64,000 bases of DNA from Bacterioplanoides sp. SCSIO 12839 (GTDB taxonomy: Bacteria > Pseudomonadota > Gammaproteobacteria > Pseudomonadales > Oceanobacteraceae), in NCBI RefSeq assembly GCF_024397975.1, contig NZ_CP073745.1, positions 1,700,501 to 1,764,500 on the forward strand, given 5' to 3'. The position numbers and the translations under genes are program-made. Within the stretch, counting starts at the first letter, position 1. Each line of letters begins with the position of its first letter. Below the pieces are notes generated by a model that was not told where the DNA came from, did no database searches, and saw only the letters and a list, made by a program, of their open reading frames with translations. Shown piece by piece: positions 1 to 64,000 of the stretch.

Positions 1-1
1 G

Positions 2-490
2 TTATTTGTAAATCCAACAGTAGAACAGGTGCAATCTGTTTTGGATGCCGTTAGAATTGATTTACTTCAATTTCATGGTGATGAAGACGAGGCCTTCTGT
101 GCTCAATTCAACCGTCCCTACATTAAAGCCATCCGGGTCCGGCAAGCGTCGGATGTGGTGGCGTCTTGCGTGCGCTTCCCAGGCGCCCTGGCTGTTCTGC
201 TAGACAGCTACAAGCCTGGCGTTCCAGGCGGAACTGGAGAAACCTTTGATTGGTCACTGGTTCCACAATCTGACGATTTAAAACCCATTATTCTTGCTGG
301 CGGTTTAAACCCCAATAACGTTGCCTTTGCCATTGATCAGGTCAAACCCTTCGCCGTTGATGTTAGCGGTGGTGTGGAAGCGACACTGGATGGTGTTGAA
401 CAAAAAGGCATTAAAGACCCCGGCAAAATAAACGCATTTTTAGATGAGGTGTATCGTGTCGATGCAAACACCAGAAAAAACAAACATTGA
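2..490 (+). CDS. trpF: Phosphoribosylanthranilate isomerase, C-terminal part (runs off the left edge)
   Basis: TrpF catalyses the Amadori rearrangement of N-(5-phosphoribosyl)anthranilate in tryptophan synthesis. The reading frame is already open at base 2, so the N-terminus lies outside the window. Visible hallmarks of this (beta/alpha)8 barrel are LLQFHGDE near the start, [19 protein letters not shown] in the middle (phosphate-loop region), [10 protein letters not shown], and VDVSGGVE close to the end. The last 29 bases overlap the start of trpB, which implies co-translation. No internal start fits, because the residues upstream in frame (NPTVEQ) match the family. Confidence 0.95.
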
Positions 491-1682
491 TTTAACACTG
501 CCGGATGAGCGTGGTCACTTCGGTATTCATGGTGGTCGTTTCGTTTCTGAAACCCTGACCAGTGCATTGGATGACTTAAACAGCACGTATGAAAAGCTGC
601 GTAACGACCCGGAATTTCAGGCCGCGTTTGACTCTGATTTAGCGCACTATGTTGGCCGTCCATCGCCGCTGTATTTTGCTGAGCGTCTGACTCAGGAGTG
701 TGGTGGTGCCAAAATTTACCTGAAGCGTGAAGACCTGAACCACACCGGTGCGCACAAGGTTAACAACACCATTGGTCAGGCGTTGCTGGCTAAATTTATG
801 GGCAAGAAAAAGATCATTGCCGAAACGGGTGCGGGTCAACATGGCGTGGCATCAGCAACGGTTGCCGCGCGTTTTGGTCTGGAATGTCGCGTATTTATGG
901 GTTCCACCGACGTTGAGCGCCAGAAGCTGAATGTGTACCGCATGAAGCTGTTAGGTGCCGAAGTAGAAGCGGTGGAATCCGGCACGAAAACCCTGAAAGA
1001 CGCCATGAACGAAGCCATGCGCCATTGGGTAACCCATGTTGACGATACCTTCTACGTGATCGGTACCGCAGCAGGCCCACACCCGTACCCAATGCTGGTA
1101 CGTGATTTCCAGAGCGTGATTGGTCGTGAATGTATCCGCCAATGTGACGAGCAATTAGGTCGTCAGCCGGATGCGCTGGTGGCGTGTGTCGGCGGTGGCT
1201 CCAATGCGATTGGTTTATTCCACCCGTATTTAGGTTACGAAGACGTTGCTATGTACGGCGTCGAAGCCGGTGGTTTAGGTCTGGATGGTGATGATCATGC
1301 GGCACCATTGTGTAAAGGTCGCCCGGGTGTATTGCACGGCAACCGTACTTACCTGATGGAAGATGATAACGGTCAGATCATGGGTACACACTCAATTTCG
1401 GCTGGTCTGGATTACCCCGGTGTTGGCCCTGAGCACTCCTGGTTGAAAGATGTGAAGCGCGCTAATTACGTTGCTGCAACCGATGCCGAAGCATTGGATG
1501 GTTTTTATAAGCTGACTCAACTGGAAGGTATTATGCCTGCGCTGGAATCTTCTCATGCCGTTGCCTACGCCATGAAACTGGCCGCGACTATGGATAAAGA
1601 TCAGGTGATTGTTGTGAACCTGTCGGGTCGCGGTGACAAAGATATTCATACTATTGCATCGCTTGATGGCATTACCGCTTAA
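462..1682 (+). CDS. trpB: Tryptophan synthase beta chain
   Basis: This PLP enzyme condenses indole with serine to give tryptophan, in an alpha2-beta2 complex with TrpA. At 406 residues it has the normal length. The PLP lysine lies in HTGAHKVNN, the glycine-rich phosphate loop is [10 protein letters not shown], and the segment GAGQHGVA binds the amino acid carboxylate. I chose the ATG at 462 because GAGGT lies about 11 bases upstream and the N-terminus then reads MQTPEKTN, followed by the conserved DERGHFG. The start overlaps the end of trpF, and trpA follows after 10 bases. Confidence 0.97.
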
Positions 1683-1692
1683 GGAAATAAAA

Positions 1693-2496
1693 ATGAGCCG
1701 TATTACAACTGTTCTGAACGCTTTAAAAGAACAAAACCGCCAGGCGCTGATTCCGTACATCACCGCCGGTGATCCAACTAAAGAAGCGACCGTGCCAATG
1801 ATGCATGCTCTGGTTGAAGCAGGTTGCGACATTATCGAATTGGGCGTGCCTTTCTCTGATCCGATGGCTGATGGCCCAACCATTCAGTTAGCGTGTGAGC
1901 GTGCCCTGGAGCATGGCACCTCATTAACGGATGTATTAGCAATGGTGGCCGAGTTCCGCCAAAAAGACGCTGATACTGCCGTCGTATTGATGGGTTATCT
2001 GAATCCGGTTGAAGCCATGGGCTACGACACGTTCGTAAACCGTGCCACCGAAGCGGGCGTCGATGGTGTGTTGTTGGTGGATCTGCCACCTGAAGAAGCC
2101 AGCGAAGTAGAGCATATCTTCAAAGCCAAAGACCTGGATATGGTGTATCTGATTGCACCAACCACGACTGATGCGCGCATTGAGAAAATCGGTCAGTCCG
2201 GCAGTGGTTATGTGTACTACGTTTCTCTGAAGGGGGTGACGGGTTCCAAAGCTCTGGATGTCGACGATGTGGCGCGTAATCTGGAGCGTATTCGTAAGCA
2301 CGTTTCTGTGCCGGTAGGTGTTGGCTTTGGTATCACCAATGGCGAAACGGCCGCTCAGGTAGCGAAGGTTGCTGATGGTGTGATTGTCGGCAGTGCGATT
2401 GTGAATCGTATTGCTGCTAATGCCGATAATCCAGCGCAAGCGCAAGTTGAAGTAACTGAGTTGATGCGTGAAATGCGCGCAGCGATGGATCGATAG
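1693..2496 (+). CDS. trpA: Tryptophan synthase alpha chain
   Basis: TrpA cleaves indole-3-glycerol phosphate and channels indole to TrpB. It has 267 residues, the usual length. The catalytic glutamate lies in [17 protein letters not shown] and the acidic residue of the second active-site segment in [10 protein letters not shown]. The phosphate-binding part is GFGITNG with VIVGSAIV. The ATG at 1693 is preceded by AAGGAAATAAAA, a good ribosome site; a longer in-frame extension would overlap trpB without support. In many relatives accD comes next, but here folC follows after 27 bases. Confidence 0.97.
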
Positions 2497-2523
2497 CTAG
2501 CTGCGTTATAGATAATTAATACG

Positions 2524-3789
2524 ATGACACAAACTGTAAATCAGTGGCTTGAGTATCTTGAGTCACTGCACCCCAGCGAAATTGAACTGGGGCTGGATCG
2601 TATCAAGGGTGTGGGTGAGCAATTAAATTGCCTGAAACCTGCACCTCTGGTCATTCTGGTTGCCGGAACCAATGGTAAAGGCACAACCTCAGCGTTATTG
2701 GCGAATTTGCTAATGGCCCAGGGGATGACCGTTGGGGTGTACAGTTCGCCGCATATTCAGCGTTACAACGAACGGGTTCAGATTAATGGTGAGCAAATCT
2801 CCGATAACGATCTGATTCATTCGTTTGAGTTGGTCGAACAACAGCGTGGCGACACCGGATTAACCTATTTTGAATTCGGTACGCTGGCGGCGCTGGCGTA
2901 TTTTCAGTCTCAGTCAAGGTCACAACCGCTTGATGCTTGTGTGCTGGAGATTGGTTTGGGCGGCCGTTTGGATGCGGTGAATATCGTTGATGCCGATATC
3001 TCACTGGTGACGTCTATTGGTCTGGATCATCAGGACTGGCTGGGCGATACCGTTGAGCAAATTGCCTTTGAGAAGTGTGGCGTAGCTCGCTCCGGTAAAT
3101 ATCTGGTGTGCGGTCAGCCGAATCCCCCTGATACGGCACAGCAACAAACCGAATCGTTAGGCGGGCAGTGGTGCGCACGCGGTCGACATTTCGATATTGT
3201 CGAAGAACACGACGAACTACTGCTGAGTTTTATGACGCATGAAGGTCAGGCTGAATGGAATCTGCCAAAAGCCAATATTCCTTATCATAATGTCGCCACC
3301 GCCATTCAGGCTTTGTCATTGCTGGGGCGTTTGCCTAATCGAGCCGTTGTAGCCGATGTGGTGGCGAATACATCGGTTCCCGGCCGGTTGCAGCCGGTCA
3401 CGGTGCCAGTAGCTGGGGGCGAACTCAAGCTGACACTGGATGTGGCCCATAATCAGCAAGCGGCGGGTTATATTGCCGAGCGTTTAGGCCCGGTGGATGG
3501 TGCCATTATTGGTATGCTTGAAGGCAAGCCGGTTGCTGAATTGCTTAATACCTTGCCGGATATGCCGCAGTACTGGCTGGCGGGGTTAGATTGCTGGCGT
3601 GGATTGTCGGCCGCTCAACTGGCTAAACAGGCGGGCGAATTACCATCCTTGGTCACTCAGTTTGACCAGGTTGCCGATGCACTGGAACAGCTGCTGCAGC
3701 AAAATCATCTGGCGGGTCAGCACTGGCTGATTGCCGGATCTTTCTATACCGTAGAAGCCGCCTTAAATTATTTGCAACAGCAGGATTAA
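2524..3789 (+). CDS. folC: Bifunctional folylpolyglutamate synthase / dihydrofolate synthase
   Basis: FolC joins dihydropteroate and glutamate and then extends the polyglutamate tail of folates. It is a Mur-ligase-type ATPase of 421 residues. The P-loop VAGTNGKGTTSALLANLL lies near residue 47, and the metal- and folate-binding region EIGLGGRLDAVNIV comes later. SIGLDHQDWLG and DVAHNQQA are further family signatures. A DedD-like SPOR gene starts 4 bases after the stop, the arrangement seen in many gammaproteobacteria. Confidence 0.95.
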   Translation: MTQTVNQWLEYLESLHPSEIELGLDRIKGVGEQLNCLKPAPLVILVAGTNGKGTTSALLANLLMAQGMTVGVYSSPHIQRYNERVQINGEQISDNDLIHSFELVEQQRGDTGLTYFEFGTLAALAYFQSQSRSQPLDACVLEIGLGGRLDAVNIVDADISLVTSIGLDHQDWLGDTVEQIAFEKCGVARSGKYLVCGQPNPPDTAQQQTESLGGQWCARGRHFDIVEEHDELLLSFMTHEGQAEWNLPKANIPYHNVATAIQALSLLGRLPNRAVVADVVANTSVPGRLQPVTVPVAGGELKLTLDVAHNQQAAGYIAERLGPVDGAIIGMLEGKPVAELLNTLPDMPQYWLAGLDCWRGLSAAQLAKQAGELPSLVTQFDQVADALEQLLQQNHLAGQHWLIAGSFYTVEAALNYLQQQD

Positions 3790-3793
3790 CACC

Positions 3794-4348
3794 ATGGAAC
3801 AGCACCTGAAAAAACGGATTCTCGGCGCCTTTGTCACGGTTGTGGCATTGGCGGTGGCGATGCCAGTGGTGCTGGATGGCTCACGCAGTCAGATTCAATT
3901 GCGTTCTGATATCCCCGCTCAGCCTGAAATGGAGCCTTGGCAGCCACTGGAGAATGAGCGCCGGGTGCGTATTGAATTGGAAGACCTGGCAGCAGGTAAA
4001 ACCGAAGAAGAGGTCACTTTGCCAGAGGTGCGTGTGGTTAAGCAGGACGATTCAGCAGCTCCTCGCACCAAAGGTGATCGTGCTGCGTTGGATGATCAAA
4101 AGCAGGCGTATGCCTGGTCGGTTCAGCTGGGCGCTTTTGAAAAACGTGCCAATGCTCATGCTCTGCGGGATCAACTGCGTGCTAAAGGTTATAAAGCCTA
4201 TGTTCAGGAGTTTGCCGCAGAAGGGTTGACCCGGGTGTACGTTGGTCCGGAATTGCAGCGCAGTAAAATTGAAGCGATCCAGAAACAGCTGTCGGCTGAA
4301 TTAAAACAAGACGACTTCCACATCAAGCGTTTTAAAGCTGAATCCTGA
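3794..4348 (+). CDS. dedD: SPOR-domain inner-membrane protein, DedD-like
   Basis: DedD-type proteins are bitopic inner-membrane proteins whose periplasmic SPOR domain binds septal peptidoglycan with denuded glycans. The protein has 184 residues. A short cytoplasmic start (MEQHLKKRI) leads into one membrane segment at about residues 10-27, then a low-complexity linker. The C-terminal SPOR domain spans about 112-182 (WSVQLGAFEKRANAHALRDQL, then VYVGP). Its position between folC and cvpA matches the E. coli and Pseudomonas layout. The symbol rests on position and architecture, since SPOR proteins diverge quickly. Confidence 0.85.
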   Translation: MEQHLKKRILGAFVTVVALAVAMPVVLDGSRSQIQLRSDIPAQPEMEPWQPLENERRVRIELEDLAAGKTEEEVTLPEVRVVKQDDSAAPRTKGDRAALDDQKQAYAWSVQLGAFEKRANAHALRDQLRAKGYKAYVQEFAAEGLTRVYVGPELQRSKIEAIQKQLSAELKQDDFHIKRFKAES

Positions 4349-4459
4349 CCATTCGGTTGGCGTGTGCATCTCAGAAAGCAAGTAAATTCTTGCCTGAAAT
4401 GCGATATTTTCTCTGGGCTACATACCGATTTCTGGTTTCTTCGTCGATCACGACTTTGT

Positions 4460-4465
4460 TATACT
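4460..4465 (+). promoter_or_regulatory. Possible -10 element upstream of cvpA-purF
   Basis: TATACT lies 36 bases before the cvpA start in the 152-base gap after the SPOR gene. The -35 region, about 17 bases upstream, is poor (TTTCTT-like). It could start a cvpA-purF transcript separate from the trp-folC one. This is a by-eye match only. Confidence 0.3.
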
Positions 4466-4500
4466 GCGCGCCTTTGCAACGTGTCTGAGGCACAGCTTAA

Positions 4501-4995
4501 ATGGCAGTTATCGATTGGGTGATCCTGGCAGTTCTGGTCATCTCCAGCTTAATCAGCTTAAAACGTGGTTTTGTTAAGGAAGCGTTATCCTTAGCCAGCT
4601 GGGTAATCGCCTTTATTGTTGCACGTCTATTCAGTGGCAATCTTGCGACCTTATTAGAAGGGAGTATCGATACCAACTCTCTGCGCTGGATTGTCTCTTT
4701 CGCTATTCTGTTTGCTGGTACCCTGGTGATTGGTGCCATGATCAACCATTTGCTGGGAGAGATTGTTCGTCTGACCGGCCTTGGGGGAACAGATCGCATT
4801 TTCGGTATGGTGTTTGGTTTTATTCGTGGGTTGGTGATTCTGGTGGCGGCTGTTTATGGCTTGCAATACACCCTGGTTCCCGATGATACCTGGTGGCAGG
4901 AATCAACACTCATACCTCATCTTGAATCGGTTGCTGATTGGGCCAGAAAAACGTTGCCCGGAGCCACTGATCGACTGATGTCATTTTCTTCATAA
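4501..4995 (+). CDS. cvpA: CvpA family membrane protein
   Basis: CvpA is an inner-membrane protein first linked to colicin V production and export. It lies upstream of purF in most gammaproteobacteria. The 164-residue protein shows four hydrophobic segments. It begins with the family signature (VIDWVILAVLVISSLISLKR, then GFVKEALSL) and contains the conserved GLGGTDRIFGMVFGFIRG in the second half. purF starts 32 bases downstream, so the two are probably co-transcribed. Confidence 0.95.
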   Translation: MAVIDWVILAVLVISSLISLKRGFVKEALSLASWVIAFIVARLFSGNLATLLEGSIDTNSLRWIVSFAILFAGTLVIGAMINHLLGEIVRLTGLGGTDRIFGMVFGFIRGLVILVAAVYGLQYTLVPDDTWWQESTLIPHLESVADWARKTLPGATDRLMSFSS

Positions 4996-5027
4996 ATTTA
5001 TAACAGCTTGTTTGAGGTTAGACGCGC

Positions 5028-6548
5028 ATGTGCGGAATAGTGGGTATCGTTGCTAAAACCCATGTAAACCAGGTGATCTATGATGCCCTGACGGTTTTAC
5101 AGCACCGTGGACAAGATGCCGCCGGTATCGTGACCAGTCATGAAGGTAAGCTTTACCTGAGAAAAGATAACGGACTGGCCAGTGACGTGTTTCGTACTCG
5201 TCACATGCAGCGTCTGATTGGCCTGATGGGTATTGGCCATGTGCGTTACCCAACGGCGGGCTCATCTAGCTCGGCCGAGGCGCAACCGTTTTATGTGAAC
5301 TCACCTTACGGTATTACGCTGGCGCACAACGGTAACCTGACTAACACGGCGGAGTTGGCAGAAGATATTTACCGTGCCGATTTGCGCCACGTAAACACCA
5401 CTTCTGATTCAGAAGTATTGTTAAACGTTTTTGCTCACGAGTTGCAGCGCCAGAATCAGCTGAAGCCAACCCCGGACATGATTTTTGAAGCGGTAAAACG
5501 TGTACACAAACGTGTGCGTGGTGGTTATGCCGTTGTTGCCATGATTTGTGGTTACGGCATTATCGCATTCCGTGATCCTAACGGGATTCGCCCGGCTATT
5601 TATGGCAGCCGTGAAACTGAAAATGGCACCGAATATATGGTGGCTTCAGAGTCTGTCGCGTTGGATGCTGCTGGCTTCAAAATTGAGCGTGATATTGCCC
5701 CGGGTGAAGCGGTGGTAATTACTGAACAAGGTGAATTGTTTACCCAGCAATGCGCTGAAAACACTCAGTTGGTACCGTGTGTTTTTGAGCATGTGTATTT
5801 TGCCCGTCCGGATTCCATTATTGATGGTATGTCCGTGTATAAAGCGCGCTTACACATGGGTGAAAAACTGGCTGAGCGTATTATGCGTGAGCGCCCGGAT
5901 CATGATATTGATGTGGTGATTCCGATTCCGGATACCAGCCGTTCGTCAGCGTTGGAGCTGGCCAACCGTTTGGGTGTGAAATTCCGTGAAGGCTTCATGA
6001 AAAACCGTTATATCGGTCGCACCTTTATCATGCCTGGCCAGCAGCAGCGTAAAAAATCGGTTAAGCAAAAACTGAATGCGCTGGAGTTGGAATTCCGCGG
6101 TAAAAATGTACTGCTGGTGGATGACTCGATTGTTCGTGGTACAACCTGCGAACAAATTATTGAAATGGCCCGTGAAGCGGGTGCAAAAAATGTGTATTTT
6201 GCGTCGGCGGCCCCGGCAGTACGCTACCCCAATGTGTATGGCATTGATATGCCAGCCAAAGAAGAATTTATTGCACACGATCGCAGCACAGAAGAAATTG
6301 CTGAAGCGATTGGCGCTGACTGGCTGATTTATCAGGATCTGGATGATCTGGTTGAAGCTTGTCTTGAAGGCAGTGATACAGAGGCCAAACACTTCGACTG
6401 TTCAGTATTTAATGGTGAATATATTACCGGTGATATTGACGAAAATTATTTCGCACGTTTGCATGCATTGCGCAATGATGCGTCCAAAGTTAAGCGTGAA
6501 GCGGTTGAAAATGTCGCTATTGATCTGCATAACGAATCACAGTCCTGA
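5028..6548 (+). CDS. purF: Amidophosphoribosyltransferase
   Basis: PurF performs the first committed step of purine synthesis, forming phosphoribosylamine from PRPP and glutamine. The 506-residue protein starts MCGIVGIV, placing the catalytic N-terminal cysteine of the glutaminase domain directly after the initiator methionine. Further glutaminase motifs are GHVRYPTAG and AHNGNLTN. The PRPP loop of the phosphoribosyltransferase domain is [14 protein letters not shown]. It lies between cvpA and metZ as in Pseudomonas. Confidence 0.98.
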
Positions 6549-6579
6549 AGACTGAAACACAAGTGTTAACAAAAAAGAT

Positions 6580-7794
6580 ATGACCGATTTTTCTGAATTT
6601 AATGCACGTTACCAATCGGATTTAACCGATGCGGAATTTGAAACACTAGCGGTGAGAGCCGGGCAGGTTCGCACGCCTGAATGTGAACACAGTGAAGCGA
6701 TTTTTCCGACCAGTAGCTATGTATTTAATTCGGCTGCCGAGGCGGCTGCGCGTTTTTCTGGTGATGTTGAAGGTAACGTTTATTCTCGTTATACCAATCC
6801 AACAGTCCGCACATTTGAAGAGCGTTTAGCCGCTTTAGAAGCGGGTGAGGCCTGTGCTGCAACTGCTTCTGGTATGGCAGCTATTTATGCCGTGTGTATG
6901 GCGCATTTAAAAACCGGTGATCACTTAATTTCTTCACGCAGCGTATTTGGTAGTACCAATGTGCTGTTTGAGAAATTCCTGAAAAAATTCGGTATTGAAG
7001 TCAGCTACGTTGATTTGCTCGATATTAATGACTGGAAAAGTGCCTTGCAGGAAAACACCAAGTTGTTTTTCCTGGAATCACCTTCCAACCCGGTAATTGA
7101 AATTGCCGATATTCCGGCCATTGCTGATCTGGCACATCAGAATGATGTGTTGCTGGTGGTCGACAATTGTTTTTGCACGCCCGCGATTCAGCAGCCATTA
7201 AAACTGGGTGCTGATTTAGTCGTTCATTCTGCTACTAAATACATTGATGGCCAGGGCCGTTGTGTGGGTGGTGCAGTAGTTGGTTCGTTTGAATTGATTG
7301 AGCCTGTCATTGGTGTGTTGCGTTCCGCCGGACCAACCATGAGCCCGTTTAATGCCTGGGTTTTCACCAAAGGCCTTGAAACGTTATCACTGCGAATGAA
7401 AGCGCATACTGAAAATGCGTTGGCATTGGCCCAATGGTTAGAGCAGCAACCGAATGTCACTAAAGTGAATTATTGTGGCCTGCCATCGCATCCCCAATAT
7501 CAACTGGCACAACAGCAACAGTCCATGTTTGGTGGAGTGTTGTCGTTTGAGGTGAAAGGTGGACGGGAAGGTGCCTGGAAGGTTGTTGATGCCACTCGTA
7601 TGATTTCGATCACCGCTAATCTGGGCGATGCCAAAACCACCATTACTCATCCGGCTACCACAACTCATGGTCGTTTGACTGATGAAGAGCGTGAGCGCGC
7701 CGGTATTTCTCAGGGGCTATTGCGCATTGCTGTGGGCCTGGAAGGTGTTGCCGATATCCAGAAAGATATTGCTGCCGGTTTAAACGCTTTGTAA
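6580..7794 (+). CDS. metZ: O-succinylhomoserine sulfhydrylase
   Basis: MetZ makes homocysteine directly from O-succinylhomoserine and sulfide, a methionine route common in Pseudomonas and relatives. The 404-residue protein is a Cys/Met-metabolism PLP enzyme. YSRYTNPT lies near residue 66, the PLP-stacking segment is ATASGMAAI, VVDNCFCTP contains the PLP aspartate, and SATKYIDGQGR contains the Schiff-base lysine. It is 31 bases from purF, which again matches the Pseudomonas order and supports metZ over metB or metC. A strong terminator follows. Confidence 0.93.
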   Translation: MTDFSEFNARYQSDLTDAEFETLAVRAGQVRTPECEHSEAIFPTSSYVFNSAAEAAARFSGDVEGNVYSRYTNPTVRTFEERLAALEAGEACAATASGMAAIYAVCMAHLKTGDHLISSRSVFGSTNVLFEKFLKKFGIEVSYVDLLDINDWKSALQENTKLFFLESPSNPVIEIADIPAIADLAHQNDVLLVVDNCFCTPAIQQPLKLGADLVVHSATKYIDGQGRCVGGAVVGSFELIEPVIGVLRSAGPTMSPFNAWVFTKGLETLSLRMKAHTENALALAQWLEQQPNVTKVNYCGLPSHPQYQLAQQQQSMFGGVLSFEVKGGREGAWKVVDATRMISITANLGDAKTTITHPATTTHGRLTDEERERAGISQGLLRIAVGLEGVADIQKDIAAGLNAL

Positions 7795-7824
7795 TTGCTA
7801 CGAACTTTTTCAGGTTAGTTTATC

Positions 7825-7872
7825 AAACCCGCCGATGTTGCATCATTTATTGCATCGGCGGGTTTTGTTTTT
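7825..7872 (+). terminator. Rho-independent terminator after metZ
   Basis: A 13-base stem (left arm AAACCCGCCGATG at 7825-7837, right arm CATCGGCGGGTTT at 7853-7865) with a 15-base loop is followed by a T-rich run (TTTTGTTTTTT). It closes the purF-metZ transcript. Confidence 0.9.
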
Positions 7873-8023
7873 TAGGGCAACTATTTTCATGGGCATAATT
7901 ATGATGGCCTGCTCAGATTGACAGTCCCTGACTTTTCAATGGAACCTGGCTCACCTATTCTTGTCTATCTCTGCAATTGACACGATACACCAAGAACGTA
8001 AACCAATAACGATAAGGTAACCC

Positions 8024-8962
8024 ATGTCTCAAGCCATTGACCAAGCGACTATTCAACAGGCGCTGTCACAACTGGAACAAGTTGTATTAGGTAAAGAAAA
8101 TCAGTTGAAGCTGGCTCTGGCATGTTTGTTAGCAAAAGGACATTTGCTGATTGAAGATTTACCCGGCATGGGGAAAACCACCTTATCCCACGCATTAGCC
8201 AGTGTACTGGGGCTGCAATACAACCGTATTCAGTTCACCAGCGATTTATTACCGGCGGACGTATTGGGTGTCAGTATTTTTGAAAAAGAACCAGGCAGTG
8301 ACTTAGGGCGATTTCGCTTTCATCCTGGCCCGGTATTTTCGCAACTGCTACTGGCGGATGAAATTAACCGTGCGACTCCTAAGGCGCAAAGTGCATTATT
8401 AGAAGCGATGGAAGAAGGACAGGTGACGGTTGAAGGCGAAACCCGCCCACTGCCCGAGCCCTTCTTTGTGATTGCCACGCAAAACCCGGTGTCACAATCC
8501 GGTACCTTCCCGTTACCTGAGTCTCAGCTGGACCGTTTTCTGATGCGTATTCAGCTGGGTTATCCGCACGAAAAAGCCGAGCGTGAACTGTTAGAAGGCA
8601 AAGATCGTCGTGCCATGGCAAACAACCTGCGAGCAGCCATTACCCCTCAACAATTACAGCAGCTGCAACAACAGGTGAATGAAGTAAAAGCCTCGTCCTC
8701 ATTGTTGGATTATGTTCAGCGCATCATTGCTTTTACCCGCTACGAAGGCGGTTATCAGTATGGTTTATCACCCCGGGGTTCGTTGGCATTGTTGCGCAGC
8801 GCCAAAGCCTGGGCACTGATTCACGGGCGTTCTCACCTGGTGCCGGAAGACGTTCAGGCTGTATTACCTTCTGTGGTGGATCATCGCCTGGCGGAAGCGG
8901 CTGATGGTGGTGCGCACAGTGTTTCTCAACAGGTATTAAATTCAGTGCCGGTGCTGGTCTAG
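8024..8962 (+). CDS. MoxR family AAA+ ATPase
   Basis: MoxR ATPases act as chaperone-like remodelling factors and are usually encoded with DUF58 and transglutaminase-like partners. The 312-residue protein has Walker A in EDLPGMGKTTLSHAL, Walker B in LLLADEINRATPKAQSALLEAMEE and the sensor segment FFVIATQNPVSQSGTFPLPE. The C-terminal lid contains GLSPRGSLALL, a MoxR signature. SD-like AAGGT lies before the ATG. The DUF58 gene starts 6 bases after the stop, so this is the first gene of a three-gene operon. Confidence 0.95.
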   Translation: MSQAIDQATIQQALSQLEQVVLGKENQLKLALACLLAKGHLLIEDLPGMGKTTLSHALASVLGLQYNRIQFTSDLLPADVLGVSIFEKEPGSDLGRFRFHPGPVFSQLLLADEINRATPKAQSALLEAMEEGQVTVEGETRPLPEPFFVIATQNPVSQSGTFPLPESQLDRFLMRIQLGYPHEKAERELLEGKDRRAMANNLRAAITPQQLQQLQQQVNEVKASSSLLDYVQRIIAFTRYEGGYQYGLSPRGSLALLRSAKAWALIHGRSHLVPEDVQAVLPSVVDHRLAEAADGGAHSVSQQVLNSVPVLV

Positions 8963-8968
8963 CTGCTG

Positions 8969-9985
8969 ATGAAGTTACCGATCCCCGAACGCTGGCGGCA
9001 GCGTTGGCGTGAATGGCTGGATCGTCGTATCCCGCCAGCCAGGCAAATTGAGCTGTCGCATCGTTCTATCTTTATCATTCCGAATCGTACCGGGCTGCTC
9101 TTTACGGTGGCATTGGTGATTATGCTGATGACGGCCATTAACTATCAGAACAGCCTGATTTATGCCCTGACGTTCTGGCTATTCAGTGTCGCTCTGGCAG
9201 CGATGCATTTTACTTATCGCAATTTATCCGGCCTTACCATTGCCGCGGGTCACGCTTATCCGGTGTTTGCTGGCGATGTCATCGAACTGCCGGTGCGCTT
9301 GTTGGCCAGCGAAAAAAAATCCCATGAATCGTTGGATATCGGATTTCCGGAACAGCCGGAAATCAGTGTGGATGTGGAAAAAGGCGATAGCGAAGATGCT
9401 GGCCTGAGTTATCGTACTCAGCAGCGCGGCTGGTTGAATCCGGGGCGATTTCGGATGGAAACCCGCTTTCCGGTAGGGATGTATACCGCCTGGACCTGGG
9501 TCAGCCTGGATTTTTCCGTGCTGGTTTACCCTAAGCCCGAGTGGGTGCCTTTTGTTTTTGCCGCCGGCGATGGCGGCGAAGAACTCGAAGGCGCGCCATC
9601 GCGTGAGTCGGGCAATCAGGATTTTCATGGTTTACGACCTTATCAACCGGGGGATTCTTTAAAGCAGATTGCCTGGAAACAGCTGGCGCGTGGCAAAGGA
9701 TTGGTAACCAAAGAGTTCGACAGTGATCAGGGTGCAACCTGCTGGTTGGATTGGGAGGTGCTGGCACCGGCCAACACCGAAACACGACTATCCCGCTTAA
9801 CCGGCTGGGTGTTGCAGGCGCAGCAAAACGGCTGGAAATACGGCTTACGCCTGCCAGGCACAGAAATCCAACCCGCCAATAGTGAAATCCACAAAGATCA
9901 ATGTTTACAGGCGTTGGCAACTTACGGTTTGCCGCACGGCCCGCTCTCAGGTTTACCGCACGACAAAGTAGCAGGTGCATCATGA
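8969..9985 (+). CDS. DUF58 domain-containing membrane protein
   Basis: The protein has 338 residues with two hydrophobic segments at about residues 43-80. A C-terminal DUF58 region carries the characteristic GNQDFHGLRPYQPGDSLKQI and WKQLARGKGLVTKEFD (a von Willebrand A-like fold in this family). DUF58 proteins are consistently encoded after MoxR ATPases and are thought to be their partners; the molecular role is not settled. The stop overlaps the start of the transglutaminase gene (ATGA). Confidence 0.92.
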   Translation: MKLPIPERWRQRWREWLDRRIPPARQIELSHRSIFIIPNRTGLLFTVALVIMLMTAINYQNSLIYALTFWLFSVALAAMHFTYRNLSGLTIAAGHAYPVFAGDVIELPVRLLASEKKSHESLDIGFPEQPEISVDVEKGDSEDAGLSYRTQQRGWLNPGRFRMETRFPVGMYTAWTWVSLDFSVLVYPKPEWVPFVFAAGDGGEELEGAPSRESGNQDFHGLRPYQPGDSLKQIAWKQLARGKGLVTKEFDSDQGATCWLDWEVLAPANTETRLSRLTGWVLQAQQNGWKYGLRLPGTEIQPANSEIHKDQCLQALATYGLPHGPLSGLPHDKVAGAS

Positions 9986-11982
9986 GTGCGGTACAAATTC
10001 CACGGGTAGCACTGATCTGGATGTTGCTGGCGGTGGCGGGCAGTTTAGTGCTGCACAGTCATCACTTGCCAGTCTGGATGTGGGTCGTGGTGGCCGTGAT
10101 CTTTGGCTGGCGCTGGTTGGTGTATCAGGGGCGTTTTTCTTATCCCGGCAAAATAGCGAAAGCCGTATTGGTGGCCGGAGCCACGGTGGCGGTGGTGTTA
10201 TCGTTTGATAAACAGTTTTCGTTAGAAAGTGCCTCCGCCTTTTTGGTAGCGGCCTGCATTCTGAAATTGCTGGAGATGAAGACGTTACGCGATGGCCATA
10301 TCGTGGTGTTTCTCAGTTATTTCTTGTTAGCCGTTGGTTTTTTGTTTGATCAAAGCATTGTGGCGGGCTTGGCGGGTATTTCCGGGGTTTGGTTAATCAC
10401 CACGGCGTTAATTGCTTTGCATCAGAATCGTCGGCGCCAGTTTGGCTGGCAGTCAGCGCGCTTGTCAGGCGGCATTTTGCTGACTTCATTACCCTTTATG
10501 TTGGTGATTTACCTGATCTTCCCACGCCTTGGGCCGCTCTGGAGTGTTGGCCTGCAATCCAGTTCGGCAAAAACCGGGTTATCTGAACGTATGTCTCCGG
10601 GTGATATTGCCAATTTGAGTCAGTCAGATGAGTTGGCATTCCGGGTATCCTTTGCCAATGATCAGGTGCCCCCGCGCAGAGAACTGTACTGGCGAGCATT
10701 GATTCTGGATAACTACGACGGTCGTAGCTGGCAACCGGGTGCAGAGGTTGGTGTGCAATGGGCGCCACGCAGCTGGCAGCCCCCTGAGAGTGCAGAAGGT
10801 GTGTTAGAATACGAAATTATTCAGGAAGCCACTGATCAGAAATGGTTGTTTGCCCTACGGGGTGTGGCGGCGGTGGAATCTGGCACCGGCATGACCTTTG
10901 ACGATCGCCTGATTCATCGCCGGGATGTGCATCAGCGTATTCGTTATCGGGCTAAGTCCTGGCCAACCGTTACATTGGATGAGAACGGTTTATCGAAACT
11001 GGAACGCTGGCGTTATACCCAATTGCCCAAAAACGGCAATGAACGAACGCGGCAGTGGGCACAGCAATTGCGTGCGGTGCTGCCTGATGACGAGCAGTTT
11101 GTGCAGAATATCTGGCAGCAATTTCGCCAGCAGGAATATTATTACACTCTGAAACCACCGGTATTGGCCGATAACGATATTGATGCTTTTTTGTTTGATA
11201 GTCGCCGTGGTTTTTGTGCCCATTATTCCGGTGCTCTGACGTTTGCGGCCCGGGCAGCCGGTATTCCGGCACGGGTTGTTGCGGGTTATCAGGGAGGCGA
11301 GTGGAATGCCGAAGAAAAGTATCTGTCGGTGCGACAATACGATGCGCATGCCTGGGTGGAAGTCTGGTTGCAAGGCAAAGGCTGGGTGCGGGTTGACCCG
11401 ACGGCGGCTGTGTCTCCCGAGCGGATTGAACTGGGTCTGGAGCAAGCCGTTCAGGAAGAGGGCACCTTTCTCGATGATCAGTTTTTTTCTGCTCATAAAC
11501 TGAAGTCGATCGATTGGTTGAATCAGCTGCGGTTACAAATGGACAGTATTAATTATTACTGGCAAAGCTGGGTGTTGTCTTATGATAACCAGCGTCAGAA
11601 ACAGTTATTTCAGAATTGGCTAGGCGTGCAGTCTTACGAAAAAATTCTGTATGGCTTTGGTTTGGCTTTTTCCGCGTTTTTCCTGTTAGGCGCCATGTTG
11701 GTTTGGTGGAATCAGCGGCCTAAATACCGCTCTGTTGAACTCAAAGCCTGGCACCAACTGCAACAAAAAGCCGCAGCCTTGGGCATTGAAACGCAAATCG
11801 GAGAAACACCATCGCATTATTTGCAACGATTAGCCAAAGCCTTTCCTAAATCAGCGGATTCGCTGCGTTCGCTGGACGTGATGATGATGCAAGCTTTATA
11901 TGCCGAACCTGAGCGTTACAACACTCAGCAACAGAAAGTGATTGCCCGGGCGATGAACCGTTTACGCAGACAACTGCGCTGA
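9982..11982 (+). CDS. tgpA: Transglutaminase-like membrane protein, TgpA/DUF3488 type
   Basis: This is a 666-residue inner-membrane protein. The N-terminus has several hydrophobic segments (about residues 10-190, DUF3488-like). A periplasmic transglutaminase-like domain carries the catalytic cysteine in RRGFCAHYSGALTFAARAAG, the histidine in YDAHAWVEVW and the aspartate in WVRVDPTA. One more membrane helix (near residue 560) and a DUF4129-like C-terminal tail follow. The family is TgpA of Pseudomonas, which is needed for viability there. The ATG at 9982 overlaps the DUF58 stop, so MoxR, DUF58 and TgpA form one operon. Confidence 0.9.
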   Translation: MSAVQIPRVALIWMLLAVAGSLVLHSHHLPVWMWVVVAVIFGWRWLVYQGRFSYPGKIAKAVLVAGATVAVVLSFDKQFSLESASAFLVAACILKLLEMKTLRDGHIVVFLSYFLLAVGFLFDQSIVAGLAGISGVWLITTALIALHQNRRRQFGWQSARLSGGILLTSLPFMLVIYLIFPRLGPLWSVGLQSSSAKTGLSERMSPGDIANLSQSDELAFRVSFANDQVPPRRELYWRALILDNYDGRSWQPGAEVGVQWAPRSWQPPESAEGVLEYEIIQEATDQKWLFALRGVAAVESGTGMTFDDRLIHRRDVHQRIRYRAKSWPTVTLDENGLSKLERWRYTQLPKNGNERTRQWAQQLRAVLPDDEQFVQNIWQQFRQQEYYYTLKPPVLADNDIDAFLFDSRRGFCAHYSGALTFAARAAGIPARVVAGYQGGEWNAEEKYLSVRQYDAHAWVEVWLQGKGWVRVDPTAAVSPERIELGLEQAVQEEGTFLDDQFFSAHKLKSIDWLNQLRLQMDSINYYWQSWVLSYDNQRQKQLFQNWLGVQSYEKILYGFGLAFSAFFLLGAMLVWWNQRPKYRSVELKAWHQLQQKAAALGIETQIGETPSHYLQRLAKAFPKSADSLRSLDVMMMQALYAEPERYNTQQQKVIARAMNRLRRQLR

Positions 11983-12027
11983 TTCAGTGCTGGTTGAAAG
12001 CTTGCTGGATTAAGCACAGGTTGTCTG

Positions 12028-12555
12028 TCAGCAGCCCGATAATTCCATGATAATTTCGGGTGCCAGTGCCACGGTAACGTGGCTTTTGTAGGTGACATAA
12101 CAATTGGTTGCCAGCACATCCGCTGCTGTGGGAGATGTGTTGGTAAGCTTATTGGTTAGGTATAAGCCTCGTGCAATTTGGTTGGCGGCGGTACGATCGT
12201 TAAAAACAGTCGCAAAAACATAGTTGTCACTGATGTCGGTGATTTCTAATATTTCCGGGATGCCATCGCTGTCACTGAATGAAATACCCAAGGGGTAACC
12301 CTGATCAAAAAACACACCCTGATAGGTGAAACCGTTATTAACACCACCGGTTTCAATCAGGGCCTTAGAATGATACAGGTTCGCGGAGGATTGCAATCCT
12401 CCTTTTAATGCCTCGGTGGATGCACGATCGGCATCCGATGAAAATTCAATAAATTCGGGAATCACGAAGGCGGCCAGCGTGCTGATAATAACAATCACAA
12501 TAATCAGCTCAATTAAGGTAAAACCGCTGTTTTTGCATTGTGGCTGATGCTTCAT
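12028..12555 (-). CDS. Type IV pilin-like protein, MSHA type
   Basis: The 175-residue protein begins with a short charged leader and the prepilin cleavage motif G/FTLIEL (Gly11-Phe12, Glu at mature position 5). A hydrophobic helix follows (IIVIVIISTLAAFVIPEF). The C-terminal domain contains two cysteines (NCYV and the final SGC) that could form the usual pilin disulphide. It stands alone with no assembly genes nearby, so it is an orphan or minor pilin needing a prepilin peptidase and pilus machinery encoded elsewhere. Confidence 0.85.
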   Translation of the reverse strand: MKHQPQCKNSGFTLIELIIVIVIISTLAAFVIPEFIEFSSDADRASTEALKGGLQSSANLYHSKALIETGGVNNGFTYQGVFFDQGYPLGISFSDSDGIPEILEITDISDNYVFATVFNDRTAANQIARGLYLTNKLTNTSPTAADVLATNCYVTYKSHVTVALAPEIIMELSGC

Positions 12556-12621
12556 TGATACCTCTGACCGATTTAATAATATCCTTATAAACTAGGTCAG
12601 AATGGCCGAAACGCAAGTCGG

Positions 12622-13290
12622 TTATTCAGACTTTGGGCTCCATGGACAAAAGCAGCCGTCACCAGCAACATTCATAAAGGGGCCATAAGGTCCTTGTTGC
12701 AGGTTACGGATAATATTCGGAAAGAAATCGTCGTTGGCAACGGTGCATAAAGCGCCAAAACCATAAGCACCGAAATAGCCCATCTCATATTGGCCTTCCA
12801 CCTTATTAAAGAGTGCCAGGCCCGGGCTGGCAGAGAGTGGAAGTTCAGCCGGGGAAACTCGGATGAGTGACAGACGCTCGCCATTCAGGCGACGAAAATC
12901 CTGAATCTGTTCCTGGCTGGTGTTGGTGGAGGTAACGGCGATAACGCTCAGCTCGCTGGCATCAAAATCACGCAAAATGCCATTAAAATGCCTCTGACTG
13001 ACCTGATTGCACAAACAATCCGGATTCCAGAAATGCAGTAACACCACGTCGGCTGCGTTTTCAGGCAACTGGGTTAATGCGCTTTGGAATAATGCTTCAA
13101 CCTGTTGCGCCTGCCACAATCGAGGATCATCATCCGCACTGATAAAAGGGCGAATGGTTTGTTGTTGAAACCACCACAAACCTAATAACGTGGCGACCAG
13201 CCAAACACTGATCAACGTGCCAATCAGCAGGTTCTTTTTAACCCCTAAAGGCGGGGTGTGATGGTGATGAGCGTTGGATGTTTTTTTCAT
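12622..13290 (-). CDS. Thioredoxin-fold membrane-anchored protein, DUF6436-like
   Basis: The predicted 222-residue protein starts with a histidine-rich cytoplasmic stretch (HAHHHHT), then one membrane helix (about residues 19-40). A periplasmic thioredoxin-like domain follows, with FWNPDCLCNQ where a CxxC would be, so the motif is CLC. I chose the ATG at 13290; upstream in-frame codons run into the intergenic region. It is divergent from a cytoplasmic thioredoxin/TPR gene. The precise redox role is unknown and the family name is a best match. Confidence 0.7.
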   Translation of the reverse strand: MKKTSNAHHHHTPPLGVKKNLLIGTLISVWLVATLLGLWWFQQQTIRPFISADDDPRLWQAQQVEALFQSALTQLPENAADVVLLHFWNPDCLCNQVSQRHFNGILRDFDASELSVIAVTSTNTSQEQIQDFRRLNGERLSLIRVSPAELPLSASPGLALFNKVEGQYEMGYFGAYGFGALCTVANDDFFPNIIRNLQQGPYGPFMNVAGDGCFCPWSPKSE

Positions 13291-13349
13291 GGCCGCAGTA
13301 TACTCTGCCTCCACTTTTATCGGCCATATCAATTAACCGGAATTTTGTC

Positions 13350-14183
13350 TTGAATCACCCGCAAGCAAATAGAAACTTACCCTGGTTGAACCAGCCAATG
13401 GTACTGGTGGATTTCTGGGCGCCGTCTTGTGCTCCTTGCCTCGCCATGATGCCTCTACTGGAAAAAATAGCCGAGCAAACGCCCGAGTTGATGCTGTGTA
13501 AAGTGAATGCGGATGAACAGCTGGAGCTGGCGGAACACTATCGTATTCAGACCTTACCGACCTTGCTGTTGTTTCGACAGGGCGAAGAAGTTGGGCGATT
13601 AACTGGCGTGGTGGGGGAATCACAAATCAAGCAGCTGCTGGCACACTGTCGCGACCAGCAGATCACAGCACTGATGGAGCAATTACAGCAGTGGCGTATG
13701 CAGCAGCCAAATAACAGGTTGTCGTCATCAGCTTCTCCGCAACACCTTAAACAGCTGGAGAAACATCTTGAATCGCTGGAGCGATACCTCAATCAATTTC
13801 CGGATGATGAAGACGTCCGTGCATTGCTGATTCATGTGTATCTGGACGCCAGAAAGTCAGAAACCTTGGCCGAACAGAAAGCCCATTGGCAGAAAAAAAT
13901 TGAACAGCTCCAACAGGTCAGTAACTTTGATTGGTTGCGTGGCCCGGGTATTCAGCAGGCTTGCGCCAGAGCCGCTGTGGTGCTTTCCGGATTGTTTGAT
14001 CAATCACCGGTGAATCATTGGGTTCAGGCTGAGCAGTACGAACGGGCTGCTACCGAGTTATTGCGCTTGTTAGAACAGCAGCCTGATGATTCTGGGCTGC
14101 GTCAGCAATTTATTCAATTGCTTGATCTGATACCCGATCGGCCGAAGGCCAATCAATTACGTCGCCAGTTGCATGCCCGGTAA
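13350..14183 (+). CDS. Thioredoxin-domain/TPR protein, CnoX (YbbN)-like
   Basis: The protein has about 277 residues. A thioredoxin domain with the active-site motif WAPSCAPC and the cis-proline segment TLPTLLLF occupies roughly residues 1-110. Helical TPR-like repeats follow (LERYLNQFPDDEDVRALLIHV and YERAATELLRLLEQQPDD). This matches CnoX/YbbN, a holdase chaperedoxin. E. coli CnoX lacks the CxxC, whereas here it is intact, as in many other bacteria. No ATG suits the domain start; the TTG at 13350 (MNHPQANRN) is the most plausible start but uncertain. Confidence 0.8.
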   Translation: MNHPQANRNLPWLNQPMVLVDFWAPSCAPCLAMMPLLEKIAEQTPELMLCKVNADEQLELAEHYRIQTLPTLLLFRQGEEVGRLTGVVGESQIKQLLAHCRDQQITALMEQLQQWRMQQPNNRLSSSASPQHLKQLEKHLESLERYLNQFPDDEDVRALLIHVYLDARKSETLAEQKAHWQKKIEQLQQVSNFDWLRGPGIQQACARAAVVLSGLFDQSPVNHWVQAEQYERAATELLRLLEQQPDDSGLRQQFIQLLDLIPDRPKANQLRRQLHAR

Positions 14184-14345
14184 AGCTACAGTCATTAAAA
14201 CCACAGCCATTTTAGACGCCAGTGTTGCACTGGCCGAACATTGTTATGCTTCGACAGTGGTTCCGTCATACCCTGAAATCGTCATAATCAGGCGCGTTAA
14301 ATCATGACAACTCTATCTCTGAAAAACATTATTTGAGGTAAGCGA

Positions 14346-15383
14346 ATGGAAACCCGTTCACTTGGCAATACCCAGTTACAGGTCAGTAAACTGTGTTTGG
14401 GCACCATGACCTGGGGCGAGCAAAATACCGAAGCTCAGGCACACGAGCAAATGGATTATGCGCTGGCAAACGGCATTAATTTCTTTGATGTGGCCGAAAT
14501 GTATCCGGTGCCGCCGCGCCCAGACACTCAGGGAGCCACAGAGCGCTACATTGGTAGCTGGTTTCAGAAAAGTGGTAACCGCGACAAAGTCATTCTGGCG
14601 ACGAAAGTTGCCGGGCCGGCTGATTGGTTATTGCATGTGCGGGGCGGGCCACAATTGACGCGTGAGCATATTGTTCAGGCTGTGGAATCCAGTCTGGATC
14701 GTTTAAAAACCGATTATATCGACCTGTATCAGGTGCATTGGCCAGCGCGTAAAACCAACTTCTTCGGCCAGTTGGGCTATCAGCATCAGGACGATGCCGA
14801 TGCGACGCCATTAGAAGAAACGCTGGCGGCGCTGAATGAGCTGATTCAGCAAGGTAAGATTCGCCATTATGGCCTGTCGAATGAAACCGCCTGGGGCGCG
14901 ATGAAAGTGGTGCAGATTGCCGATGCCAATGGTTGGCCGCACCCGGTGTCTATTCAAAACCCTTACAACCTGCTGAACCGCAGCTACGAAGTGGGACTGG
15001 CGGAAGTATCTCACCGTGAAAATATGGGGTTACTGGCGTATTCACCGCTGGCGTTTGGTGTGTTGAGTGGTAAATATCTGAATGATCAGAAGCCCGACAA
15101 TGCCCGTTTAACCCTGTTTGATCGGTTTACTCGTTATCTGGGGGAGCAGGCCGAGAGCGCTACGCAGGATTATTGTGATTTGGCCGCTGAACTGGGAATG
15201 TCTCCGGCGGTTATGGCGCAGGCATTTGTGACAGAACGCAGTTTTGTTACATCGAATATTATTGGTGCTACCACCATGGCGCAGCTGCAAGAAAATATCG
15301 ACAGTGCTCAGGTAATTCTCGATAGCGAAGCACTGGCAAAAATTGATGCCATTCACGCGCGTATTTCGAATCCGTGCCCGTAA
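14346..15383 (+). CDS. tas: NADP(H)-dependent aldo/keto reductase, Tas-like
   Basis: The 345-residue aldo/keto reductase starts METRSLGNTQLQVSKLCLGT. The catalytic tetrad lies in FFDVAEMYP (Asp, Tyr), ATKVAGP (Lys) and YQVHWPARKTNFFG (His). The VHWPAR and TNFFG segments are typical of the E. coli Tas/YghZ branch. AGGTA lies just before the ATG. It is monocistronic and converges with the MATE gene. The natural substrate is unknown. Confidence 0.88.
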   Translation: METRSLGNTQLQVSKLCLGTMTWGEQNTEAQAHEQMDYALANGINFFDVAEMYPVPPRPDTQGATERYIGSWFQKSGNRDKVILATKVAGPADWLLHVRGGPQLTREHIVQAVESSLDRLKTDYIDLYQVHWPARKTNFFGQLGYQHQDDADATPLEETLAALNELIQQGKIRHYGLSNETAWGAMKVVQIADANGWPHPVSIQNPYNLLNRSYEVGLAEVSHRENMGLLAYSPLAFGVLSGKYLNDQKPDNARLTLFDRFTRYLGEQAESATQDYCDLAAELGMSPAVMAQAFVTERSFVTSNIIGATTMAQLQENIDSAQVILDSEALAKIDAIHARISNPCP

Positions 15384-15417
15384 TCATACCCGCATGAGGT
15401 TGTTGTAATTAAGTTGT

Positions 15418-15439
15418 GAGAGCCGCACTGGTGGCTCTC
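15418..15439. terminator. Hairpin between the convergent tas and MATE genes
   Basis: Arms GAGAGCC (15418-15424) and GGCTCTC (15433-15439) lie in the 74-base gap between convergent genes. No T-run follows on either strand, so termination is inferred from position. Confidence 0.45.
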
Positions 15440-15457
15440 CGACCTCTGTTATCCAGT

Positions 15458-16858
15458 TCAGTCTATGCGCTGACTGCTCACCCGATACAGCCGGTATCCC
15501 AACGCAATCGCTGCTGCGGTTAAACCAATCACCAGCCCCGTCCAGAACCCTTCTGCGCCTAATGGTTGGTTGTCATTAAAGCCTTGCGGATAAAACGCCA
15601 GGTAATAACCCAGCGCCAGGCCAATGGCCCAATACGAAATAAAGGTAATCACCATCACCGGCAGGGTATCCTGATAACCACGAAGAGCACCAGCTGCACC
15701 AACCTGAACTGCATCCGATAACTGAAAAACCGCTGCGAACAGCAATAAGCCTGAGGCAATTTTCACCACTTCCGGGTCGGGGGAATACAGGCCGGAAATA
15801 AACCCAGACAAAGTCACCATCAAAGTCGCATTAAAGGCCGCAACACCAAGGTTTGTTTTCACGCCAAGCCAGGCAGCACGTTGAGCCAGTTCGGGCTGAT
15901 TGCTGCCAAGGTGATGGCCAACACGCACAGTAAGTGCCATCGCCAGGCTGAGTGGAATCATAAAGGTCAGCGATGACACATTCAGTGCCACCTGATGTCC
16001 GGCAACAATCACAGGGCCAAGTTCGGTCAGGAATAATGCAATCACCGAAAATAAACTCACCTCAAAAAAAATCGCGGTGCCAATCGGTAGCCCCAAGGCA
16101 ATCACGGCTCTGACCTGGCTCCAATCTGGCTGGCGAACTTCCTGCCACAATGGTGTTTCAGTAGTTAACCGATGTTTGCGGGTGTTAAGCGCCATGGCGA
16201 TGGCCATGCCGGTAAAAATCAGAGTTGAGCCGATACCACAGGCCACACCGCCTAATTCCGGCAGGCCAAACCAGCCGTACAAAAACAAACCATTTGCCGG
16301 AACATTCAGTGCCAAGCCAACCAGCATGATGCGGGTAACATGGGCCGGTTGATTGAGCGCTTCAGCGTAAAAACGATAAGCCAGAAAAATACCGGCCGAA
16401 GGCATACCCAACGAGATTGCAAACAGATACTGGCGGGAGATATCAGCAGTGATTGGGTCGTCGACGATAATGGGCAATAATTGCGATAACCCCATGAGCG
16501 TCGCCGCTGATATCAAGCCAAATAAAATGCCGGTAACCAGGGCCGCAGACAATAACTTGGGTAACTGTGTGGTTTTGCCAGCGCCATTAAACTGTGCCGC
16601 CAATGGCGAAAGGGCCACCAAAACCCCAGCCAGAAATAACCAGACGGGCAGCCAGATTGACGTGCCAATCGCCACTGCTGCCAGATCACGGGTGCTGATA
16701 TAACCCGACATTAACGTGTCTACCGTCCCCATGCCGATCTGTGCCAACTGCGTGGCAAGAATTGGCAGTGTCAGCTTGCGCAGGGCGCGTAATTCCTCTG
16801 TTTTAAAGGATTTTTCGGGGTTTGAGGCCGGGTGCGTCTTTGTGTTTTGTTGTGTCAT
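15458..16858 (-). CDS. MATE family multidrug/Na+ antiporter with an island-supplied N-terminus
   Basis: This is a MATE efflux protein of 466 residues with about 12 membrane segments, NorM/MdtK-like (LPILATQLAQIGMGTVDTLMSG at the start of helix 1). The codons before residue 21 come from the inserted island. The sequence shared with the right end of the island begins at EELRALRKLTLPI, and upstream the protein reads MTQQNTKTHPASN. The displaced original starts MTTSHNPEFTRQ (see 55653-55796). The frame is kept, so the protein is probably functional, but its promoter and leader are now island DNA. No clear Shine-Dalgarno sequence precedes the ATG. Confidence 0.92.
   Translation of the reverse strand: MTQQNTKTHPASNPEKSFKTEELRALRKLTLPILATQLAQIGMGTVDTLMSGYISTRDLAAVAIGTSIWLPVWLFLAGVLVALSPLAAQFNGAGKTTQLPKLLSAALVTGILFGLISAATLMGLSQLLPIIVDDPITADISRQYLFAISLGMPSAGIFLAYRFYAEALNQPAHVTRIMLVGLALNVPANGLFLYGWFGLPELGGVACGIGSTLIFTGMAIAMALNTRKHRLTTETPLWQEVRQPDWSQVRAVIALGLPIGTAIFFEVSLFSVIALFLTELGPVIVAGHQVALNVSSLTFMIPLSLAMALTVRVGHHLGSNQPELAQRAAWLGVKTNLGVAAFNATLMVTLSGFISGLYSPDPEVVKIASGLLLFAAVFQLSDAVQVGAAGALRGYQDTLPVMVITFISYWAIGLALGYYLAFYPQGFNDNQPLGAEGFWTGLVIGLTAAAIALGYRLYRVSSQRID
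16728..16797. repeat. Left attachment repeat (attL), inside the MATE gene
   Basis: This 70-bp copy matches 55693-55762 at 69 of 70 positions. The single difference is an A at the GGCAAGAATTGG segment where the other copy has G. It encodes the minus-strand MATE residues ELRALRKLTL through IGMG. The crossover must lie somewhere within this block. Confidence 0.9.
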
Positions 16859-16893
16859 TTTTGCGTGTTTTAGGGCGTTTTTGAGCGTATAGT

Positions 16894-16938
16894 GCGTAAA
16901 AAGTGCGTCATTTTTCTTTTGAATTGAAATGACGCACT
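16894..16938. promoter_or_regulatory. Terminal-repeat and inverted-repeat region between the MATE and integrase starts
   Basis: GCGTAAAAAGWGCGTCATTT begins at 16894 and recurs at 55619 near the other end of the island. A 12-base inverted repeat overlaps it (AGTGCGTCATTT at 16902-16913, AAATGACGCACT at 16927-16938). Several further GCGT motifs lie at 16860-16900. These are the kind of sites used as integrase arm-binding sites or as an operator for the integrase promoter. The assignment is from position and symmetry only. Confidence 0.6.
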
Positions 16939-16963
16939 GGCTGTCAATGTATCAGGGGTTTCT

Positions 16964-18118
16964 ATGGCAACAATCCGAAAGCGCGCCAAAAAAGACGGGA
17001 GTTTCTCATATTATGCCGAAATCCGCATTAAGCGGGATGGCGAGGTAGTTCACCGAGAATCTAAAACCTGGCCAAAGAAAAAACTCGCTGAGCATTGGGG
17101 AACTAAACGAGAAGCCGAGCTTAATGAGCCAGGCGTTCTTGACGATATTCTTAGTGGTCAATCCACTACCAGTCGCATGTTAGTTTCTCAGTTAATAGAT
17201 GAGTACATAGCTGCTGTTTACCCCTTACGTCCTTGGCAGAAAACTAAAAGCGCAGTACTTGAGCAACTTAAGCATTCTGAGTTTGGCGCTCTTGTGGCTT
17301 CTGAGGTACTTGCTGCAGACATCATTGATCATTGCCGTGGCTGGGGTGCAGGACCGTCAACGACTATGCAACACGTTCAATATATCAAAAGTGTTTTTTC
17401 TGTTGCGGAAGAGCTGTTTCGTGTTCCGGTGAAGATGGATGAGGTCGATAAGGCACATCAAGTCATGTCCAGATTAAAGATTATTGGCAGCTCTGAAGAT
17501 CGTGAGCGAAGACCGACGATCGAGGAGATAAATCGCCTGGTTGGCTTGGCCTGGAAAAAACGAATGGCATTGAAAGGAGGAAATCGTAAATATCGGGGCG
17601 TATTGATGCCAATGGATAAAATTATCGCATTTGCCATGTTTTCCAGTCGGCGTCAGGGTGAGATTGTACGACTGACCCGGTCAGGGACTGACTTTCAGAA
17701 CAAGCGGGTTTTGGTTCCTGATATGAAGCATCCTACCAAAAAGATTGGTAATGATGTTTGGGTCTCTGTACCTGAAGAGGCCTGGCGGGTTTTGATGAGT
17801 GTTCCTGAGATTGAAGGCGAAGATCGCTACTTCCCGAACAGCTCTCGCTCAGTCGGCACCCGCTTCAATACACTGTTAAAGGAGGCAGGGTTATTTGGTG
17901 AAGATAACTTATGGTTCCATGACTTGCGCCACGAATGTACAAGTTGGTTATTTGAACGTGATGGCTGGCAAGGTGAGCGGTGGGGTGTTTCTCGTGTTGC
18001 CGCAGTAACTGGCCACCGAGACTGGAACTCCTTGAGGCGGTACACCCAGGTTGATCGCATTGAACCTTATAATAAATGGGAAAATTGGGAGTGGCTTGAC
18101 CGGGTCTGTGAAAACTAA
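16964..18118 (+). CDS. int: Tyrosine recombinase (island integrase)
   Basis: The 384-residue integrase has an N-terminal arm-binding type start (MATIRKRAKKDGSFSYYAEIRIKRDGE) and a SAM-like core-binding segment. The catalytic domain has its first arginine in FSSRRQGEIVRL, the HxxR motif in FHDLRHEC, the later histidine in VTGHRDW, and the nucleophile tyrosine in SLRRYTQV. It begins 106 bases from the MATE start at the island edge, the normal position for the enzyme that made the insertion. It is the most likely catalyst for the 70-bp attachment repeats. Confidence 0.95.
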   Translation: MATIRKRAKKDGSFSYYAEIRIKRDGEVVHRESKTWPKKKLAEHWGTKREAELNEPGVLDDILSGQSTTSRMLVSQLIDEYIAAVYPLRPWQKTKSAVLEQLKHSEFGALVASEVLAADIIDHCRGWGAGPSTTMQHVQYIKSVFSVAEELFRVPVKMDEVDKAHQVMSRLKIIGSSEDRERRPTIEEINRLVGLAWKKRMALKGGNRKYRGVLMPMDKIIAFAMFSSRRQGEIVRLTRSGTDFQNKRVLVPDMKHPTKKIGNDVWVSVPEEAWRVLMSVPEIEGEDRYFPNSSRSVGTRFNTLLKEAGLFGEDNLWFHDLRHECTSWLFERDGWQGERWGVSRVAAVTGHRDWNSLRRYTQVDRIEPYNKWENWEWLDRVCEN

Positions 18119-18266
18119 GTTCTATTGACTGTGTATGGCCTGCACTTGGTTATCCCCAGGTGGCTCATTGACTAACTTTATATTGGTAGTTGATAATAGT
18201 GTCAAAATATTGGGCTTTTCTTGAAAGGCTTATTTGCCGCTCTTTACTATCTGTATAAGACTCATC

Positions 18267-18416
18267 ATGCAAAATGTAGATTTACCTTACCTTATTCCTG
18301 AAATTGAGGCTTTTTTTGGTGCTCCTGGGTCGATAGATAAATTTGAATACCGTTTATTGGCCAATTCGCCCTCATTCCTTAAAGTCACCTGCGTATTAGG
18401 TGCAGAGAAGTCATGA
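18267..18416 (+). CDS. Small protein coupled to the cold-shock-domain gene
   Basis: A 49-residue ORF (MQNVDLPYLIPEIEAFFGAP...) whose stop overlaps the next start as ATGA, so the two are likely translated together. It has no recognisable domain. I prefer the ATG at 18267 over the TTG at 18234. It could be a genuine small partner protein or only a leader peptide for the downstream gene. Confidence 0.5.
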   Translation: MQNVDLPYLIPEIEAFFGAPGSIDKFEYRLLANSPSFLKVTCVLGAEKS

Positions 18417-20689
18417 AGCATGGCATAGGTACAGTCAAGTGGTTCGGGGGGTATAACAACAAAACCGGAAAAGATAATGACTACGGCTTTGTCGAGGATG
18501 TCTCGGGGCAAGACTTTTTCTTACATAAGAGTGAGTGGCAAGAAGAAGCAGCTCCTTCAGAAGGTTTGCTAGTCACTTATTCTATTCTGGAATCCAAAGG
18601 GAGGTGGTCAGCTTCTTCTGCGAGTCCTGTTGAATATTCCACTTTTACCGAATTAGCTACTATTGCAGATGAATACTGGGGAATTCTCAATCGCGTAGAG
18701 AGGAAGCTGGTTTCGCAAGGCCTAACTCGATCCTTACGTGCGATGGGGATGCAAGAGGCTAGTGATTATTTGGAGCAGCTTGATGACCAGCAACTGAAAA
18801 AAGTAATCAATATATTGATTGGTTCTGGCTCTTCTTGGGATGTGGTTTGCAAGATAGAAGAGCAGACTGGTCTTAACATTCTCGATGTCTGCGATTGGTC
18901 TTGCTTTAGTCGGAAACTGGTTTTACATAAGTCCGCAGATATCGTTGCTCGCATTAATTGCGAAAGTGATGAAAGAGCGAAAGAGTTGATTGGATCTGTT
19001 AAGAGCAAGGCTACACTTGATATGCTGGCCTACTGGGTGCTAACCGGCTCGATGAACCTGCCACTTGAGTCCGCTTCAACTCAATCGCGTTTTGATAATT
19101 TCCTGCATGGTTTAGGTGATTCAACATTACATTATCCTGATTATTTAACAGGCTTATTTGCTAAGGAAGTAAACTTGGCGAAGGCATGTATTGCAAAACT
19201 ACTTAAAATTATTGGAATTAATCGCATTTTAAAACCTTTTGGGAATGAATTTTCCGAGATCATGCCGCTTGTTAAAGGGGTTATGAAAGAAGAAGGTCAA
19301 GTGTTTTTGCTGGAGGTCGACTGGGAGTTATTCGATAGTGATTATATTGCGCAGAATGCGGAAGAATTTGCTCAGGCTGTCAGAGCTGAAGGAGGGGAGT
19401 TATCAGAAAATGTGGAGGCTATATCATCTCGTGCTCCCAATGATCTATTGATGTTTCTGGGTTTAGCTGGCTATACCAGTATAGCTGATCGTAACAGGGT
19501 AGCCCTGACTCAGTACATTCAAGGGGTCTATTTAAAGAAATATGAGTTTCCCGAATATTTAAAGAGCTATGTGGATGAAGAGATAAAACCTAAGGGGGGG
19601 CTGATGTCGGCTCCTGTCATAGGGGATATTTTTGTTTATAGTCAATTTCTGGCTTACCTTTTTCAGAAAGACATTAAATTTATTAGCCTGTTCGAACAAT
19701 CCTCCTACTTGCAAACTAGGTTGGATGCTTTTGTACTAAAAGAATTGTTTGCGTTACTTATGTCGGACAATGCTTATGATGATGTATATCGCATATTTTT
19801 AGGGAAGCTTTGGCAGGCGATTTCGGCTTGCCATCTTGACCTGAGCAATCAGATTGATCAAATACTTAGCTTATTTCCTTCTTGTGGAACTCTGTCTATT
19901 CAGTCTACTTTCTTGGATGGAGGGCTGCGAAGGGAAAACTTTTCACTCTCGTGTGAGGCAGTGTATTGGCGCAAGCAGGATGCATACCTTTGCCGAGGAC
20001 GTTCTTGTTTAAATCCTAAGATAAATGGCGGGCAAGCCACAGAGTACTTTGGCTATTCAATCTATGACTGGTTTGCCCATTATGACATTTCATATATGGA
20101 AGCTGGTAAGCCTTCTGCCAGAGACTTTCCTATCAAGCTAGCAGGATTCTTTAACCGGTTGCGAGAGATCTGGAGTGTTTTGCACTGCCGAGATTGTCAG
20201 TCGTTGATGCTGCCTGAACTGAAGTATGCTCGTGTTGAGCATACAGTCTTTGAGCAAGGGCAGTTTGTTAAGAAGGATATGGCACCGGCTTACCGCTTAA
20301 CTGTTTTTAAGTGTCCAAATATTTCATGTATTGATCATGGTGTAGGCCATTACATTAATCATTGTATGGGATTTGATTGCTACTCATTGATTGATGACAG
20401 AGATTGCCAGGCACGGTGTGATACCGGGCGTTACATTTGTAAAGGCTGTGGTAGTTGTTGTTCGGATCATGCAAAAACTAACCCGGTTGGTTTGTGTCCG
20501 CAATGCGGCGACGGGTTGGTGCTCTATGAAACTGATGAAAGAGAGCCATACTCCAATAGGGTAAAAAGGGTGGTTAGATGTCAAGCTGGCTGCGGGTTCG
20601 AGATTGGCAGCGATAAATTATCCAAAAAATTCTATCAGGAATCTTGTGGGCCTGTATTTAGCTTGGATTCAGGTAGAGATCTTCCTTGA
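18413..20689 (+). CDS. Large protein with N-terminal cold-shock domain and C-terminal zinc ribbons
   Basis: The protein has 758 residues. Residues 1-70 resemble a cold-shock (OB-fold nucleic-acid-binding) domain: GTVKWFGG, then YGFVEDVSGQDFFLHKSEW, matching the RNP1/RNP2 regions. A long helical middle has no motif I recognise. From about residue 595 there are many cysteine pairs (CRDC, CKGCGSCC, CPQCG, CQAGCG), indicating two or more zinc ribbons. It looks like a single-strand nucleic-acid-binding protein and sits where islands often carry accessory or defence genes. No enzymatic motif is seen and its role is unknown. Confidence 0.75.
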   Translation: MKHGIGTVKWFGGYNNKTGKDNDYGFVEDVSGQDFFLHKSEWQEEAAPSEGLLVTYSILESKGRWSASSASPVEYSTFTELATIADEYWGILNRVERKLVSQGLTRSLRAMGMQEASDYLEQLDDQQLKKVINILIGSGSSWDVVCKIEEQTGLNILDVCDWSCFSRKLVLHKSADIVARINCESDERAKELIGSVKSKATLDMLAYWVLTGSMNLPLESASTQSRFDNFLHGLGDSTLHYPDYLTGLFAKEVNLAKACIAKLLKIIGINRILKPFGNEFSEIMPLVKGVMKEEGQVFLLEVDWELFDSDYIAQNAEEFAQAVRAEGGELSENVEAISSRAPNDLLMFLGLAGYTSIADRNRVALTQYIQGVYLKKYEFPEYLKSYVDEEIKPKGGLMSAPVIGDIFVYSQFLAYLFQKDIKFISLFEQSSYLQTRLDAFVLKELFALLMSDNAYDDVYRIFLGKLWQAISACHLDLSNQIDQILSLFPSCGTLSIQSTFLDGGLRRENFSLSCEAVYWRKQDAYLCRGRSCLNPKINGGQATEYFGYSIYDWFAHYDISYMEAGKPSARDFPIKLAGFFNRLREIWSVLHCRDCQSLMLPELKYARVEHTVFEQGQFVKKDMAPAYRLTVFKCPNISCIDHGVGHYINHCMGFDCYSLIDDRDCQARCDTGRYICKGCGSCCSDHAKTNPVGLCPQCGDGLVLYETDEREPYSNRVKRVVRCQAGCGFEIGSDKLSKKFYQESCGPVFSLDSGRDLP

Positions 20690-20800
20690 TTGATATTTTC
20701 ACCGGGCAGGCTATTGCAAGGTAAATTGATGCTTAAAGATGCGGTAGTGACTACGGACGGTGTTGAAAGCGAAATGGCCAATGCCCTTGGCCTATAGGAA

Positions 20801-20849
20801 AGAGACTATAGATGCTTTTGGGCGAATGCTTTGGTTGCATATAGTCTCT
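20801..20849. terminator. Long inverted repeat between convergent genes
   Basis: AGAGACTATA (20801-20810) and TATAGTCTCT (20840-20849) form a perfect 10-base stem around a 29-base spacer. It lies in the 187-base gap between the cold-shock-domain gene and the PrtN-like gene, which converge. It could be a terminator or a protein-binding site. Confidence 0.45.
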
Positions 20850-20876
20850 AAGTTTGTATAGAACTTACCGAAAGCC

Positions 20877-21134
20877 TCATGAAGCGATGCCGTTCATCTT
20901 AGCCCATTGCTGCCGAGCATCGTGCGCTCTGCTGTCAATGTATTCAGCCCAGTCCATAGCGCGACAATAGTAATCCGATTTTCCGGTTTTTTTGTAAAAC
21001 GGGACCGGTAAATCATGAAGGGAGGCTTTCCGCCGAGCTTGTGCGATTTTCATTCCAAAGTGGCTTTCACATACCTGATCGAGCTTTATTTCTGCAGACT
21101 CAAACTCTGCCATGACCAAAAAGAGCGTATTCAT
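20877..21134 (-). CDS. PrtN-like (pyocin activator family) small protein
   Basis: The 85-residue protein MNTLFLVMAEFESAEIKLDQ... ends in DWAEYIDSRAHDARQQWAKMNG. The start (MNT-FL-MA), the middle (ARRKASLHDLPVPFYK) and the AEYID tail match the pyocin activator PrtN family, which are small DNA-binding activators of phage-tail bacteriocin or prophage genes. I chose the ATG at 21134 with GGTGA upstream; an upstream extension is not conserved in character. No pyocin genes are in the window. It is the last gene of a minus-strand regulatory group. Confidence 0.75.
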   Translation of the reverse strand: MNTLFLVMAEFESAEIKLDQVCESHFGMKIAQARRKASLHDLPVPFYKKTGKSDYYCRAMDWAEYIDSRAHDARQQWAKMNGIAS

Positions 21135-21337
21135 TTTTTTCACCAAAAATAGTTGTTTCTCCTGTATAGCGGGGGTGTGTCCACTTTCTGGGAATCGCTT
21201 AAATGTGCCAATTTTGGTGTATGACCTCCGCCTTATAGAGGCGGCGGTCATAAAGCTGAGCATTTCTGTTCAATTTTTTGCCATGACAAAATAGGATGTT
21301 CAAAGATCCCGCTAATCGCTCAGTGATGTTCTATGCG

Positions 21338-21778
21338 TTAACCGGTGCTGGTGGTGAGTTTGTTCCAGATATCTAATACTTGGTCATTTTGAATAGGAAT
21401 GTCGATTCTGCCGATAAATTCAGGATCGACCACGACATCCTCATGTTCACCTGCCGTCATCACGTCGCATATGGAAATCTCTATTTGAGAGCAGAGGGGG
21501 CGATGACCGGTTTTTTCGTAGCACTCTGCTTCGAGTTGTTTGGCAGCTTCTATGCTGGCTGCTACTTGTGAAAACTTCGGGTAATCCGCTTTAACCTGTT
21601 CAAGCTTTTCCGTAATGCGGCTTGCGGCATATTCACGAACTTTGAGGGATTCTTCGTAAAACTGGCTTCGGTGTTTGCGTGCTACCTCGGAAACAGCATT
21701 GAGTAGCATGTTGGCAGAATACACCTTAATTAGTGATTCCGTGCGGTGATCTCGGGTGTGTATGGCGAGTTGAGTCAT
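21338..21778 (-). CDS. Hypothetical protein in the regulatory cluster
   Basis: The 146-residue soluble protein is largely helical in the middle (HRSQFYEESLKVREYAASRI, then TEKLEQVKADYP) with a C-terminal part rich in Asp and Ile. I recognise no family. It lies between the HTH gene and the PrtN-like gene in the same direction and probably shares their transcript. Confidence 0.6.
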   Translation of the reverse strand: MTQLAIHTRDHRTESLIKVYSANMLLNAVSEVARKHRSQFYEESLKVREYAASRITEKLEQVKADYPKFSQVAASIEAAKQLEAECYEKTGHRPLCSQIEISICDVMTAGEHEDVVVDPEFIGRIDIPIQNDQVLDIWNKLTTSTG

Positions 21779-21909
21779 TTTTTACCCCTTCGTTGCTGGT
21801 GATCAAATTATGTTCCAGGCATTGGCGAGAGGCTAGTTTGAGCGTCGCTCGCATGTTGAATCACATAGTTGCTATGGAAGAGGAGGAGGCTTGCCCGTGT
21901 TGTGTGTCT

Positions 21910-22146
21910 TTATTTGAACATCAGAATGTCGAGACCTTCATGCGGGTCAAGACCCAGGGCATCGCAGTATGTCACAAATTCATAGACATCCAGGCGACGT
22001 TCAAGATTTTCAATGCGCTGTACAAAGGAGTGAGCAACGTCCAGCCGTTCGGCCAGTTCGCGAATGCTGATCTTTTGCTGTTGGCGGCGGTCAATTAAGC
22101 CCTTTATAAGCCTTTGATACCGTGCTGAGGTGATTGTTTTCTGCAT
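21910..22146 (-). CDS. XRE-family helix-turn-helix regulator
   Basis: The 78-residue protein is essentially one Cro/C1-type HTH domain: QKISIRELAERLDVAHSFVQ, then RIENLERRLDVYEF. It is likely the repressor of this small cluster. Two copies of the half-site ATGAGTAC lie upstream, one within a perfect palindrome at 22279-22295. Confidence 0.85.
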   Translation of the reverse strand: MQKTITSARYQRLIKGLIDRRQQQKISIRELAERLDVAHSFVQRIENLERRLDVYEFVTYCDALGLDPHEGLDILMFK

Positions 22147-22182
22147 CGGATTATTGTCGATGCGATTGCTTTTATATCCAAA

Positions 22183-22190
22183 ATGAGTAC
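22183..22190. promoter_or_regulatory. Half-site ATGAGTAC upstream of the HTH gene
   Basis: The octamer ATGAGTAC is the same as each arm of the palindrome at 22279-22295 and lies 37 bases from the HTH start codon. It is probably a secondary operator. Confidence 0.45.
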
Positions 22191-22278
22191 CAATCTCCTG
22201 GCCGTTTTCTGACTTCTCACATAATTACCCTTGTTTGCGCCATTGAGTGTGGGTATCTAAGATTGTATATTTCATTGC

Positions 22279-22295
22279 GTACTCATAATGAGTAC
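22279..22295. promoter_or_regulatory. Palindromic operator GTACTCAT-A-ATGAGTAC
   Basis: A perfect 17-base palindrome with 8-base arms around one A, in the divergent intergenic region between the HTH gene (minus) and the lipoprotein gene (plus). XRE regulators typically bind such sites. It could control both directions. Confidence 0.6.
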
Positions 22296-22381
22296 TCTCT
22301 TAGGTGTGGGGTTGCACACAATTGAAGTGGTGCTGCGCTTTCTCACCGAGATCAGCGTTCAAATTGAAAATGGAGTTAAGT

Positions 22382-23128
22382 ATGAATCGTAGCGTTAAGC
22401 TGTCTGTCATGGCGGTATTAACCGGCCTGTTTCTGACTGGGTGTAAAACAACCCCGGTTAAACCTGCAGTTCCCTTATCTGACGATATTGAGACCGTCAG
22501 ATATGTTGTGCCTAAGACATCGGATATCGTTTCTGGGTACAAATTTATTGGAGATATTAATTTCAAAGGCTTCAAGCGTGGACCAAAAGAGGCGCAAGAG
22601 GTACTGACTTTTAATAAGCTGTCAGATAGCCAGCTACAGATTCACCGCCGTACTCAGAATGTTTCTGTCAGTGGCGTATCGCCAGGCTCGGGTATTAAAT
22701 ACACCATTGATTATGCCGTTTCTGATGCGCCGGACAGCTACTCCGTGATGATGAAGCCTGTCGCATCGGATGCTTATCAGGAAGGGCTGATTGGCAAGTT
22801 TGATGTTCCAACCTATACGCCTCAGCAAGTCGTAGAAACACTGAAAACCGGCACGGTCTTTTATTCACTGGAAATCGACTCGCCTTACGATGTTAAAAGC
22901 ATGACTGCTAACTTTGATCGCCTCGCCAAAAGAGAGAGCAAGGGGCGGTACATTATGAATCGCGGGAAGAAGGTGTATTTTGAATTAAAAGCGGTACCTT
23001 ATCGCAATGGTTCAAAGGTCAATCTCACGATTGTTGCACCAGCTGCTGAAACCAGCGCTTCAACTATTGATTTTGGCATCATCAGAAAAGAAATTCTGAC
23101 TAAGCTTGAGGAAATTGCCTCAGCTTAG
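22382..23128 (+). CDS. Predicted lipoprotein of unknown function
   Basis: The 248-residue protein starts MNRSVKLSVMAVLTGLFLTGC, a type II signal peptide with lipobox LTGC (Cys21). The rest is beta-rich with no family I recognise. GGAG lies 9-10 bases before the ATG at 22382; a longer frame upstream lacks a signal peptide start. It is probably exported to the periplasmic face of a membrane. Confidence 0.7.
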   Translation: MNRSVKLSVMAVLTGLFLTGCKTTPVKPAVPLSDDIETVRYVVPKTSDIVSGYKFIGDINFKGFKRGPKEAQEVLTFNKLSDSQLQIHRRTQNVSVSGVSPGSGIKYTIDYAVSDAPDSYSVMMKPVASDAYQEGLIGKFDVPTYTPQQVVETLKTGTVFYSLEIDSPYDVKSMTANFDRLAKRESKGRYIMNRGKKVYFELKAVPYRNGSKVNLTIVAPAAETSASTIDFGIIRKEILTKLEEIASA

Positions 23129-23271
23129 GCGCTTGTAACGCAACCATTGGTACTCTGCCTGAGTGCTAATGGTGGCGATTCAGCCTGGACCAACGTGTGT
23201 GGGTGACGTTCATATCATCCATTTGATTTTTTTGCTGTTAGAATCAGAGAACGACCAGATTGGAGTTCATC

Positions 23272-23445
23272 ATGCCATACAGCATTCTTTACTCGCCTGC
23301 CGGTATTCTTCTTGGCTTTTTAGCCGTATCACTCGTCATTGTTGTCTTTAAGTATCGCCGACAGACAGGGCGATGGATCTTTGGTTTGCAGGATACGGAC
23401 GAACAGGACTCCTCTAATTCTCAGAAGCAAAAACGCCGAAGCTAA
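23272..23445 (+). CDS. Small single-span membrane protein
   Basis: A 57-residue protein with one clear membrane helix (ILLGFLAVSLVIVVF) followed by a basic and then polar tail (KYRRQTGRW, ending QKQKRRS). GGAG lies before the ATG at 23272. A strong terminator follows directly, which supports a real transcript ending here. The function is unknown. Confidence 0.6.
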   Translation: MPYSILYSPAGILLGFLAVSLVIVVFKYRRQTGRWIFGLQDTDEQDSSNSQKQKRRS

Positions 23446-23460
23446 CGCTGAACGGCAGAG

Positions 23461-23503
23461 CTGGGGCACCTCTGAATAATTCAGAGGTGCCCCAGTTTCT
23501 TTT
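23461..23503 (+). terminator. Strong rho-independent terminator
   Basis: Perfect 16-base arms (CTGGGGCACCTCTGAA at 23461-23476 and its complement at 23480-23495) enclose a 3-base loop and are followed by TTTCTTTT. It ends the small membrane protein transcript and insulates umuDC. Confidence 0.93.
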
Positions 23504-23538
23504 GGCGGTCTTACTTGCAAGAGCAATTGAACTCAATA

Positions 23539-23558
23539 TACTGTATATAAAAACAGTA
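23539..23558 (+). promoter_or_regulatory. LexA (SOS) box upstream of umuD
   Basis: TACTGTATATAAAAACAGTA is a perfect match to the gammaproteobacterial LexA consensus CTGT-N8-ACAG with flanking TA. It ends 16 bases before the umuD ATG. It predicts DNA-damage induction of umuDC. Confidence 0.93.
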
Positions 23559-23574
23559 TTATTGAGGATTGCTC

Positions 23575-24006
23575 ATGGTTTTGTCTGTACTTGGGCGGGC
23601 AGATTCGCCATCTGTTCTGAGCCTGCCATTCTATGCATCGCGTGTGTCCGCTGGTTTTCCGTCACCAGCGACCGACTATATTGAATCAACGCTTGATTTG
23701 AACGAGCTATGTATCAAGCACCCTGCAGCCACTTACTTCGTAAGGGTCCAGGGGGACTCTATGGTGGATGCCGGTATAGAGGACGGTGACATTCTGGTTG
23801 TCGACCGCTCTCTGAAAGCGAATCACGAAGACATCGTCATTGCGGGCTGGAGTGGTGAGTTAACCTGTAAGCGCCTTGAGTTGCGGCCTGTCCCTCGTTT
23901 GGTTGCGTGCAACCCCGCCTATCCGCCGATCACTATCCCTGAAGGCGAAAACCTGGATGTGTTTGGGGTTGTTGTCAGTGTTGTTCGGAATTTTAAGCGC
24001 CACTGA
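23575..24006 (+). CDS. umuD: UmuD-like translesion polymerase V subunit
   Basis: The 143-residue LexA-fold protein is self-cleaving in RecA-dependent SOS induction. The cleavage pair is Ala26-Gly27 (SAGF), the nucleophile is Ser62 in GDSMVDAGI, and the general base is Lys99 in LTCKRLE. I chose the ATG at 23575, which follows the LexA box and gives the usual short N-terminal arm. The stop overlaps the umuC start by one base (TGATG). Being island-borne, it may be a second, mobile copy of a chromosomal polymerase V. Confidence 0.93.
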   Translation: MVLSVLGRADSPSVLSLPFYASRVSAGFPSPATDYIESTLDLNELCIKHPAATYFVRVQGDSMVDAGIEDGDILVVDRSLKANHEDIVIAGWSGELTCKRLELRPVPRLVACNPAYPPITIPEGENLDVFGVVVSVVRNFKRH

Positions 24007-25277
24007 TGTTTGCCCTGGTTGATTGCAATAATTTCTATGCCAGTTGTGAGCGATTGTTTCGCCCTGACCTGATTGGCGTTCCGATCGTTGTCTTATCCAA
24101 TAACGACGGCTGCATCATCGCTCGCTCGGCAGAAGCAAAAGCCTTAGGAATCAAAATGGGCGCACCTTTTCATCAATGTCGGGCTGATTTGGAGTTGGCT
24201 GGTGTCCGCTGGTTTTCATCGAACTATGCCTTGTATGGCGATCTATCAAGCCGGGTAATGACCGTTCTGGAGGGCAAGTCACCGAGGCTTGAAGTTTATT
24301 CCATTGATGAAGCTTTTCTCGATTTCACAGGGTTCGAGCGTCATTTTGATTTGATGGCGTATGGGCAGGATGTACGAGAGTCTGTTTATCGTTGGACCGG
24401 TATTCGGGTTGGTGTTGGCATCGCGCCCACCAAAACGCTGGCGAAGTTAGCAAATCACCTGGCTAAACGCTCAGAGAGTGGCGTTGCTGTATTGGATTCC
24501 CCGGAGCGAATTCAGGAAGCCTTAGACAAGTTAGAAGTATCGGGTGTATGGGGAGTCGGACGAAAATTATCCGAGAAACTCAGAGTCGAGGGGATCTATA
24601 CGGCTTTGCAATTAAGCCAGGCAGATACCGCTTGGCTTAAAAAGCGCTTTAGTGTTGTGCTCGAAAAGACCGCTCGTGAATTACGGGGGCTTTCATGCCT
24701 TAGCCTTGAAGAAGACATCCCCGCGCGGCAGCAAATTATCAGTAGCCGGTCTTTTGGACAGCGTGTTACCGATTTAAGAGAGCTTCAGGCTGCTATCTCT
24801 CACCACGTTGTCAGAGCTGGAGAGAAGCTCCGCCAAGATGGGTTGAAGGCGGGTGGTTTGCAGGTATTTATCCGAACCGGACGGTTCAATCCGAATGAAG
24901 CTCAGTATTCGGGCAGTGTTAATCATCGGTTTGTAGAGCCGACTTCTGACAGCCTTGAAATAGCCCGAACAGCCAACCGCCTGTTAATACACATCTGGAA
25001 ACCCGGCTATCGGTACGCTAAAGCGGGTGTCATGCTCGTGGATCTGGATCATCACAAGATTCATCAAGGAGATCTTTTTAACGATCCTTCCAAAGCTGGA
25101 AATCCTCAGCTGATGACAACGTTAGATCAGCTGAATCAGCGCTTTCCTGGCGGTGTTTGCTTGGGGAGGTCTGCTGTTCGCAAAGCGGATAAAAGCATGG
25201 AGGCGTGGCGAATGAGTCGAAATTATCTCTCTCCTGCTTATACGACCAATTGGAATGAGTTGCCGGTGGTGAGGTGA
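24006..25277 (+). CDS. umuC: UmuC-like Y-family DNA polymerase V catalytic subunit
   Basis: UmuC carries out error-prone translesion synthesis with UmuD'2 and RecA. At 423 residues it has full length. It starts MFALVDCNNFYASCERLFRP, containing the first catalytic aspartate and the tyrosine steric gate region. The second catalytic pair is in YSIDEAFLDFTG. The helix-hairpin-helix VSGVWGVGRKLSEKL and a complete C-terminal little-finger region are present. It is translationally coupled to umuD and under the LexA box. Confidence 0.95.
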   Translation: MFALVDCNNFYASCERLFRPDLIGVPIVVLSNNDGCIIARSAEAKALGIKMGAPFHQCRADLELAGVRWFSSNYALYGDLSSRVMTVLEGKSPRLEVYSIDEAFLDFTGFERHFDLMAYGQDVRESVYRWTGIRVGVGIAPTKTLAKLANHLAKRSESGVAVLDSPERIQEALDKLEVSGVWGVGRKLSEKLRVEGIYTALQLSQADTAWLKKRFSVVLEKTARELRGLSCLSLEEDIPARQQIISSRSFGQRVTDLRELQAAISHHVVRAGEKLRQDGLKAGGLQVFIRTGRFNPNEAQYSGSVNHRFVEPTSDSLEIARTANRLLIHIWKPGYRYAKAGVMLVDLDHHKIHQGDLFNDPSKAGNPQLMTTLDQLNQRFPGGVCLGRSAVRKADKSMEAWRMSRNYLSPAYTTNWNELPVVR

Positions 25278-25343
25278 TGTTTAAACAGGGATTGATTTGG
25301 ATGTTGGGGTGGAAAAGCTCTTTTGAGCTTTAATGCCATTCCA

Positions 25344-25362
25344 GCAGGGCTTAATGCCCTGC
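25344..25362. terminator. Hairpin between convergent umuC and the small minus-strand gene
   Basis: GCAGGGC (25344-25350) and GCCCTGC (25356-25362) form a 7-base GC-rich stem with loop TTAAT. It lies in the 96-base gap between convergent genes. T-runs are weak. Confidence 0.55.
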
Positions 25363-25373
25363 GTTAAATGATC

Positions 25374-25643
25374 TTAGTGGCTGGCAGGGTTCAGCAGATG
25401 ATCTGGGAAGCAGCTTAAGAAAGCTTTATTTAGCTCAGGAATTGACAGGTACTCTGGCGGCCATTTCTGGATTTTGTTGTGGACCCATAGCTGGACCGCG
25501 CTGTGGTTATCATAGCCTCCAGGAAGGCTCAAATAGCTGGCCATGCCATAGCCTTGGAGAATAGAGTGCTCAGCAACGAGTTTGCTGGCAATTTCACGGG
25601 CCTCTTTTGAAACCCAAACCAGATTAAAGTTATCAGGATGCAT
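25374..25643 (-). CDS. Small protein downstream of the second recombinase
   Basis: The predicted 89-residue protein (MHPDNFNLVWVSKEAREIAS...) overlaps the end of the recombinase gene by 11 bases. I chose the start at 25643 because GGAG lies 9 bases upstream inside the recombinase gene; starts at 25649 or 25658 are also possible. It has no recognised domain. The overlap implies translation together with the recombinase, as seen for small partner proteins of integrases. Confidence 0.55.
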   Translation of the reverse strand: MHPDNFNLVWVSKEAREIASKLVAEHSILQGYGMASYLSLPGGYDNHSAVQLWVHNKIQKWPPEYLSIPELNKAFLSCFPDHLLNPASH

Positions 25644-26697
25644 CGTCATCTTCTCCATTATTAATCCCGGATACCTGATTAAGGCGCTTATTTGATGGGC
25701 CAATATGCTCATTAAGTAGGCGCTCAATGGCAGAGCCATCCCGGCGGGTCAGGTTTGGGACATAACGAGAGTAGACTCGAAAGAGCATTTCGGTGGTGGT
25801 ATGCCCCATTTGAGCGGCAATCCACTCCGGGCTTTCACCTGAAGCCAGCCACAGCGTCGCTGCAGTATGCCGAGTCTGGTAGGGACGACGCTTTTTTAAC
25901 TTCAGATAGCGAAGCAGTGGGTACCAGACTCTCTTAGTAACGTTATTGTGCGACAACGGTGTACATGCCTGAGTGCAGAACACGAATTTTTGGTTGCCGC
26001 TTACTTTGAACTGAGCCTGTAATGCTTCATAAACCAAATCGCTCATTTGGATGTCGCGCTGAGAGCCATCGGTTTTGGTGTATTCGATGCGGCCATCAAC
26101 CACCGTTTCACGCACTAGAATCAATCGACGCTCGAAATCGACGTAACGCCATTGCAGGCCATCTATTTCACCTGTTCGCATGCCTGTGAAGAAGCGCAAC
26201 GTGTAATAGGCGTGAAAATCTGGGCGGACGTTATCCAAAATAAGCCTTACTTCCTCCAGGCTAAATGGCTCAACATCGACTCGTTGGATTTTTAGCGATT
26301 TAATCCCTTTAAATGGTGAGTTAAAATCATAGCGGTCAGCGGCTTCATTCAAAATCATTCTTAAAGGCGTCATGATCTTATTGATGGTGGCTGGTTTTAA
26401 GGCTTCTTTCTTCTGCTTTGGTTCTTTGGCGAGAGTGGAGCGGAAGCTAAGAATCTGGGCTTTGGTGATGGCGCTGACATCTATTTTGCCAAGCACCGGC
26501 AGGACATAAGTGTTGAGATTGCTCATCACGGATATAGCATGGCTATCGCGCCACTCAACCTTCATCTCATTCAGCCAAATCTCAGTGAACTCTTCTAGCG
26601 TTGGTGTCTCTGAGCGAGCTGCTCTGATTCGCTCATCATGCTCTGTGAATTCAGCTACGCGTTTACTGTTCGGAAAGGTTAAATAATCATCAGTCAT
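25633..26697 (-). CDS. Second tyrosine recombinase
   Basis: The phage-type integrase has 354 residues from the ATG at 26697, which is preceded by AAAGGT; alternative ATGs at 26718 and 26715 lack a ribosome site. A core-binding SAM-like region lies at about residues 30-140. Catalytic residues are Arg in FFTGMRTGEIDGLQW, HxxR-type in YQTRHTAATLWL, His in QMGHTTTEM, and Tyr in RVYSRYVPN. It lies inside the island, away from both ends, so it suggests a nested or older element. Its own attachment sites are not obvious. Confidence 0.92.
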   Translation of the reverse strand: MTDDYLTFPNSKRVAEFTEHDERIRAARSETPTLEEFTEIWLNEMKVEWRDSHAISVMSNLNTYVLPVLGKIDVSAITKAQILSFRSTLAKEPKQKKEALKPATINKIMTPLRMILNEAADRYDFNSPFKGIKSLKIQRVDVEPFSLEEVRLILDNVRPDFHAYYTLRFFTGMRTGEIDGLQWRYVDFERRLILVRETVVDGRIEYTKTDGSQRDIQMSDLVYEALQAQFKVSGNQKFVFCTQACTPLSHNNVTKRVWYPLLRYLKLKKRRPYQTRHTAATLWLASGESPEWIAAQMGHTTTEMLFRVYSRYVPNLTRRDGSAIERLLNEHIGPSNKRLNQVSGINNGEDDDAS

Positions 26698-26886
26698 TTC
26701 GTATACCTTTATCATCATATGTTGCTTTTACTCATCATTTGAAGAGTATGAGCGATTCTAAAGGTATTGTTGATGAATGTACGCTACATTTGCACTTCTT
26801 TATCTACAAATGAAGCTTTTGTTATTCTAGATGAGCTTCATGTGGTGTAGTAAACTCCGCGAATTATTAACTGGAGATGTTTTGAG

Positions 26887-27108
26887 ATGATCCGCTTTCG
26901 CCTGAAAGAATTGATTGCCAATAAAGAGTTTGAAGAAGGGCGTAAAGTAACTTTGGAGGAGGTTGCTCAGGGGACAGGAATCCATCGTACGACACTGTCT
27001 AAAATTGCAAACCAAAGAGGGTATACGACTAATACAGATGTTCTGGATAGGTTGTGCACATACTTTGGGGTGAGCCTTGATAAAGTTGCAGAGCATTTAC
27101 AGCCCTAG
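26887..27108 (+). CDS. XRE-family helix-turn-helix regulator
   Basis: The 73-residue protein has one Cro/C1-type HTH (KVTLEEVAQGTGIHRTTLSK, then IANQRG). GGAG lies 10 bases before the ATG. It is divergent from the second recombinase and precedes the 1-kb repeat region and the AAA/helicase operon, so it may control either. This YdaS/Xre-like small regulator type is common in islands. Confidence 0.85.
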   Translation: MIRFRLKELIANKEFEEGRKVTLEEVAQGTGIHRTTLSKIANQRGYTTNTDVLDRLCTYFGVSLDKVAEHLQP

Positions 27109-27190
27109 TGATATTGAATGGGTAGTGATATTGAATTGTGAAAGCCCGTAGTGGTGAAATAAGCCCTCTAGCGTAATAGCACAAGAGGGC

Positions 27191-27270
27191 GCGCGTTTCC
27201 TAGCGTTTCCCAGCGTTTCCCAGCGTTTCCCAGCGTTTCCCAGCGTTTCCCAGCGTTTCCCAGCGTTTCC
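27191..27270 (+). repeat. Eight tandem copies of a 10-bp unit, consensus CAGCGTTTCC
   Basis: The first two copies vary at one or two bases (GCGCGTTTCC, TAGCGTTTCC), and the next six are identical CAGCGTTTCC. The period of 10 bases is close to one helical turn. There are no spacers, so it is not a CRISPR. It could be a protein-binding array or a slippage-prone tract. Confidence 0.92.
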
Positions 27271-27589
27271 CCGTCAGAGTTCCCTTGAAAACACTCCCCG
27301 AGATGGCTCTATTTGATGACTTTCTCAATGTCCCTGGCGACTCTGATCAGATTTTTCTGTGTTCTGGTGGTTTGTCCAGAGAGTGAGGGCGAGAGTAGGA
27401 GGGGCAGGTTTGGTTTGTTATTCATCGGGGTGTGTTAACCGGTTGTAGTTCAAGTTATTGTTCTAAATTTGTTAATAATAATCCGTGGGTAATTCAATTT
27501 AAGGGTGCTGATGGCCTATTTTTTCGTTTACTGACAATTTAGCTGGCCTTTTGGTCAGCTTTCTATCTCCTGACCCCTTCTCCAGATGT

Positions 27590-27967
27590 CCGTTCACAGC
27601 GGAAAAAATTCGTGAACGGCGTGTTCACGGGCCGTTCACAGGTTGTGAACGGAAATTTTCCCAAATTTTCGTTCTATCTTCCGACCCCTTCTCCCGTGAA
27701 CGGAATGGGAAACGCTCGTGTGAACGGGAAACGTGGAAACGTTTCCGGTGAATTTTTTACTGTGAACGGGAGGGGTTTTGGTAACGCATTGAAAAATAAG
27801 ACAAAATTCATAAATTCATCAGAGAGTCACAATTTGTATGGGCTCAAATGAATTGTTTTTTGGGGGGTGTACACGGCAGAGGGGGTGCAAAGATGATATT
27901 ACTTACTCTAACGGAAGAAGGGGTCGGAAGATGCAACGCGTTTCCCGTTCACAGAATCTGTGAACGG
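27590..27967. repeat. Family of GTGAACGG inverted repeats forming hairpins
   Basis: CCGTTCAC or GTGAACGG occurs at 27590, 27612, 27632, 27645, 27696, 27720, 27762, 27945 and 27960. Perfect hairpins form at 27611-27629 (7-base arms), 27632-27652 (9-base arms, 3-base loop) and 27945-27967 (10-base arms CCGTTCACAG/CTGTGAACGG, 3-base loop). The companion element ATCTTCCGACCCCTTCT lies at 27676-27692 and exactly inverted at 27916-27932, with a diverged copy near 27565. The region looks like a repeated module of one operator or RNA element. Confidence 0.85.
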
Positions 27968-28185
27968 TGAAAAATACGCTGTTTTTGGTTGTTTTGTGAG
28001 CGATTTTTGAGGGTTATGGGTGAGTGTGCATTTGCGGCGATTGTTGCGTGAGTGATTATATTTAATCGTTAATTTTATCAGTTTGATGCGTTAGTATGGC
28101 CGCCATCCTGGTAGATAGCAGGTTAGCTGCAAAATTAATAAGCCCTGAAAACGCTCAGGGTATGGAGCCTTAAAAAGGATTTATC

Positions 28186-29790
28186 GTGTCGTTTCTCGAA
28201 AGTTTCAAAGTCAATGTGCAGTCGTCAGCTGCGTTGTTGCAAATTATTAGCCATGAAACGTTGCGTATTCGTGCTTGCTGTATACAAACAGTCAATGAGC
28301 TAGAACGCGATCTATACGTCTGGAGCGCGTCAGATGGCCTTCGTAAGTACATTGCCCAGGGTGGAGCATTTGAGACCGCTGATGGGGATCAGGGGCAGCC
28401 TCATGAGGTTTTAGAGTGGTTGTTGGAATACAGTCGTGGCGACAACCAAGAATTCCTCTTGTTGCTTGAAGATTTCCACCCTTTTCTGACAGTGGCAGAT
28501 CATCAGCTGATCAGTCGGTTACGCAGTTTTGCTATCGCAGTTGCCAGTCGCGAGATTACTGGCTGTACCTTGGTATTGTCTCAACCTATGCATTGCCTAC
28601 CACCTGAGTTGGAGAAAGAAACTCAGGTGATGGAAATGCCATTGCCAGATGCCGAAGATCTAAGAAAGATCATGAAGCAAGCTCAACAGCGCTATGACAT
28701 TGCTGATAGTGATTACGATGAGTCTGATTCCTTAATTGAGGCAGCATTAGGGCTCTCAACGACTGAAGCACAAATGGCGTTCTCAAAGGCTGCCTGTCAG
28801 TTCAAACGCTTGAAAAGAACAGAAATCCCATTTGTCGTGAAAGAAAAAGAGCAGGTGATTCGCAAAAGTGGCCATCTGGAGTATTTTCATCCGCAAGCAA
28901 CACTGGATGATATTGGCGGTTTGGATAATTTGAAGGCTTGGCTGAACCGGCGTCGTAAAGCATTTACTCCAGAAGCAAAAGAGTATGGGCTGGAGACACC
29001 GCGAGGCGTTTTGTTACTGGGGCTGCCCGGTTCGGGCAAGAGTCTTGCGGCTAAAGCCGTAGCCAATGCTTGGCAACTACCCTTACTTCGCTTGGATATG
29101 GGGAAGATTTACGGCGGAATTGTTGGCCAGTCTGAGGCTAATATTCGTGCAGCTCTGCAGACTGCCGAAGCATTAGCACCGAGTATCTTATGGATTGATG
29201 AAATTGAAAAAGGTCTGTCTGGGATGCAGAGCTCTGGTTCAACGGACGGTGGAACCACGTCTCGTGTGCTGGGAACTTTTCTGACCTGGATGCAAGAAAA
29301 GGACAAGCCGGTGTTTGTGGTTGCTACAGCCAACCATATTGACCAACTACCTCCAGAGTTACTGCGTAAAGGCCGAGTTGATGAAATCTTCTTTGTTGAT
29401 TTACCAGTACTGCCGGACCGCAAGGAAATATTGTCCATTCACCTAAAGCGACGTGACCGTTTTGACGATTTCACCGCAGACGAGATAGAGGAGTTGGCAG
29501 TAGCCAGTAAAGGCTATACCGGAGCAGAGCTCGAAGAAGCCGTAAAAGAGGCGATGTTTCTCGCTTTTGATGAGCAAGAGCAGCTCGCTAAGGAACATAT
29601 TCTTAAAGCATTAGCTGCCACTGCGCCATTATCCCAGACCATGGAAGAAGTCATATCCGCCACGCGAGCCTGGGCGAAAGGGCGTGCGGTATTGGCAAGT
29701 TCTTCGTCGCCAGAACCTATCGAACCATCTAAGGATAAAAAGCCCCGTCTAAAACAAGAAGGCGAAAACCCATTTATACCAAGTAAGTAG
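28186..29790 (+). CDS. AAA ATPase of the Ycf46-like type
   Basis: The 534-residue protein starts at a GTG preceded by AAAAAGGA. An N-terminal half (about 1-220) resembles a degenerate ATPase with LLLLEDFHPFL near residue 92, as in cyanobacterial and plastid Ycf46. A full AAA module follows: DDIGGLDNLKAWL, Walker A GLPGSGKS at 279-286, Walker B ILWIDEIEKG near 334-343, and a sensor/arginine-finger segment TANHIDQLPPELLRKGRVDE. The basic C-terminal tail looks disordered. It is the first gene of a seven-gene operon and its ATPase probably remodels a partner. The Ycf46 assignment is by recognition only, but DUF2997 and Ycf35-like genes in the same operon support it. Confidence 0.85.
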   Translation: MSFLESFKVNVQSSAALLQIISHETLRIRACCIQTVNELERDLYVWSASDGLRKYIAQGGAFETADGDQGQPHEVLEWLLEYSRGDNQEFLLLLEDFHPFLTVADHQLISRLRSFAIAVASREITGCTLVLSQPMHCLPPELEKETQVMEMPLPDAEDLRKIMKQAQQRYDIADSDYDESDSLIEAALGLSTTEAQMAFSKAACQFKRLKRTEIPFVVKEKEQVIRKSGHLEYFHPQATLDDIGGLDNLKAWLNRRRKAFTPEAKEYGLETPRGVLLLGLPGSGKSLAAKAVANAWQLPLLRLDMGKIYGGIVGQSEANIRAALQTAEALAPSILWIDEIEKGLSGMQSSGSTDGGTTSRVLGTFLTWMQEKDKPVFVVATANHIDQLPPELLRKGRVDEIFFVDLPVLPDRKEILSIHLKRRDRFDDFTADEIEELAVASKGYTGAELEEAVKEAMFLAFDEQEQLAKEHILKALAATAPLSQTMEEVISATRAWAKGRAVLASSSSPEPIEPSKDKKPRLKQEGENPFIPSK

Positions 29791-29796
29791 TTGTAT

Positions 29797-32700
29797 ATGG
29801 ACAATCCGTTTTTTACCGCACTGGAAGGCAGTGCTTTTGATGCATCCGAACTGGCCAATCAAACTATCAAGGTTTTGACTCCTTTTCGGCACTATTTAGA
29901 AAACAGCATCAAAGCACTTGAAAGCAAAGAGGTTAGTTGTCTTTGGAAGCCACTTGCTAATAAGTCTTATCGGTTAATACCAACCACAAGTGTCTGGAAA
30001 GTCACACCGATTAGTGAAATTGTCCTTTCTTGTGAGAAGCAAGGTTGGTTTGAAATTATATCGGTTGATGGTGAAGTTCCGGATCAAACTGAGTTTATGC
30101 CCGAGCTGGAAGACCCAGTAATTGCTGGTAAAGGCAGTGAACGGCTGAAGTTCGAAATCGGAGGAGAAGGTTTCCGGAAAGAAGATGGGAGGTTTGAAAT
30201 ATATCTTCCAGATTTGGCCGATCATAGAGTGATCCAATGGAGTGGTTATCAGCTAGAAGTCCGCCCCTTGGTTACCAATCTGAGCGATATAACAAGCGTT
30301 GAGGTTGATGGTCATTCCTGCAAAGTGACTGGAGTGCGTGATCAACAACTGACCGTTGAGGGTTATATCTCAGCGAATAGCCGCGTGACAATTGATGGCC
30401 AGGCAGCGGTTCATACTGTTTCTATTTCTATAAGAGAATCAGATGTTGAGCGGCTCTCTCATCGCAAAGACGGCAATGGTTGGCTTGTATTTAGTAAAAA
30501 CAAGCCGAAGCTCACTCATTGCGAAATCTCTGATGTAACGGCAAGGCAGCTGGGTACCATCACTGTGGATTACCTGAAATCTGATAATGGCAAATTACAA
30601 AAGGAAGACTGGTCGCTCATAGCTGACCAGGATCGGTTTAGGCTCGAAGCTTTGGGTACAGCGTCTCTAAACGAGGATCAGCTGCTAACGAGTTCACGAT
30701 TGCCGGGATTATGCTTCAAGGTCGAGCCTCGCGGAATAGAAGAAAAATGGATACAGCTGATAGAGAAGGAAACTGCTGGAGATGAGAGTGGCAGATCTGA
30801 CCTGGATTACTTTTTTGGCGATAATCAAAACATCAAAATCTTAGACTCAAGTCAGAGAAAGCATGATGACGGCTATAGGGTGGTGAAGGCCAAGCCAGAA
30901 GAACGACAATTGTTGCTTGCCAGAAATGTGAAAGGGAAAAAAAATTGGAAAAGTGAATATCCTTCTGCGAATAAGAAAAATGAACTGCGTGTGAGCGTCG
31001 ATACCAGTCAACTAAAACGCCAGAAAGAGGCGATTAATCAACTGATGAGTCGGCCTAAACTGGGTTATGCGCCATTGATCCAGTTACTGCAAGATAGAAA
31101 ATCAACGGCATGGGAGTCTTTTGAACCTAGGCCTGAAGGTGAAATTAAATGGCGTGTGCTGACGGATCCAAATTTTGATGGTTGTAACCGACAGCGAGAA
31201 TTTGTGGCAAAGGCTTTGGTTACACCAGACTTTGCGATACTCGATGGTCCGCCGGGTACCGGTAAGACCACAACCATTCTTGAACTGATTATGCAGTTGG
31301 TCTTAGATGGAAAACGAGTGTTGTTATCGGCCTCAACGCATGCTGCCATTAATAACGTATTAGAACGTATCAAAGAAAATAATGAGCTTTCGAGCCGTAT
31401 CTTTCCTCTTAGAGTAGGGAATGAGAATAACGCAATTGGTGTTGAGGAATATCAATTCGATAATGTGCTCGAGACGCTACAAAAGGCTGCGGGTTGTCAG
31501 CAGATCAGTAAGCAATTAATGGTTGATTCATCCAATCTAGTGTGTGGCACAACCATTGGCATTCTGCGGCTCTTTAATGACCGTGACATTACGTTGGATC
31601 GGGGAGAGCCACCCTTTGACGTGATGATTATTGATGAGTGCAGCAAAACGACGTTTCAGGAATTCCTGGTTCCAGCACGCTTTGCAAAGCGCTGGGTTTT
31701 GGTCGGTGATGTTAAACAGCTTTCTCCTTTTACCGATAGAGAGCAGATTATTGCCAATCTTGATGATTTAATGCTGAAACCTCCGCGTGGGAAAGCCCCC
31801 GCCGAGACACTGCCTAAAGAGGTTCAACAAGCTTGTTTTTTACTTGAAGAGCTAAGAGGACATAGAAACAAGCCTTATCAGCAGCCTATGCTTGTGCCGG
31901 TTACATCTTCTACGTTGTCAGCGTTAAATCATGAAGTTAGAGCGCGTTTAAAGGATTCTGAGCTTAATGCGGGGCTAGAGAATATTTTATTGATTGGTCA
32001 GCGCCAAAGAAGAAAATCAGGAGAAGAGCTTTATATCGATGTGAATGAGGTAGAGCAATCCCCGAAAGCTCTTTACCAATCAAATTTATGCTTTGTAGAC
32101 GAAAATGTGTTGTCGATTATCCAGTCCCTGATTCCCGATGATATGTTAGTTGTGCATCCGAACTGGTCGGGCACCTGCCAAGCATTTCAGCATCGATTAA
32201 GGGGAGCTGATACCCAAAAGCCATTCAGTGTAAAAACGAGTGACTACTCGAATACCGTTGACATACACAATCAGCTACTTGACCGTTTAAATACTACGAA
32301 ATGGTCTGAAGAGGTATGTTGGCGCTTGGAGCGCGAATATTGGCTCCGGCTCTCCAAAAACTATGATAAAAAAACGCGGACTATCTCCAATACGCTAAAA
32401 AGACTGTTCCCTAAATCAATTGACGCCGACGGTCGCATTCATATTCTCAAGGATATCGCTTTTCCTTCCATTCTTGAGGCGTTATCGGGTGATGGTTTAG
32501 CCAAGAGAAGAAAGGACGAACCAACAACGCTGAATCAGGGGTTATCTGATGTTGAAAAACAACAGCGTCACTCGACTTTAAACTATCAGCATCGTATGCA
32601 TCCCGATATCTCGGGGTTCCCAAGGCAACAATTCTACAAGAAGGGAGAGCTGTCGGATGGCAGTAGAACGGAGGCTGATCGTGCCTGGGGCTACTCTCGA

Positions 32701-33198
32701 TTTCGTAAACGAAATATCTGGCTGGATGTATCCGGAAGTACTTACCGCAATGCCAATGATAAGGAAGTAAAGTCTGTTATTAGAGAGCTAAAGGCCTTTT
32801 GTGATTGGGCCGAAGGCAAAAAGAAAAACGATAAACAGGAGCCCTATGATGTTGCGATACTCACTTTCTACAAGGGGCAGGAAAAAGCGCTGAGAGAAGC
32901 ACTTCAGCAGCTACCGGGAAACAAATCACGCTACGCAAGGTTTGTGTACAAGGGTATCGCTATCAAACTGGCGACGGTTGATTACTTCCAGGGCCAGGAA
33001 GCCGATGTTGTATTTTTATCCATGGTAAACACTAAGCGAGACGGCTTTATGGATTCACCGAACCGATTAAATGTATCCATAACCCGGGCTCGTTACCAAA
33101 TGGTCGTCGTTGGCCATCATAAATATTTCAGAGAAAAATCGTGGACCGAAGAGCTGCGTGAATTAGCCAAGTCTGCTCAAGTGGAATGCAGTAAATGA
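29797..33198 (+). CDS. UPF1/Dna2-type superfamily 1 helicase
   Basis: The 1133-residue protein has an N-terminal part of about 400 residues with no recognised domain, possibly OB-like or beta-rich. The SF1 core has Walker A GPPGTGKT at 484-491, motif II VMIIDECSKTTF at 609-620 and GDVKQLSPF (motif III). The C-terminal half has YQHRMHPDISGFPRQQFY (motif IV region), VDYFQGQEADVVFLS (motif V) and RLNVSITRAR (motif VI). This is the SF1B 5'-3' helicase group of UPF1, Dna2 and many defence systems. I chose the ATG at 29797; the frame also has a TTG two codons earlier. It begins 6 bases after the AAA gene and overlaps the next start. Confidence 0.92.
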   Translation: MDNPFFTALEGSAFDASELANQTIKVLTPFRHYLENSIKALESKEVSCLWKPLANKSYRLIPTTSVWKVTPISEIVLSCEKQGWFEIISVDGEVPDQTEFMPELEDPVIAGKGSERLKFEIGGEGFRKEDGRFEIYLPDLADHRVIQWSGYQLEVRPLVTNLSDITSVEVDGHSCKVTGVRDQQLTVEGYISANSRVTIDGQAAVHTVSISIRESDVERLSHRKDGNGWLVFSKNKPKLTHCEISDVTARQLGTITVDYLKSDNGKLQKEDWSLIADQDRFRLEALGTASLNEDQLLTSSRLPGLCFKVEPRGIEEKWIQLIEKETAGDESGRSDLDYFFGDNQNIKILDSSQRKHDDGYRVVKAKPEERQLLLARNVKGKKNWKSEYPSANKKNELRVSVDTSQLKRQKEAINQLMSRPKLGYAPLIQLLQDRKSTAWESFEPRPEGEIKWRVLTDPNFDGCNRQREFVAKALVTPDFAILDGPPGTGKTTTILELIMQLVLDGKRVLLSASTHAAINNVLERIKENNELSSRIFPLRVGNENNAIGVEEYQFDNVLETLQKAAGCQQISKQLMVDSSNLVCGTTIGILRLFNDRDITLDRGEPPFDVMIIDECSKTTFQEFLVPARFAKRWVLVGDVKQLSPFTDREQIIANLDDLMLKPPRGKAPAETLPKEVQQACFLLEELRGHRNKPYQQPMLVPVTSSTLSALNHEVRARLKDSELNAGLENILLIGQRQRRKSGEELYIDVNEVEQSPKALYQSNLCFVDENVLSIIQSLIPDDMLVVHPNWSGTCQAFQHRLRGADTQKPFSVKTSDYSNTVDIHNQLLDRLNTTKWSEEVCWRLEREYWLRLSKNYDKKTRTISNTLKRLFPKSIDADGRIHILKDIAFPSILEALSGDGLAKRRKDEPTTLNQGLSDVEKQQRHSTLNYQHRMHPDISGFPRQQFYKKGELSDGSRTEADRAWGYSRFRKRNIWLDVSGSTYRNANDKEVKSVIRELKAFCDWAEGKKKNDKQEPYDVAILTFYKGQEKALREALQQLPGNKSRYARFVYKGIAIKLATVDYFQGQEADVVFLSMVNTKRDGFMDSPNRLNVSITRARYQMVVVGHHKYFREKSWTEELRELAKSAQVECSK

Positions 33199-34805
33199 GT
33201 AAAAAGAAATCAAATCAGCTGAAATTAAGCTTAAAACGCAATATTGAGCTGCGCCGCTATCCTGTTATCGCAAAAATAACGTTTCAGCATGAGCGTCTAG
33301 ATTTAGTCTCTTTGTTGAAAGTCGTAGAGAACAAACACGAAACTCTACCCGAAAGGCTTAAATCTTATTTGTCGCGTGAATCATTGTGGGATAGTGATTC
33401 TGGACTCCTAACCGAAACAGGGCTGCAAGTTAAAGCTACTGGCATGTATGAAATCACTGAGCGGGGTCTCTACCATATTTGGTACACCAATGATGATCCT
33501 CTGCTGAAAAAAAGGCCAGTTTGTATACAACGAGATACCGCCTTCTTTGAGCCTGAAAAAACAGAAGTTTGGTTAAAAGGTAACGATGCCATTAGGAATG
33601 GATTTCATGTTGATGGCAACCTTAATGTTGAGGTCATTGACGAGGAGTTTAATGGCCGAAAAACCGAACAGCGCAAAACCAATTTAGAGCTAGTAAAGTT
33701 GGAGCCTGAGGTTATTTGCTCTCCCAAAGGAGACGCCGATGCCGAGCTAAACTGGTCTCTCTCTCGATCAAACTCTCAAATTAAGCTTGCAGGTCAGTTG
33801 GATGTGTTGCTATTCGGCAATAGCAACAAAGACAGAGAGCGACCTGAGGCGTTTGAATTAAGCATTGATGGATTCCAGGATGAATTCGATCCGATAATGG
33901 ATTTTATTGCTGAAGAGTTTGATGGTAGCTGGCGAAGTGATCTTCAACGGTTAATGCTGGGATTAGAAGAGGCTCAGGCACGCCAGGCTTCAACGAATAA
34001 CTTCCAAATTTCCAATTTTTATATTGACGATATAACGACTTCAATAGGCGATTTTAAGCGGGTGTCCGGTGAGCGTCTTCCAGTCATGCCGCTAGACCAG
34101 ACAGATGCCGAGCAGTGGCAGAAATGTTGGTTGGATAGATTCTATGAGACCTCTTACCAGCCAACTGAAAAGGCAATTCAGCGGCAGGCACAATGGTTGG
34201 ATCATCCAGCGTTACATGACTATGAGTTAAATCTTAAAACGGGTACGAGCTTAGTGAATTGTTTTAGTCGAGAGCAGGAGCCTGCTGCGTTTTGGCATGT
34301 GGCTGCCATGGCGGATTTAACCCCAGCCAAAAGTAAGAAGTTACGTCTGCCCATTAGCTTAGTTAATGAGGATGAGCTGGATCTTTATCAATTGATACGG
34401 AAATTGACGGATGACGATGACATACGACAACTCATTTATTCAGACCGTTATGTCCACACCGGTAGACAAGGGAGAAATCTGGCATCGGTAGCTGATTGTC
34501 TTGATGGCGCTGAAGGTTTGTTGTTAACCCTGGAGTCAAAGCACGGAAAAGACGTGACCCTACCTGATAATTGGCAACGAAAAACACTGCGAAAAGATCA
34601 TGACAATCATGGCCGCTACTGGATATTTATTGGCTCCGAGCATAATTACTACTGGGAATGCAGTAGTGGCCTAGATTTTATGCTGGAGAGGGATGGTGGT
34701 TTTGTTATTGCTGGTACACCGGGTTTCACTCCTAAAGAAGAGAATGAGCTTCCTCAATACTTAAAAAAAGCCATTGAAGAAGCCCAGTCCATGGAGGTTG
34801 CGTGA
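33195..34805 (+). CDS. Operon protein of unknown family
   Basis: The 536-residue protein has a basic start (MSKKKSNQLKLSLKRNIELR), no signal peptide and no membrane segment. I recognise no catalytic or binding motif. Its ATG overlaps the helicase stop (ATGA), and the next gene overlaps its stop by one base, so it belongs firmly to the operon. It is likely a structural or recognition component. Sequence comparison with BREX or DISARM accessory proteins is not convincing by eye. Confidence 0.8.
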   Translation: MSKKKSNQLKLSLKRNIELRRYPVIAKITFQHERLDLVSLLKVVENKHETLPERLKSYLSRESLWDSDSGLLTETGLQVKATGMYEITERGLYHIWYTNDDPLLKKRPVCIQRDTAFFEPEKTEVWLKGNDAIRNGFHVDGNLNVEVIDEEFNGRKTEQRKTNLELVKLEPEVICSPKGDADAELNWSLSRSNSQIKLAGQLDVLLFGNSNKDRERPEAFELSIDGFQDEFDPIMDFIAEEFDGSWRSDLQRLMLGLEEAQARQASTNNFQISNFYIDDITTSIGDFKRVSGERLPVMPLDQTDAEQWQKCWLDRFYETSYQPTEKAIQRQAQWLDHPALHDYELNLKTGTSLVNCFSREQEPAAFWHVAAMADLTPAKSKKLRLPISLVNEDELDLYQLIRKLTDDDDIRQLIYSDRYVHTGRQGRNLASVADCLDGAEGLLLTLESKHGKDVTLPDNWQRKTLRKDHDNHGRYWIFIGSEHNYYWECSSGLDFMLERDGGFVIAGTPGFTPKEENELPQYLKKAIEEAQSMEVA

Positions 34806-37078
34806 TGGAGCAGATAAAAATAAGGCAAGATGAATTCTCGATTGATTATCGGGACGAACAGTTACCTGCGCTTTTTTGCCATCAAGACTCTGATTGTGAT
34901 TTTTCGACCTCTGGTGTTATTGACCTAGAAGGCTTTGAAGCACTCCGTACAGCAATCAATAGTGCTCGCCTGACTCTATTGATAGCCAGTGATCTGATCA
35001 AAAGCGAAGAAATAATCGAGCTGTTGCAGCAGACTGCTGATCGTGGCGTTCGAGTTTACCTGCTGGTGGGTGAGCCAAAGCGAAACAAAACTGCAATAGA
35101 TGCTCTATCTGGGCGTTGTCTGATTCGAACTGGGGTAGAACAGAAAGGAGCTTTAATGTTGGTTGACCACTCGACGACTGCGCCGACGGGTATGTTGATC
35201 ATGAACAGCGCTGTTTTTGAGGCATCTGATTCAAAAGCTTGGGCTGTCGAACTCGAAGAAAAACAGATAGAAGACTGTTTTCGTAGTTTTTGTAAATTGT
35301 TTTGGGAAAGCTCAAGCTCTGAGTGCTTGAATGAGGCGTCCGGCGCGTTTCAAAACACTCACCCTGATGGAGTCATTGTAACGAATCATTCACATCACTT
35401 GGTTGGAAGCCTTGGGAGTTGTATTCAGGCGTCTTTACAGAGCCTGACTGCAATCAGTTATCGAGACCATTATCGAGACGACGCGGAAGAACCTGGTGCT
35501 GGGCTTAGTGATTATCGTATGTTGCTTTCAAGCCAAAGCAAGAATATTGCTATCGCAGCACGTGACGGTGTTGCTCTAACCGATTCTTCTATCCCATCTC
35601 TCATATTGTCTGAAGAAGGTAATTGGCTGTTACCGGATGAAGCCGATTTCAGTAAAGCAAATTGGTGTTTAAGGCTGTCAAAAAGAGAGAGTCAGTCTAT
35701 TCATGATGCCTACGACCTGGCTATAGATGACGCTGCTTGGCACTATAAATCTGATTTTGCCATGCAAGATATTGCTAGCAACCAGCAGGTCCGGTTTGCA
35801 GATAACCCTGGTGATATTCAAAATCTTAAAGAAAAAAGAGCCCGCACATTAGAGGCAATTAGTACGGGTGATATTGACCAGTTCCTAAATGAAAGTGCTC
35901 AAGCCTTAGCGGGCGATTCTGTGAACTGGCAACAAGATTTTATGGCGTACCAGGTTGACTATGAAGTCGATATTCATCCTCCTTATGCTCCTTCTCAAGC
36001 GGTAAAAGATGATCTGTACTCGCATTGGGATGACGCAGAGACAGATTGGAAGAAGCGCTTGCAAGCTCTTGAAGGTAAGTTGATCTCTATTAATGAAAAG
36101 CAGCAAAGCATACCGGATCGGCTAACTGGTTTCATAAAGTCATTTTTGCTGGGGCAGAATCAATCCGTCAAGTCGATAAATCGTGAGCTCGATGCGTTAA
36201 AAGATTGGTCTGTCACTGCAGCAACTCCTGCAGGTCGGCTGGAGTACACGGGTCGAATTGATAAATTGATGGCAGAAATCGACAAGAGGGGAAGTGAAAC
36301 CGCTGCGAAAATTGATGAGGCTGAACAACATAGTCAATGGTTAGAAAAGAAGAAAGATTTAGAATGTAAACAGAGCAAAAAATCAGAGGTAGTTGATAGT
36401 AAAGAATCTGCCCGGGAAAAGCTGAAATCAGAAAAGGAAATGCAGCTTGAGGATATCGATAAGCAATTCCTCTCTCAATGGGCTGGAGCTTTTGGTAATC
36501 TAAATGACAAACAACTTGCTGGTGTGAAATTACCCAGTTTTCTCCATGGAAAAGTTCCGGTAGATACTGAGGAGGGCAGTAACTCTGAAGCTTTAGATAA
36601 AGTTATAGTCATGTCTCGTATGACGATTGAGCAAGCCAAGCAATGGAAGGGTGAAATAAAAAACAGCACCTGGAAAAAACATTATAAAGCCTTTGAGGGA
36701 GCAATGGAGTCCAGGGAGCGCTCAATAAATCAGCTTGATCGAAAGATTAAAGAAGCGGAGCAAATGCTGGAAAAAGCTCAATTGGATTTAGAAGCCGCAA
36801 ACGTGGAAATTGCTGATCACGGGTCTGAATTTAGCTACAAACCCAAGAAAGATAGTCTGGCGTTAGAGAAGCTACTTGGGATAGAAAACCAGAGCAAAGC
36901 GTCTTCCATATTTACCTGGCCAGACGAAGAGTTACCGGCAGAAGATACCGAGTTGCGGACACATGCGGGTAAGCGATATTTGGTGATTTCAACGACTGAG
37001 CAGTTAGCCGAAGCTAGAAAAGATGCTAAAAGGCTGGCGGCGAAAATCGTCTGTGATAGGGAGCAGATTAATGCCTGA
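34805..37078 (+). CDS. Protein with degenerate phospholipase D-like domain and long coiled coil
   Basis: Of 757 residues, about 40-180 look like one PLD-fold half: a leading helix/strand pair (LEGFEALRTAINSARLTLLI), RGVRVYLLVGEP, and KGALMLVDHS...GMLIMNS where an active PLD would have HxKxxxxD and GSxN. The His and Lys are replaced, so it is probably catalytically dead and may bind nucleic acid. Roughly residues 400-680 are highly charged and helical, consistent with coiled coil. I chose the ATG at 34805, preceded by GGAGG. Its stop overlaps the DUF2997 gene by 8 bases. Confidence 0.7.
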   Translation: MEQIKIRQDEFSIDYRDEQLPALFCHQDSDCDFSTSGVIDLEGFEALRTAINSARLTLLIASDLIKSEEIIELLQQTADRGVRVYLLVGEPKRNKTAIDALSGRCLIRTGVEQKGALMLVDHSTTAPTGMLIMNSAVFEASDSKAWAVELEEKQIEDCFRSFCKLFWESSSSECLNEASGAFQNTHPDGVIVTNHSHHLVGSLGSCIQASLQSLTAISYRDHYRDDAEEPGAGLSDYRMLLSSQSKNIAIAARDGVALTDSSIPSLILSEEGNWLLPDEADFSKANWCLRLSKRESQSIHDAYDLAIDDAAWHYKSDFAMQDIASNQQVRFADNPGDIQNLKEKRARTLEAISTGDIDQFLNESAQALAGDSVNWQQDFMAYQVDYEVDIHPPYAPSQAVKDDLYSHWDDAETDWKKRLQALEGKLISINEKQQSIPDRLTGFIKSFLLGQNQSVKSINRELDALKDWSVTAATPAGRLEYTGRIDKLMAEIDKRGSETAAKIDEAEQHSQWLEKKKDLECKQSKKSEVVDSKESAREKLKSEKEMQLEDIDKQFLSQWAGAFGNLNDKQLAGVKLPSFLHGKVPVDTEEGSNSEALDKVIVMSRMTIEQAKQWKGEIKNSTWKKHYKAFEGAMESRERSINQLDRKIKEAEQMLEKAQLDLEAANVEIADHGSEFSYKPKKDSLALEKLLGIENQSKASSIFTWPDEELPAEDTELRTHAGKRYLVISTTEQLAEARKDAKRLAAKIVCDREQINA

Positions 37079-37274
37079 ACAAAAAGTGGTCATCACCATT
37101 GATGAAGAGGGCTCTGTACATGCCAAAACCAGTGGTTTTAAAGGGGAGAGTTGCCTTGAAGCACTGGATGAGTTGCTCAATCTTGAGGGTGGGGTGAGTC
37201 AGCTAAAAAAAACGGATGAATACCACCAGCAGCAAACGATACAGAAGACTCGCTTGCAGAAAGTAGGGAGGTAG
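37071..37274 (+). CDS. DUF2997-like small protein
   Basis: The 67-residue protein MPEQKVVITIDEEGSVHAKT... has the DUF2997 pattern: a short beta hairpin (VVITIDEEGSV), then GFKGESCLEALDELLNLEG with its central cysteine. In cyanobacteria and other bacteria DUF2997 genes accompany ycf35 (DUF1257) and ycf46-like genes, and both occur here. Its start overlaps the previous gene by 8 bases. The biochemical role of the family is unknown. Confidence 0.75.
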   Translation: MPEQKVVITIDEEGSVHAKTSGFKGESCLEALDELLNLEGGVSQLKKTDEYHQQQTIQKTRLQKVGR

Positions 37275-37279
37275 CCTGC

Positions 37280-37792
37280 ATGAGTGCAGTAATTAAAACA
37301 GCAACGCCTTTTTTGATTGAGTCAGTATTGATACAGGCGTTAGAAGCATTGGGTGTAGAGCCTCAGAAAGTCAGCAGTGAAATGCAAATGTCTTTGGCTC
37401 AACGAAACCAAATTCAAACAGGTGATATTTTAACTAACCGTAGTGACTATAACGGCCGTCAATTATTTCGTCGTCAAGGTGAGCGCTGGATTCTCCTGCA
37501 TGATGGTGACGAAATGAACGGGCGTGTTGTTAGCCAGCTGACGAATCGCAGATACACAGCCGTTAGTAAATTTCTGGTTGAGCTCGGAGACAAATATGAA
37601 ACTGCGTATAAAGCGCATTTAGAAGATCTGGCAGAGAAGGAACGAATCCGACTGGAAGAGGAAAGAAAAGCGCGAGTCGAAGCGACCAGGCAGCAAGCAA
37701 TCGAGAAGGCTAGAGCGCAGGGTTATTCCGTGAAAGAAAGCCGCAATGCAAAAGGCCAAATACAACTTGTACTAACCAGGACAGTGAGTTGA
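37280..37792 (+). CDS. DUF1257/Ycf35-like protein
   Basis: The 170-residue protein has a C-terminus that fits the DUF1257 (Ycf35) family: a charged helix, then ARAQGYSVKESRNAKGQIQL and VLTR, where the family has a conserved helix followed by a two-strand tail ending in a basic/aromatic residue. The N-terminal half is more divergent (FLIESVLIQALEALGV, YNGRQLFRRQGERWILLHDG). GGAGG lies just upstream of the ATG. DUF1257 proteins co-occur with Ycf46 ATPases. The stop overlaps the next gene by four bases. Confidence 0.65.
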   Translation: MSAVIKTATPFLIESVLIQALEALGVEPQKVSSEMQMSLAQRNQIQTGDILTNRSDYNGRQLFRRQGERWILLHDGDEMNGRVVSQLTNRRYTAVSKFLVELGDKYETAYKAHLEDLAEKERIRLEEERKARVEATRQQAIEKARAQGYSVKESRNAKGQIQLVLTRTVS

Positions 37793-38376
37793 CGTTTGGA
37801 AACTGCTTCAATGTGGCTAACATCAAGGAATCAAGTCAGATATATGGCCCAGGGAAGCGCTTTGTGATTTGGCTTCAGGGCTGCACTTTAGCCTGTAAAG
37901 GTTGCTGGAATGTAGATATGTGGTCTAGTCGTCCGGAGCACTTAATCGACCGGCAGGCGCTGTTAGAGCAAATCCTGAACTCCAACGATATCGAAGGCGT
38001 AACGTTTCTCGGAGGGGAACCTCTGCAGCAGACTGACAACCTGATCTGGTTGTTGCAGCAACTCAGGAGTAGCGGCCTGAGCTCCATGTTGTTTAGTGGC
38101 TATGAGATTGAAGAGATAAAGGCTGATCCTGTTAAGTCTATAAGTCTTGAGTACACAGATATCTTAGTTTCGGGTCGTTACAAGCAAGAGGTACGCAATA
38201 TCAATTTACTCTGGCGCGGTTCTGAAAATCAGCAAGTTCTTTTTTTAAGTGAACGCTATCAAGATTACGAGATTCTGGAATGTAATCAGGTTGAAGTAAT
38301 GATAGATGAGTTTGCTGCGACTACGGTATTGGGGTTTCCGGAAGGTGACAATGATCTATTTGTCAAAATATGGTAA
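37789..38376 (+). CDS. Radical-SAM 4Fe-4S protein, NrdG/pyruvate-formate-lyase activase-like
   Basis: The 195-residue protein carries the radical SAM cluster motif GCTLACKGCW (Cys32, Cys36, Cys39) preceded by PGKRFVIWLQ, and the SAM-binding GGEPLQQ at 75-81. The length and simple architecture match activating enzymes such as NrdG and the 4Fe-4S single-domain group. No glycyl-radical enzyme is encoded nearby, so its target may be another operon member or RNA, nucleotide or protein. The start is a TTG at 37789 overlapping the previous stop (TTGA); an internal GTG would cut conserved sequence. Confidence 0.85.
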   Translation: MTFGNCFNVANIKESSQIYGPGKRFVIWLQGCTLACKGCWNVDMWSSRPEHLIDRQALLEQILNSNDIEGVTFLGGEPLQQTDNLIWLLQQLRSSGLSSMLFSGYEIEEIKADPVKSISLEYTDILVSGRYKQEVRNINLLWRGSENQQVLFLSERYQDYEILECNQVEVMIDEFAATTVLGFPEGDNDLFVKIW

Positions 38377-38594
38377 TGTTCGAAGTTTTATAGGGGCGAG
38401 TCGGATAATCAAATGGTAGGGCAAAAAATCCTTAGCATTCGACGCCTCAGAACCCAATTTAGTGTATATGTTTGGCATACAAAGCGCCGACGTGTTTGTA
38501 GTAGTGCAGTTCAGTGTCGGTAAGGGCCTGTTTGTCAGGGCTTGGTTACAAGTATTGGCGTTGATATTTTTATATTTTGTCACATGGATGATGC

Positions 38595-40163
38595 ATGAAC
38601 TTCCTTCAGTTATTAGAAACACTAGCCCGGTCATCGGCTGAGGCTGTTTCAACACTCAGCAAGTCGTCAGACGAAGTTGAAGACCTACGATCTTATCTAT
38701 ACGTAGAAACCGAAATAGAAAGCCGCTTCTTAGATGCTCTAAAAGCGACAGGTACTGCTCAATCAATTATTTTCATTTGCGGGTCTAGTGGTGACGGAAA
38801 ATCTGAAATCCTCCGGCGTCATCATTCCGTGTACAAAGATGATTTCCTTTATCATCTTGATGCTACCCATAGTTTCAAGCCAGATCAAAGTGCGGTTGAA
38901 GCGCTAAACGAGCTGTTTGACCGACATCAGTCGAGTGATAAACCACTGATTGTTGGAATTAACATTGGGATGTTATTCAACTTCCAGAACAGCGGGGATG
39001 AACGCCATGAAGAAATTAAACAAGCGATTGGTCGTTTTATCAGTGGCGAGCGCTCATTTGATAACTATCAATTTCTGAGTTTTGAAGACTACCCTAAGTT
39101 CAGCCTGGATGAAGGCAAGGTTGGTTCTGATTTTGTTTCCGAACTTCTGGCCAAGGTCACTGCTGCCGATGAAAAGAATCCTCTGTATCGTGCCTACTTG
39201 AAAGACGCGGATAAATATCATCAGCTTGTCTATCAGAATTACCGTATTCTTCAGGAGCCTGAAGTTCAGGCATTAATTGTACAGACCCTGCTACACGCTC
39301 GATTGAAATATGATCAATTCTTGTCTGCACGAGCGCTATTGGACTTTATCTATAACCTGATTGCAGGTGATTCAGTATTGTTCGATAACCTCTTCCTGTC
39401 ACCGGGGGATGGCTTATCAAATAGCTTGAGGAGTCTTGATCCTTGCTTACTGAGATCACAACGAATCGACGAGTTTGTTGTTCAACGCTCTCTCAGTGTC
39501 TTAGATTCAGAATTCGATGAGTTCAAAAGTGCATTCATGGAAAAATATGGAAACCATGAAATGCCCCCGAACTCTTGGGTTCGAGCTTTTTATGTGTTGA
39601 TAGGCGTTGATGTTGGTAACAACTACCACAAAGCCTTCTCAGGCGATTTTCGCTGTAAGCTCTTCGAAGATTATATTCATGTTTGGCAGCTACATCAGAC
39701 ATTAAATGATAAAAAGCAGCTTCGTGAATTCTACGATAAGACTCTGATAGCGAGTCTGATTAAGTTTGCAAATCGTCTTCTTACCGGGCTTGGCAACGAT
39801 GGTATTTACCTTGCTGAGCGAAATGGCGTGACCATAACTACCAAACTGCGGATAGCCATGGATACGAAGGCTCTGGAAAGCCCTGTTTCCAGCCAGATTC
39901 ACAGCTTTAATGCTGCAATCAAGGTCGGAGATGAGTCGATTAAGACTTTTCCTGTGACTATTTCATTTCTTGAGTTGGCAGAACGCATAATGTCGGGTTA
40001 CAGGCCAAACAGGCACGATAAAAACACCATCGTGATTCTTGAAGAGGTGATCGACGAAGTCGCACAGGTTGCGTCAAGGAACGGCTCGCTGACTTTTATC
40101 AAAGATACCTACGAATGGTCGCTTCTGTTAGAAGACGATGAATTCATTGTGGAGGCTTGCTGA
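38595..40163 (+). CDS. dptF: Phosphorothioation-dependent restriction protein DptF
   Basis: DptF (DndF) is part of the DndFGH restriction complex that attacks DNA lacking phosphorothioate marks. The 522-residue protein has a P-loop GSSGDGKS at 63-70 (IIFICGSSGDGKSEILRRHH) and the family context of DptG and DptH directly downstream. The DptG start overlaps its stop by one base with GGAGG ahead. It follows a 218-base gap that should hold the dpt promoter. Confidence 0.9.
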   Translation: MNFLQLLETLARSSAEAVSTLSKSSDEVEDLRSYLYVETEIESRFLDALKATGTAQSIIFICGSSGDGKSEILRRHHSVYKDDFLYHLDATHSFKPDQSAVEALNELFDRHQSSDKPLIVGINIGMLFNFQNSGDERHEEIKQAIGRFISGERSFDNYQFLSFEDYPKFSLDEGKVGSDFVSELLAKVTAADEKNPLYRAYLKDADKYHQLVYQNYRILQEPEVQALIVQTLLHARLKYDQFLSARALLDFIYNLIAGDSVLFDNLFLSPGDGLSNSLRSLDPCLLRSQRIDEFVVQRSLSVLDSEFDEFKSAFMEKYGNHEMPPNSWVRAFYVLIGVDVGNNYHKAFSGDFRCKLFEDYIHVWQLHQTLNDKKQLREFYDKTLIASLIKFANRLLTGLGNDGIYLAERNGVTITTKLRIAMDTKALESPVSSQIHSFNAAIKVGDESIKTFPVTISFLELAERIMSGYRPNRHDKNTIVILEEVIDEVAQVASRNGSLTFIKDTYEWSLLLEDDEFIVEAC

Positions 40164-41509
40164 TGAGTATTAAGGAAAATCTACAAGCCGCAGCAGTGGT
40201 AGCGATAAAAGATCGAAATTTTGTGAACCATTTTCTGACGTTTCGCCAGCAGCGAGGTGAGAAGATTAGTGACCCTGATGTTATGGCAGTTGCCGGTGAG
40301 ATACTCTCTATCGCCTGGCGGAAAGCATTAAAAAAAGGAGCTTCGCTCGAGAAGTACACAGAAGCTTGCATAAAGAGATTATCAAGCAAAGTTGCGGATG
40401 ATGAGTTTGAAACTCTGTTACGGCATATGTACTTCAGCGATGATGCAAAAGGGCTTTTTCAGGTATCGCCAGAATTCATGCTGTTTAAGGCTGGGAACGC
40501 TTCCTCAGGTAATACTCGACATGTTGGAACTGTTCTGGGAAATATGCTTCTATCCAGGCCTGAGGTGAAGCCGGGAAAGCCTGAGAATCTGAACTTCTTG
40601 GAGGCTGAGTTATTGGCTGAGTTTCAGTCATTTTCTTCTGGTTTTTCGACAGCATGCGCTACCGAAGATTACTTACCTTTTATGGGGGATGTCTTTGCTA
40701 AAGATTTAGCTCTGTTGTGCTGTTATCCAAGTTATATGATGCAGAACCTGAAAGCTTTTGTAGGGTTGTACAATTTTCTGTACAGTGCTCAGTTGGCTAT
40801 GAATCTACGCAGTTGGCGTACAGAGCCTGCCAGCAAACCGCTGTACTTCATAATGGATACCGAGCGTGCAAGTAACGAGCGCACTTATGTGCGTGAGGCT
40901 TTAAGTTCTTTACTTGATTACGTGGAAGATCTTTTCCCAGTATTGTCCGCGCTGGAATACTTCAACCAACCTGATAACAAGGAAGCCAAACGGTATCCGT
41001 TGTGGAAGCACTATCAGTACATCAAGGCGCTGTCTGGCGAGGAGTTAGATGAACTCAATTCCGGCCTCAAGATATTTCTCGAAAGTTACCGTAGTACACG
41101 AGGGCGTGGGTCATGGAAGGGTGATCTAAATACCAGTGAAGACATCTTTAAGGCTATTACGAAGACGGCTACCGAAATATTCAGCCAGCCACGTTCAAGT
41201 CAATTGACGGTTAACAGAAAGGTCGTAGCCTCATTTGAAACTGAGATCGCACGTCATTTTATTCAGAATCGAAAACGAGGTGGTCGTGTTCTTATTATGA
41301 ATCAGGATTACCTGCTTCTACTGACGAATTTGGCCGTCGGTGCCAGGGATAAGCTTCAGTATCAACAATTGATTAAAGAATTTAAGCACCGGGGCGTCTG
41401 GTTTGATCAGCAATCACAACAAGCATTAATAGAATTTTACGAGCGAGTAGGAAATCTTGAACGGATGAGTGACAGCGGGGATGCGGTATATGTCCGAAAA
41501 ACAATTTGA
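40163..41509 (+). CDS. dptG: Phosphorothioation-dependent restriction protein DptG
   Basis: DptG (DndG) is the middle subunit of the DndFGH restriction machinery. The 448-residue protein has no nucleotide-binding motif and is largely helical, as expected for the family. The assignment rests on its position between DptF and the HerA-like DptH and on its length. I chose the ATG at 40163 (MSIKENLQAAAVV), preceded by GGAGG. It overlaps dptH by 20 bases. Confidence 0.88.
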   Translation: MSIKENLQAAAVVAIKDRNFVNHFLTFRQQRGEKISDPDVMAVAGEILSIAWRKALKKGASLEKYTEACIKRLSSKVADDEFETLLRHMYFSDDAKGLFQVSPEFMLFKAGNASSGNTRHVGTVLGNMLLSRPEVKPGKPENLNFLEAELLAEFQSFSSGFSTACATEDYLPFMGDVFAKDLALLCCYPSYMMQNLKAFVGLYNFLYSAQLAMNLRSWRTEPASKPLYFIMDTERASNERTYVREALSSLLDYVEDLFPVLSALEYFNQPDNKEAKRYPLWKHYQYIKALSGEELDELNSGLKIFLESYRSTRGRGSWKGDLNTSEDIFKAITKTATEIFSQPRSSQLTVNRKVVASFETEIARHFIQNRKRGGRVLIMNQDYLLLLTNLAVGARDKLQYQQLIKEFKHRGVWFDQQSQQALIEFYERVGNLERMSDSGDAVYVRKTI

Positions 41510-44500
41510 AGGTTTTCTCGTACGCCATTTGAAGGACTGGCTGACAAGCAGGCTTAAGCCTGGTGATCGCTTTCAGTTCCGATCAACCGATCCGGATAAC
41601 ACGGTACGATTACTGTCTGCCTTGCATGATTCAGCTGATGGAACTGTTGATGATGAAGGTACCAGTCTCAGCTATTTGGATGTAAATGATATTCAGTTGC
41701 TTATTGCCGGGCATGCGGAGGAAAAGTCAGTAGAACAGGGCTGTTATACCGATAACTATTTAGCAAAACTCAGAGACCGCGTTGTTGATGATAGACGTGC
41801 TCTGATAATGGTTCATAACAGTTCACTCGATACGATTACTAACAGTACGTTCGACCTTGCGCATACAGGTGCTATTTGGTCCGTCGCTAAGATTCGGGAC
41901 CTTCTGGAAGGGTTGATCGATGAGAGTATGACGAATCGTGATACTTCCAAGTGTTTACTTGATCTGCAGACAAAGATTGTTGCGTCTGATGGTGCAAGCA
42001 TTTTTGGCTATCGCAGCCTTTACGAGTCGATGATCGACGGAGATCTCAGATTTGATGAGTTAGGGCTGTTTAATGACCCGCATTTGACCGACTCATGGGG
42101 CGGTGCGACAACGTCCCCAAATCAACGCCAGATCGAACGCCGATTGGAAGAAAACCGGAAGCTCAGGTCTGATATTGAATTTGAAATAGAGCATCATCCA
42201 GCCGAAATTGAAGATCGTTTAACTCAGTTCGGTGGAAAGTTTGTAAAGGATAACTTTGTAAACAGTGATGAATGGAAAAATCGCACTTATGACGAATTCG
42301 TTTCTGAAATCCAAAAGCAGAAGAAACAGGCACTAGAGTTGGTCGATGTTGTGGCCGCAACTGGGAATCTTCAACGACGTAGTAAGAAAGAAACGGCAGC
42401 GGGGCAAAGAGAGCAAAATGTTCTCTTACAGGTTCCTGAAGATCAAAGTACATTCCAGATTGATCTTAAGTTTACTGGCGCTCGAACCGAAAAGAGTGAA
42501 TTTGAGATTCAGCCAAAAAAAGCAGTGAAACTACTGGAATTGAGTCATAAACCTCGAGGGAATAACACGACGTTCACGATCTCAGGAGCGATGACTCAGG
42601 AGCCCTTGTTCTTTTCAGTAAGAACAAGGCGAGAATTATCCAGTGAGCAATTCAAGTTCCAATGTCTGGTGCTGCCCGAGGGGAGGTTCTGCTTTGACGA
42701 TATTGTTAATAAATATCTGATCAAAGCGACGGGTCGTGGCCAAACACTTGTTATTCAGTCCGACGTTCAGTTACTGGTGACTAACCCTGAGCTTGAATCA
42801 TCCGTCACGTTGAACGATAATGATGAAGTTATCGACGTAGATGAGGTCGGAACACTAGATTATCGGCAGATCTATGATGAATCAGATGAAGTCCGATTTA
42901 TTCTGAAAAGCGGTGCCACTGAGTTGCCTGTTCATGTAGAAGGAGAGTCCGCTAAAGAGTCGCTGACCCTTCCACTTCTAATGGATACATCACGCGCCCG
43001 TCATATGTTTAATGACGACTACTATGGTGTATACAAAGAATCAAAAGGCACTGTTGTAGTAGAAAACCAAGAAGTCATGCAGTTATTTCTGCGCAAACAG
43101 CTGCTTGATGCTGAGTGGGAATTTATTGCATCAGAACTGGTGTGCTGGGATGCATCAAAAGAGAAAGGCTTACCTGCAGTTGGTTTGACAGCCTTTCCGG
43201 AACTGCAGAGCCTGCATCAAAGCTATCTCGCATTTCTCGCTCACTTCAAATCTGGAAATCGCCGCACTTTGCCCTCGCTCGAGGGGTGGGGGCCAGAGCT
43301 GGTTCAACGGGCTAAAACGTATGTGAGCGAATATCTCAGTTACCTCGAAACTGTCGAGCGTGGCAAGACGTTGTCCCCTGCTACTAAGTTAGTGATGAAA
43401 CTCGGTACAGCTAATATTCGTGATGCTGAAGAGAATCGCGTTAAAAGCTACCTTACGCCGTTTCATCCGTTGATACTTGCTTACTATCTATACCTCATCG
43501 AGAACATATTGGCGGATGGTGATGACCTGAGCTTCCGTACGCTGCCAGAAGTGACTCTCAAGCGCTTGACCGCTCGAGGGCTGATTCCGCATCTGTTTGA
43601 TGATAAACAGCAATATAGTTACACCCAGACCGTCGATGAAAACGCCTTTTGGTTAGAGATCGTTCCTCGTGAGGACAGTAGCTTTGATTACATCGGCAAA
43701 TTGGTAAAGCGTAAGATTGAGGAGTTTACTGAAACCTTCTCACGTTTGTTCGATACTGTTTCATCGGCTCCTGTGCTGATAAATTCGGTCAATAACGCAG
43801 AAAACCGTGAACTCTTCCGTGGCCTGCTAGCGTATTACATTGAGCATCTGGAAGAAGGTCGTTATATCCATGTAAATCTATATGACGATGACGAAATTGA
43901 AACCGAGTTCGACCTGTTTGCCGAAATGGCGACCTACGATGATATTAAAGACAGATATGATCTCGACAAAGGTAAGGCTAAGCGTAATACCGACACGATT
44001 GTTGATGTTCTGCGCACCCGCCTGACCTTCAGTAAGTTCCTCAATCGTAAGATAGAACAGCAAGCTTATGCTCATCTGACATTCTTTAAGAACAATCAGG
44101 TAGTGGATGCTCGTGATAACAATATCGATGAGCACCTTTCTGGTGTAGCGTGTGGCGGCTTGTTGAATGGTGAATCATCGCGTAGCGAGAACGACGCCTA
44201 CTTTACTGCCTTTGGTTTGAAGGGCGTTGATTATTCGGATAAGGCGCATCTAAAAATCGCCCGCTTGTTTGGAGCGATGTGGCGTCCTTCAAAATTGAAC
44301 AACGACTCTTACCACGAGCACTCGGCTATTAGTCTTGCCGTCAGTGATTCGGTGAAGAAGCTACTGGATAAGTCTTACGACAGCTCTGTTTGGGTAACTA
44401 TTGTTGACCCGAAAGTAACGCTGGATTTCTTTTCCAAATCAGATGACGTCATTCTGATCCACTACTCAGACCAGTACACCAGCTCAGCTGGCTATGATGC

Positions 44501-46625
44501 CATTACCGTTACGAAGCAGTCACAGCTGTACCGCAGTGTGTTGGGCGCATCGGGAGAAAGCCTGATTCGTGAGTTCAATGCCTTCAATGGCGAGTGGCTA
44601 TTGCAGATGGTAAATGACCCACAGAAAGAAAAATTGGGCAAAGAAGGTGTAATCGCTTCATACAAAGCTGTTTCTGCCATGCTATCTAAATCTGATATCT
44701 GCTGGGTGCCGTTATCAGTCGCCGAGATGATTCGGGTTGCAGGTAATATTGGCCTGGCAATGAGTGACTCAGACTTCTCTCGGCATAACCTTGGTATCAA
44801 ACAAGGTGCGATTTCAGATGATGTACTGTTTGCGGGCTTTAAAGACGGAAAACTTTACCTGTTGCCTGTAGAGTCCAAAGCGGGAGCTCGCCCTAATTTT
44901 GACAAGGCTCGTAATCAGGCCAGAGAACTTAAAGAGTATATGGAAAACTTGCTCGGCCAGGAGAATCTTGCGGGCAGGCTATATCGTGGGTTGTTTGTTC
45001 GTCAGGTTTTGATGCAGGTCGAGAAATACCAGCTCTATAAAGTATTCAGCGATGATTACTTTGAAGCGCTATTGTCAGCGCGGGAGGAGTGGTTGGAAGG
45101 TAATTACGGACTCGCACATCTGAAAAACTACCCAGCAGGCATGGTTGTAGCTCACCTGAATACAGAGTCATGTATTGCCGAGCGCTACGAAGAAGTCGAG
45201 GATATTCTTGAAATAGATATCCCGATGACCAAGCTTGCTGGTCTGGTTCATCAGCCGTATGAAGCGTTGAAAAATGAACTTCAGGTAGGTCGTCTGCTAG
45301 CAGTGCCAGATCAGTATATCCTTGGAGAAGCGTTCGCGAGTGAGTGCGGAAGTCAGTTACATGCAGGGGATGATGATGCTCAGTCATCTGAAGTGGACTT
45401 GAGTACTCCTTGTCCGGAATCAGTCATCGAATGCTCCGAAGCCGCAGAGTCAGAATTGAAACGCGATGCTTCAGAATCGTTCGCGTCACCAGCACCAACC
45501 GGACCGTTGGTTATTAAGTTTGGAACTGATGTTTCTAACAATCAGGACGTACTTTGGGAACCTACAAATACCGAAAAACTATTCAATACCAATACCGGTA
45601 TTATTGGCACGATGGGCACGGGGAAAACCCAGTTTACTAAATCTGTCATTACCCAGCTGGTGCGCAATCAGCATAATAATGTTGGCGGGACACCAATTGG
45701 TATCCTCATCTTTGACTACAAAGCAGACTACGTAAAGGATGACTTTGTTGAGGCGACAGGAGCAAAAGTTTACGACCTGTTCCATCTGCCGTTCAATCCA
45801 TTGGCTATCTTCGGTGACAGGCCAATGCAACCGATGCACACGGCCAACCTGTTTAAAACAACGGCGGCCAAAGCATTTAATCTAGGTACAAAGCAACAAA
45901 ACAAGATTCGGACGCTTGTGATGGCCGCTTATGAGGCTGCAGGTATTTATCCGCAGGATAAGAGCACCTGGGGCCGTTTGCCACCGACCCTCGCTGACGT
46001 TTGGGCAGAATTTCAGGCTCAGGATAAGATTGAACAGGACTCGCTTTATGCAGCACTGGATGACCTGATCAGCTTCGAAATATTCGAGCCTGATAGTAGT
46101 AAGACCAAATCTCTCTATGACCTCGTCGATGGTGTCACTGTTATTAACCTATCTGGATATGATCCAAGCATTCAGAATCTGGTGGTAGCCCTGATGCTTG
46201 ATCTGTTCTATACCCAGATGCACCAACAGGGTAGCTCTAAGTTGGATGGTGATTTCCGCCAGATATCTAAGATGATCCTTGTTGATGAAGCCGATAATTT
46301 TATGTCTCAAGACTTTGAGAGTTTAAAGAAAATTCTCAAAGAAGGGCGTGAATTTGGCGTCGGTACTATCTTGTCGACACAAGAATTAACGCACTTCAAA
46401 ACGGGTGATAACGATTATTCGACTTTGATTCTTTCGTGGGTAATTCATCAAGTGGCGAACATCAAGCCACAGGAGATCAAAGCGATCTTCAATACCCAGA
46501 AGAAGGATGACGAGGAGTACTTTATGGGGCAGATTCGCAAGTTGGAAAAGCATCATAGTTTATGTGTGGATGGTAAAAAGAAAGTGGCTAAGATTAAAGA
46601 TTTAGCGTTTTGGGAGTTGAAATGA
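41490..46625 (+). CDS. dptH: Phosphorothioation-dependent restriction protein DptH (HerA/FtsK-like ATPase)
   Basis: DptH (DndH) is the large motor subunit of DndFGH. It has 1711 residues. The N-terminal two thirds have no motif I can name. The C-terminal HerA/FtsK-like ATPase has Walker A GTMGTGKT at 1373-1380 and Walker B MILVDEADNF near 1595-1604, followed by EGREFGVGTILSTQELTHF. I chose the ATG at 41490 (MSEKQFEGF), as the frame upstream lies inside dptG. The stop overlaps the abortive-infection gene (ATGA). Confidence 0.93.
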   Translation: MSEKQFEGFLVRHLKDWLTSRLKPGDRFQFRSTDPDNTVRLLSALHDSADGTVDDEGTSLSYLDVNDIQLLIAGHAEEKSVEQGCYTDNYLAKLRDRVVDDRRALIMVHNSSLDTITNSTFDLAHTGAIWSVAKIRDLLEGLIDESMTNRDTSKCLLDLQTKIVASDGASIFGYRSLYESMIDGDLRFDELGLFNDPHLTDSWGGATTSPNQRQIERRLEENRKLRSDIEFEIEHHPAEIEDRLTQFGGKFVKDNFVNSDEWKNRTYDEFVSEIQKQKKQALELVDVVAATGNLQRRSKKETAAGQREQNVLLQVPEDQSTFQIDLKFTGARTEKSEFEIQPKKAVKLLELSHKPRGNNTTFTISGAMTQEPLFFSVRTRRELSSEQFKFQCLVLPEGRFCFDDIVNKYLIKATGRGQTLVIQSDVQLLVTNPELESSVTLNDNDEVIDVDEVGTLDYRQIYDESDEVRFILKSGATELPVHVEGESAKESLTLPLLMDTSRARHMFNDDYYGVYKESKGTVVVENQEVMQLFLRKQLLDAEWEFIASELVCWDASKEKGLPAVGLTAFPELQSLHQSYLAFLAHFKSGNRRTLPSLEGWGPELVQRAKTYVSEYLSYLETVERGKTLSPATKLVMKLGTANIRDAEENRVKSYLTPFHPLILAYYLYLIENILADGDDLSFRTLPEVTLKRLTARGLIPHLFDDKQQYSYTQTVDENAFWLEIVPREDSSFDYIGKLVKRKIEEFTETFSRLFDTVSSAPVLINSVNNAENRELFRGLLAYYIEHLEEGRYIHVNLYDDDEIETEFDLFAEMATYDDIKDRYDLDKGKAKRNTDTIVDVLRTRLTFSKFLNRKIEQQAYAHLTFFKNNQVVDARDNNIDEHLSGVACGGLLNGESSRSENDAYFTAFGLKGVDYSDKAHLKIARLFGAMWRPSKLNNDSYHEHSAISLAVSDSVKKLLDKSYDSSVWVTIVDPKVTLDFFSKSDDVILIHYSDQYTSSAGYDAITVTKQSQLYRSVLGASGESLIREFNAFNGEWLLQMVNDPQKEKLGKEGVIASYKAVSAMLSKSDICWVPLSVAEMIRVAGNIGLAMSDSDFSRHNLGIKQGAISDDVLFAGFKDGKLYLLPVESKAGARPNFDKARNQARELKEYMENLLGQENLAGRLYRGLFVRQVLMQVEKYQLYKVFSDDYFEALLSAREEWLEGNYGLAHLKNYPAGMVVAHLNTESCIAERYEEVEDILEIDIPMTKLAGLVHQPYEALKNELQVGRLLAVPDQYILGEAFASECGSQLHAGDDDAQSSEVDLSTPCPESVIECSEAAESELKRDASESFASPAPTGPLVIKFGTDVSNNQDVLWEPTNTEKLFNTNTGIIGTMGTGKTQFTKSVITQLVRNQHNNVGGTPIGILIFDYKADYVKDDFVEATGAKVYDLFHLPFNPLAIFGDRPMQPMHTANLFKTTAAKAFNLGTKQQNKIRTLVMAAYEAAGIYPQDKSTWGRLPPTLADVWAEFQAQDKIEQDSLYAALDDLISFEIFEPDSSKTKSLYDLVDGVTVINLSGYDPSIQNLVVALMLDLFYTQMHQQGSSKLDGDFRQISKMILVDEADNFMSQDFESLKKILKEGREFGVGTILSTQELTHFKTGDNDYSTLILSWVIHQVANIKPQEIKAIFNTQKKDDEEYFMGQIRKLEKHHSLCVDGKKKVAKIKDLAFWELK

Positions 46626-47368
46626 CAATCACGAGGATTGGTTTAGGTCTATTTACTATTGCCGCATTGGCACTTGCACTTGTGTTGGGTATCTACTTTT
46701 TTAAGTTTGGTGGCTACCTTAGTAGTGACCAGGGAGTTTGGGGAACTTTCGGTGATTTTGTTGGTGGTACTTTAAACCCTCTTCTAGCGTTTGCATCTTT
46801 GTGTGCAATTCTATTGACAATGAAGATGCAGTCGGATGAGTTGAAGACATCTACCAACGCATTACGTCAACAAGGTGAGTACCTTGAACTTCAGGCAATT
46901 GAGAATACATTTTTTTCTATGTTAGAAGTATATAATAAAAAAGTAAATTCATTAGAGTTGAATGAAGATGTCGGTAGGAAGGTGTTTGGCTCTGCTTATG
47001 ATATGTTAAATCGAGCATATGATGGTGACCGTATTAAATTCGAAGGTGGCGATGAATTAAAGATAGTTCAGCATGCATACAAAAGGTTCTATTCAAAAAA
47101 TAAGCCTGTGATTCAGCCTGTAATGACACTTTTGAATCAAATTATTGAGTATATAGAAAAATCTGAGTCACCTGTTTCTGTAGTTTCATACAGTGATATA
47201 TTGAAATCGGTTATGAATGAAAATGAAGTTCTTCTTTTATTTTATCATTCGATATCGTTTGATGGACTTGATTCTTTACGAAGGTTGAATGGGGTGGGGA
47301 TGTTTAGTGATATAAATAAAAGCAAGCTTTTCAATCCCAATTCTCATAAAAAGTTTCTGGAGTTATAA
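46622..47368 (+). CDS. Putative phage abortive infection protein (putAbiC type)
   Basis: The 248-residue protein has two N-terminal membrane helices (about 6-28 and 47-66) separated by GVWGTFGDFVGGTLNPLLA, a signature of the putative phage abortive-infection family. A cytoplasmic helical part with RQQGEYLELQAIENTFFSML follows. It overlaps the dptH stop as ATGA. The base composition turns clearly AT-rich here compared with dptH. It may act as a membrane effector, alone or together with the next gene. Confidence 0.8.
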   Translation: MTITRIGLGLFTIAALALALVLGIYFFKFGGYLSSDQGVWGTFGDFVGGTLNPLLAFASLCAILLTMKMQSDELKTSTNALRQQGEYLELQAIENTFFSMLEVYNKKVNSLELNEDVGRKVFGSAYDMLNRAYDGDRIKFEGGDELKIVQHAYKRFYSKNKPVIQPVMTLLNQIIEYIEKSESPVSVVSYSDILKSVMNENEVLLLFYHSISFDGLDSLRRLNGVGMFSDINKSKLFNPNSHKKFLEL

Positions 47369-49165
47369 ATGTTCTACCCGGCTAAACAATTAACCACTAT
47401 TCCATTGTCTGTTTCTCAATTCTTTGAGAAATCCTTTTTTTCAGTTCCTGCTAATCAAAGACTATATAGATGGGGGGAGAATCAATGGAAGAAGTTGTGG
47501 GATGATTTACTTACAACTCTGGAGGAGGATTTTGAGGAGACGGGTAGTGAGTTGATATCCTCTCAAAAAGCTGTAGGGCATTTTTTAGGTGCAGTTGTTT
47601 TGATTGGCAAAGACTCATGTCACCCGGGGGATCGTTGGGCCATTATTGATGGGCAACAGCGCTTAACGACTCTTACAATTCTAGCATCATGCCTAAGTCA
47701 ATTTTTAGATGTCATAAGTGAAACACGAACTAGAAAAAGGCTGGATGTAGTTCTGTCAGAAATATTTTTGTCGAGTAGTGCTAATTATGAGCCTAGAGTC
47801 AAGTTGAATAGGGATGATGAGTTTTACTATAAGAGTATCAATGAAAACTTAGAGTGGGAAGGTAAGTTGAAGTATTGGGAATCTGAATTTAATGGTAATA
47901 GTGAGGTTCAGAGTAACGTTAAAGACTGCTTTTTCTATTTTTACAATCAAATTAAGTCTTTTGTCGATGGGGAAGAAGATAAATCAACATATGTCTCAAG
48001 CTTAATTGATGCGTTGTCTCAAAATATGTATCTTCTGCAGGTTAAAGCTGAAAATACGGAGTTGGCATATCGTTTGTTTGAGACTTTAAACGAACGGGGG
48101 TTGGGATTGACCCAGGCTGATTTGATAAGGAACAAACTTATTGAATATGCTGCAGAGGATGGTCCTCAAAAAGAGGAAAAGGTTGTTATGAAGTGGGGTG
48201 AGTTACTCGATAGCTATGAAGATCAATCTCAAGCGATGTTGGAACTACCTCAGTTGATACAATTTTCATATTCGTCAAGATATGAGATGGTTAAGAAAGA
48301 TAAAATATTCGAGAAGGTCTCTCGAGGCTTGGATGAGGGAAGGTTTAATTCTATAGAGTTAATAAGCCAATTTTCCAAGGATGCTTTCCTTTGGAGCTCT
48401 TTTCTGCAAGGAAATCTATCTCGCTGGACATCAAAAATGTCTTTCTCACAATCTGCTATTTTAGGCCCCGTTTGGAAAGAGCACTGTACTCCATTTTTAA
48501 TATCGGTAATGGACAAGTATGAAGAGGATACCGCTCTTGTAGAGAGGTCATTTATGCTTCTTGAAAACTACCTATTTAGAGAGGGAGTTGTGAATAAAAA
48601 AACTGTGTCTGCATTGCAAGGAGATCTAACTAAACTTTCAAAACTTGTACGGGCAGATGTTGATTTTTCCGATGTCGAAGAGTTTTTCAAGAAGCAATCT
48701 CCCGATAATGTATTTGTAGAGAACTTCAAAACATATTCGCCTAGAAATACAAAGCAAGCTTTTTATGTGATTTATAAAATAGAGCAATACAACCTTGAGG
48801 ATGTTGGATTTTCTCCTGATCCTCAGAGTATTGCTCAGCATCTTGAGCATATAATGCCCAAGAAGCCGGGTGCAGATTGGGATGGAATTGATCAGTATGA
48901 AGAGTTTAGTAGTTACTTAAATAGACTGGGTAATCTCATGATTCTTGAAGGTGATATAAATAGATCTGTTAAGAATAAAGCACTATCTGATAAAATTACA
49001 TCGAACGGTACAAAAGGGTACGCAGATAGCGGCCTAACACTTCCTAAAGAATTGATTTCTAAGCGTAATGATTGGTATCACAGTGGAATCTGGGGTTTTG
49101 AATCCATTAATGAGAGGCAGAAATATTTAGCTGAGAAGTATGCTTTGTCAGTTTGGGCTCTATAG
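47369..49165 (+). CDS. DUF262/DUF1524 protein (GmrSD/SspE-like nuclease)
   Basis: The 598-residue protein has an N-terminal DUF262 (ParB-like NTPase) with the DGQQR motif at 94-98 (AIIDGQQRLTTL). A C-terminal DUF1524 HNH-type nuclease region has HLEHIMPKK at about 491-499 and LNRLGNLMIL...N...KN. This is the layout of the modification-dependent enzyme GmrSD and of SspE, the PT-stimulated nuclease of Ssp systems. It starts directly after the previous stop with GGAG upstream. It is AT-rich and ends overlapping dndE by six bases. A role as a PT-sensing or anti-modified-phage effector is inferred. Confidence 0.87.
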   Translation: MFYPAKQLTTIPLSVSQFFEKSFFSVPANQRLYRWGENQWKKLWDDLLTTLEEDFEETGSELISSQKAVGHFLGAVVLIGKDSCHPGDRWAIIDGQQRLTTLTILASCLSQFLDVISETRTRKRLDVVLSEIFLSSSANYEPRVKLNRDDEFYYKSINENLEWEGKLKYWESEFNGNSEVQSNVKDCFFYFYNQIKSFVDGEEDKSTYVSSLIDALSQNMYLLQVKAENTELAYRLFETLNERGLGLTQADLIRNKLIEYAAEDGPQKEEKVVMKWGELLDSYEDQSQAMLELPQLIQFSYSSRYEMVKKDKIFEKVSRGLDEGRFNSIELISQFSKDAFLWSSFLQGNLSRWTSKMSFSQSAILGPVWKEHCTPFLISVMDKYEEDTALVERSFMLLENYLFREGVVNKKTVSALQGDLTKLSKLVRADVDFSDVEEFFKKQSPDNVFVENFKTYSPRNTKQAFYVIYKIEQYNLEDVGFSPDPQSIAQHLEHIMPKKPGADWDGIDQYEEFSSYLNRLGNLMILEGDINRSVKNKALSDKITSNGTKGYADSGLTLPKELISKRNDWYHSGIWGFESINERQKYLAEKYALSVWAL

Positions 49166-49170
49166 AGCCC
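49155..49170. terminator. Palindrome across the convergent stop codons
   Basis: GGGCTCTATAGAGCCC is a perfect 16-base palindrome that contains the stop codons of the DUF262 gene (49163-49165, plus) and dndE (49160-49162, minus). The loop would be only TATA. It may serve as a weak bidirectional terminator, although no T-runs follow. Confidence 0.5.
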
Positions 49171-49495
49171 TTGTAATAGAAGATATTGACTCAACTGTTA
49201 CGGACCCATCATCCACATGACTTGCCCATGCCTTGTAATACTCTTGTGCTTCAAGGTTTGGGTACTTTTGTTTTAACAGCATCTCTACCAAATCACCGTG
49301 GTCCCCAAGCCAACTATACTTATCCAACTCACGCTGAGTGAGTTGGATATCTTCGCCATTCCAGCTGAAACCACGTTCAATGGAAGCAAAAAACGCCAAG
49401 CGAGCGCCTATGTTTACAGTCAGGCCTGTATTGTTCTGCAGGCGACGCAGTGAAGTGAAGGCTTTTTCTGAGATTTTCATTTTCTGTGGCAGCAT
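49160..49495 (-). CDS. dndE: DNA sulfur modification protein DndE
   Basis: DndE is a small component of the DndCDE complex and binds nicked DNA. The 111-residue protein starts MLPQKMKISEKAFTSLRRLQ, with the family pattern NIGARLAFFASIERG and the C-terminal YKAWASHVDDG. It is last in the minus-strand dndB-C-D-E set, 69 bases after dndD. Its stop is shared within a palindrome with the convergent DUF262 gene. Confidence 0.92.
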   Translation of the reverse strand: MLPQKMKISEKAFTSLRRLQNNTGLTVNIGARLAFFASIERGFSWNGEDIQLTQRELDKYSWLGDHGDLVEMLLKQKYPNLEAQEYYKAWASHVDDGSVTVESISSITRAL

Positions 49496-49564
49496 GGTGT
49501 TTCTCGTTGTTTCTACTTTCTCAGTTCTTAAGTGACTCTGGAGCTATTTCAACTAATCGCTAGC

Positions 49565-51556
49565 TTAGTGGCGCCAGAAGTAGCCTTCATGGTATTCGGA
49601 GCTACCTTCATCGGGATCGTAGGCAACCTCAAACGCGTGCGATATCTCAGGAGACAGCTCTTTGTAGAACTCTTCATCGACTTCGGTATCTGTCGACAAA
49701 ATCAGTACCTGATGGCTTGCCGTTGGGAAGTAATTTTTCACTAGATTTTCGCGGTGGCGTGAATCCAGTCGACCAAGTGGCGTATCGATAATGATCGGCA
49801 GATTGCGACCAGATGTTCTACCTAGTGCCTCAAGCATGGCAATCGCATAGATCTGCTTTTCACCTGCTGATAGCTTCTTTTTGTCGATGATGTTGCCTTT
49901 GCCGTCAACTAACGACACATTAAATGTATCTGGATCAATTTTGGCAGTAATCATAAGGTCATCTTTGCGTGCAAGCTTGACGAATGACTTGATGAACTCC
50001 TGCTCGAGTTGCTGAATACGCTGCTCCCGCGTTTTCGTTGCAAAGCTTTCAAGCAAGCCGCGACTGCGGTCAGCCAGTGTAACAGCTTGATTCAGATTGC
50101 TTGTACTGGTGAATTCTTTTTCTTTGTCACGCAGCTTGCGTAATTTATCCATCGCTTCGCGCAATGTGTTACGTGCGACCTCGGTCTCTTGCTTTATCTG
50201 TACTTGCCGCTGGCCCAGGGTGTTTCCAATATCAGTCAGCTCATTGACAAAGTTCGCGATCCGACGTTCATCGGGGGCGCGTGAAATATTTAGACCTATG
50301 CTTTCGAGTTCTTCTTCGACGATTTCAAGCTCAGACGACAAATCCTTAACTTTTGCCTGTTGCATGGGTACAACATCATTTATCAAGTGTTGAAGTCGGT
50401 TGAACTCGGTGTCTGAAATGTCATGGACAATAGCGGCTTCATTGCTTGGCGCTGTAGGCATGCTTGCTTCGATAGAGGCATCGATTGTTTCCTTGTTTGC
50501 TTTTCCAAGAGCGTCAATTAGCGACTGTTTTACTTTATTTAACTGTTTGCGAAGATCAACTTGTAGAACCAGCTGACGCTTTGTTTGTTGTTCTTTCGTC
50601 AGTTGGTCGAGCAGCATGTTCAGTTGTGTTTTCGCCAGTGCTAGGGGAGCGGCATCCGCAATTAACGTACGAATTTGACTTTGCAACTCATTGCGACGTG
50701 CTCGTAACTCGCTTTCTTTTTGTTCGGACTCTTGTCGATTGCTAGCCCAGGCACCGCCAAGTTCGTTAACATTCTCTGCCAGGCGCTCTTTCTTTGCTTC
50801 AAGTTCGGTTGCTTCGATTTTGAGAATGTCTATATCAGAAAGCTTCTCTTGATAAGCTGCGTAGAGAGCTTGGTACTCTGCTTCAAGAGTCTCAATTTCT
50901 TTTTTAATATCAGATGGCAGTTGATTACGCTTTTGGTCTCGTAGATAGACGCCTAGGTCAGCTTTTAAGCGATCAATAATATCCAAGCCTAAAAGCCGAT
51001 TAATTGCGTCAGCCAGTGTCACGTTATTATTGTCGTCAGCTAGCTCTGCAATTTTCTCCCCATCAAAAAAGAAGAGATCTGCAACGCCGATAGGGATCAG
51101 CTCATTGAGAAAAGCTTGTTTTTGTTGATCTGTCAGATTTTGTAGGTATTCGCCGTTCTGATAGATTTCGACATTTTCCGATACGCTGTTGCCCCGGATG
51201 CTCCATATGCGTTTTACGGTGTAATCAATGGTTTCGCCTTGTCGCCCAAAGGTGAAATCGATTTTTACCCCTGCCATATTCGGTGACATTATTTCGCCTT
51301 TAGGCTTATGAACCGAATCGATCAGAAATTGATGGTAGGTCTGTATGGAAACTGCACGACCAAGGCTTTGTTTACCATAGAGGGCAAGGCGAACGGCTGT
51401 AAGGGTAGTGGTTTTACCTGCACCATTCAGTCCGCCAAACAGAATAATCGGTCGTTTCTTGTTGTACCTGGTGCGAGGTTCAAGGTCGACCTGGTTGTTT
51501 TCGAAGCTGCCTTGGAATACACCGAAGTCTTGTAGATAGAGGCTTTTAAGTATCAT
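49565..51556 (-). CDS. dndD: DNA sulfur modification ATPase DndD
   Basis: DndD is an SMC/Rad50-like ATPase that supplies energy or DNA structure for sulfur insertion. The 663-residue protein has Walker A GGLNGAGKT at 41-49. A long coiled coil lies between about 200 and 520. The ABC signature KLSAGEKQIYAIAM and Walker B PIIIDTPLGRLDSRHR follow near the C-terminus. Its start overlaps the dndC stop by one base, indicating coupling. Confidence 0.96.
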   Translation of the reverse strand: MILKSLYLQDFGVFQGSFENNQVDLEPRTRYNKKRPIILFGGLNGAGKTTTLTAVRLALYGKQSLGRAVSIQTYHQFLIDSVHKPKGEIMSPNMAGVKIDFTFGRQGETIDYTVKRIWSIRGNSVSENVEIYQNGEYLQNLTDQQKQAFLNELIPIGVADLFFFDGEKIAELADDNNNVTLADAINRLLGLDIIDRLKADLGVYLRDQKRNQLPSDIKKEIETLEAEYQALYAAYQEKLSDIDILKIEATELEAKKERLAENVNELGGAWASNRQESEQKESELRARRNELQSQIRTLIADAAPLALAKTQLNMLLDQLTKEQQTKRQLVLQVDLRKQLNKVKQSLIDALGKANKETIDASIEASMPTAPSNEAAIVHDISDTEFNRLQHLINDVVPMQQAKVKDLSSELEIVEEELESIGLNISRAPDERRIANFVNELTDIGNTLGQRQVQIKQETEVARNTLREAMDKLRKLRDKEKEFTSTSNLNQAVTLADRSRGLLESFATKTREQRIQQLEQEFIKSFVKLARKDDLMITAKIDPDTFNVSLVDGKGNIIDKKKLSAGEKQIYAIAMLEALGRTSGRNLPIIIDTPLGRLDSRHRENLVKNYFPTASHQVLILSTDTEVDEEFYKELSPEISHAFEVAYDPDEGSSEYHEGYFWRH

Positions 51557-53139
51557 TATTTCAGCGCCTCATACTCTTTGGTCAGAGCTTTCAGTTGTTC
51601 GTCGTAGATTGATTTCAGGTGAAGGTCTTCACTTTCGCCTTTAAGCTCTTGCCTCAGCTTTGCTTTCAGGTTTGAAGAGTGTGTTGCTTCCGCTTTAGCC
51701 GCTTGAATATCTTCTAGGGTACCCCAGTCGTTCTTGAGCAGACTTTCAATTTTACCGAATAGGCCTTTGCGGCGGCTCAGGCCATCCATTGAGAGTTCCA
51801 ATTCAAGTAATTTCATCACAAGTTCAGTAGGTACTGAATGTTCCTGTGAAAGCTGTGCAATTAGGTCGGCATCCGCTTGAGAGAAAGCGCCAGCGTCGTG
51901 CTCAACCCAATCAAGATCTACTTTGTATACATCACGATAGATCTTAGGAAGTTCGTCAGACCAGTCTGGTTCGTTCGGGTCGAACATCCATTCTTTGCGT
52001 ATTGCATGGAGTTCTTCTGGGCGAATAAGTTGGATATTACGGCCTTCTTCTACCAGCTTTTTTTCGATTGTCAGAAGTTCTTTTAGCCACTTCTTCCTAT
52101 ATTCGAGCAGGTAGGGGCCAGGAATTGTTTTAATTTCTGTAATGTTATCGTTATCTACCGCGCCACGTGCATAGGAGACACGACCTGTTCGGCGCTTGAA
52201 ATTACGAACCTCATTCTTATTCTCAGGCAGTGTCGTTTTATAGAGCTTGTTGCGGAAGCTTTTCAATTTCTTAAGCCAGACTTCACCAGAGTCAATTAAG
52301 CCTTCAATCGCTCGGTCTTTAGTAACCACGGTGCAGGTCCAGCAGCCAAAGCGTGAGTTACCACACGATGGAGTGTTGGTGTCGATGACTAATGGACATT
52401 CACCGGCGCTTGAATCTTTGTATAGCTCGAACAGTTCGAAATGATCACCGCCCCATGGTGCTGGTGCTCCAAGTAAATACATCCAGACTTCATCGAAGGT
52501 CCAGTCTTCGATTGGCATATAGGTAAATGCGCCCGGTAGGGATGAGTGGCGTGAGAGTGAAGAGCCTTCAATTTTATGCTTTGCAATAACCTGAGCACGT
52601 GATGCGCTCTCTTGGCTACGCGCTCCAAGTACAACAATCACTTCACCGAAACGAGCAATTTTATCTTTGATAAACTCACTTACAGGGTCGATCTTCATTC
52701 GCTCAGTACACCAGCGAAAGTTCTGCGTTGGTGCTGGGTACCCTTTTCCTAATAAGTTGACCCAGAAGGTTTCCCCCCAGGCTGGGTAAACCACATGAGC
52801 TGACATAGGTAGGCTCAGCTTTTGTGCACTCTGATTAATTGCCTCAATCGCGTGATTAACCATATCGACGACCATGGGCGTTTCTACTAGGGTGTCTGAT
52901 GAGATGACGTAGATATGCTTGTGGCGTTGCTTTTCAGGGAGGCGGGTCAGGGCAACATAAATCAGTGAGAGGACAGTCGTACTGTCCTTGCCGCCACTGA
53001 ATCCAATAACCCATGGTTTATCGTTCTCAAGGTACAGGTTTTGAATTTCCTGTATCAGGTCAAGTGCAGGGCGTCCGGCAAAATCGTACGCCTCAAGCAT
53101 TTCATCCATACTTGAGAACAGTGTTTCTTTTTGACTCAT
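51556..53139 (-). CDS. dndC: DNA sulfurtransferase DndC (PAPS-reductase-like)
   Basis: DndC is an ATP-pyrophosphatase carrying a 4Fe-4S cluster that takes part in phosphorothioate formation. The 527-residue protein has the PP-loop SGGKDSTTV at 48-56. Cluster cysteines are expected in RWCTER and in CGNSRFGCWTC near residues 260-272. It overlaps dndB by four bases (ATGA) and dndD by one. No dndA is present, so sulfur must come from a chromosomal cysteine desulfurase such as IscS. Confidence 0.96.
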   Translation of the reverse strand: MSQKETLFSSMDEMLEAYDFAGRPALDLIQEIQNLYLENDKPWVIGFSGGKDSTTVLSLIYVALTRLPEKQRHKHIYVISSDTLVETPMVVDMVNHAIEAINQSAQKLSLPMSAHVVYPAWGETFWVNLLGKGYPAPTQNFRWCTERMKIDPVSEFIKDKIARFGEVIVVLGARSQESASRAQVIAKHKIEGSSLSRHSSLPGAFTYMPIEDWTFDEVWMYLLGAPAPWGGDHFELFELYKDSSAGECPLVIDTNTPSCGNSRFGCWTCTVVTKDRAIEGLIDSGEVWLKKLKSFRNKLYKTTLPENKNEVRNFKRRTGRVSYARGAVDNDNITEIKTIPGPYLLEYRKKWLKELLTIEKKLVEEGRNIQLIRPEELHAIRKEWMFDPNEPDWSDELPKIYRDVYKVDLDWVEHDAGAFSQADADLIAQLSQEHSVPTELVMKLLELELSMDGLSRRKGLFGKIESLLKNDWGTLEDIQAAKAEATHSSNLKAKLRQELKGESEDLHLKSIYDEQLKALTKEYEALK

Positions 53140-54236
53140 GAGTTTAGTTGGTCTTCTATTCGTTGTTCTTCTGCACCAAGAGTTACTCCTAGTGCTTTCC
53201 GTATGACATTGGCAGTCAATACAGTGTTATTTCGTGTCTTGCTTAGTTTTCCATGATTGTCCATAGCGCGGCCACGCCATAGCTTCATGTTGGAGCGGCT
53301 CCAGTCAACCTCTCTTAGGCCAGAGAGCTTGCTTTTCCAAGTATGGGGATACTGGCGAATAAGATCTGAACCTGCGGCTCCTAAAGAAGCTAACCCTATG
53401 CCGTGAGCATGGACACATTGCGCGCGTAATTCGGATGTCGAAATCGTGCGTTCCATGGCTGCTTGCCAATCGCGCATGTTACTACAAACTGCGTCCCAAT
53501 ACTCTGCAGCGACCTCCATTTCTTCTTTGGATATTTTGTCTTTTGCTGCCTTACCCAGCAATGTGCGAGACGCTTGTTTAATGCTGCTAAGTGTAAAAAG
53601 TTTGCTGCTGCGTTTTGATAGGCTATTGCTTTCAAGGTCAGTGAGTGTAGTGAAGCAAGGTACTGAGTCATATACATATCTAGCGAGAGCAGAGCCGCCA
53701 TCTCGTTGGTCATATAGGGTGCTGAGAGAATCTGATGGGCGAACGGCATGCTTATTTAGGTCGGCGAACATTTGCTGACTTCTTGATAGTCCGTCGTCGA
53801 CAAAAAAGAGTACTGGGATGTTATCGTGGCCAAGCTCGTGTGCTTCTTTTACGGCCTGCTCTATGGCAGCGCGTCGGTGCTGGCCATCATTCACAAGAAT
53901 CTGTGTCTCCATTGCTATCGACAGCATCCCAAGGTTGATAGCGGGACCTGTATCTGCCAATGGTTCAAACGTAACATGGCCATCAATAGATGCTGTAATG
54001 GCTGATAGAGTGTAAGAACTAGGATTTTCAATAAGGTATTGAGCTATGTCTGGTACACGACTCTCATTTAGTCTGCGCTGTGCTCGAAGTTCAGGTGGAA
54101 CGACATCTTCATCAAAGACAAAAAGCTTTGGAATCAAGCGCATTGGGCACATTGCTATATAGCATGGCCGACCGGCTTGCATGCCTCTGACTGCCGGAAA
54201 CTTATGGCTATATTCGTGCTGCATTGAGACTTCCAT
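53136..54236 (-). CDS. dndB: DNA sulfur modification regulator DndB
   Basis: DndB is a ParB-like DGQHR-domain protein that binds the dnd promoter and represses it in studied systems. The 366-residue protein shows VNDGQHRRAAIEQA with DGQHR at 117-121, and the family's N-terminal segment RLIPKLFVFDED. The ATG at 54236 is used here, but Met5 at 54224 (preceded by GGAAG) is equally possible. It is the first gene of the minus-strand operon, with its promoter in the 203-base gap shared with the divergent envelope-protein gene. Confidence 0.93.
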   Translation of the reverse strand: MEVSMQHEYSHKFPAVRGMQAGRPCYIAMCPMRLIPKLFVFDEDVVPPELRAQRRLNESRVPDIAQYLIENPSSYTLSAITASIDGHVTFEPLADTGPAINLGMLSIAMETQILVNDGQHRRAAIEQAVKEAHELGHDNIPVLFFVDDGLSRSQQMFADLNKHAVRPSDSLSTLYDQRDGGSALARYVYDSVPCFTTLTDLESNSLSKRSSKLFTLSSIKQASRTLLGKAAKDKISKEEMEVAAEYWDAVCSNMRDWQAAMERTISTSELRAQCVHAHGIGLASLGAAGSDLIRQYPHTWKSKLSGLREVDWSRSNMKLWRGRAMDNHGKLSKTRNNTVLTANVIRKALGVTLGAEEQRIEDQLNS

Positions 54237-54439
54237 GTTAGTGTACGGTTGTATGTGGTTAGTTTAGAACGCGCGCAATTCTGCACGTAAAAAATTACGA
54301 ACACAATGGTGCAATGCGATTTTAACAATCATTGAGGTCTACAGTTCTTACTTTTTAGGATTGGTTGGATGCATTTACATGTACTTGAAGCGCAGTGTTG
54401 TTGTGCTTATCGTTAAATGGTTTAAAAGAAGGGTCTTGC

Positions 54440-55447
54440 ATGAAATATGGCGCTGTCATTGGCTTGTTGCTACTCAATGCAGATTTGGGGTGGGCGCAGA
54501 CTCAGGATGAGCTAATCGAGCAAAGCTCAACATCAAGCGCCTATGCGAATGTTGATGCTCAATACCTTTACTCCAGTTGGCAGCCCAGCAAAATTGTCAA
54601 CGCGACGACCGAAACTACGGGCAGAAACCTGATTAAATTCAGCCTGGACCCATCACCCAGCATCCCATATGTCAAACGCCTGGAGTATTGGTGGACTCCA
54701 GGAGATTCTGCGGACCAAAAAGAGATAATCGAGCGCGAAGCAGAAGGGGAGTCAGCTTTTGAACGTTACATTGGCACCCTGCAATACGTATTTCTGGGCG
54801 ACAATAGCGTCTATTACAACTTTGAAAGCACTGCGTTTATCGGAAACGCTGAAATCAATCAGCTGGCTGAATACATCGATGAAGATAACCAAGTCAGTGT
54901 GTTACGCCCGGGTGATGAGATCAGCTTTCTAACGGTGATTCGTGAACATGAGGTCGGTATTGATCTGTCGGGTCTGGATGTTCAGCTGTCCCAGCTGTTT
55001 GATAGCTGGGGAATGTTCTACCAGTACAGCGATTATCAGCGCCCTTATAGCCTGACCTTTGATCGCCGATTTGCCGATGATCGAATCTTTGAATCCACCA
55101 TTATTTCCCATGGCCTGGGCATTCGGTTTGATGGGGTGGCGGCTTTGTCTCCCGGTCTGTTCTTCAGTTATGGCTTTGATGCTGTATCTGGGCGGGGGAA
55201 CATTGAGTTCAGCAATGCTGATCTTGAAGATTTTATCGATGATGACAAAAAACTGTACTCTGACAAATACAGTTATCATTTCGGCCTGTTGTGGCAAATA
55301 TTTGATCGACTAGACCTTGATATAGGTTTCCGCCATGAAGTGCTGGAGATCGACTCAAGGTTAGAAAATGATGATGTGGAAAATGGCATCAATCACCTTG
55401 AAGAGAATATGCGCTTTATCAACTTCGGGTTGGCTTTTCGGTTGTGA
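54440..55447 (+). CDS. Predicted exported outer-membrane-type protein
   Basis: The 335-residue protein starts MKYGAVIGLLLLNADLGWAQ with a cleavable signal peptide. The rest has alternating, aromatic-rich strands (for example FYQYSDYQRPYSLTFDRRF and GLLWQIFDRLDLDIGFRH) and ends MRFINFGLAFRL, typical of a beta-barrel. The ATG at 54440 is the start that gives a proper signal. It is the last full gene of the island and is divergent from dndB. It could be a phage-receptor-like or envelope component; no family is recognised. Confidence 0.65.
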   Translation: MKYGAVIGLLLLNADLGWAQTQDELIEQSSTSSAYANVDAQYLYSSWQPSKIVNATTETTGRNLIKFSLDPSPSIPYVKRLEYWWTPGDSADQKEIIEREAEGESAFERYIGTLQYVFLGDNSVYYNFESTAFIGNAEINQLAEYIDEDNQVSVLRPGDEISFLTVIREHEVGIDLSGLDVQLSQLFDSWGMFYQYSDYQRPYSLTFDRRFADDRIFESTIISHGLGIRFDGVAALSPGLFFSYGFDAVSGRGNIEFSNADLEDFIDDDKKLYSDKYSYHFGLLWQIFDRLDLDIGFRHEVLEIDSRLENDDVENGINHLEENMRFINFGLAFRL

Positions 55448-55618
55448 TAAACACAGTGCCCTTATGATTATTGACAGCAATTCATTGAGCTTTATACCGT
55501 TATCTACAATTTCTATTTCTAATCAAGAAAGTCACCAATTGATTGGTGGCTGGTTGTTAGTCAGAGGTGAGTTGCTGAAGTAGAAGGGCTCTAAGCTCGG
55601 GAAAATGACTTGTTGAGA

Positions 55619-55640
55619 GCGTAAAAAGAGCGTCATTTTT
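55619..55640. repeat. Right copy of the terminal motif GCGTAAAAAGWGCGTCATTT
   Basis: This segment matches 16894-16915 at 21 of 22 positions and is in the same orientation. It lies 53 bases inside the right attachment repeat, while the left copy lies 96 bases inside the left one. It is a candidate integrase arm-binding site. Confidence 0.7.
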
Positions 55641-55652
55641 TGACGGGATCTA

Positions 55653-55796
55653 CTATCTAATTGTTTTATAAGGATTTATCTTTTGAATAGTACCCATGCC
55701 GATCTGTGCCAACTGCGTGGCAAGGATTGGCAGTGTCAGCTTGCGCAGGGCGCGTAATTCCTGGCGGGTAAACTCTGGGTTATGGCTGGTGGTCAT
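55653..55796 (-). pseudogene. Stranded original 5' end of the MATE gene
   Basis: On the minus strand an ATG at 55796 opens MTTSHNPEFTRQELRALRKL and continues with the helix 1 start TLPILATQLAQIGMG. The frame then crosses into island sequence after base 55693, adds about a dozen unrelated residues and stops at 55653. In total it is 47 codons. It is the displaced native N-terminus of the exporter at 15458-16858 and marks the right junction. Confidence 0.9.
55693..55762. repeat. Right attachment repeat (attR)
   Basis: This 70-bp copy is identical to 16728-16797 except for G in place of A at one position (GGCAAGGATTGG). It lies inside the stranded MATE start, so it is the right-hand product of site-specific insertion. 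Confidence 0.9.
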
Positions 55797-55976
55797 GTTC
55801 TGGCTATACATCTGAGGGGTAAACTATTGGGGCGGGGGCATTGTGCCTTGAGAGGCACGTAGAAGGAATTGTTTTTTGTTATCGTCTTACAGGCGAGTCT
55901 ATGAAGGTTTTTTATTTTCTATCGAAGATCTGATTGAGCACCAAAAACCTAAAGATTCCGGTGCCCGATACAGTTA

Positions 55977-56453
55977 TTACTTCAACGCCGCCAGCATGGT
56001 TTCAGCATTGCTGACTTCAAACGCTTGCGGTGCTTCAACGTTTAATTCGGTCACAACGCCGTTGTCGATAATCATGGCGTAGCGTTGTGAGCGAACACCA
56101 CCAAACCCAGCGGTGTCCATCTCAAGCCCCAGTGCTTTGGTGAAGCTGGCATCGCCATCGGCCAGCATCATAATATCGCCTGCATCTTGTGCTTTGCCCC
56201 AGGCATTCATCACAAACGCGTCGTTTACAGAAACGCAGGCAATGATATCGGCACCGGCGGCTTTCAGGTCTGCGTTTAATGCAATGTAACCCGGTAAGTG
56301 TGCTTCTGAGCAGGTCGGGGTGAACGCACCGGGCACAGCAAACAGAACAACGCGCTTATTGGCGAACAACTCGCTGGTGTTATGCGCTTGCATGCCTTCG
56401 TTGTTGAATTCATTAAGAGTTGCGTCGGGTAAGGGTTGGCCTTGCTGGATCAT
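55977..56453 (-). CDS. Peroxiredoxin of the Prx5 type
   Basis: The 158-residue thiol peroxidase reduces hydrogen peroxide and alkyl hydroperoxides. The peroxidatic Cys48 lies in FAVPGAFTPTCSEAHLPGY, the Prx5 signature. The C-terminal half has FGGVRSQRYAMIIDNG, where Arg contributes to the active site. There is no fused glutaredoxin domain and no obvious resolving cysteine, so it may use glutathione or thioredoxin as a 1-Cys enzyme. Confidence 0.93.
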   Translation of the reverse strand: MIQQGQPLPDATLNEFNNEGMQAHNTSELFANKRVVLFAVPGAFTPTCSEAHLPGYIALNADLKAAGADIIACVSVNDAFVMNAWGKAQDAGDIMMLADGDASFTKALGLEMDTAGFGGVRSQRYAMIIDNGVVTELNVEAPQAFEVSNAETMLAALK

Positions 56454-56640
56454 GGGTATTTCCTGAAGTTATTTGTCTTGAATAAGCTTTGGATAAGTTT
56501 TGTACCGTATGGCAGCCAAAACATCAACTGGCTAAACGTTGTGCAGAATGCTTATGAGTTGAGGTGAGTGCCTATAAGTTGCAATCAGTGTCATTTAAAA
56601 TGGCGGCCAAAGGGAGTCAGCTTGACTCAATGTTGTAAGA

Positions 56641-57198
56641 GTGAACGGTTTGTTGTTAAAGATAGAAGACCTGATCCGCCTGTTTAACCGGCTGTTTCAG
56701 GAGAGTGAAAATACCATTTTGGTGGCGGGTGACGATGAACCCATCTATTTGCCCGCCGATGATCAGCATCCACATCACCGGGTGATCTTTGCCCACGGAT
56801 TTTACGAATCGGCGCTTCATGAAATCAGCCACTGGTGTATTGCCGGCAAAGAGCGCCGCCAGCTGGTGGACTTTGGCTATTGGTATGAGCCGGATGGCCG
56901 CAGTGCTGAGCGCCAGCGTGAGTTTGAGCAGGTTGAGGTAAAACCTCAGGCGGTGGAGTGGTTGTTATCAGAAGCGTGCGGCCGTAAGTTTCATGTCAGC
57001 ACCGATAATCTCGATGGTGACCCGGCAGAAGTGCAGGCTGGGTTACAGCGTTTCAGCGAGAATGTAGTGCAACAGGCGCAAACCTACCTGTCGCAAGGCC
57101 TGCCTCCCCGGGCGGAAGTGTTAAAACAGGCGTTATTAGATTATTATCAGCGTCATCATCAATTCAGCGCCGAGTTATTTGAGCTAGAGCGTCTGTAA
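56641..57198 (+). CDS. epmC: Elongation factor P hydroxylase EpmC
   Basis: EpmC hydroxylates the beta-lysylated lysine of elongation factor P. The 185-residue protein contains the family metal-binding pattern FYESALHEISHWCIAGKERR, then LVDFGYWYEPDGR and FEQVEVKPQAVEW. The start is a GTG at 56641. It lies 12 bases ahead of rhlB and is probably co-transcribed with it. The epmA and epmB partners are not in this window. Confidence 0.92.
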   Translation: MNGLLLKIEDLIRLFNRLFQESENTILVAGDDEPIYLPADDQHPHHRVIFAHGFYESALHEISHWCIAGKERRQLVDFGYWYEPDGRSAERQREFEQVEVKPQAVEWLLSEACGRKFHVSTDNLDGDPAEVQAGLQRFSENVVQQAQTYLSQGLPPRAEVLKQALLDYYQRHHQFSAELFELERL

Positions 57199-57210
57199 GC
57201 GGAGTTCGTT

Positions 57211-58605
57211 TTGTTAAAAAAATTATTCGGTGGGGCTGATAAAAAGCCAGCCGCACAGAAACAAGCTGGCAAGAAAAACCAGAATCCTCAGGCCAAAAGC
57301 CACAAAAAGAGCAATCAGCCCGCTCGCGACACGCACAAAGCGGAACATCTGGCTCATAAAGGGGCCGCAAAGAAAAAAGGCGCTGGCAATAAAAGCCGTC
57401 AGCGTAAGCCTCGCATCGAAGACACCCCATGGAATCCGGCTGACTTTAAAGTTGAGCCGATGGAAGGCAAGGTTCGCTTTCACGATCTGGACTTGCCCGA
57501 ATCCGTGATGCGCGGTGTGCATGAGCTGGGCTTTCAATACTGTTCTCCGATCCAGGCGCAAAGTCTGCCTGCTGCGTTGCGTGGCCGCGACACCATTGGT
57601 CAGGCACAAACCGGTACTGGTAAAACCGCCGCTTTCCTGCTGACCATTCTGAATCAGTTGCTGACCGACAAAATTGAAGAGCGTTATGCCAGCGAACCGC
57701 GGGCGTTAATTGTTGCGCCAACCCGCGAACTGGCGATGCAGATTGGTAAAGACGCCGAAGGCCTGGCGAAATACACCGGTCTTAACGTATGTACCGTTGT
57801 TGGTGGTATGAACTACGAAGAGCAGCGCGCTCAACTACGCAATGAAGTGGTTGATATTCTGGTGGCGACGCCAGGCCGCCTGATCGACTTTATGCGCAGC
57901 CAGGACGTTTTCCTGGATCAGATCGAAGTGCTGGTGCTGGATGAAGCCGACCGTATGCTGGACATGGGCTTTATCCCGGATGTACGCCGTATCGTGCGCG
58001 CCACGCCGCCAAAAGATGAACGTCAGACGTTGCTGTATTCTGCAACCTTTAACTACGACGTGCGTATCCTGATTGATCAGTGGATGTTCGACCCGTTGAC
58101 AGTCGTGATTGAGCCGGAACAGGTCACCACTGACCGGGTTACCCAAACCCTCTATCTGGTTGCCGAATCGGATAAATACGATCTGCTGGCGAAAATCCTT
58201 GAACGCGACAAGCCTGAACGTTGCATTATCTTCGCTAACCGCCGCGATTTAACCCGTAATTTGTGCGACAAGCTGAATAAAAATGGCCACGTTTCCGTGC
58301 TCTTGTCTGGTGAAGTGAACCAGCAAAAACGTATTCGCACACTGGAGCGTTTCCGCGACGGTCACGTTAATATTATGGTGGCGACCGATGTGGCGGGGCG
58401 TGGCATTCACGTTGATAACGTCAGTCATGTGATCAACTTTACCCTGCCAGAAGACCCGGAAGATTACGTTCACCGTATTGGCCGTACCGGGCGTGCGGGT
58501 GCTAAAGGCACCTCGATCAGTTTTGTCTCTGAAGACGATGCGTTTAACCTGCCACCATTGGAAAAATACCTGGGCACCAAGCTGGAATTAACTCAGCCTG
58601 ACTGA
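57211..58605 (+). CDS. rhlB: DEAD-box RNA helicase RhlB
   Basis: RhlB unwinds RNA, typically within the RNase E degradosome. The 464-residue protein has a long basic N-terminal extension (about 1-75, rich in Lys and Ala). The Q-motif follows at [13 protein letters not shown], then motif [14 protein letters not shown], motif [14 protein letters not shown], and motif [12 protein letters not shown]. The N-terminal basic extension is the Pseudomonas-type form. The start is TTG at 57211 with GGAG upstream; no nearby ATG gives MLKKLFG. A terminator hairpin follows. Confidence 0.9.
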
Positions 58606-58617
58606 TGGCTCAGAAAA

Positions 58618-58649
58618 AGAAAGCCAGAGCAAATCAGCTCTGGCTTTCT
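58618..58649 (+). terminator. Terminator hairpin after rhlB
   Basis: Perfect 13-base arms AGAAAGCCAGAGC (58618-58630) and GCTCTGGCTTTCT (58637-58649) enclose a 6-base loop. They lie 12 bases after the rhlB stop and overlap the leader of the next gene. Confidence 0.85.
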
Positions 58650-58668
58650 GCTGCTAAAGGAATGCTCT

Positions 58669-59193
58669 GTGAAATTGTTGTTTATTTTTCTGGTTTTCTT
58701 GCTGCTTCTTCCCGCCCATGCGGTGGATTCTTCTTACAATACCCAAGAACCGCTACACGGGGCTGAAGTCCCTTTGCACAGCGCTCAGCCAACCTGGGTT
58801 AGCCCACAAGCCGCTGAAATATACCTGCATAAACATCGTTCACCCCTGATGCAGGGCAGCCATGATGATCATGTTGTTTCCTTGTACTTTTTTGGTGAAT
58901 ATCAGGATCGTACCCTAATTGGATTAGAGCGGGTAAAAGGCGCAGACTACGAACAATTTTTTTCGTTATTGGTTTTTGAAAAAAAAGAATTGCTGGGTTA
59001 TTACCAGTACGTCCCCAGTTTTCCTTCCGAAGTAAAAAATTCCGGTCTGGTTGTTTTTCCTAAGCGCTTCAGACCAGAATCCGCCAATCAGAACGAAATT
59101 TTTTCATTGGCAAATAATCAATTCCCCCCGCTGTGTTTTGCTAACAACAATGCCTGTATTGAATGGCAACTTCCGTTGTTAGATACGCACTGA
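58669..59193 (+). CDS. Small exported protein of unknown function
   Basis: The 174-residue protein starts with a signal peptide (MKLLFIFLVFLLLLPAHAVD) from a GTG at 58669 with AAAGGA upstream. The mature part has no motif I recognise; it carries two cysteines near the end (PPLCFANNNACIEW) that could form a disulphide. It is predicted to be periplasmic. Confidence 0.65.
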   Translation: MKLLFIFLVFLLLLPAHAVDSSYNTQEPLHGAEVPLHSAQPTWVSPQAAEIYLHKHRSPLMQGSHDDHVVSLYFFGEYQDRTLIGLERVKGADYEQFFSLLVFEKKELLGYYQYVPSFPSEVKNSGLVVFPKRFRPESANQNEIFSLANNQFPPLCFANNNACIEWQLPLLDTH

Positions 59194-59265
59194 CGTTAAG
59201 GAAACGTTAACGTAACGTCGGTTAATCTGCTCAATCAATTCTCAAGTCGATTGGAAATATCATCC

Positions 59266-60327
59266 ATGAACGAAGTTGCGCAACGCACATTAGGCTTTGA
59301 TGTGGCACGTGCTCTGGCCATTTTTGGCATGGTGATTGTGAATTTTAAAATCGCTATGAATGCTGGTACAGGCTCAGATGCCGGACTTATGTTTGCCAGC
59401 TTATTTGAAGGGCGGGCCTCAGCGTTATTTGTCATTCTTGCTGGCGTTGGCATTGCGCTGCTCACGCGTAAGGTACGAGCAAACCCTGATACTGGTTTGA
59501 TTCGCACAAAACGCCGTGAATTGCTGAAAAGAGGGCTGCTACTGATTGGTCTGGGTTTGGCTTATACGCCAATTTGGGAAGCTGATATTCTGCACTTTTA
59601 TGGCGTTTATTTTTTGCTGGCTGCATATGTTTTTATGGCCTCCAAACGTGTTTTGTTGTGGCTTTCTCTGGCGTTGGTAATGGCTTTTCCAGTGTTGATG
59701 TTGGTGTTCGATTACGATCAAAACTGGCACTGGCCAGCTCTCAGTTATCAGAATTTCTGGACACTCGATGGCATGATTCGCCACCTTTTCTTTAATGGGT
59801 TTCATCCATTTTTTCCCTGGGCAGGATTTTTAATCTTCGGTATCTGGCTTGGTCATCAGGAATTAAATAACAGCCAGGTACGAAAGAAACTTTTCCTGAG
59901 TGCACTGTTGGTATTTATTGTTGTTGAAAGTGTTTTTTACGGATTAAGGCTGGTGTCACCGTTGGAATTACAGCCATTGCTGAGTGTCAGCATTATTCCG
60001 CCATTGCCACAATATATGCTGTCTGCAGCCAGCACTGCAGTGATGATGCTGCTTGCTTGTTGCTTGGTTGCCGAGCGTTTTTCCCATTCTTTACTGATCT
60101 TATGGCTGGCTCAAACCGGTCAGTTAGCCTTAACGCTATATGCCGCTCATGTTTTGTTAGGAATGGGACTGTTAGAAGCCATCGGGCGACTGAATGATCA
60201 GACAATTGACTTCAGTCTGTTTAGTGCTGCTATTTTCTTTGTGTGCGGAATTATTTTCAGTGTTGCCTGGCTAAAGTATTTTCAACGAGGTCCGTTAGAG
60301 TGGCTGTTTCGTAAGTTATCGTCCTGA
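59266..60327 (+). CDS. Multi-spanning membrane protein, DUF418/DUF1624-like
   Basis: The 353-residue protein has about ten membrane segments. The N-terminal FDVARALAIFGMVIVNFK and the middle HPFFPWAGFLIFGIWLG resemble the DUF418/DUF1624 superfamily, which is related to heparan-alpha-glucosaminide acyltransferases and acyltransferase-3 proteins. I chose the ATG at 59266 with TTGGAA upstream. The function is unknown; a surface or cell-wall acyl modification is possible. Confidence 0.7.
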   Translation: MNEVAQRTLGFDVARALAIFGMVIVNFKIAMNAGTGSDAGLMFASLFEGRASALFVILAGVGIALLTRKVRANPDTGLIRTKRRELLKRGLLLIGLGLAYTPIWEADILHFYGVYFLLAAYVFMASKRVLLWLSLALVMAFPVLMLVFDYDQNWHWPALSYQNFWTLDGMIRHLFFNGFHPFFPWAGFLIFGIWLGHQELNNSQVRKKLFLSALLVFIVVESVFYGLRLVSPLELQPLLSVSIIPPLPQYMLSAASTAVMMLLACCLVAERFSHSLLILWLAQTGQLALTLYAAHVLLGMGLLEAIGRLNDQTIDFSLFSAAIFFVCGIIFSVAWLKYFQRGPLEWLFRKLSS

Positions 60328-60328
60328 A

Positions 60329-60361
60329 CAAAAAAGCCCCGCACTCATCAGAGGGCGGGGC
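60329..60361 (-). terminator. Rho-independent terminator for the minus-strand transporter
   Basis: GCCCCGC (60336-60342) and GCGGGGC (60355-60361) form a GC stem. On the minus strand it is followed by TTTTTT (A-run at 60330-60335). It lies between convergent genes and serves mainly the transporter. Confidence 0.85.
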
Positions 60362-60385
60362 CAAAACTGCGGAGGGAGCAGTTAA

Positions 60386-61771
60386 TCAGGCATCATCTTT
60401 CTGAGCAGAGAAAATGACCTCATCTTCCGGATCATGCTTGCCGAGCAGTTTCGGGCGCTCAATCAGGAAATACAACAGCAGACCAATGACGATTGCGTAT
60501 ACGGTTGATTTTGGATCTGGCATAGCCAGAGTCACAGCAACAATACCGGCCACACCACGCTCGGTTGGGTTATCCAGCTGCTCCATACCCACCATAATAC
60601 AAATGTAGGCGGTCAAAATCAGGGTCAGTGACAGGGCGATTGGCAGTACCGGTTTAAACATGGTCACCAGCGGTAAACACAGCAGAGCCATTAAACCAGC
60701 GATCCAGAAAGTCCCGGCACCTGAGTAGATGGAATCCATCGCTTTTTTGCCCATGGCGTAACGCTCGGCAACGGTAGCGTGTACTGCCGTAAACAGCGGG
60801 CCAGACAGGCCAGGCCATGGCGCCAGGAACGCGTGCAGAGCATTACGGATTGAGGTAACCACGTGAACACGGTCAACGTTGATTTCGATTTTTTCATCGT
60901 CACGTTCACGGTCAACACGTTCCAGCAGAGTACGGCCAACCAGAATGTCGCCGAAGGCAATAACGTAAGCAATCAAAGCGGTTGGAATCGCCAGCAGGAA
61001 CATTTCAGTTTCCGGGAAGCCAGTCGCAAAGATCAGGTAATCTGCCATCAGGCCAAAGTCAGGGTTGGTGATGCCCCACTCAATCTCTGGCAGCGGGTAT
61101 TCGCCCACAACCCAGCCGATAATCATGGCGATGATCATGCCCGGAACCATACCGAAGTTGGCAATTTTACGAGCAAAAGCATTCTGTTCCATCACGTTTT
61201 TAAACGACAGAGAGAACAGGATGTACGCAGCTACTACCGAACCCGCAATCAGTGAGATAGGGGTGGAATCAACACGGCCACCGGTTTTCAGTTCACCCAT
61301 CAGTGCCGCGATACCCGCACCAATAATGATGCCGGACTTCAGTGAGTTCGGAATCACGTTAACCAGCTTCGAGCCCCAGCCCGTCAAGCCCAGTACCAGG
61401 AAAATAATGGTGACTTCGATCTGCAGTGCGAACATGGCTTTAATGGCTTCTGGCCCAGGCTCGTACCCGCCCAGGAACAGCAGCACCACCGGAATCGCCG
61501 GAGTAATCCAACCAGGCACCATAGGTACACCCAAAAGTGCCGGCAGGATATAACCCAGGCCGGCAATAAAGGTAAATGCCAGTGCGGCTTCATAAGGCAT
61601 ACCGAGGTATTTCTGCAGCAGTGGAATCATAGCCAGACCCACAACAAACATAATGAATCCCTGGATCATCTCCGGGAATTCCCAACGGTAATGGATAAAC
61701 GGTAAACGGATTTTGAATGGGCCCGCAGGCCAATATGGGTGTTCCGTTCCGTGCTGACGTTCTAATGCCAT
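60386..61771 (-). CDS. Multi-spanning transporter, NCS2/SulP-fold-like
   Basis: The 461-residue protein has about 12-13 membrane segments and ends with a charged tail (RPKLLGKHDPEDEVIF). Its pattern (FPEMIQGFIMFVVGLAMIPL, VPNSLKSG-type NVIPNSLKSGIIIGAGIAAL, PWPGLSGPLFTAVHA) is most like the nucleobase/sulfate (NCS2-SulP) superfamily of ion-coupled symporters. The substrate cannot be told. I chose the ATG at 61771, preceded by GAGGT at good spacing. Confidence 0.65.
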   Translation of the reverse strand: MALERQHGTEHPYWPAGPFKIRLPFIHYRWEFPEMIQGFIMFVVGLAMIPLLQKYLGMPYEAALAFTFIAGLGYILPALLGVPMVPGWITPAIPVVLLFLGGYEPGPEAIKAMFALQIEVTIIFLVLGLTGWGSKLVNVIPNSLKSGIIIGAGIAALMGELKTGGRVDSTPISLIAGSVVAAYILFSLSFKNVMEQNAFARKIANFGMVPGMIIAMIIGWVVGEYPLPEIEWGITNPDFGLMADYLIFATGFPETEMFLLAIPTALIAYVIAFGDILVGRTLLERVDRERDDEKIEINVDRVHVVTSIRNALHAFLAPWPGLSGPLFTAVHATVAERYAMGKKAMDSIYSGAGTFWIAGLMALLCLPLVTMFKPVLPIALSLTLILTAYICIMVGMEQLDNPTERGVAGIVAVTLAMPDPKSTVYAIVIGLLLYFLIERPKLLGKHDPEDEVIFSAQKDDA

Positions 61772-62031
61772 AGGCAGTACCTCGTGTCTTGTTTGTTTTT
61801 TCGAGAGCCGCAAATGTACTGATTGCCTATTCAATATTCGACAAAACGGGCTTCAACCTTAGTTGTAATTTACAACTAAGGTATTAAGGGTTTCTGCGTA
61901 AAAATTACGTAGTTGTACGAATAATAATCGGATTCATATTAAGGAATATATTGGTATTATTCCTTGGTCGATGATATCTATATCAGCGTTTTATCATGGT
62001 GATTAATGACTACTTCAGAGGGTGTCGTGTG

Positions 62032-63219
62032 ATGTGCCTGAACCAATCGTTTGGTATTCCATTACTTATGGGTTTATTGGTTGTTTTGGCGGGTTGTTCC
62101 AGTGCGCCGCCACGAATTGCTGTTCCGGAGAGTCAGCAGGATCAGGTTGTGGTTGAGGGTATTCAGCAGACCATCCGCTATTGGGGCGATGCGAAACCAG
62201 AGAACCTGAGTGAAATGATCGATGCCAATGCCCGGGTTAAAAAAGCACAGCCTGATTTTAAAGACAAAACCAGTATCAACTATCTGGCTTTATCTGGCGG
62301 TGGTGAAAACGGTGCTTTTGGCGCGGGATTACTGGCTGGCTGGAGTGAGCGGGGTACCCGGCCAGAATTTGATATTGTGACGGGGGTGAGTATTGGTGCG
62401 TTGATTGCTCCCTTTGCGTTTCTTGGCCCTGAATACGATAAAGAGCTGGAATATTTATTTACCAGTATGTCGATGGATGAATTAATCGTCTCTGGCTTCT
62501 GGGAAACCATTGCCGGATTTTTTGGCGGCCCAGCCATTACTGATACAACACCACTGAGAACCATTGTTGAACAGTTTTTTGATGAGGAAGTGCTGGAGCT
62601 GATCGCTGCCGAGCATCAAAAAGGGCGACGTTTATTGATAGGCACCACCAACTTGGATTCCGAACGTCCGGTTATCTGGGATATGGGAGCACTGGCCAGC
62701 AGTGGCCATCCTAATTCATTGATGGTTTTCCGCGAGGTTATGTTAGCGTCGTCGGCAATCCCGGGAATGATGCCGCCGGTATTATTTAACGTTGAATCTG
62801 AAAAAGGGCGGTTTCAGGAATTACACGTTGACGGTGGTGTGACCTCTCAGGTTTTCATTTATCCGGTTGATATCGACCTGAGCGAATACACCGAAGAAAA
62901 CCCGTTTGTTCGTAATCTTTATATCATCCGTAACTCTGAGGTGAAACCGCAATACCAGGCCACTGATGCCGATGTGTACGCACTCTCAGTGCGCAGTATC
63001 AATACCCTGATTAAAAATCAGGGAGTGGGGGATTTGTATAAAATGAAGCTGATTTCAGAGCGTGATAATTACCTCTATCAGTTGGCTTATATTGGCCCTG
63101 ATTTTAAATTTAATGGCGAAGAGCAATCTGGCCAGGCTTATATGAACCATCTGTATCAATACGCATTTGAACAGGCGAAAAAAGGTTACCCGTGGCGCAG
63201 CTCTCCTGGTATTAAATAG
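62032..63219 (+). CDS. Patatin-like phospholipase lipoprotein
   Basis: The 395-residue protein starts MCLNQSFGIPLLMGLLVVLA, then GCSS (lipobox LAGC). The patatin domain has the oxyanion loop LSGGGENGAFGAGLL, the nucleophile elbow GVSIGA (GxSxG) and the catalytic aspartate in DGGV. It is expected at a membrane facing the periplasm and to deacylate phospholipids. The ATG at 62032 gives the best signal; an upstream ATG at 61996 would add twelve residues. It overlaps the convergent GGDEF gene by eight bases. Confidence 0.9.
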   Translation: MCLNQSFGIPLLMGLLVVLAGCSSAPPRIAVPESQQDQVVVEGIQQTIRYWGDAKPENLSEMIDANARVKKAQPDFKDKTSINYLALSGGGENGAFGAGLLAGWSERGTRPEFDIVTGVSIGALIAPFAFLGPEYDKELEYLFTSMSMDELIVSGFWETIAGFFGGPAITDTTPLRTIVEQFFDEEVLELIAAEHQKGRRLLIGTTNLDSERPVIWDMGALASSGHPNSLMVFREVMLASSAIPGMMPPVLFNVESEKGRFQELHVDGGVTSQVFIYPVDIDLSEYTEENPFVRNLYIIRNSEVKPQYQATDADVYALSVRSINTLIKNQGVGDLYKMKLISERDNYLYQLAYIGPDFKFNGEEQSGQAYMNHLYQYAFEQAKKGYPWRSSPGIK

Positions 63220-64000
63220 GATGCCTCTGATGGAGGTGGTAGGTGTTTTTTCCCATTTTTTTTGCGTGGTACATTGCCTGATCGGCTGCGTGCATAATAT
63301 CGGTAACTGTGATGCCATGTTGCGGGTAAAACGCCACTCCCAGGCTACCTGATAAGGAAAAGTTGTCATAAGGGTAAGGCAATGGCTCATTTAACAAACT
63401 GATGAGCTGCTGACACATTAGCTCAATGTCACTATCGGTATTTGAGTCGTGCAGCGTTGGTATTAATAATACAAATTCGTCGCCCCCTAAGCGTGATAGT
63501 GTAATGCCTGTCCGTGTGGACGAAAGACAATATCCCTCCAGACGTTTTGCAATTTGGCACAAAACAATGTCGCCATGATGGTGTCCCATTTGGTCGTTAA
63601 CGGCTTTAAAGCCATCCAGGTCAATAAATATCAGCGCGCCACTCGCTGTCGGTTGCTGCAGTGAGCTTTTTAATTGAGACATAAAGTAGCGGCGATTGTG
63701 CAGGCCAGTCAGCTGGTCTTTTTCACTGATGATGGTTTTTTCACTCAGACTTTGTCGCAGTTGGTAACGATTGACAATAAATGCGACCACCATTAATGCC
63801 AGAATGCCTGAATATAAAATCATAAATGATTTAAGGTTTTCAGAGTCCAGTAGTTTTCGGGTATGCGATTTTTGAAGTTGCCACGCCAGGGACTCCAGTT
63901 CTTCAGACAGCGGCGAACTCAAAATCTGAGATAAATAGCCGGACTCCTGTTGCTGAAATTCAAGCAGCTTGTGTGCATGCGTAATAAAATGATTAACCGC
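63212..64000 (-). CDS. GGDEF-domain diguanylate cyclase, N-terminus beyond the window
   Basis: The visible 262 residues stay open to the right edge (upstream codons read ...LLEFQQQESGYLSQI), so the true start lies outside. A helical stretch is followed by one membrane helix (SFMILYSGILALMVVAFIV) and a GGDEF domain: DQLTGLHNRRYF, FIDLDGFKAVND and an intact RLGGDEFVLLIP. It should make cyclic di-GMP, sensing through an unseen periplasmic N-terminal part. No RxxD inhibitory site is evident at the usual position. Confidence 0.9.
   Translation of the reverse strand, partial: AVNHFITHAHKLLEFQQQESGYLSQILSSPLSEELESLAWQLQKSHTRKLLDSENLKSFMILYSGILALMVVAFIVNRYQLRQSLSEKTIISEKDQLTGLHNRRYFMSQLKSSLQQPTASGALIFIDLDGFKAVNDQMGHHHGDIVLCQIAKRLEGYCLSSTRTGITLSRLGGDEFVLLIPTLHDSNTDSDIELMCQQLISLLNEPLPYPYDNFSLSGSLGVAFYPQHGITVTDIMHAADQAMYHAKKMGKNTYHLHQRHPI

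Follow-up and report, generated by a model that had tools for sequence, protein, structure and literature searches.

A seven-gene operon in a mobile island

The 64,000-nt window of the Bacterioplanoides sp. SCSIO 12839 genome analyzed here includes seven open reading frames (g1 to g7; Table 1) that, in the ORF list of the window, share the plus strand and fill positions 28186-38376. Neighboring frames overlap by 4-8 bases or are separated by gaps of 0-5 bases. The compact, one-strand operon that an initial annotation of this DNA had proposed is therefore real.

Table 1. Features of the seven-gene operon and its surroundings, in window coordinates
Feature	Position	Strand	Description
Integrase gene	25633-26718	-	On the g1 side of the operon
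Repeats	27193-27281 and 27590-27967		10-base tandem repeat (GCGTTTCCCA) and nine GTGAACGG copies, both orientations
g1	28186-29790	+	Ycf46-type AAA+ ATPase, 534 aa, GTG start
g2	29791-33198	+	SF1 UPF1-like helicase, 1135 aa
g3	33195-34805	+	Elongated winged-helix-type adaptor with C-terminal MITD1-like PLD-fold domain, 536 aa
g4	34802-37078	+	Tandem PLD-fold domains without HKD and long coiled coil, 758 aa
g5	about 37071-37274	+	DUF2997 protein, 67 aa; listed ORF starts at 37023
g6	37280-37792	+	Divergent DUF1257 (Ycf35) protein, 170 aa
g7	37789-38376	+	NrdG-like radical SAM protein, 195 aa
AbiC-like and GmrSD-type endonuclease genes	46610-49165		Between DptH and the Dnd genes

The mobile-island setting beside a Dnd-Dpt system, also part of that annotation, is borne out. 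On the 3' side, the operon is followed in order by DptF, DptG, DptH, an AbiC-like gene, and GmrSD, with DndB and a PAPS-reductase-family gene beyond GmrSD on the opposite strand. The presence of AbiC-like and GmrSD genes between DptH and the Dnd genes implies that several defense systems are stacked in this island. GC content is 43%-46% across the island versus 47%-52% in much of its flanks. Neither convincing direct repeats marking the island ends nor a tRNA gene was found in the window, and a same-genus relative did not yield a clean empty site. The genome is a single contig of 3.9 Mb whose one DUF2997 match lies inside the operon.

Two kinds of repeat are located between the integrase/HTH genes and g1. 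Of one of them, GTGAACGG, the window contains 12 copies where 1.6 would be expected. These repeats were considered as a component of the system and rejected because other loci carry no such clusters.

Recurrence of the gene set

A profile built from three helicase sequences was scanned against 85,000 genomes. Because the search relied on the helicase alone, the genes found next to each match constitute independent evidence. All seven genes occur together in 12 loci, which excludes chance juxtaposition and confirms the earlier proposal that a helicase unit is joined to a Ycf46/DUF1257/DUF2997 module as a recurrent unit. Eleven loci share one gene order, and the exception, from Fibrobacter, ends with g6-g7-g5. 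Complete sets are present in Pseudomonadota, an archaeon, Bacteroidota, Campylobacterota, Myxococcota, and Fibrobacterota. The closest helicase relatives accompanied by the whole set come from Photobacterium, Amphritea, Shewanella, Methanococcoides (the archaeon), Bacteroidetes, Helicobacter, Myxococcales, and Fibrobacter, and three further loci were found in the window organism's own family. Contig ends interrupt the Thalassovita and Alteromonas loci, which keep g2-g7, and another locus (L015) keeps g2-g4 with no g5-g7 seen and its g1 region cut off.

Pairwise identities between loci are correlated among g1-g6 (r = 0.91-0.98) and with g7 (0.75-0.82), and none of 999 permutations gave values as high. 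Thus, the seven genes travel together. In a helicase tree, the Ycf46-linked helicases form one branch (98% SH-aLRT), within which the archaeal copy is nested near proteobacterial ones.

The operon is also rare. It was detected in 1 of 369 genomes of a class sample (g3 search) and in 4 of 55 relatives with the window genome counted (full-length g4). Homolog searches with g3 alone were unproductive in plasmids, viral contigs, and the class sample, and a DNA-similarity search in Escherichia coli found no homologous locus.

A helicase core with an altered PLD protein

The family assignments made in the initial annotation were right for the helicase (AAA_11/AAA_12) as well as for the AAA ATPase, DUF2997, and radical SAM (Fer4_12) proteins, whose scores are given below. 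The g2 protein matches Pfam AAA_12 (5e-37) and AAA_11 (6e-29), and it matches PADLOC MkoA at 2e-83 over the helicase core region, which is preceded by about 460 aa. Its helicase motifs (GPPGTGKT, DECSKTTFQEFLVPA, GDVKQLSP) are intact.

The third protein, left unnamed in the initial annotation, combines a winged-helix-type (wHTH) adaptor (residues about 1-375) with a MITD1-like PLD-fold domain (about 380-535). Its match to the adaptors of sister loci is strong in profile-profile comparison (hhalign probability 99.9, E = 4.6e-32), and the wHTH assignment derives from this match together with weak fold similarity to TrmBL2. In the predicted structure (pLDDT 87), residues 380-535 resemble the PLD-like domain of MITD1 (Z 12.6, rmsd 2.4 over 128 residues), with SauUSI as the next match (Z 9.1). 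Residues D417, H472, and R474 are invariant in this tail, which therefore carries H472-x-R474, an HxR without a following Asp. We know of no nuclease activity for MITD1. The sister adaptors lack this C-terminal domain.

For g4, Pfam gives weak PLD/TrmB matches, and the predicted structure (pLDDT 79) has tandem PLD-fold domains (about 38-317; similar to tandem PLD folds such as that of PLD3, with Z about 16), a long coiled coil (404-673), and a small C-terminal domain. The PLD fold and coiled coil that had been annotated are therefore modeled, but the catalytic motif HxK(x)4D is absent from the PLD site in all 15 seven-gene copies examined. In contrast, nearly all PLD proteins of sister loci carry two HKD motifs. 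Profile-profile alignment with those proteins (E = 3.6e-30) places Lys-Ala at the His-Lys of the first motif, with the Asp retained. An active PLD nuclease was rejected for g4 on these grounds. In this branch, then, g4 has lost its HKD motifs and g3 has gained a PLD-fold domain, neither of which had been noticed before. Because g4 lacks HKD whereas g3 has its own PLD-fold tail, the effector site probably shifted to g3, or else g4 may have become a sensor.

Sister cores and their other partners

Profiles of g2, g3, and g4 match corresponding genes in about forty sister loci, where other regulators take the place of the remaining four genes. The operon is accordingly composed of two joined modules, a core (g2-g3-g4) and a module of g1, g5, g6, and g7. 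Partners of sister cores include RtcR-type CARF-sigma54 proteins (4.5e-209), viperin (1e-71) with CARF in methanogen-type archaea, CARF by itself, WYL (2e-54), and a kinase paired with a vWA gene of weak TerY similarity. Helicase-adaptor-PLD defense cores thus appear to exchange regulators freely, with Ycf46 now added to CARF-sigma54, viperin-CARF, WYL, and TerY-like partners, and one branch of the core has lost an apparent PLD nuclease site while gaining a new effector-type domain.

The TerY-linked helicase falls inside the Ycf46 branch of the tree, adjoining the Myxococcales copy, which suggests a partner swap. In this myxococcotal locus (L027, 9185-18495), the vWA and kinase genes are downstream, replacing the Ycf46 module, and HKD is likewise absent from the PLD protein.

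Several other sister loci have features of their own. The archaeal operons (L021, 2974-8047; L028, 8033-15361) combine viperin, CARF, and the helicase-adaptor core; a PLD gene is present in L028, and the L021 locus is cut. An RtcR-linked four-gene locus is near-identical across several marine gammaproteobacterial families (L007, L039, L042, L044, L046), implying recent transfer, and one copy is on a plasmid adjoining cas1/cas2. In Motilimonas pumila (L041, 8120-12166), such a locus has its helicase split, with about 1.2 kb between the two pieces.

The Ycf46-type module

The Ycf46, DUF1257, and DUF2997 families are best known from cyanobacteria and plastids. To our knowledge, no biochemical role has so far been assigned to Ycf46, Ycf35, or DUF2997. 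Only the C-terminal half of g1 could be assigned to a family; it is an intact AAA+ domain (Pfam AAA, 1e-30; GLPGSGKS, DEIEK, RKGRVDEIFF), and its Walker A, Walker B, and arginine-rich regions are conserved in nine aligned copies. Its closest relatives are full-length AAA ATPases adjoining DUF1257/DUF2997 genes. Identity to the ATPases of standalone modules is about 38%-46% over most of the length, and the Ycf46 label comes through these neighboring genes rather than through a reference Ycf46.

The g5 protein matches DUF2997 (PF11211) at 35.4 bits, above the cut-off of 24.1, and has one Cys that is invariant in 21 aligned sequences, standalone modules included. For g6, the DUF1257 assignment fared less simply. 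The Pfam profile (PF06868) scores only 15 bits, below the cut-off of 22.2, but a g6 profile made from seven-gene loci recovers annotated DUF1257 proteins (4e-7 and 2e-4), and g6 is therefore a divergent DUF1257 protein. Its seven-gene copies carry an added charged helical segment that is absent from standalone DUF1257 proteins. This segment and the g4 coiled coil suggest a candidate contact point between the two modules. A glycyl-radical site in g6, considered because of a conserved Gly-Tyr (AQGYSVK), was dropped since it resembles a common helix-end motif; standalone relatives have other residues after this Gly.

The g7 protein matches Fer4_12 (1e-33) and NrdG (TIGR02491; 1.5e-34), the latter with 119.2 bits, just under the equivalog cut-off of 126.1. 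Its GCxxxCxGCWN (CX3CX2C) and GGEP motifs are conserved. An identity as viperin was rejected because pVip gives only 19 bits, versus 237 for true viperins, and NrdG is the best match. An ordinary activase of a housekeeping glycyl-radical enzyme is also unlikely. Neither Gly_radical (PF01228) nor NRDD (PF13597) is matched in seven of the 12 carrier genomes, and two of these seven are 99% complete. This point had been missed; the remaining carriers, including the window genome (NRDD), do have a glycyl-radical enzyme match. The target of g7 therefore probably lies inside the operon and is probably no known glycyl-radical enzyme.

In the absence of the helicase, the g1, g5, g6, and g7 families are found as a group on Paenibacillus and Paenarthrobacter/Arthrobacter plasmids and on one gammaproteobacterial contig. 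This standalone module occurs in settings that give no hint of defense, which counts against an antiviral role. The initial annotation had the radical SAM family right but treated the gene as an addition made alongside the helicase; its co-occurrence on these plasmids assigns it to the Ycf46 module itself. On cyanobacterial plasmids, the AAA+, DUF1257, and DUF2997 genes are present, and no radical SAM gene was seen in their vicinity.

These distributions bear on two functional readings. A radical SAM enzyme within a helicase operon adjoining Dnd-Dpt could belong to a nucleic-acid modification machine, in which the helicase would supply the DNA or RNA on which g7 acts by radical chemistry to place a self mark. 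We consider this very improbable: the NrdG family acts on proteins, g7 occurs in the standalone module without any helicase, and no restriction nuclease site is evident among the operon genes. The second reading takes the AAA+ module as an antitoxin restraining toxic g2-g4 products, so that an addiction or abortive-infection unit keeps the island in place. The integrase adjoining the window copy would fit, as would the SGI1 antitoxin SgiA, which belongs to the SpoVK/Ycf46/Vps4 group of AAA+ ATPases (PMC10954446). However, an addiction unit would not usually be built of seven genes including a radical SAM enzyme, the AAA+ module is also found where g2-g4 are absent, and L015 has g2-g4 without g5-g7, though with its g1 region cut off. 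This reading is accordingly improbable.

Relationship to named systems

No system matching the seven-gene set was found in PADLOC 2023 or NCBIfam 2026, and no description was found in the open literature, a scope that excludes subscription papers and most preprints. The earlier statement that no named system has this gene set is thus upheld. The broader claim of an undescribed system needs qualification because the helicase part has relatives in Mokosh and in CoCoNuT CnuH/CnuE.

Mokosh type I (MkoA helicase and MkoB PLD) likewise places a UPF1-like helicase beside a PLD-fold protein, and g2 is of the MkoA type by the match given above. However, that system has two genes and an HKD-bearing PLD partner, whereas the operon has seven genes and a g4 without HKD. 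Our comparison took a Tolypothrix kinase-helicase/PLD pair as Mokosh type I. In the PLD protein of this pair, a wHTH-like stretch (88-132) is a weak match to the adaptor profile (iE 7e-6). Relative to this pair, the operon keeps adaptor and PLD as separate genes, has no kinase domain, and adds Ycf46, DUF1257, DUF2997, and radical SAM proteins.

CoCoNuT CnuH/CnuE resembles g2-g3 in that a UPF1-like helicase precedes an elongated wHTH protein ending in an effector-type domain, and it likewise has coiled-coil partners. Helicases of this family typically precede elongated wHTH proteins fused to effectors, and related systems use RtcR and TerY-P (PMC11090510). The core is therefore of a known kind. 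In CoCoNuT, the effector domain is HEPN or Vsr, whereas g3 has a MITD1-like PLD fold. Types II and III carry an McrB-type GTPase (CnuB) and McrC; none of the seven operon proteins matches McrB or McrC, and a Ycf46-type AAA+ module is in their place.

The RtcR-linked four-gene loci (e.g., on a Vibrio aerogenes plasmid, L007) have homologous g2, g3, and g4 in identical order, but their PLD protein has two HKD motifs, their adaptor lacks the C-terminal domain, and a CARF-sigma54 regulator replaces the Ycf46 module. Conversely, the module on the Paenibacillus polymyxa M1 plasmid (L104) has the identical four families with no helicase core and a DUF1257 protein without the charged helical segment. 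As far as we have found, the Ycf46 module as partner of the core, the loss of HKD, and the new g3 domain are undescribed.

Possible functions of the operon

The operon is probably an unnamed defense system. A defense role is likely because the core is homologous to parts of Mokosh and CoCoNuT and because of the partners that sister cores keep. The patchy cross-phylum spread of the operon is also on the side of defense. Adjacency of seven-gene copies to known defense genes is mixed. It holds for the window copy, located between an integrase and the Dpt, AbiC-like, GmrSD, and Dnd genes, for L010, which adjoins Druantia-like genes (DruE, 2.5e-97) and PDC-S69 (4.3e-117), and for L013, next to a NERD-UvrD gene (5.6e-57). 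In contrast, the tested flanks of L095, L096, L009, and L011 gave no defense-library matches; L095 and L096 have flanks that look housekeeping, and L011 directly follows guaA. L009 and L097 have mobile surroundings, with a TrbI gene close to the former and an integrase close to the latter.

Such housekeeping-like flanks would suit a response to stress or RNA damage, in which the core processes broken or stalled RNA, a redox-sensitive radical SAM/DUF2997 switch senses cell state, and mobile carriage is incidental. Sister systems also pair with RtcR-type regulators, and RtcR is known for its part in RNA repair (PMC7790460, PMC9650030). In cyanobacteria, DUF2997-DUF1257 (ycf35) adjoins the ferredoxin gene fed7 (PMC4284462), an arrangement that, like the operon, sets both DUFs beside an iron-sulfur protein, though with ferredoxin in place of the radical SAM protein and no helicase core. 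However, the rarity of the operon among relatives and in its class, its cross-phylum spread, and the viperin, CARF, and WYL partners in sister loci all weigh against a stress response, and we regard it as unlikely.

We therefore favor a mobile, probably antiviral two-module complex in which a helicase core is joined to a Ycf46-type switch, with a probability of roughly 0.6. The switch mechanism is less certain than the defense role. The UPF1-like helicase (g2) would move on RNA or single-stranded DNA, with g3 as its winged-helix adaptor and g4 as a coiled-coil scaffold of tandem PLD folds. In sister systems, the PLD protein with two HKD motifs is presumably the nuclease; here, its function has probably passed to the g3 tail, or g4 may have become a sensor. 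The products of g1, g5, g6, and g7 would occupy the position held in sister loci by RtcR/CARF, viperin-CARF, WYL, or TerY-like genes, and this gene position suggests that they control or mature the core. Most likely, g7 would modify the DUF2997 protein, perhaps through its invariant Cys, or the DUF1257 protein, and this small complex may serve the AAA+ ring in remodeling the core at foreign nucleic acid.

A more specific proposal is that the DUF2997 (or DUF1257) protein, once modified by g7, licenses the Ycf46-type ring to switch the state of the helicase-adaptor complex at foreign nucleic acid, which would be a new kind of defense. We advance this only tentatively. If true, it would provide the first biochemical role for Ycf46, Ycf35, and DUF2997, and the module, also where plasmids carry it alone or cyanobacteria pair it with ferredoxin, would serve as an AAA+ switch of general use under redox or radical control. 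Independent of this proposal, the operon ties these three families to radical SAM chemistry and moves them from a photosynthesis setting to a compact operon of bacteria that can be cultured and in which a selectable phenotype can be sought. As a separate observation, a Treponema plasmid (L100, 10333-12488) carries a Ycf46-type ATPase and an NrdG-like radical SAM gene amid phage-tail-like genes (VgrG, baseplate V).
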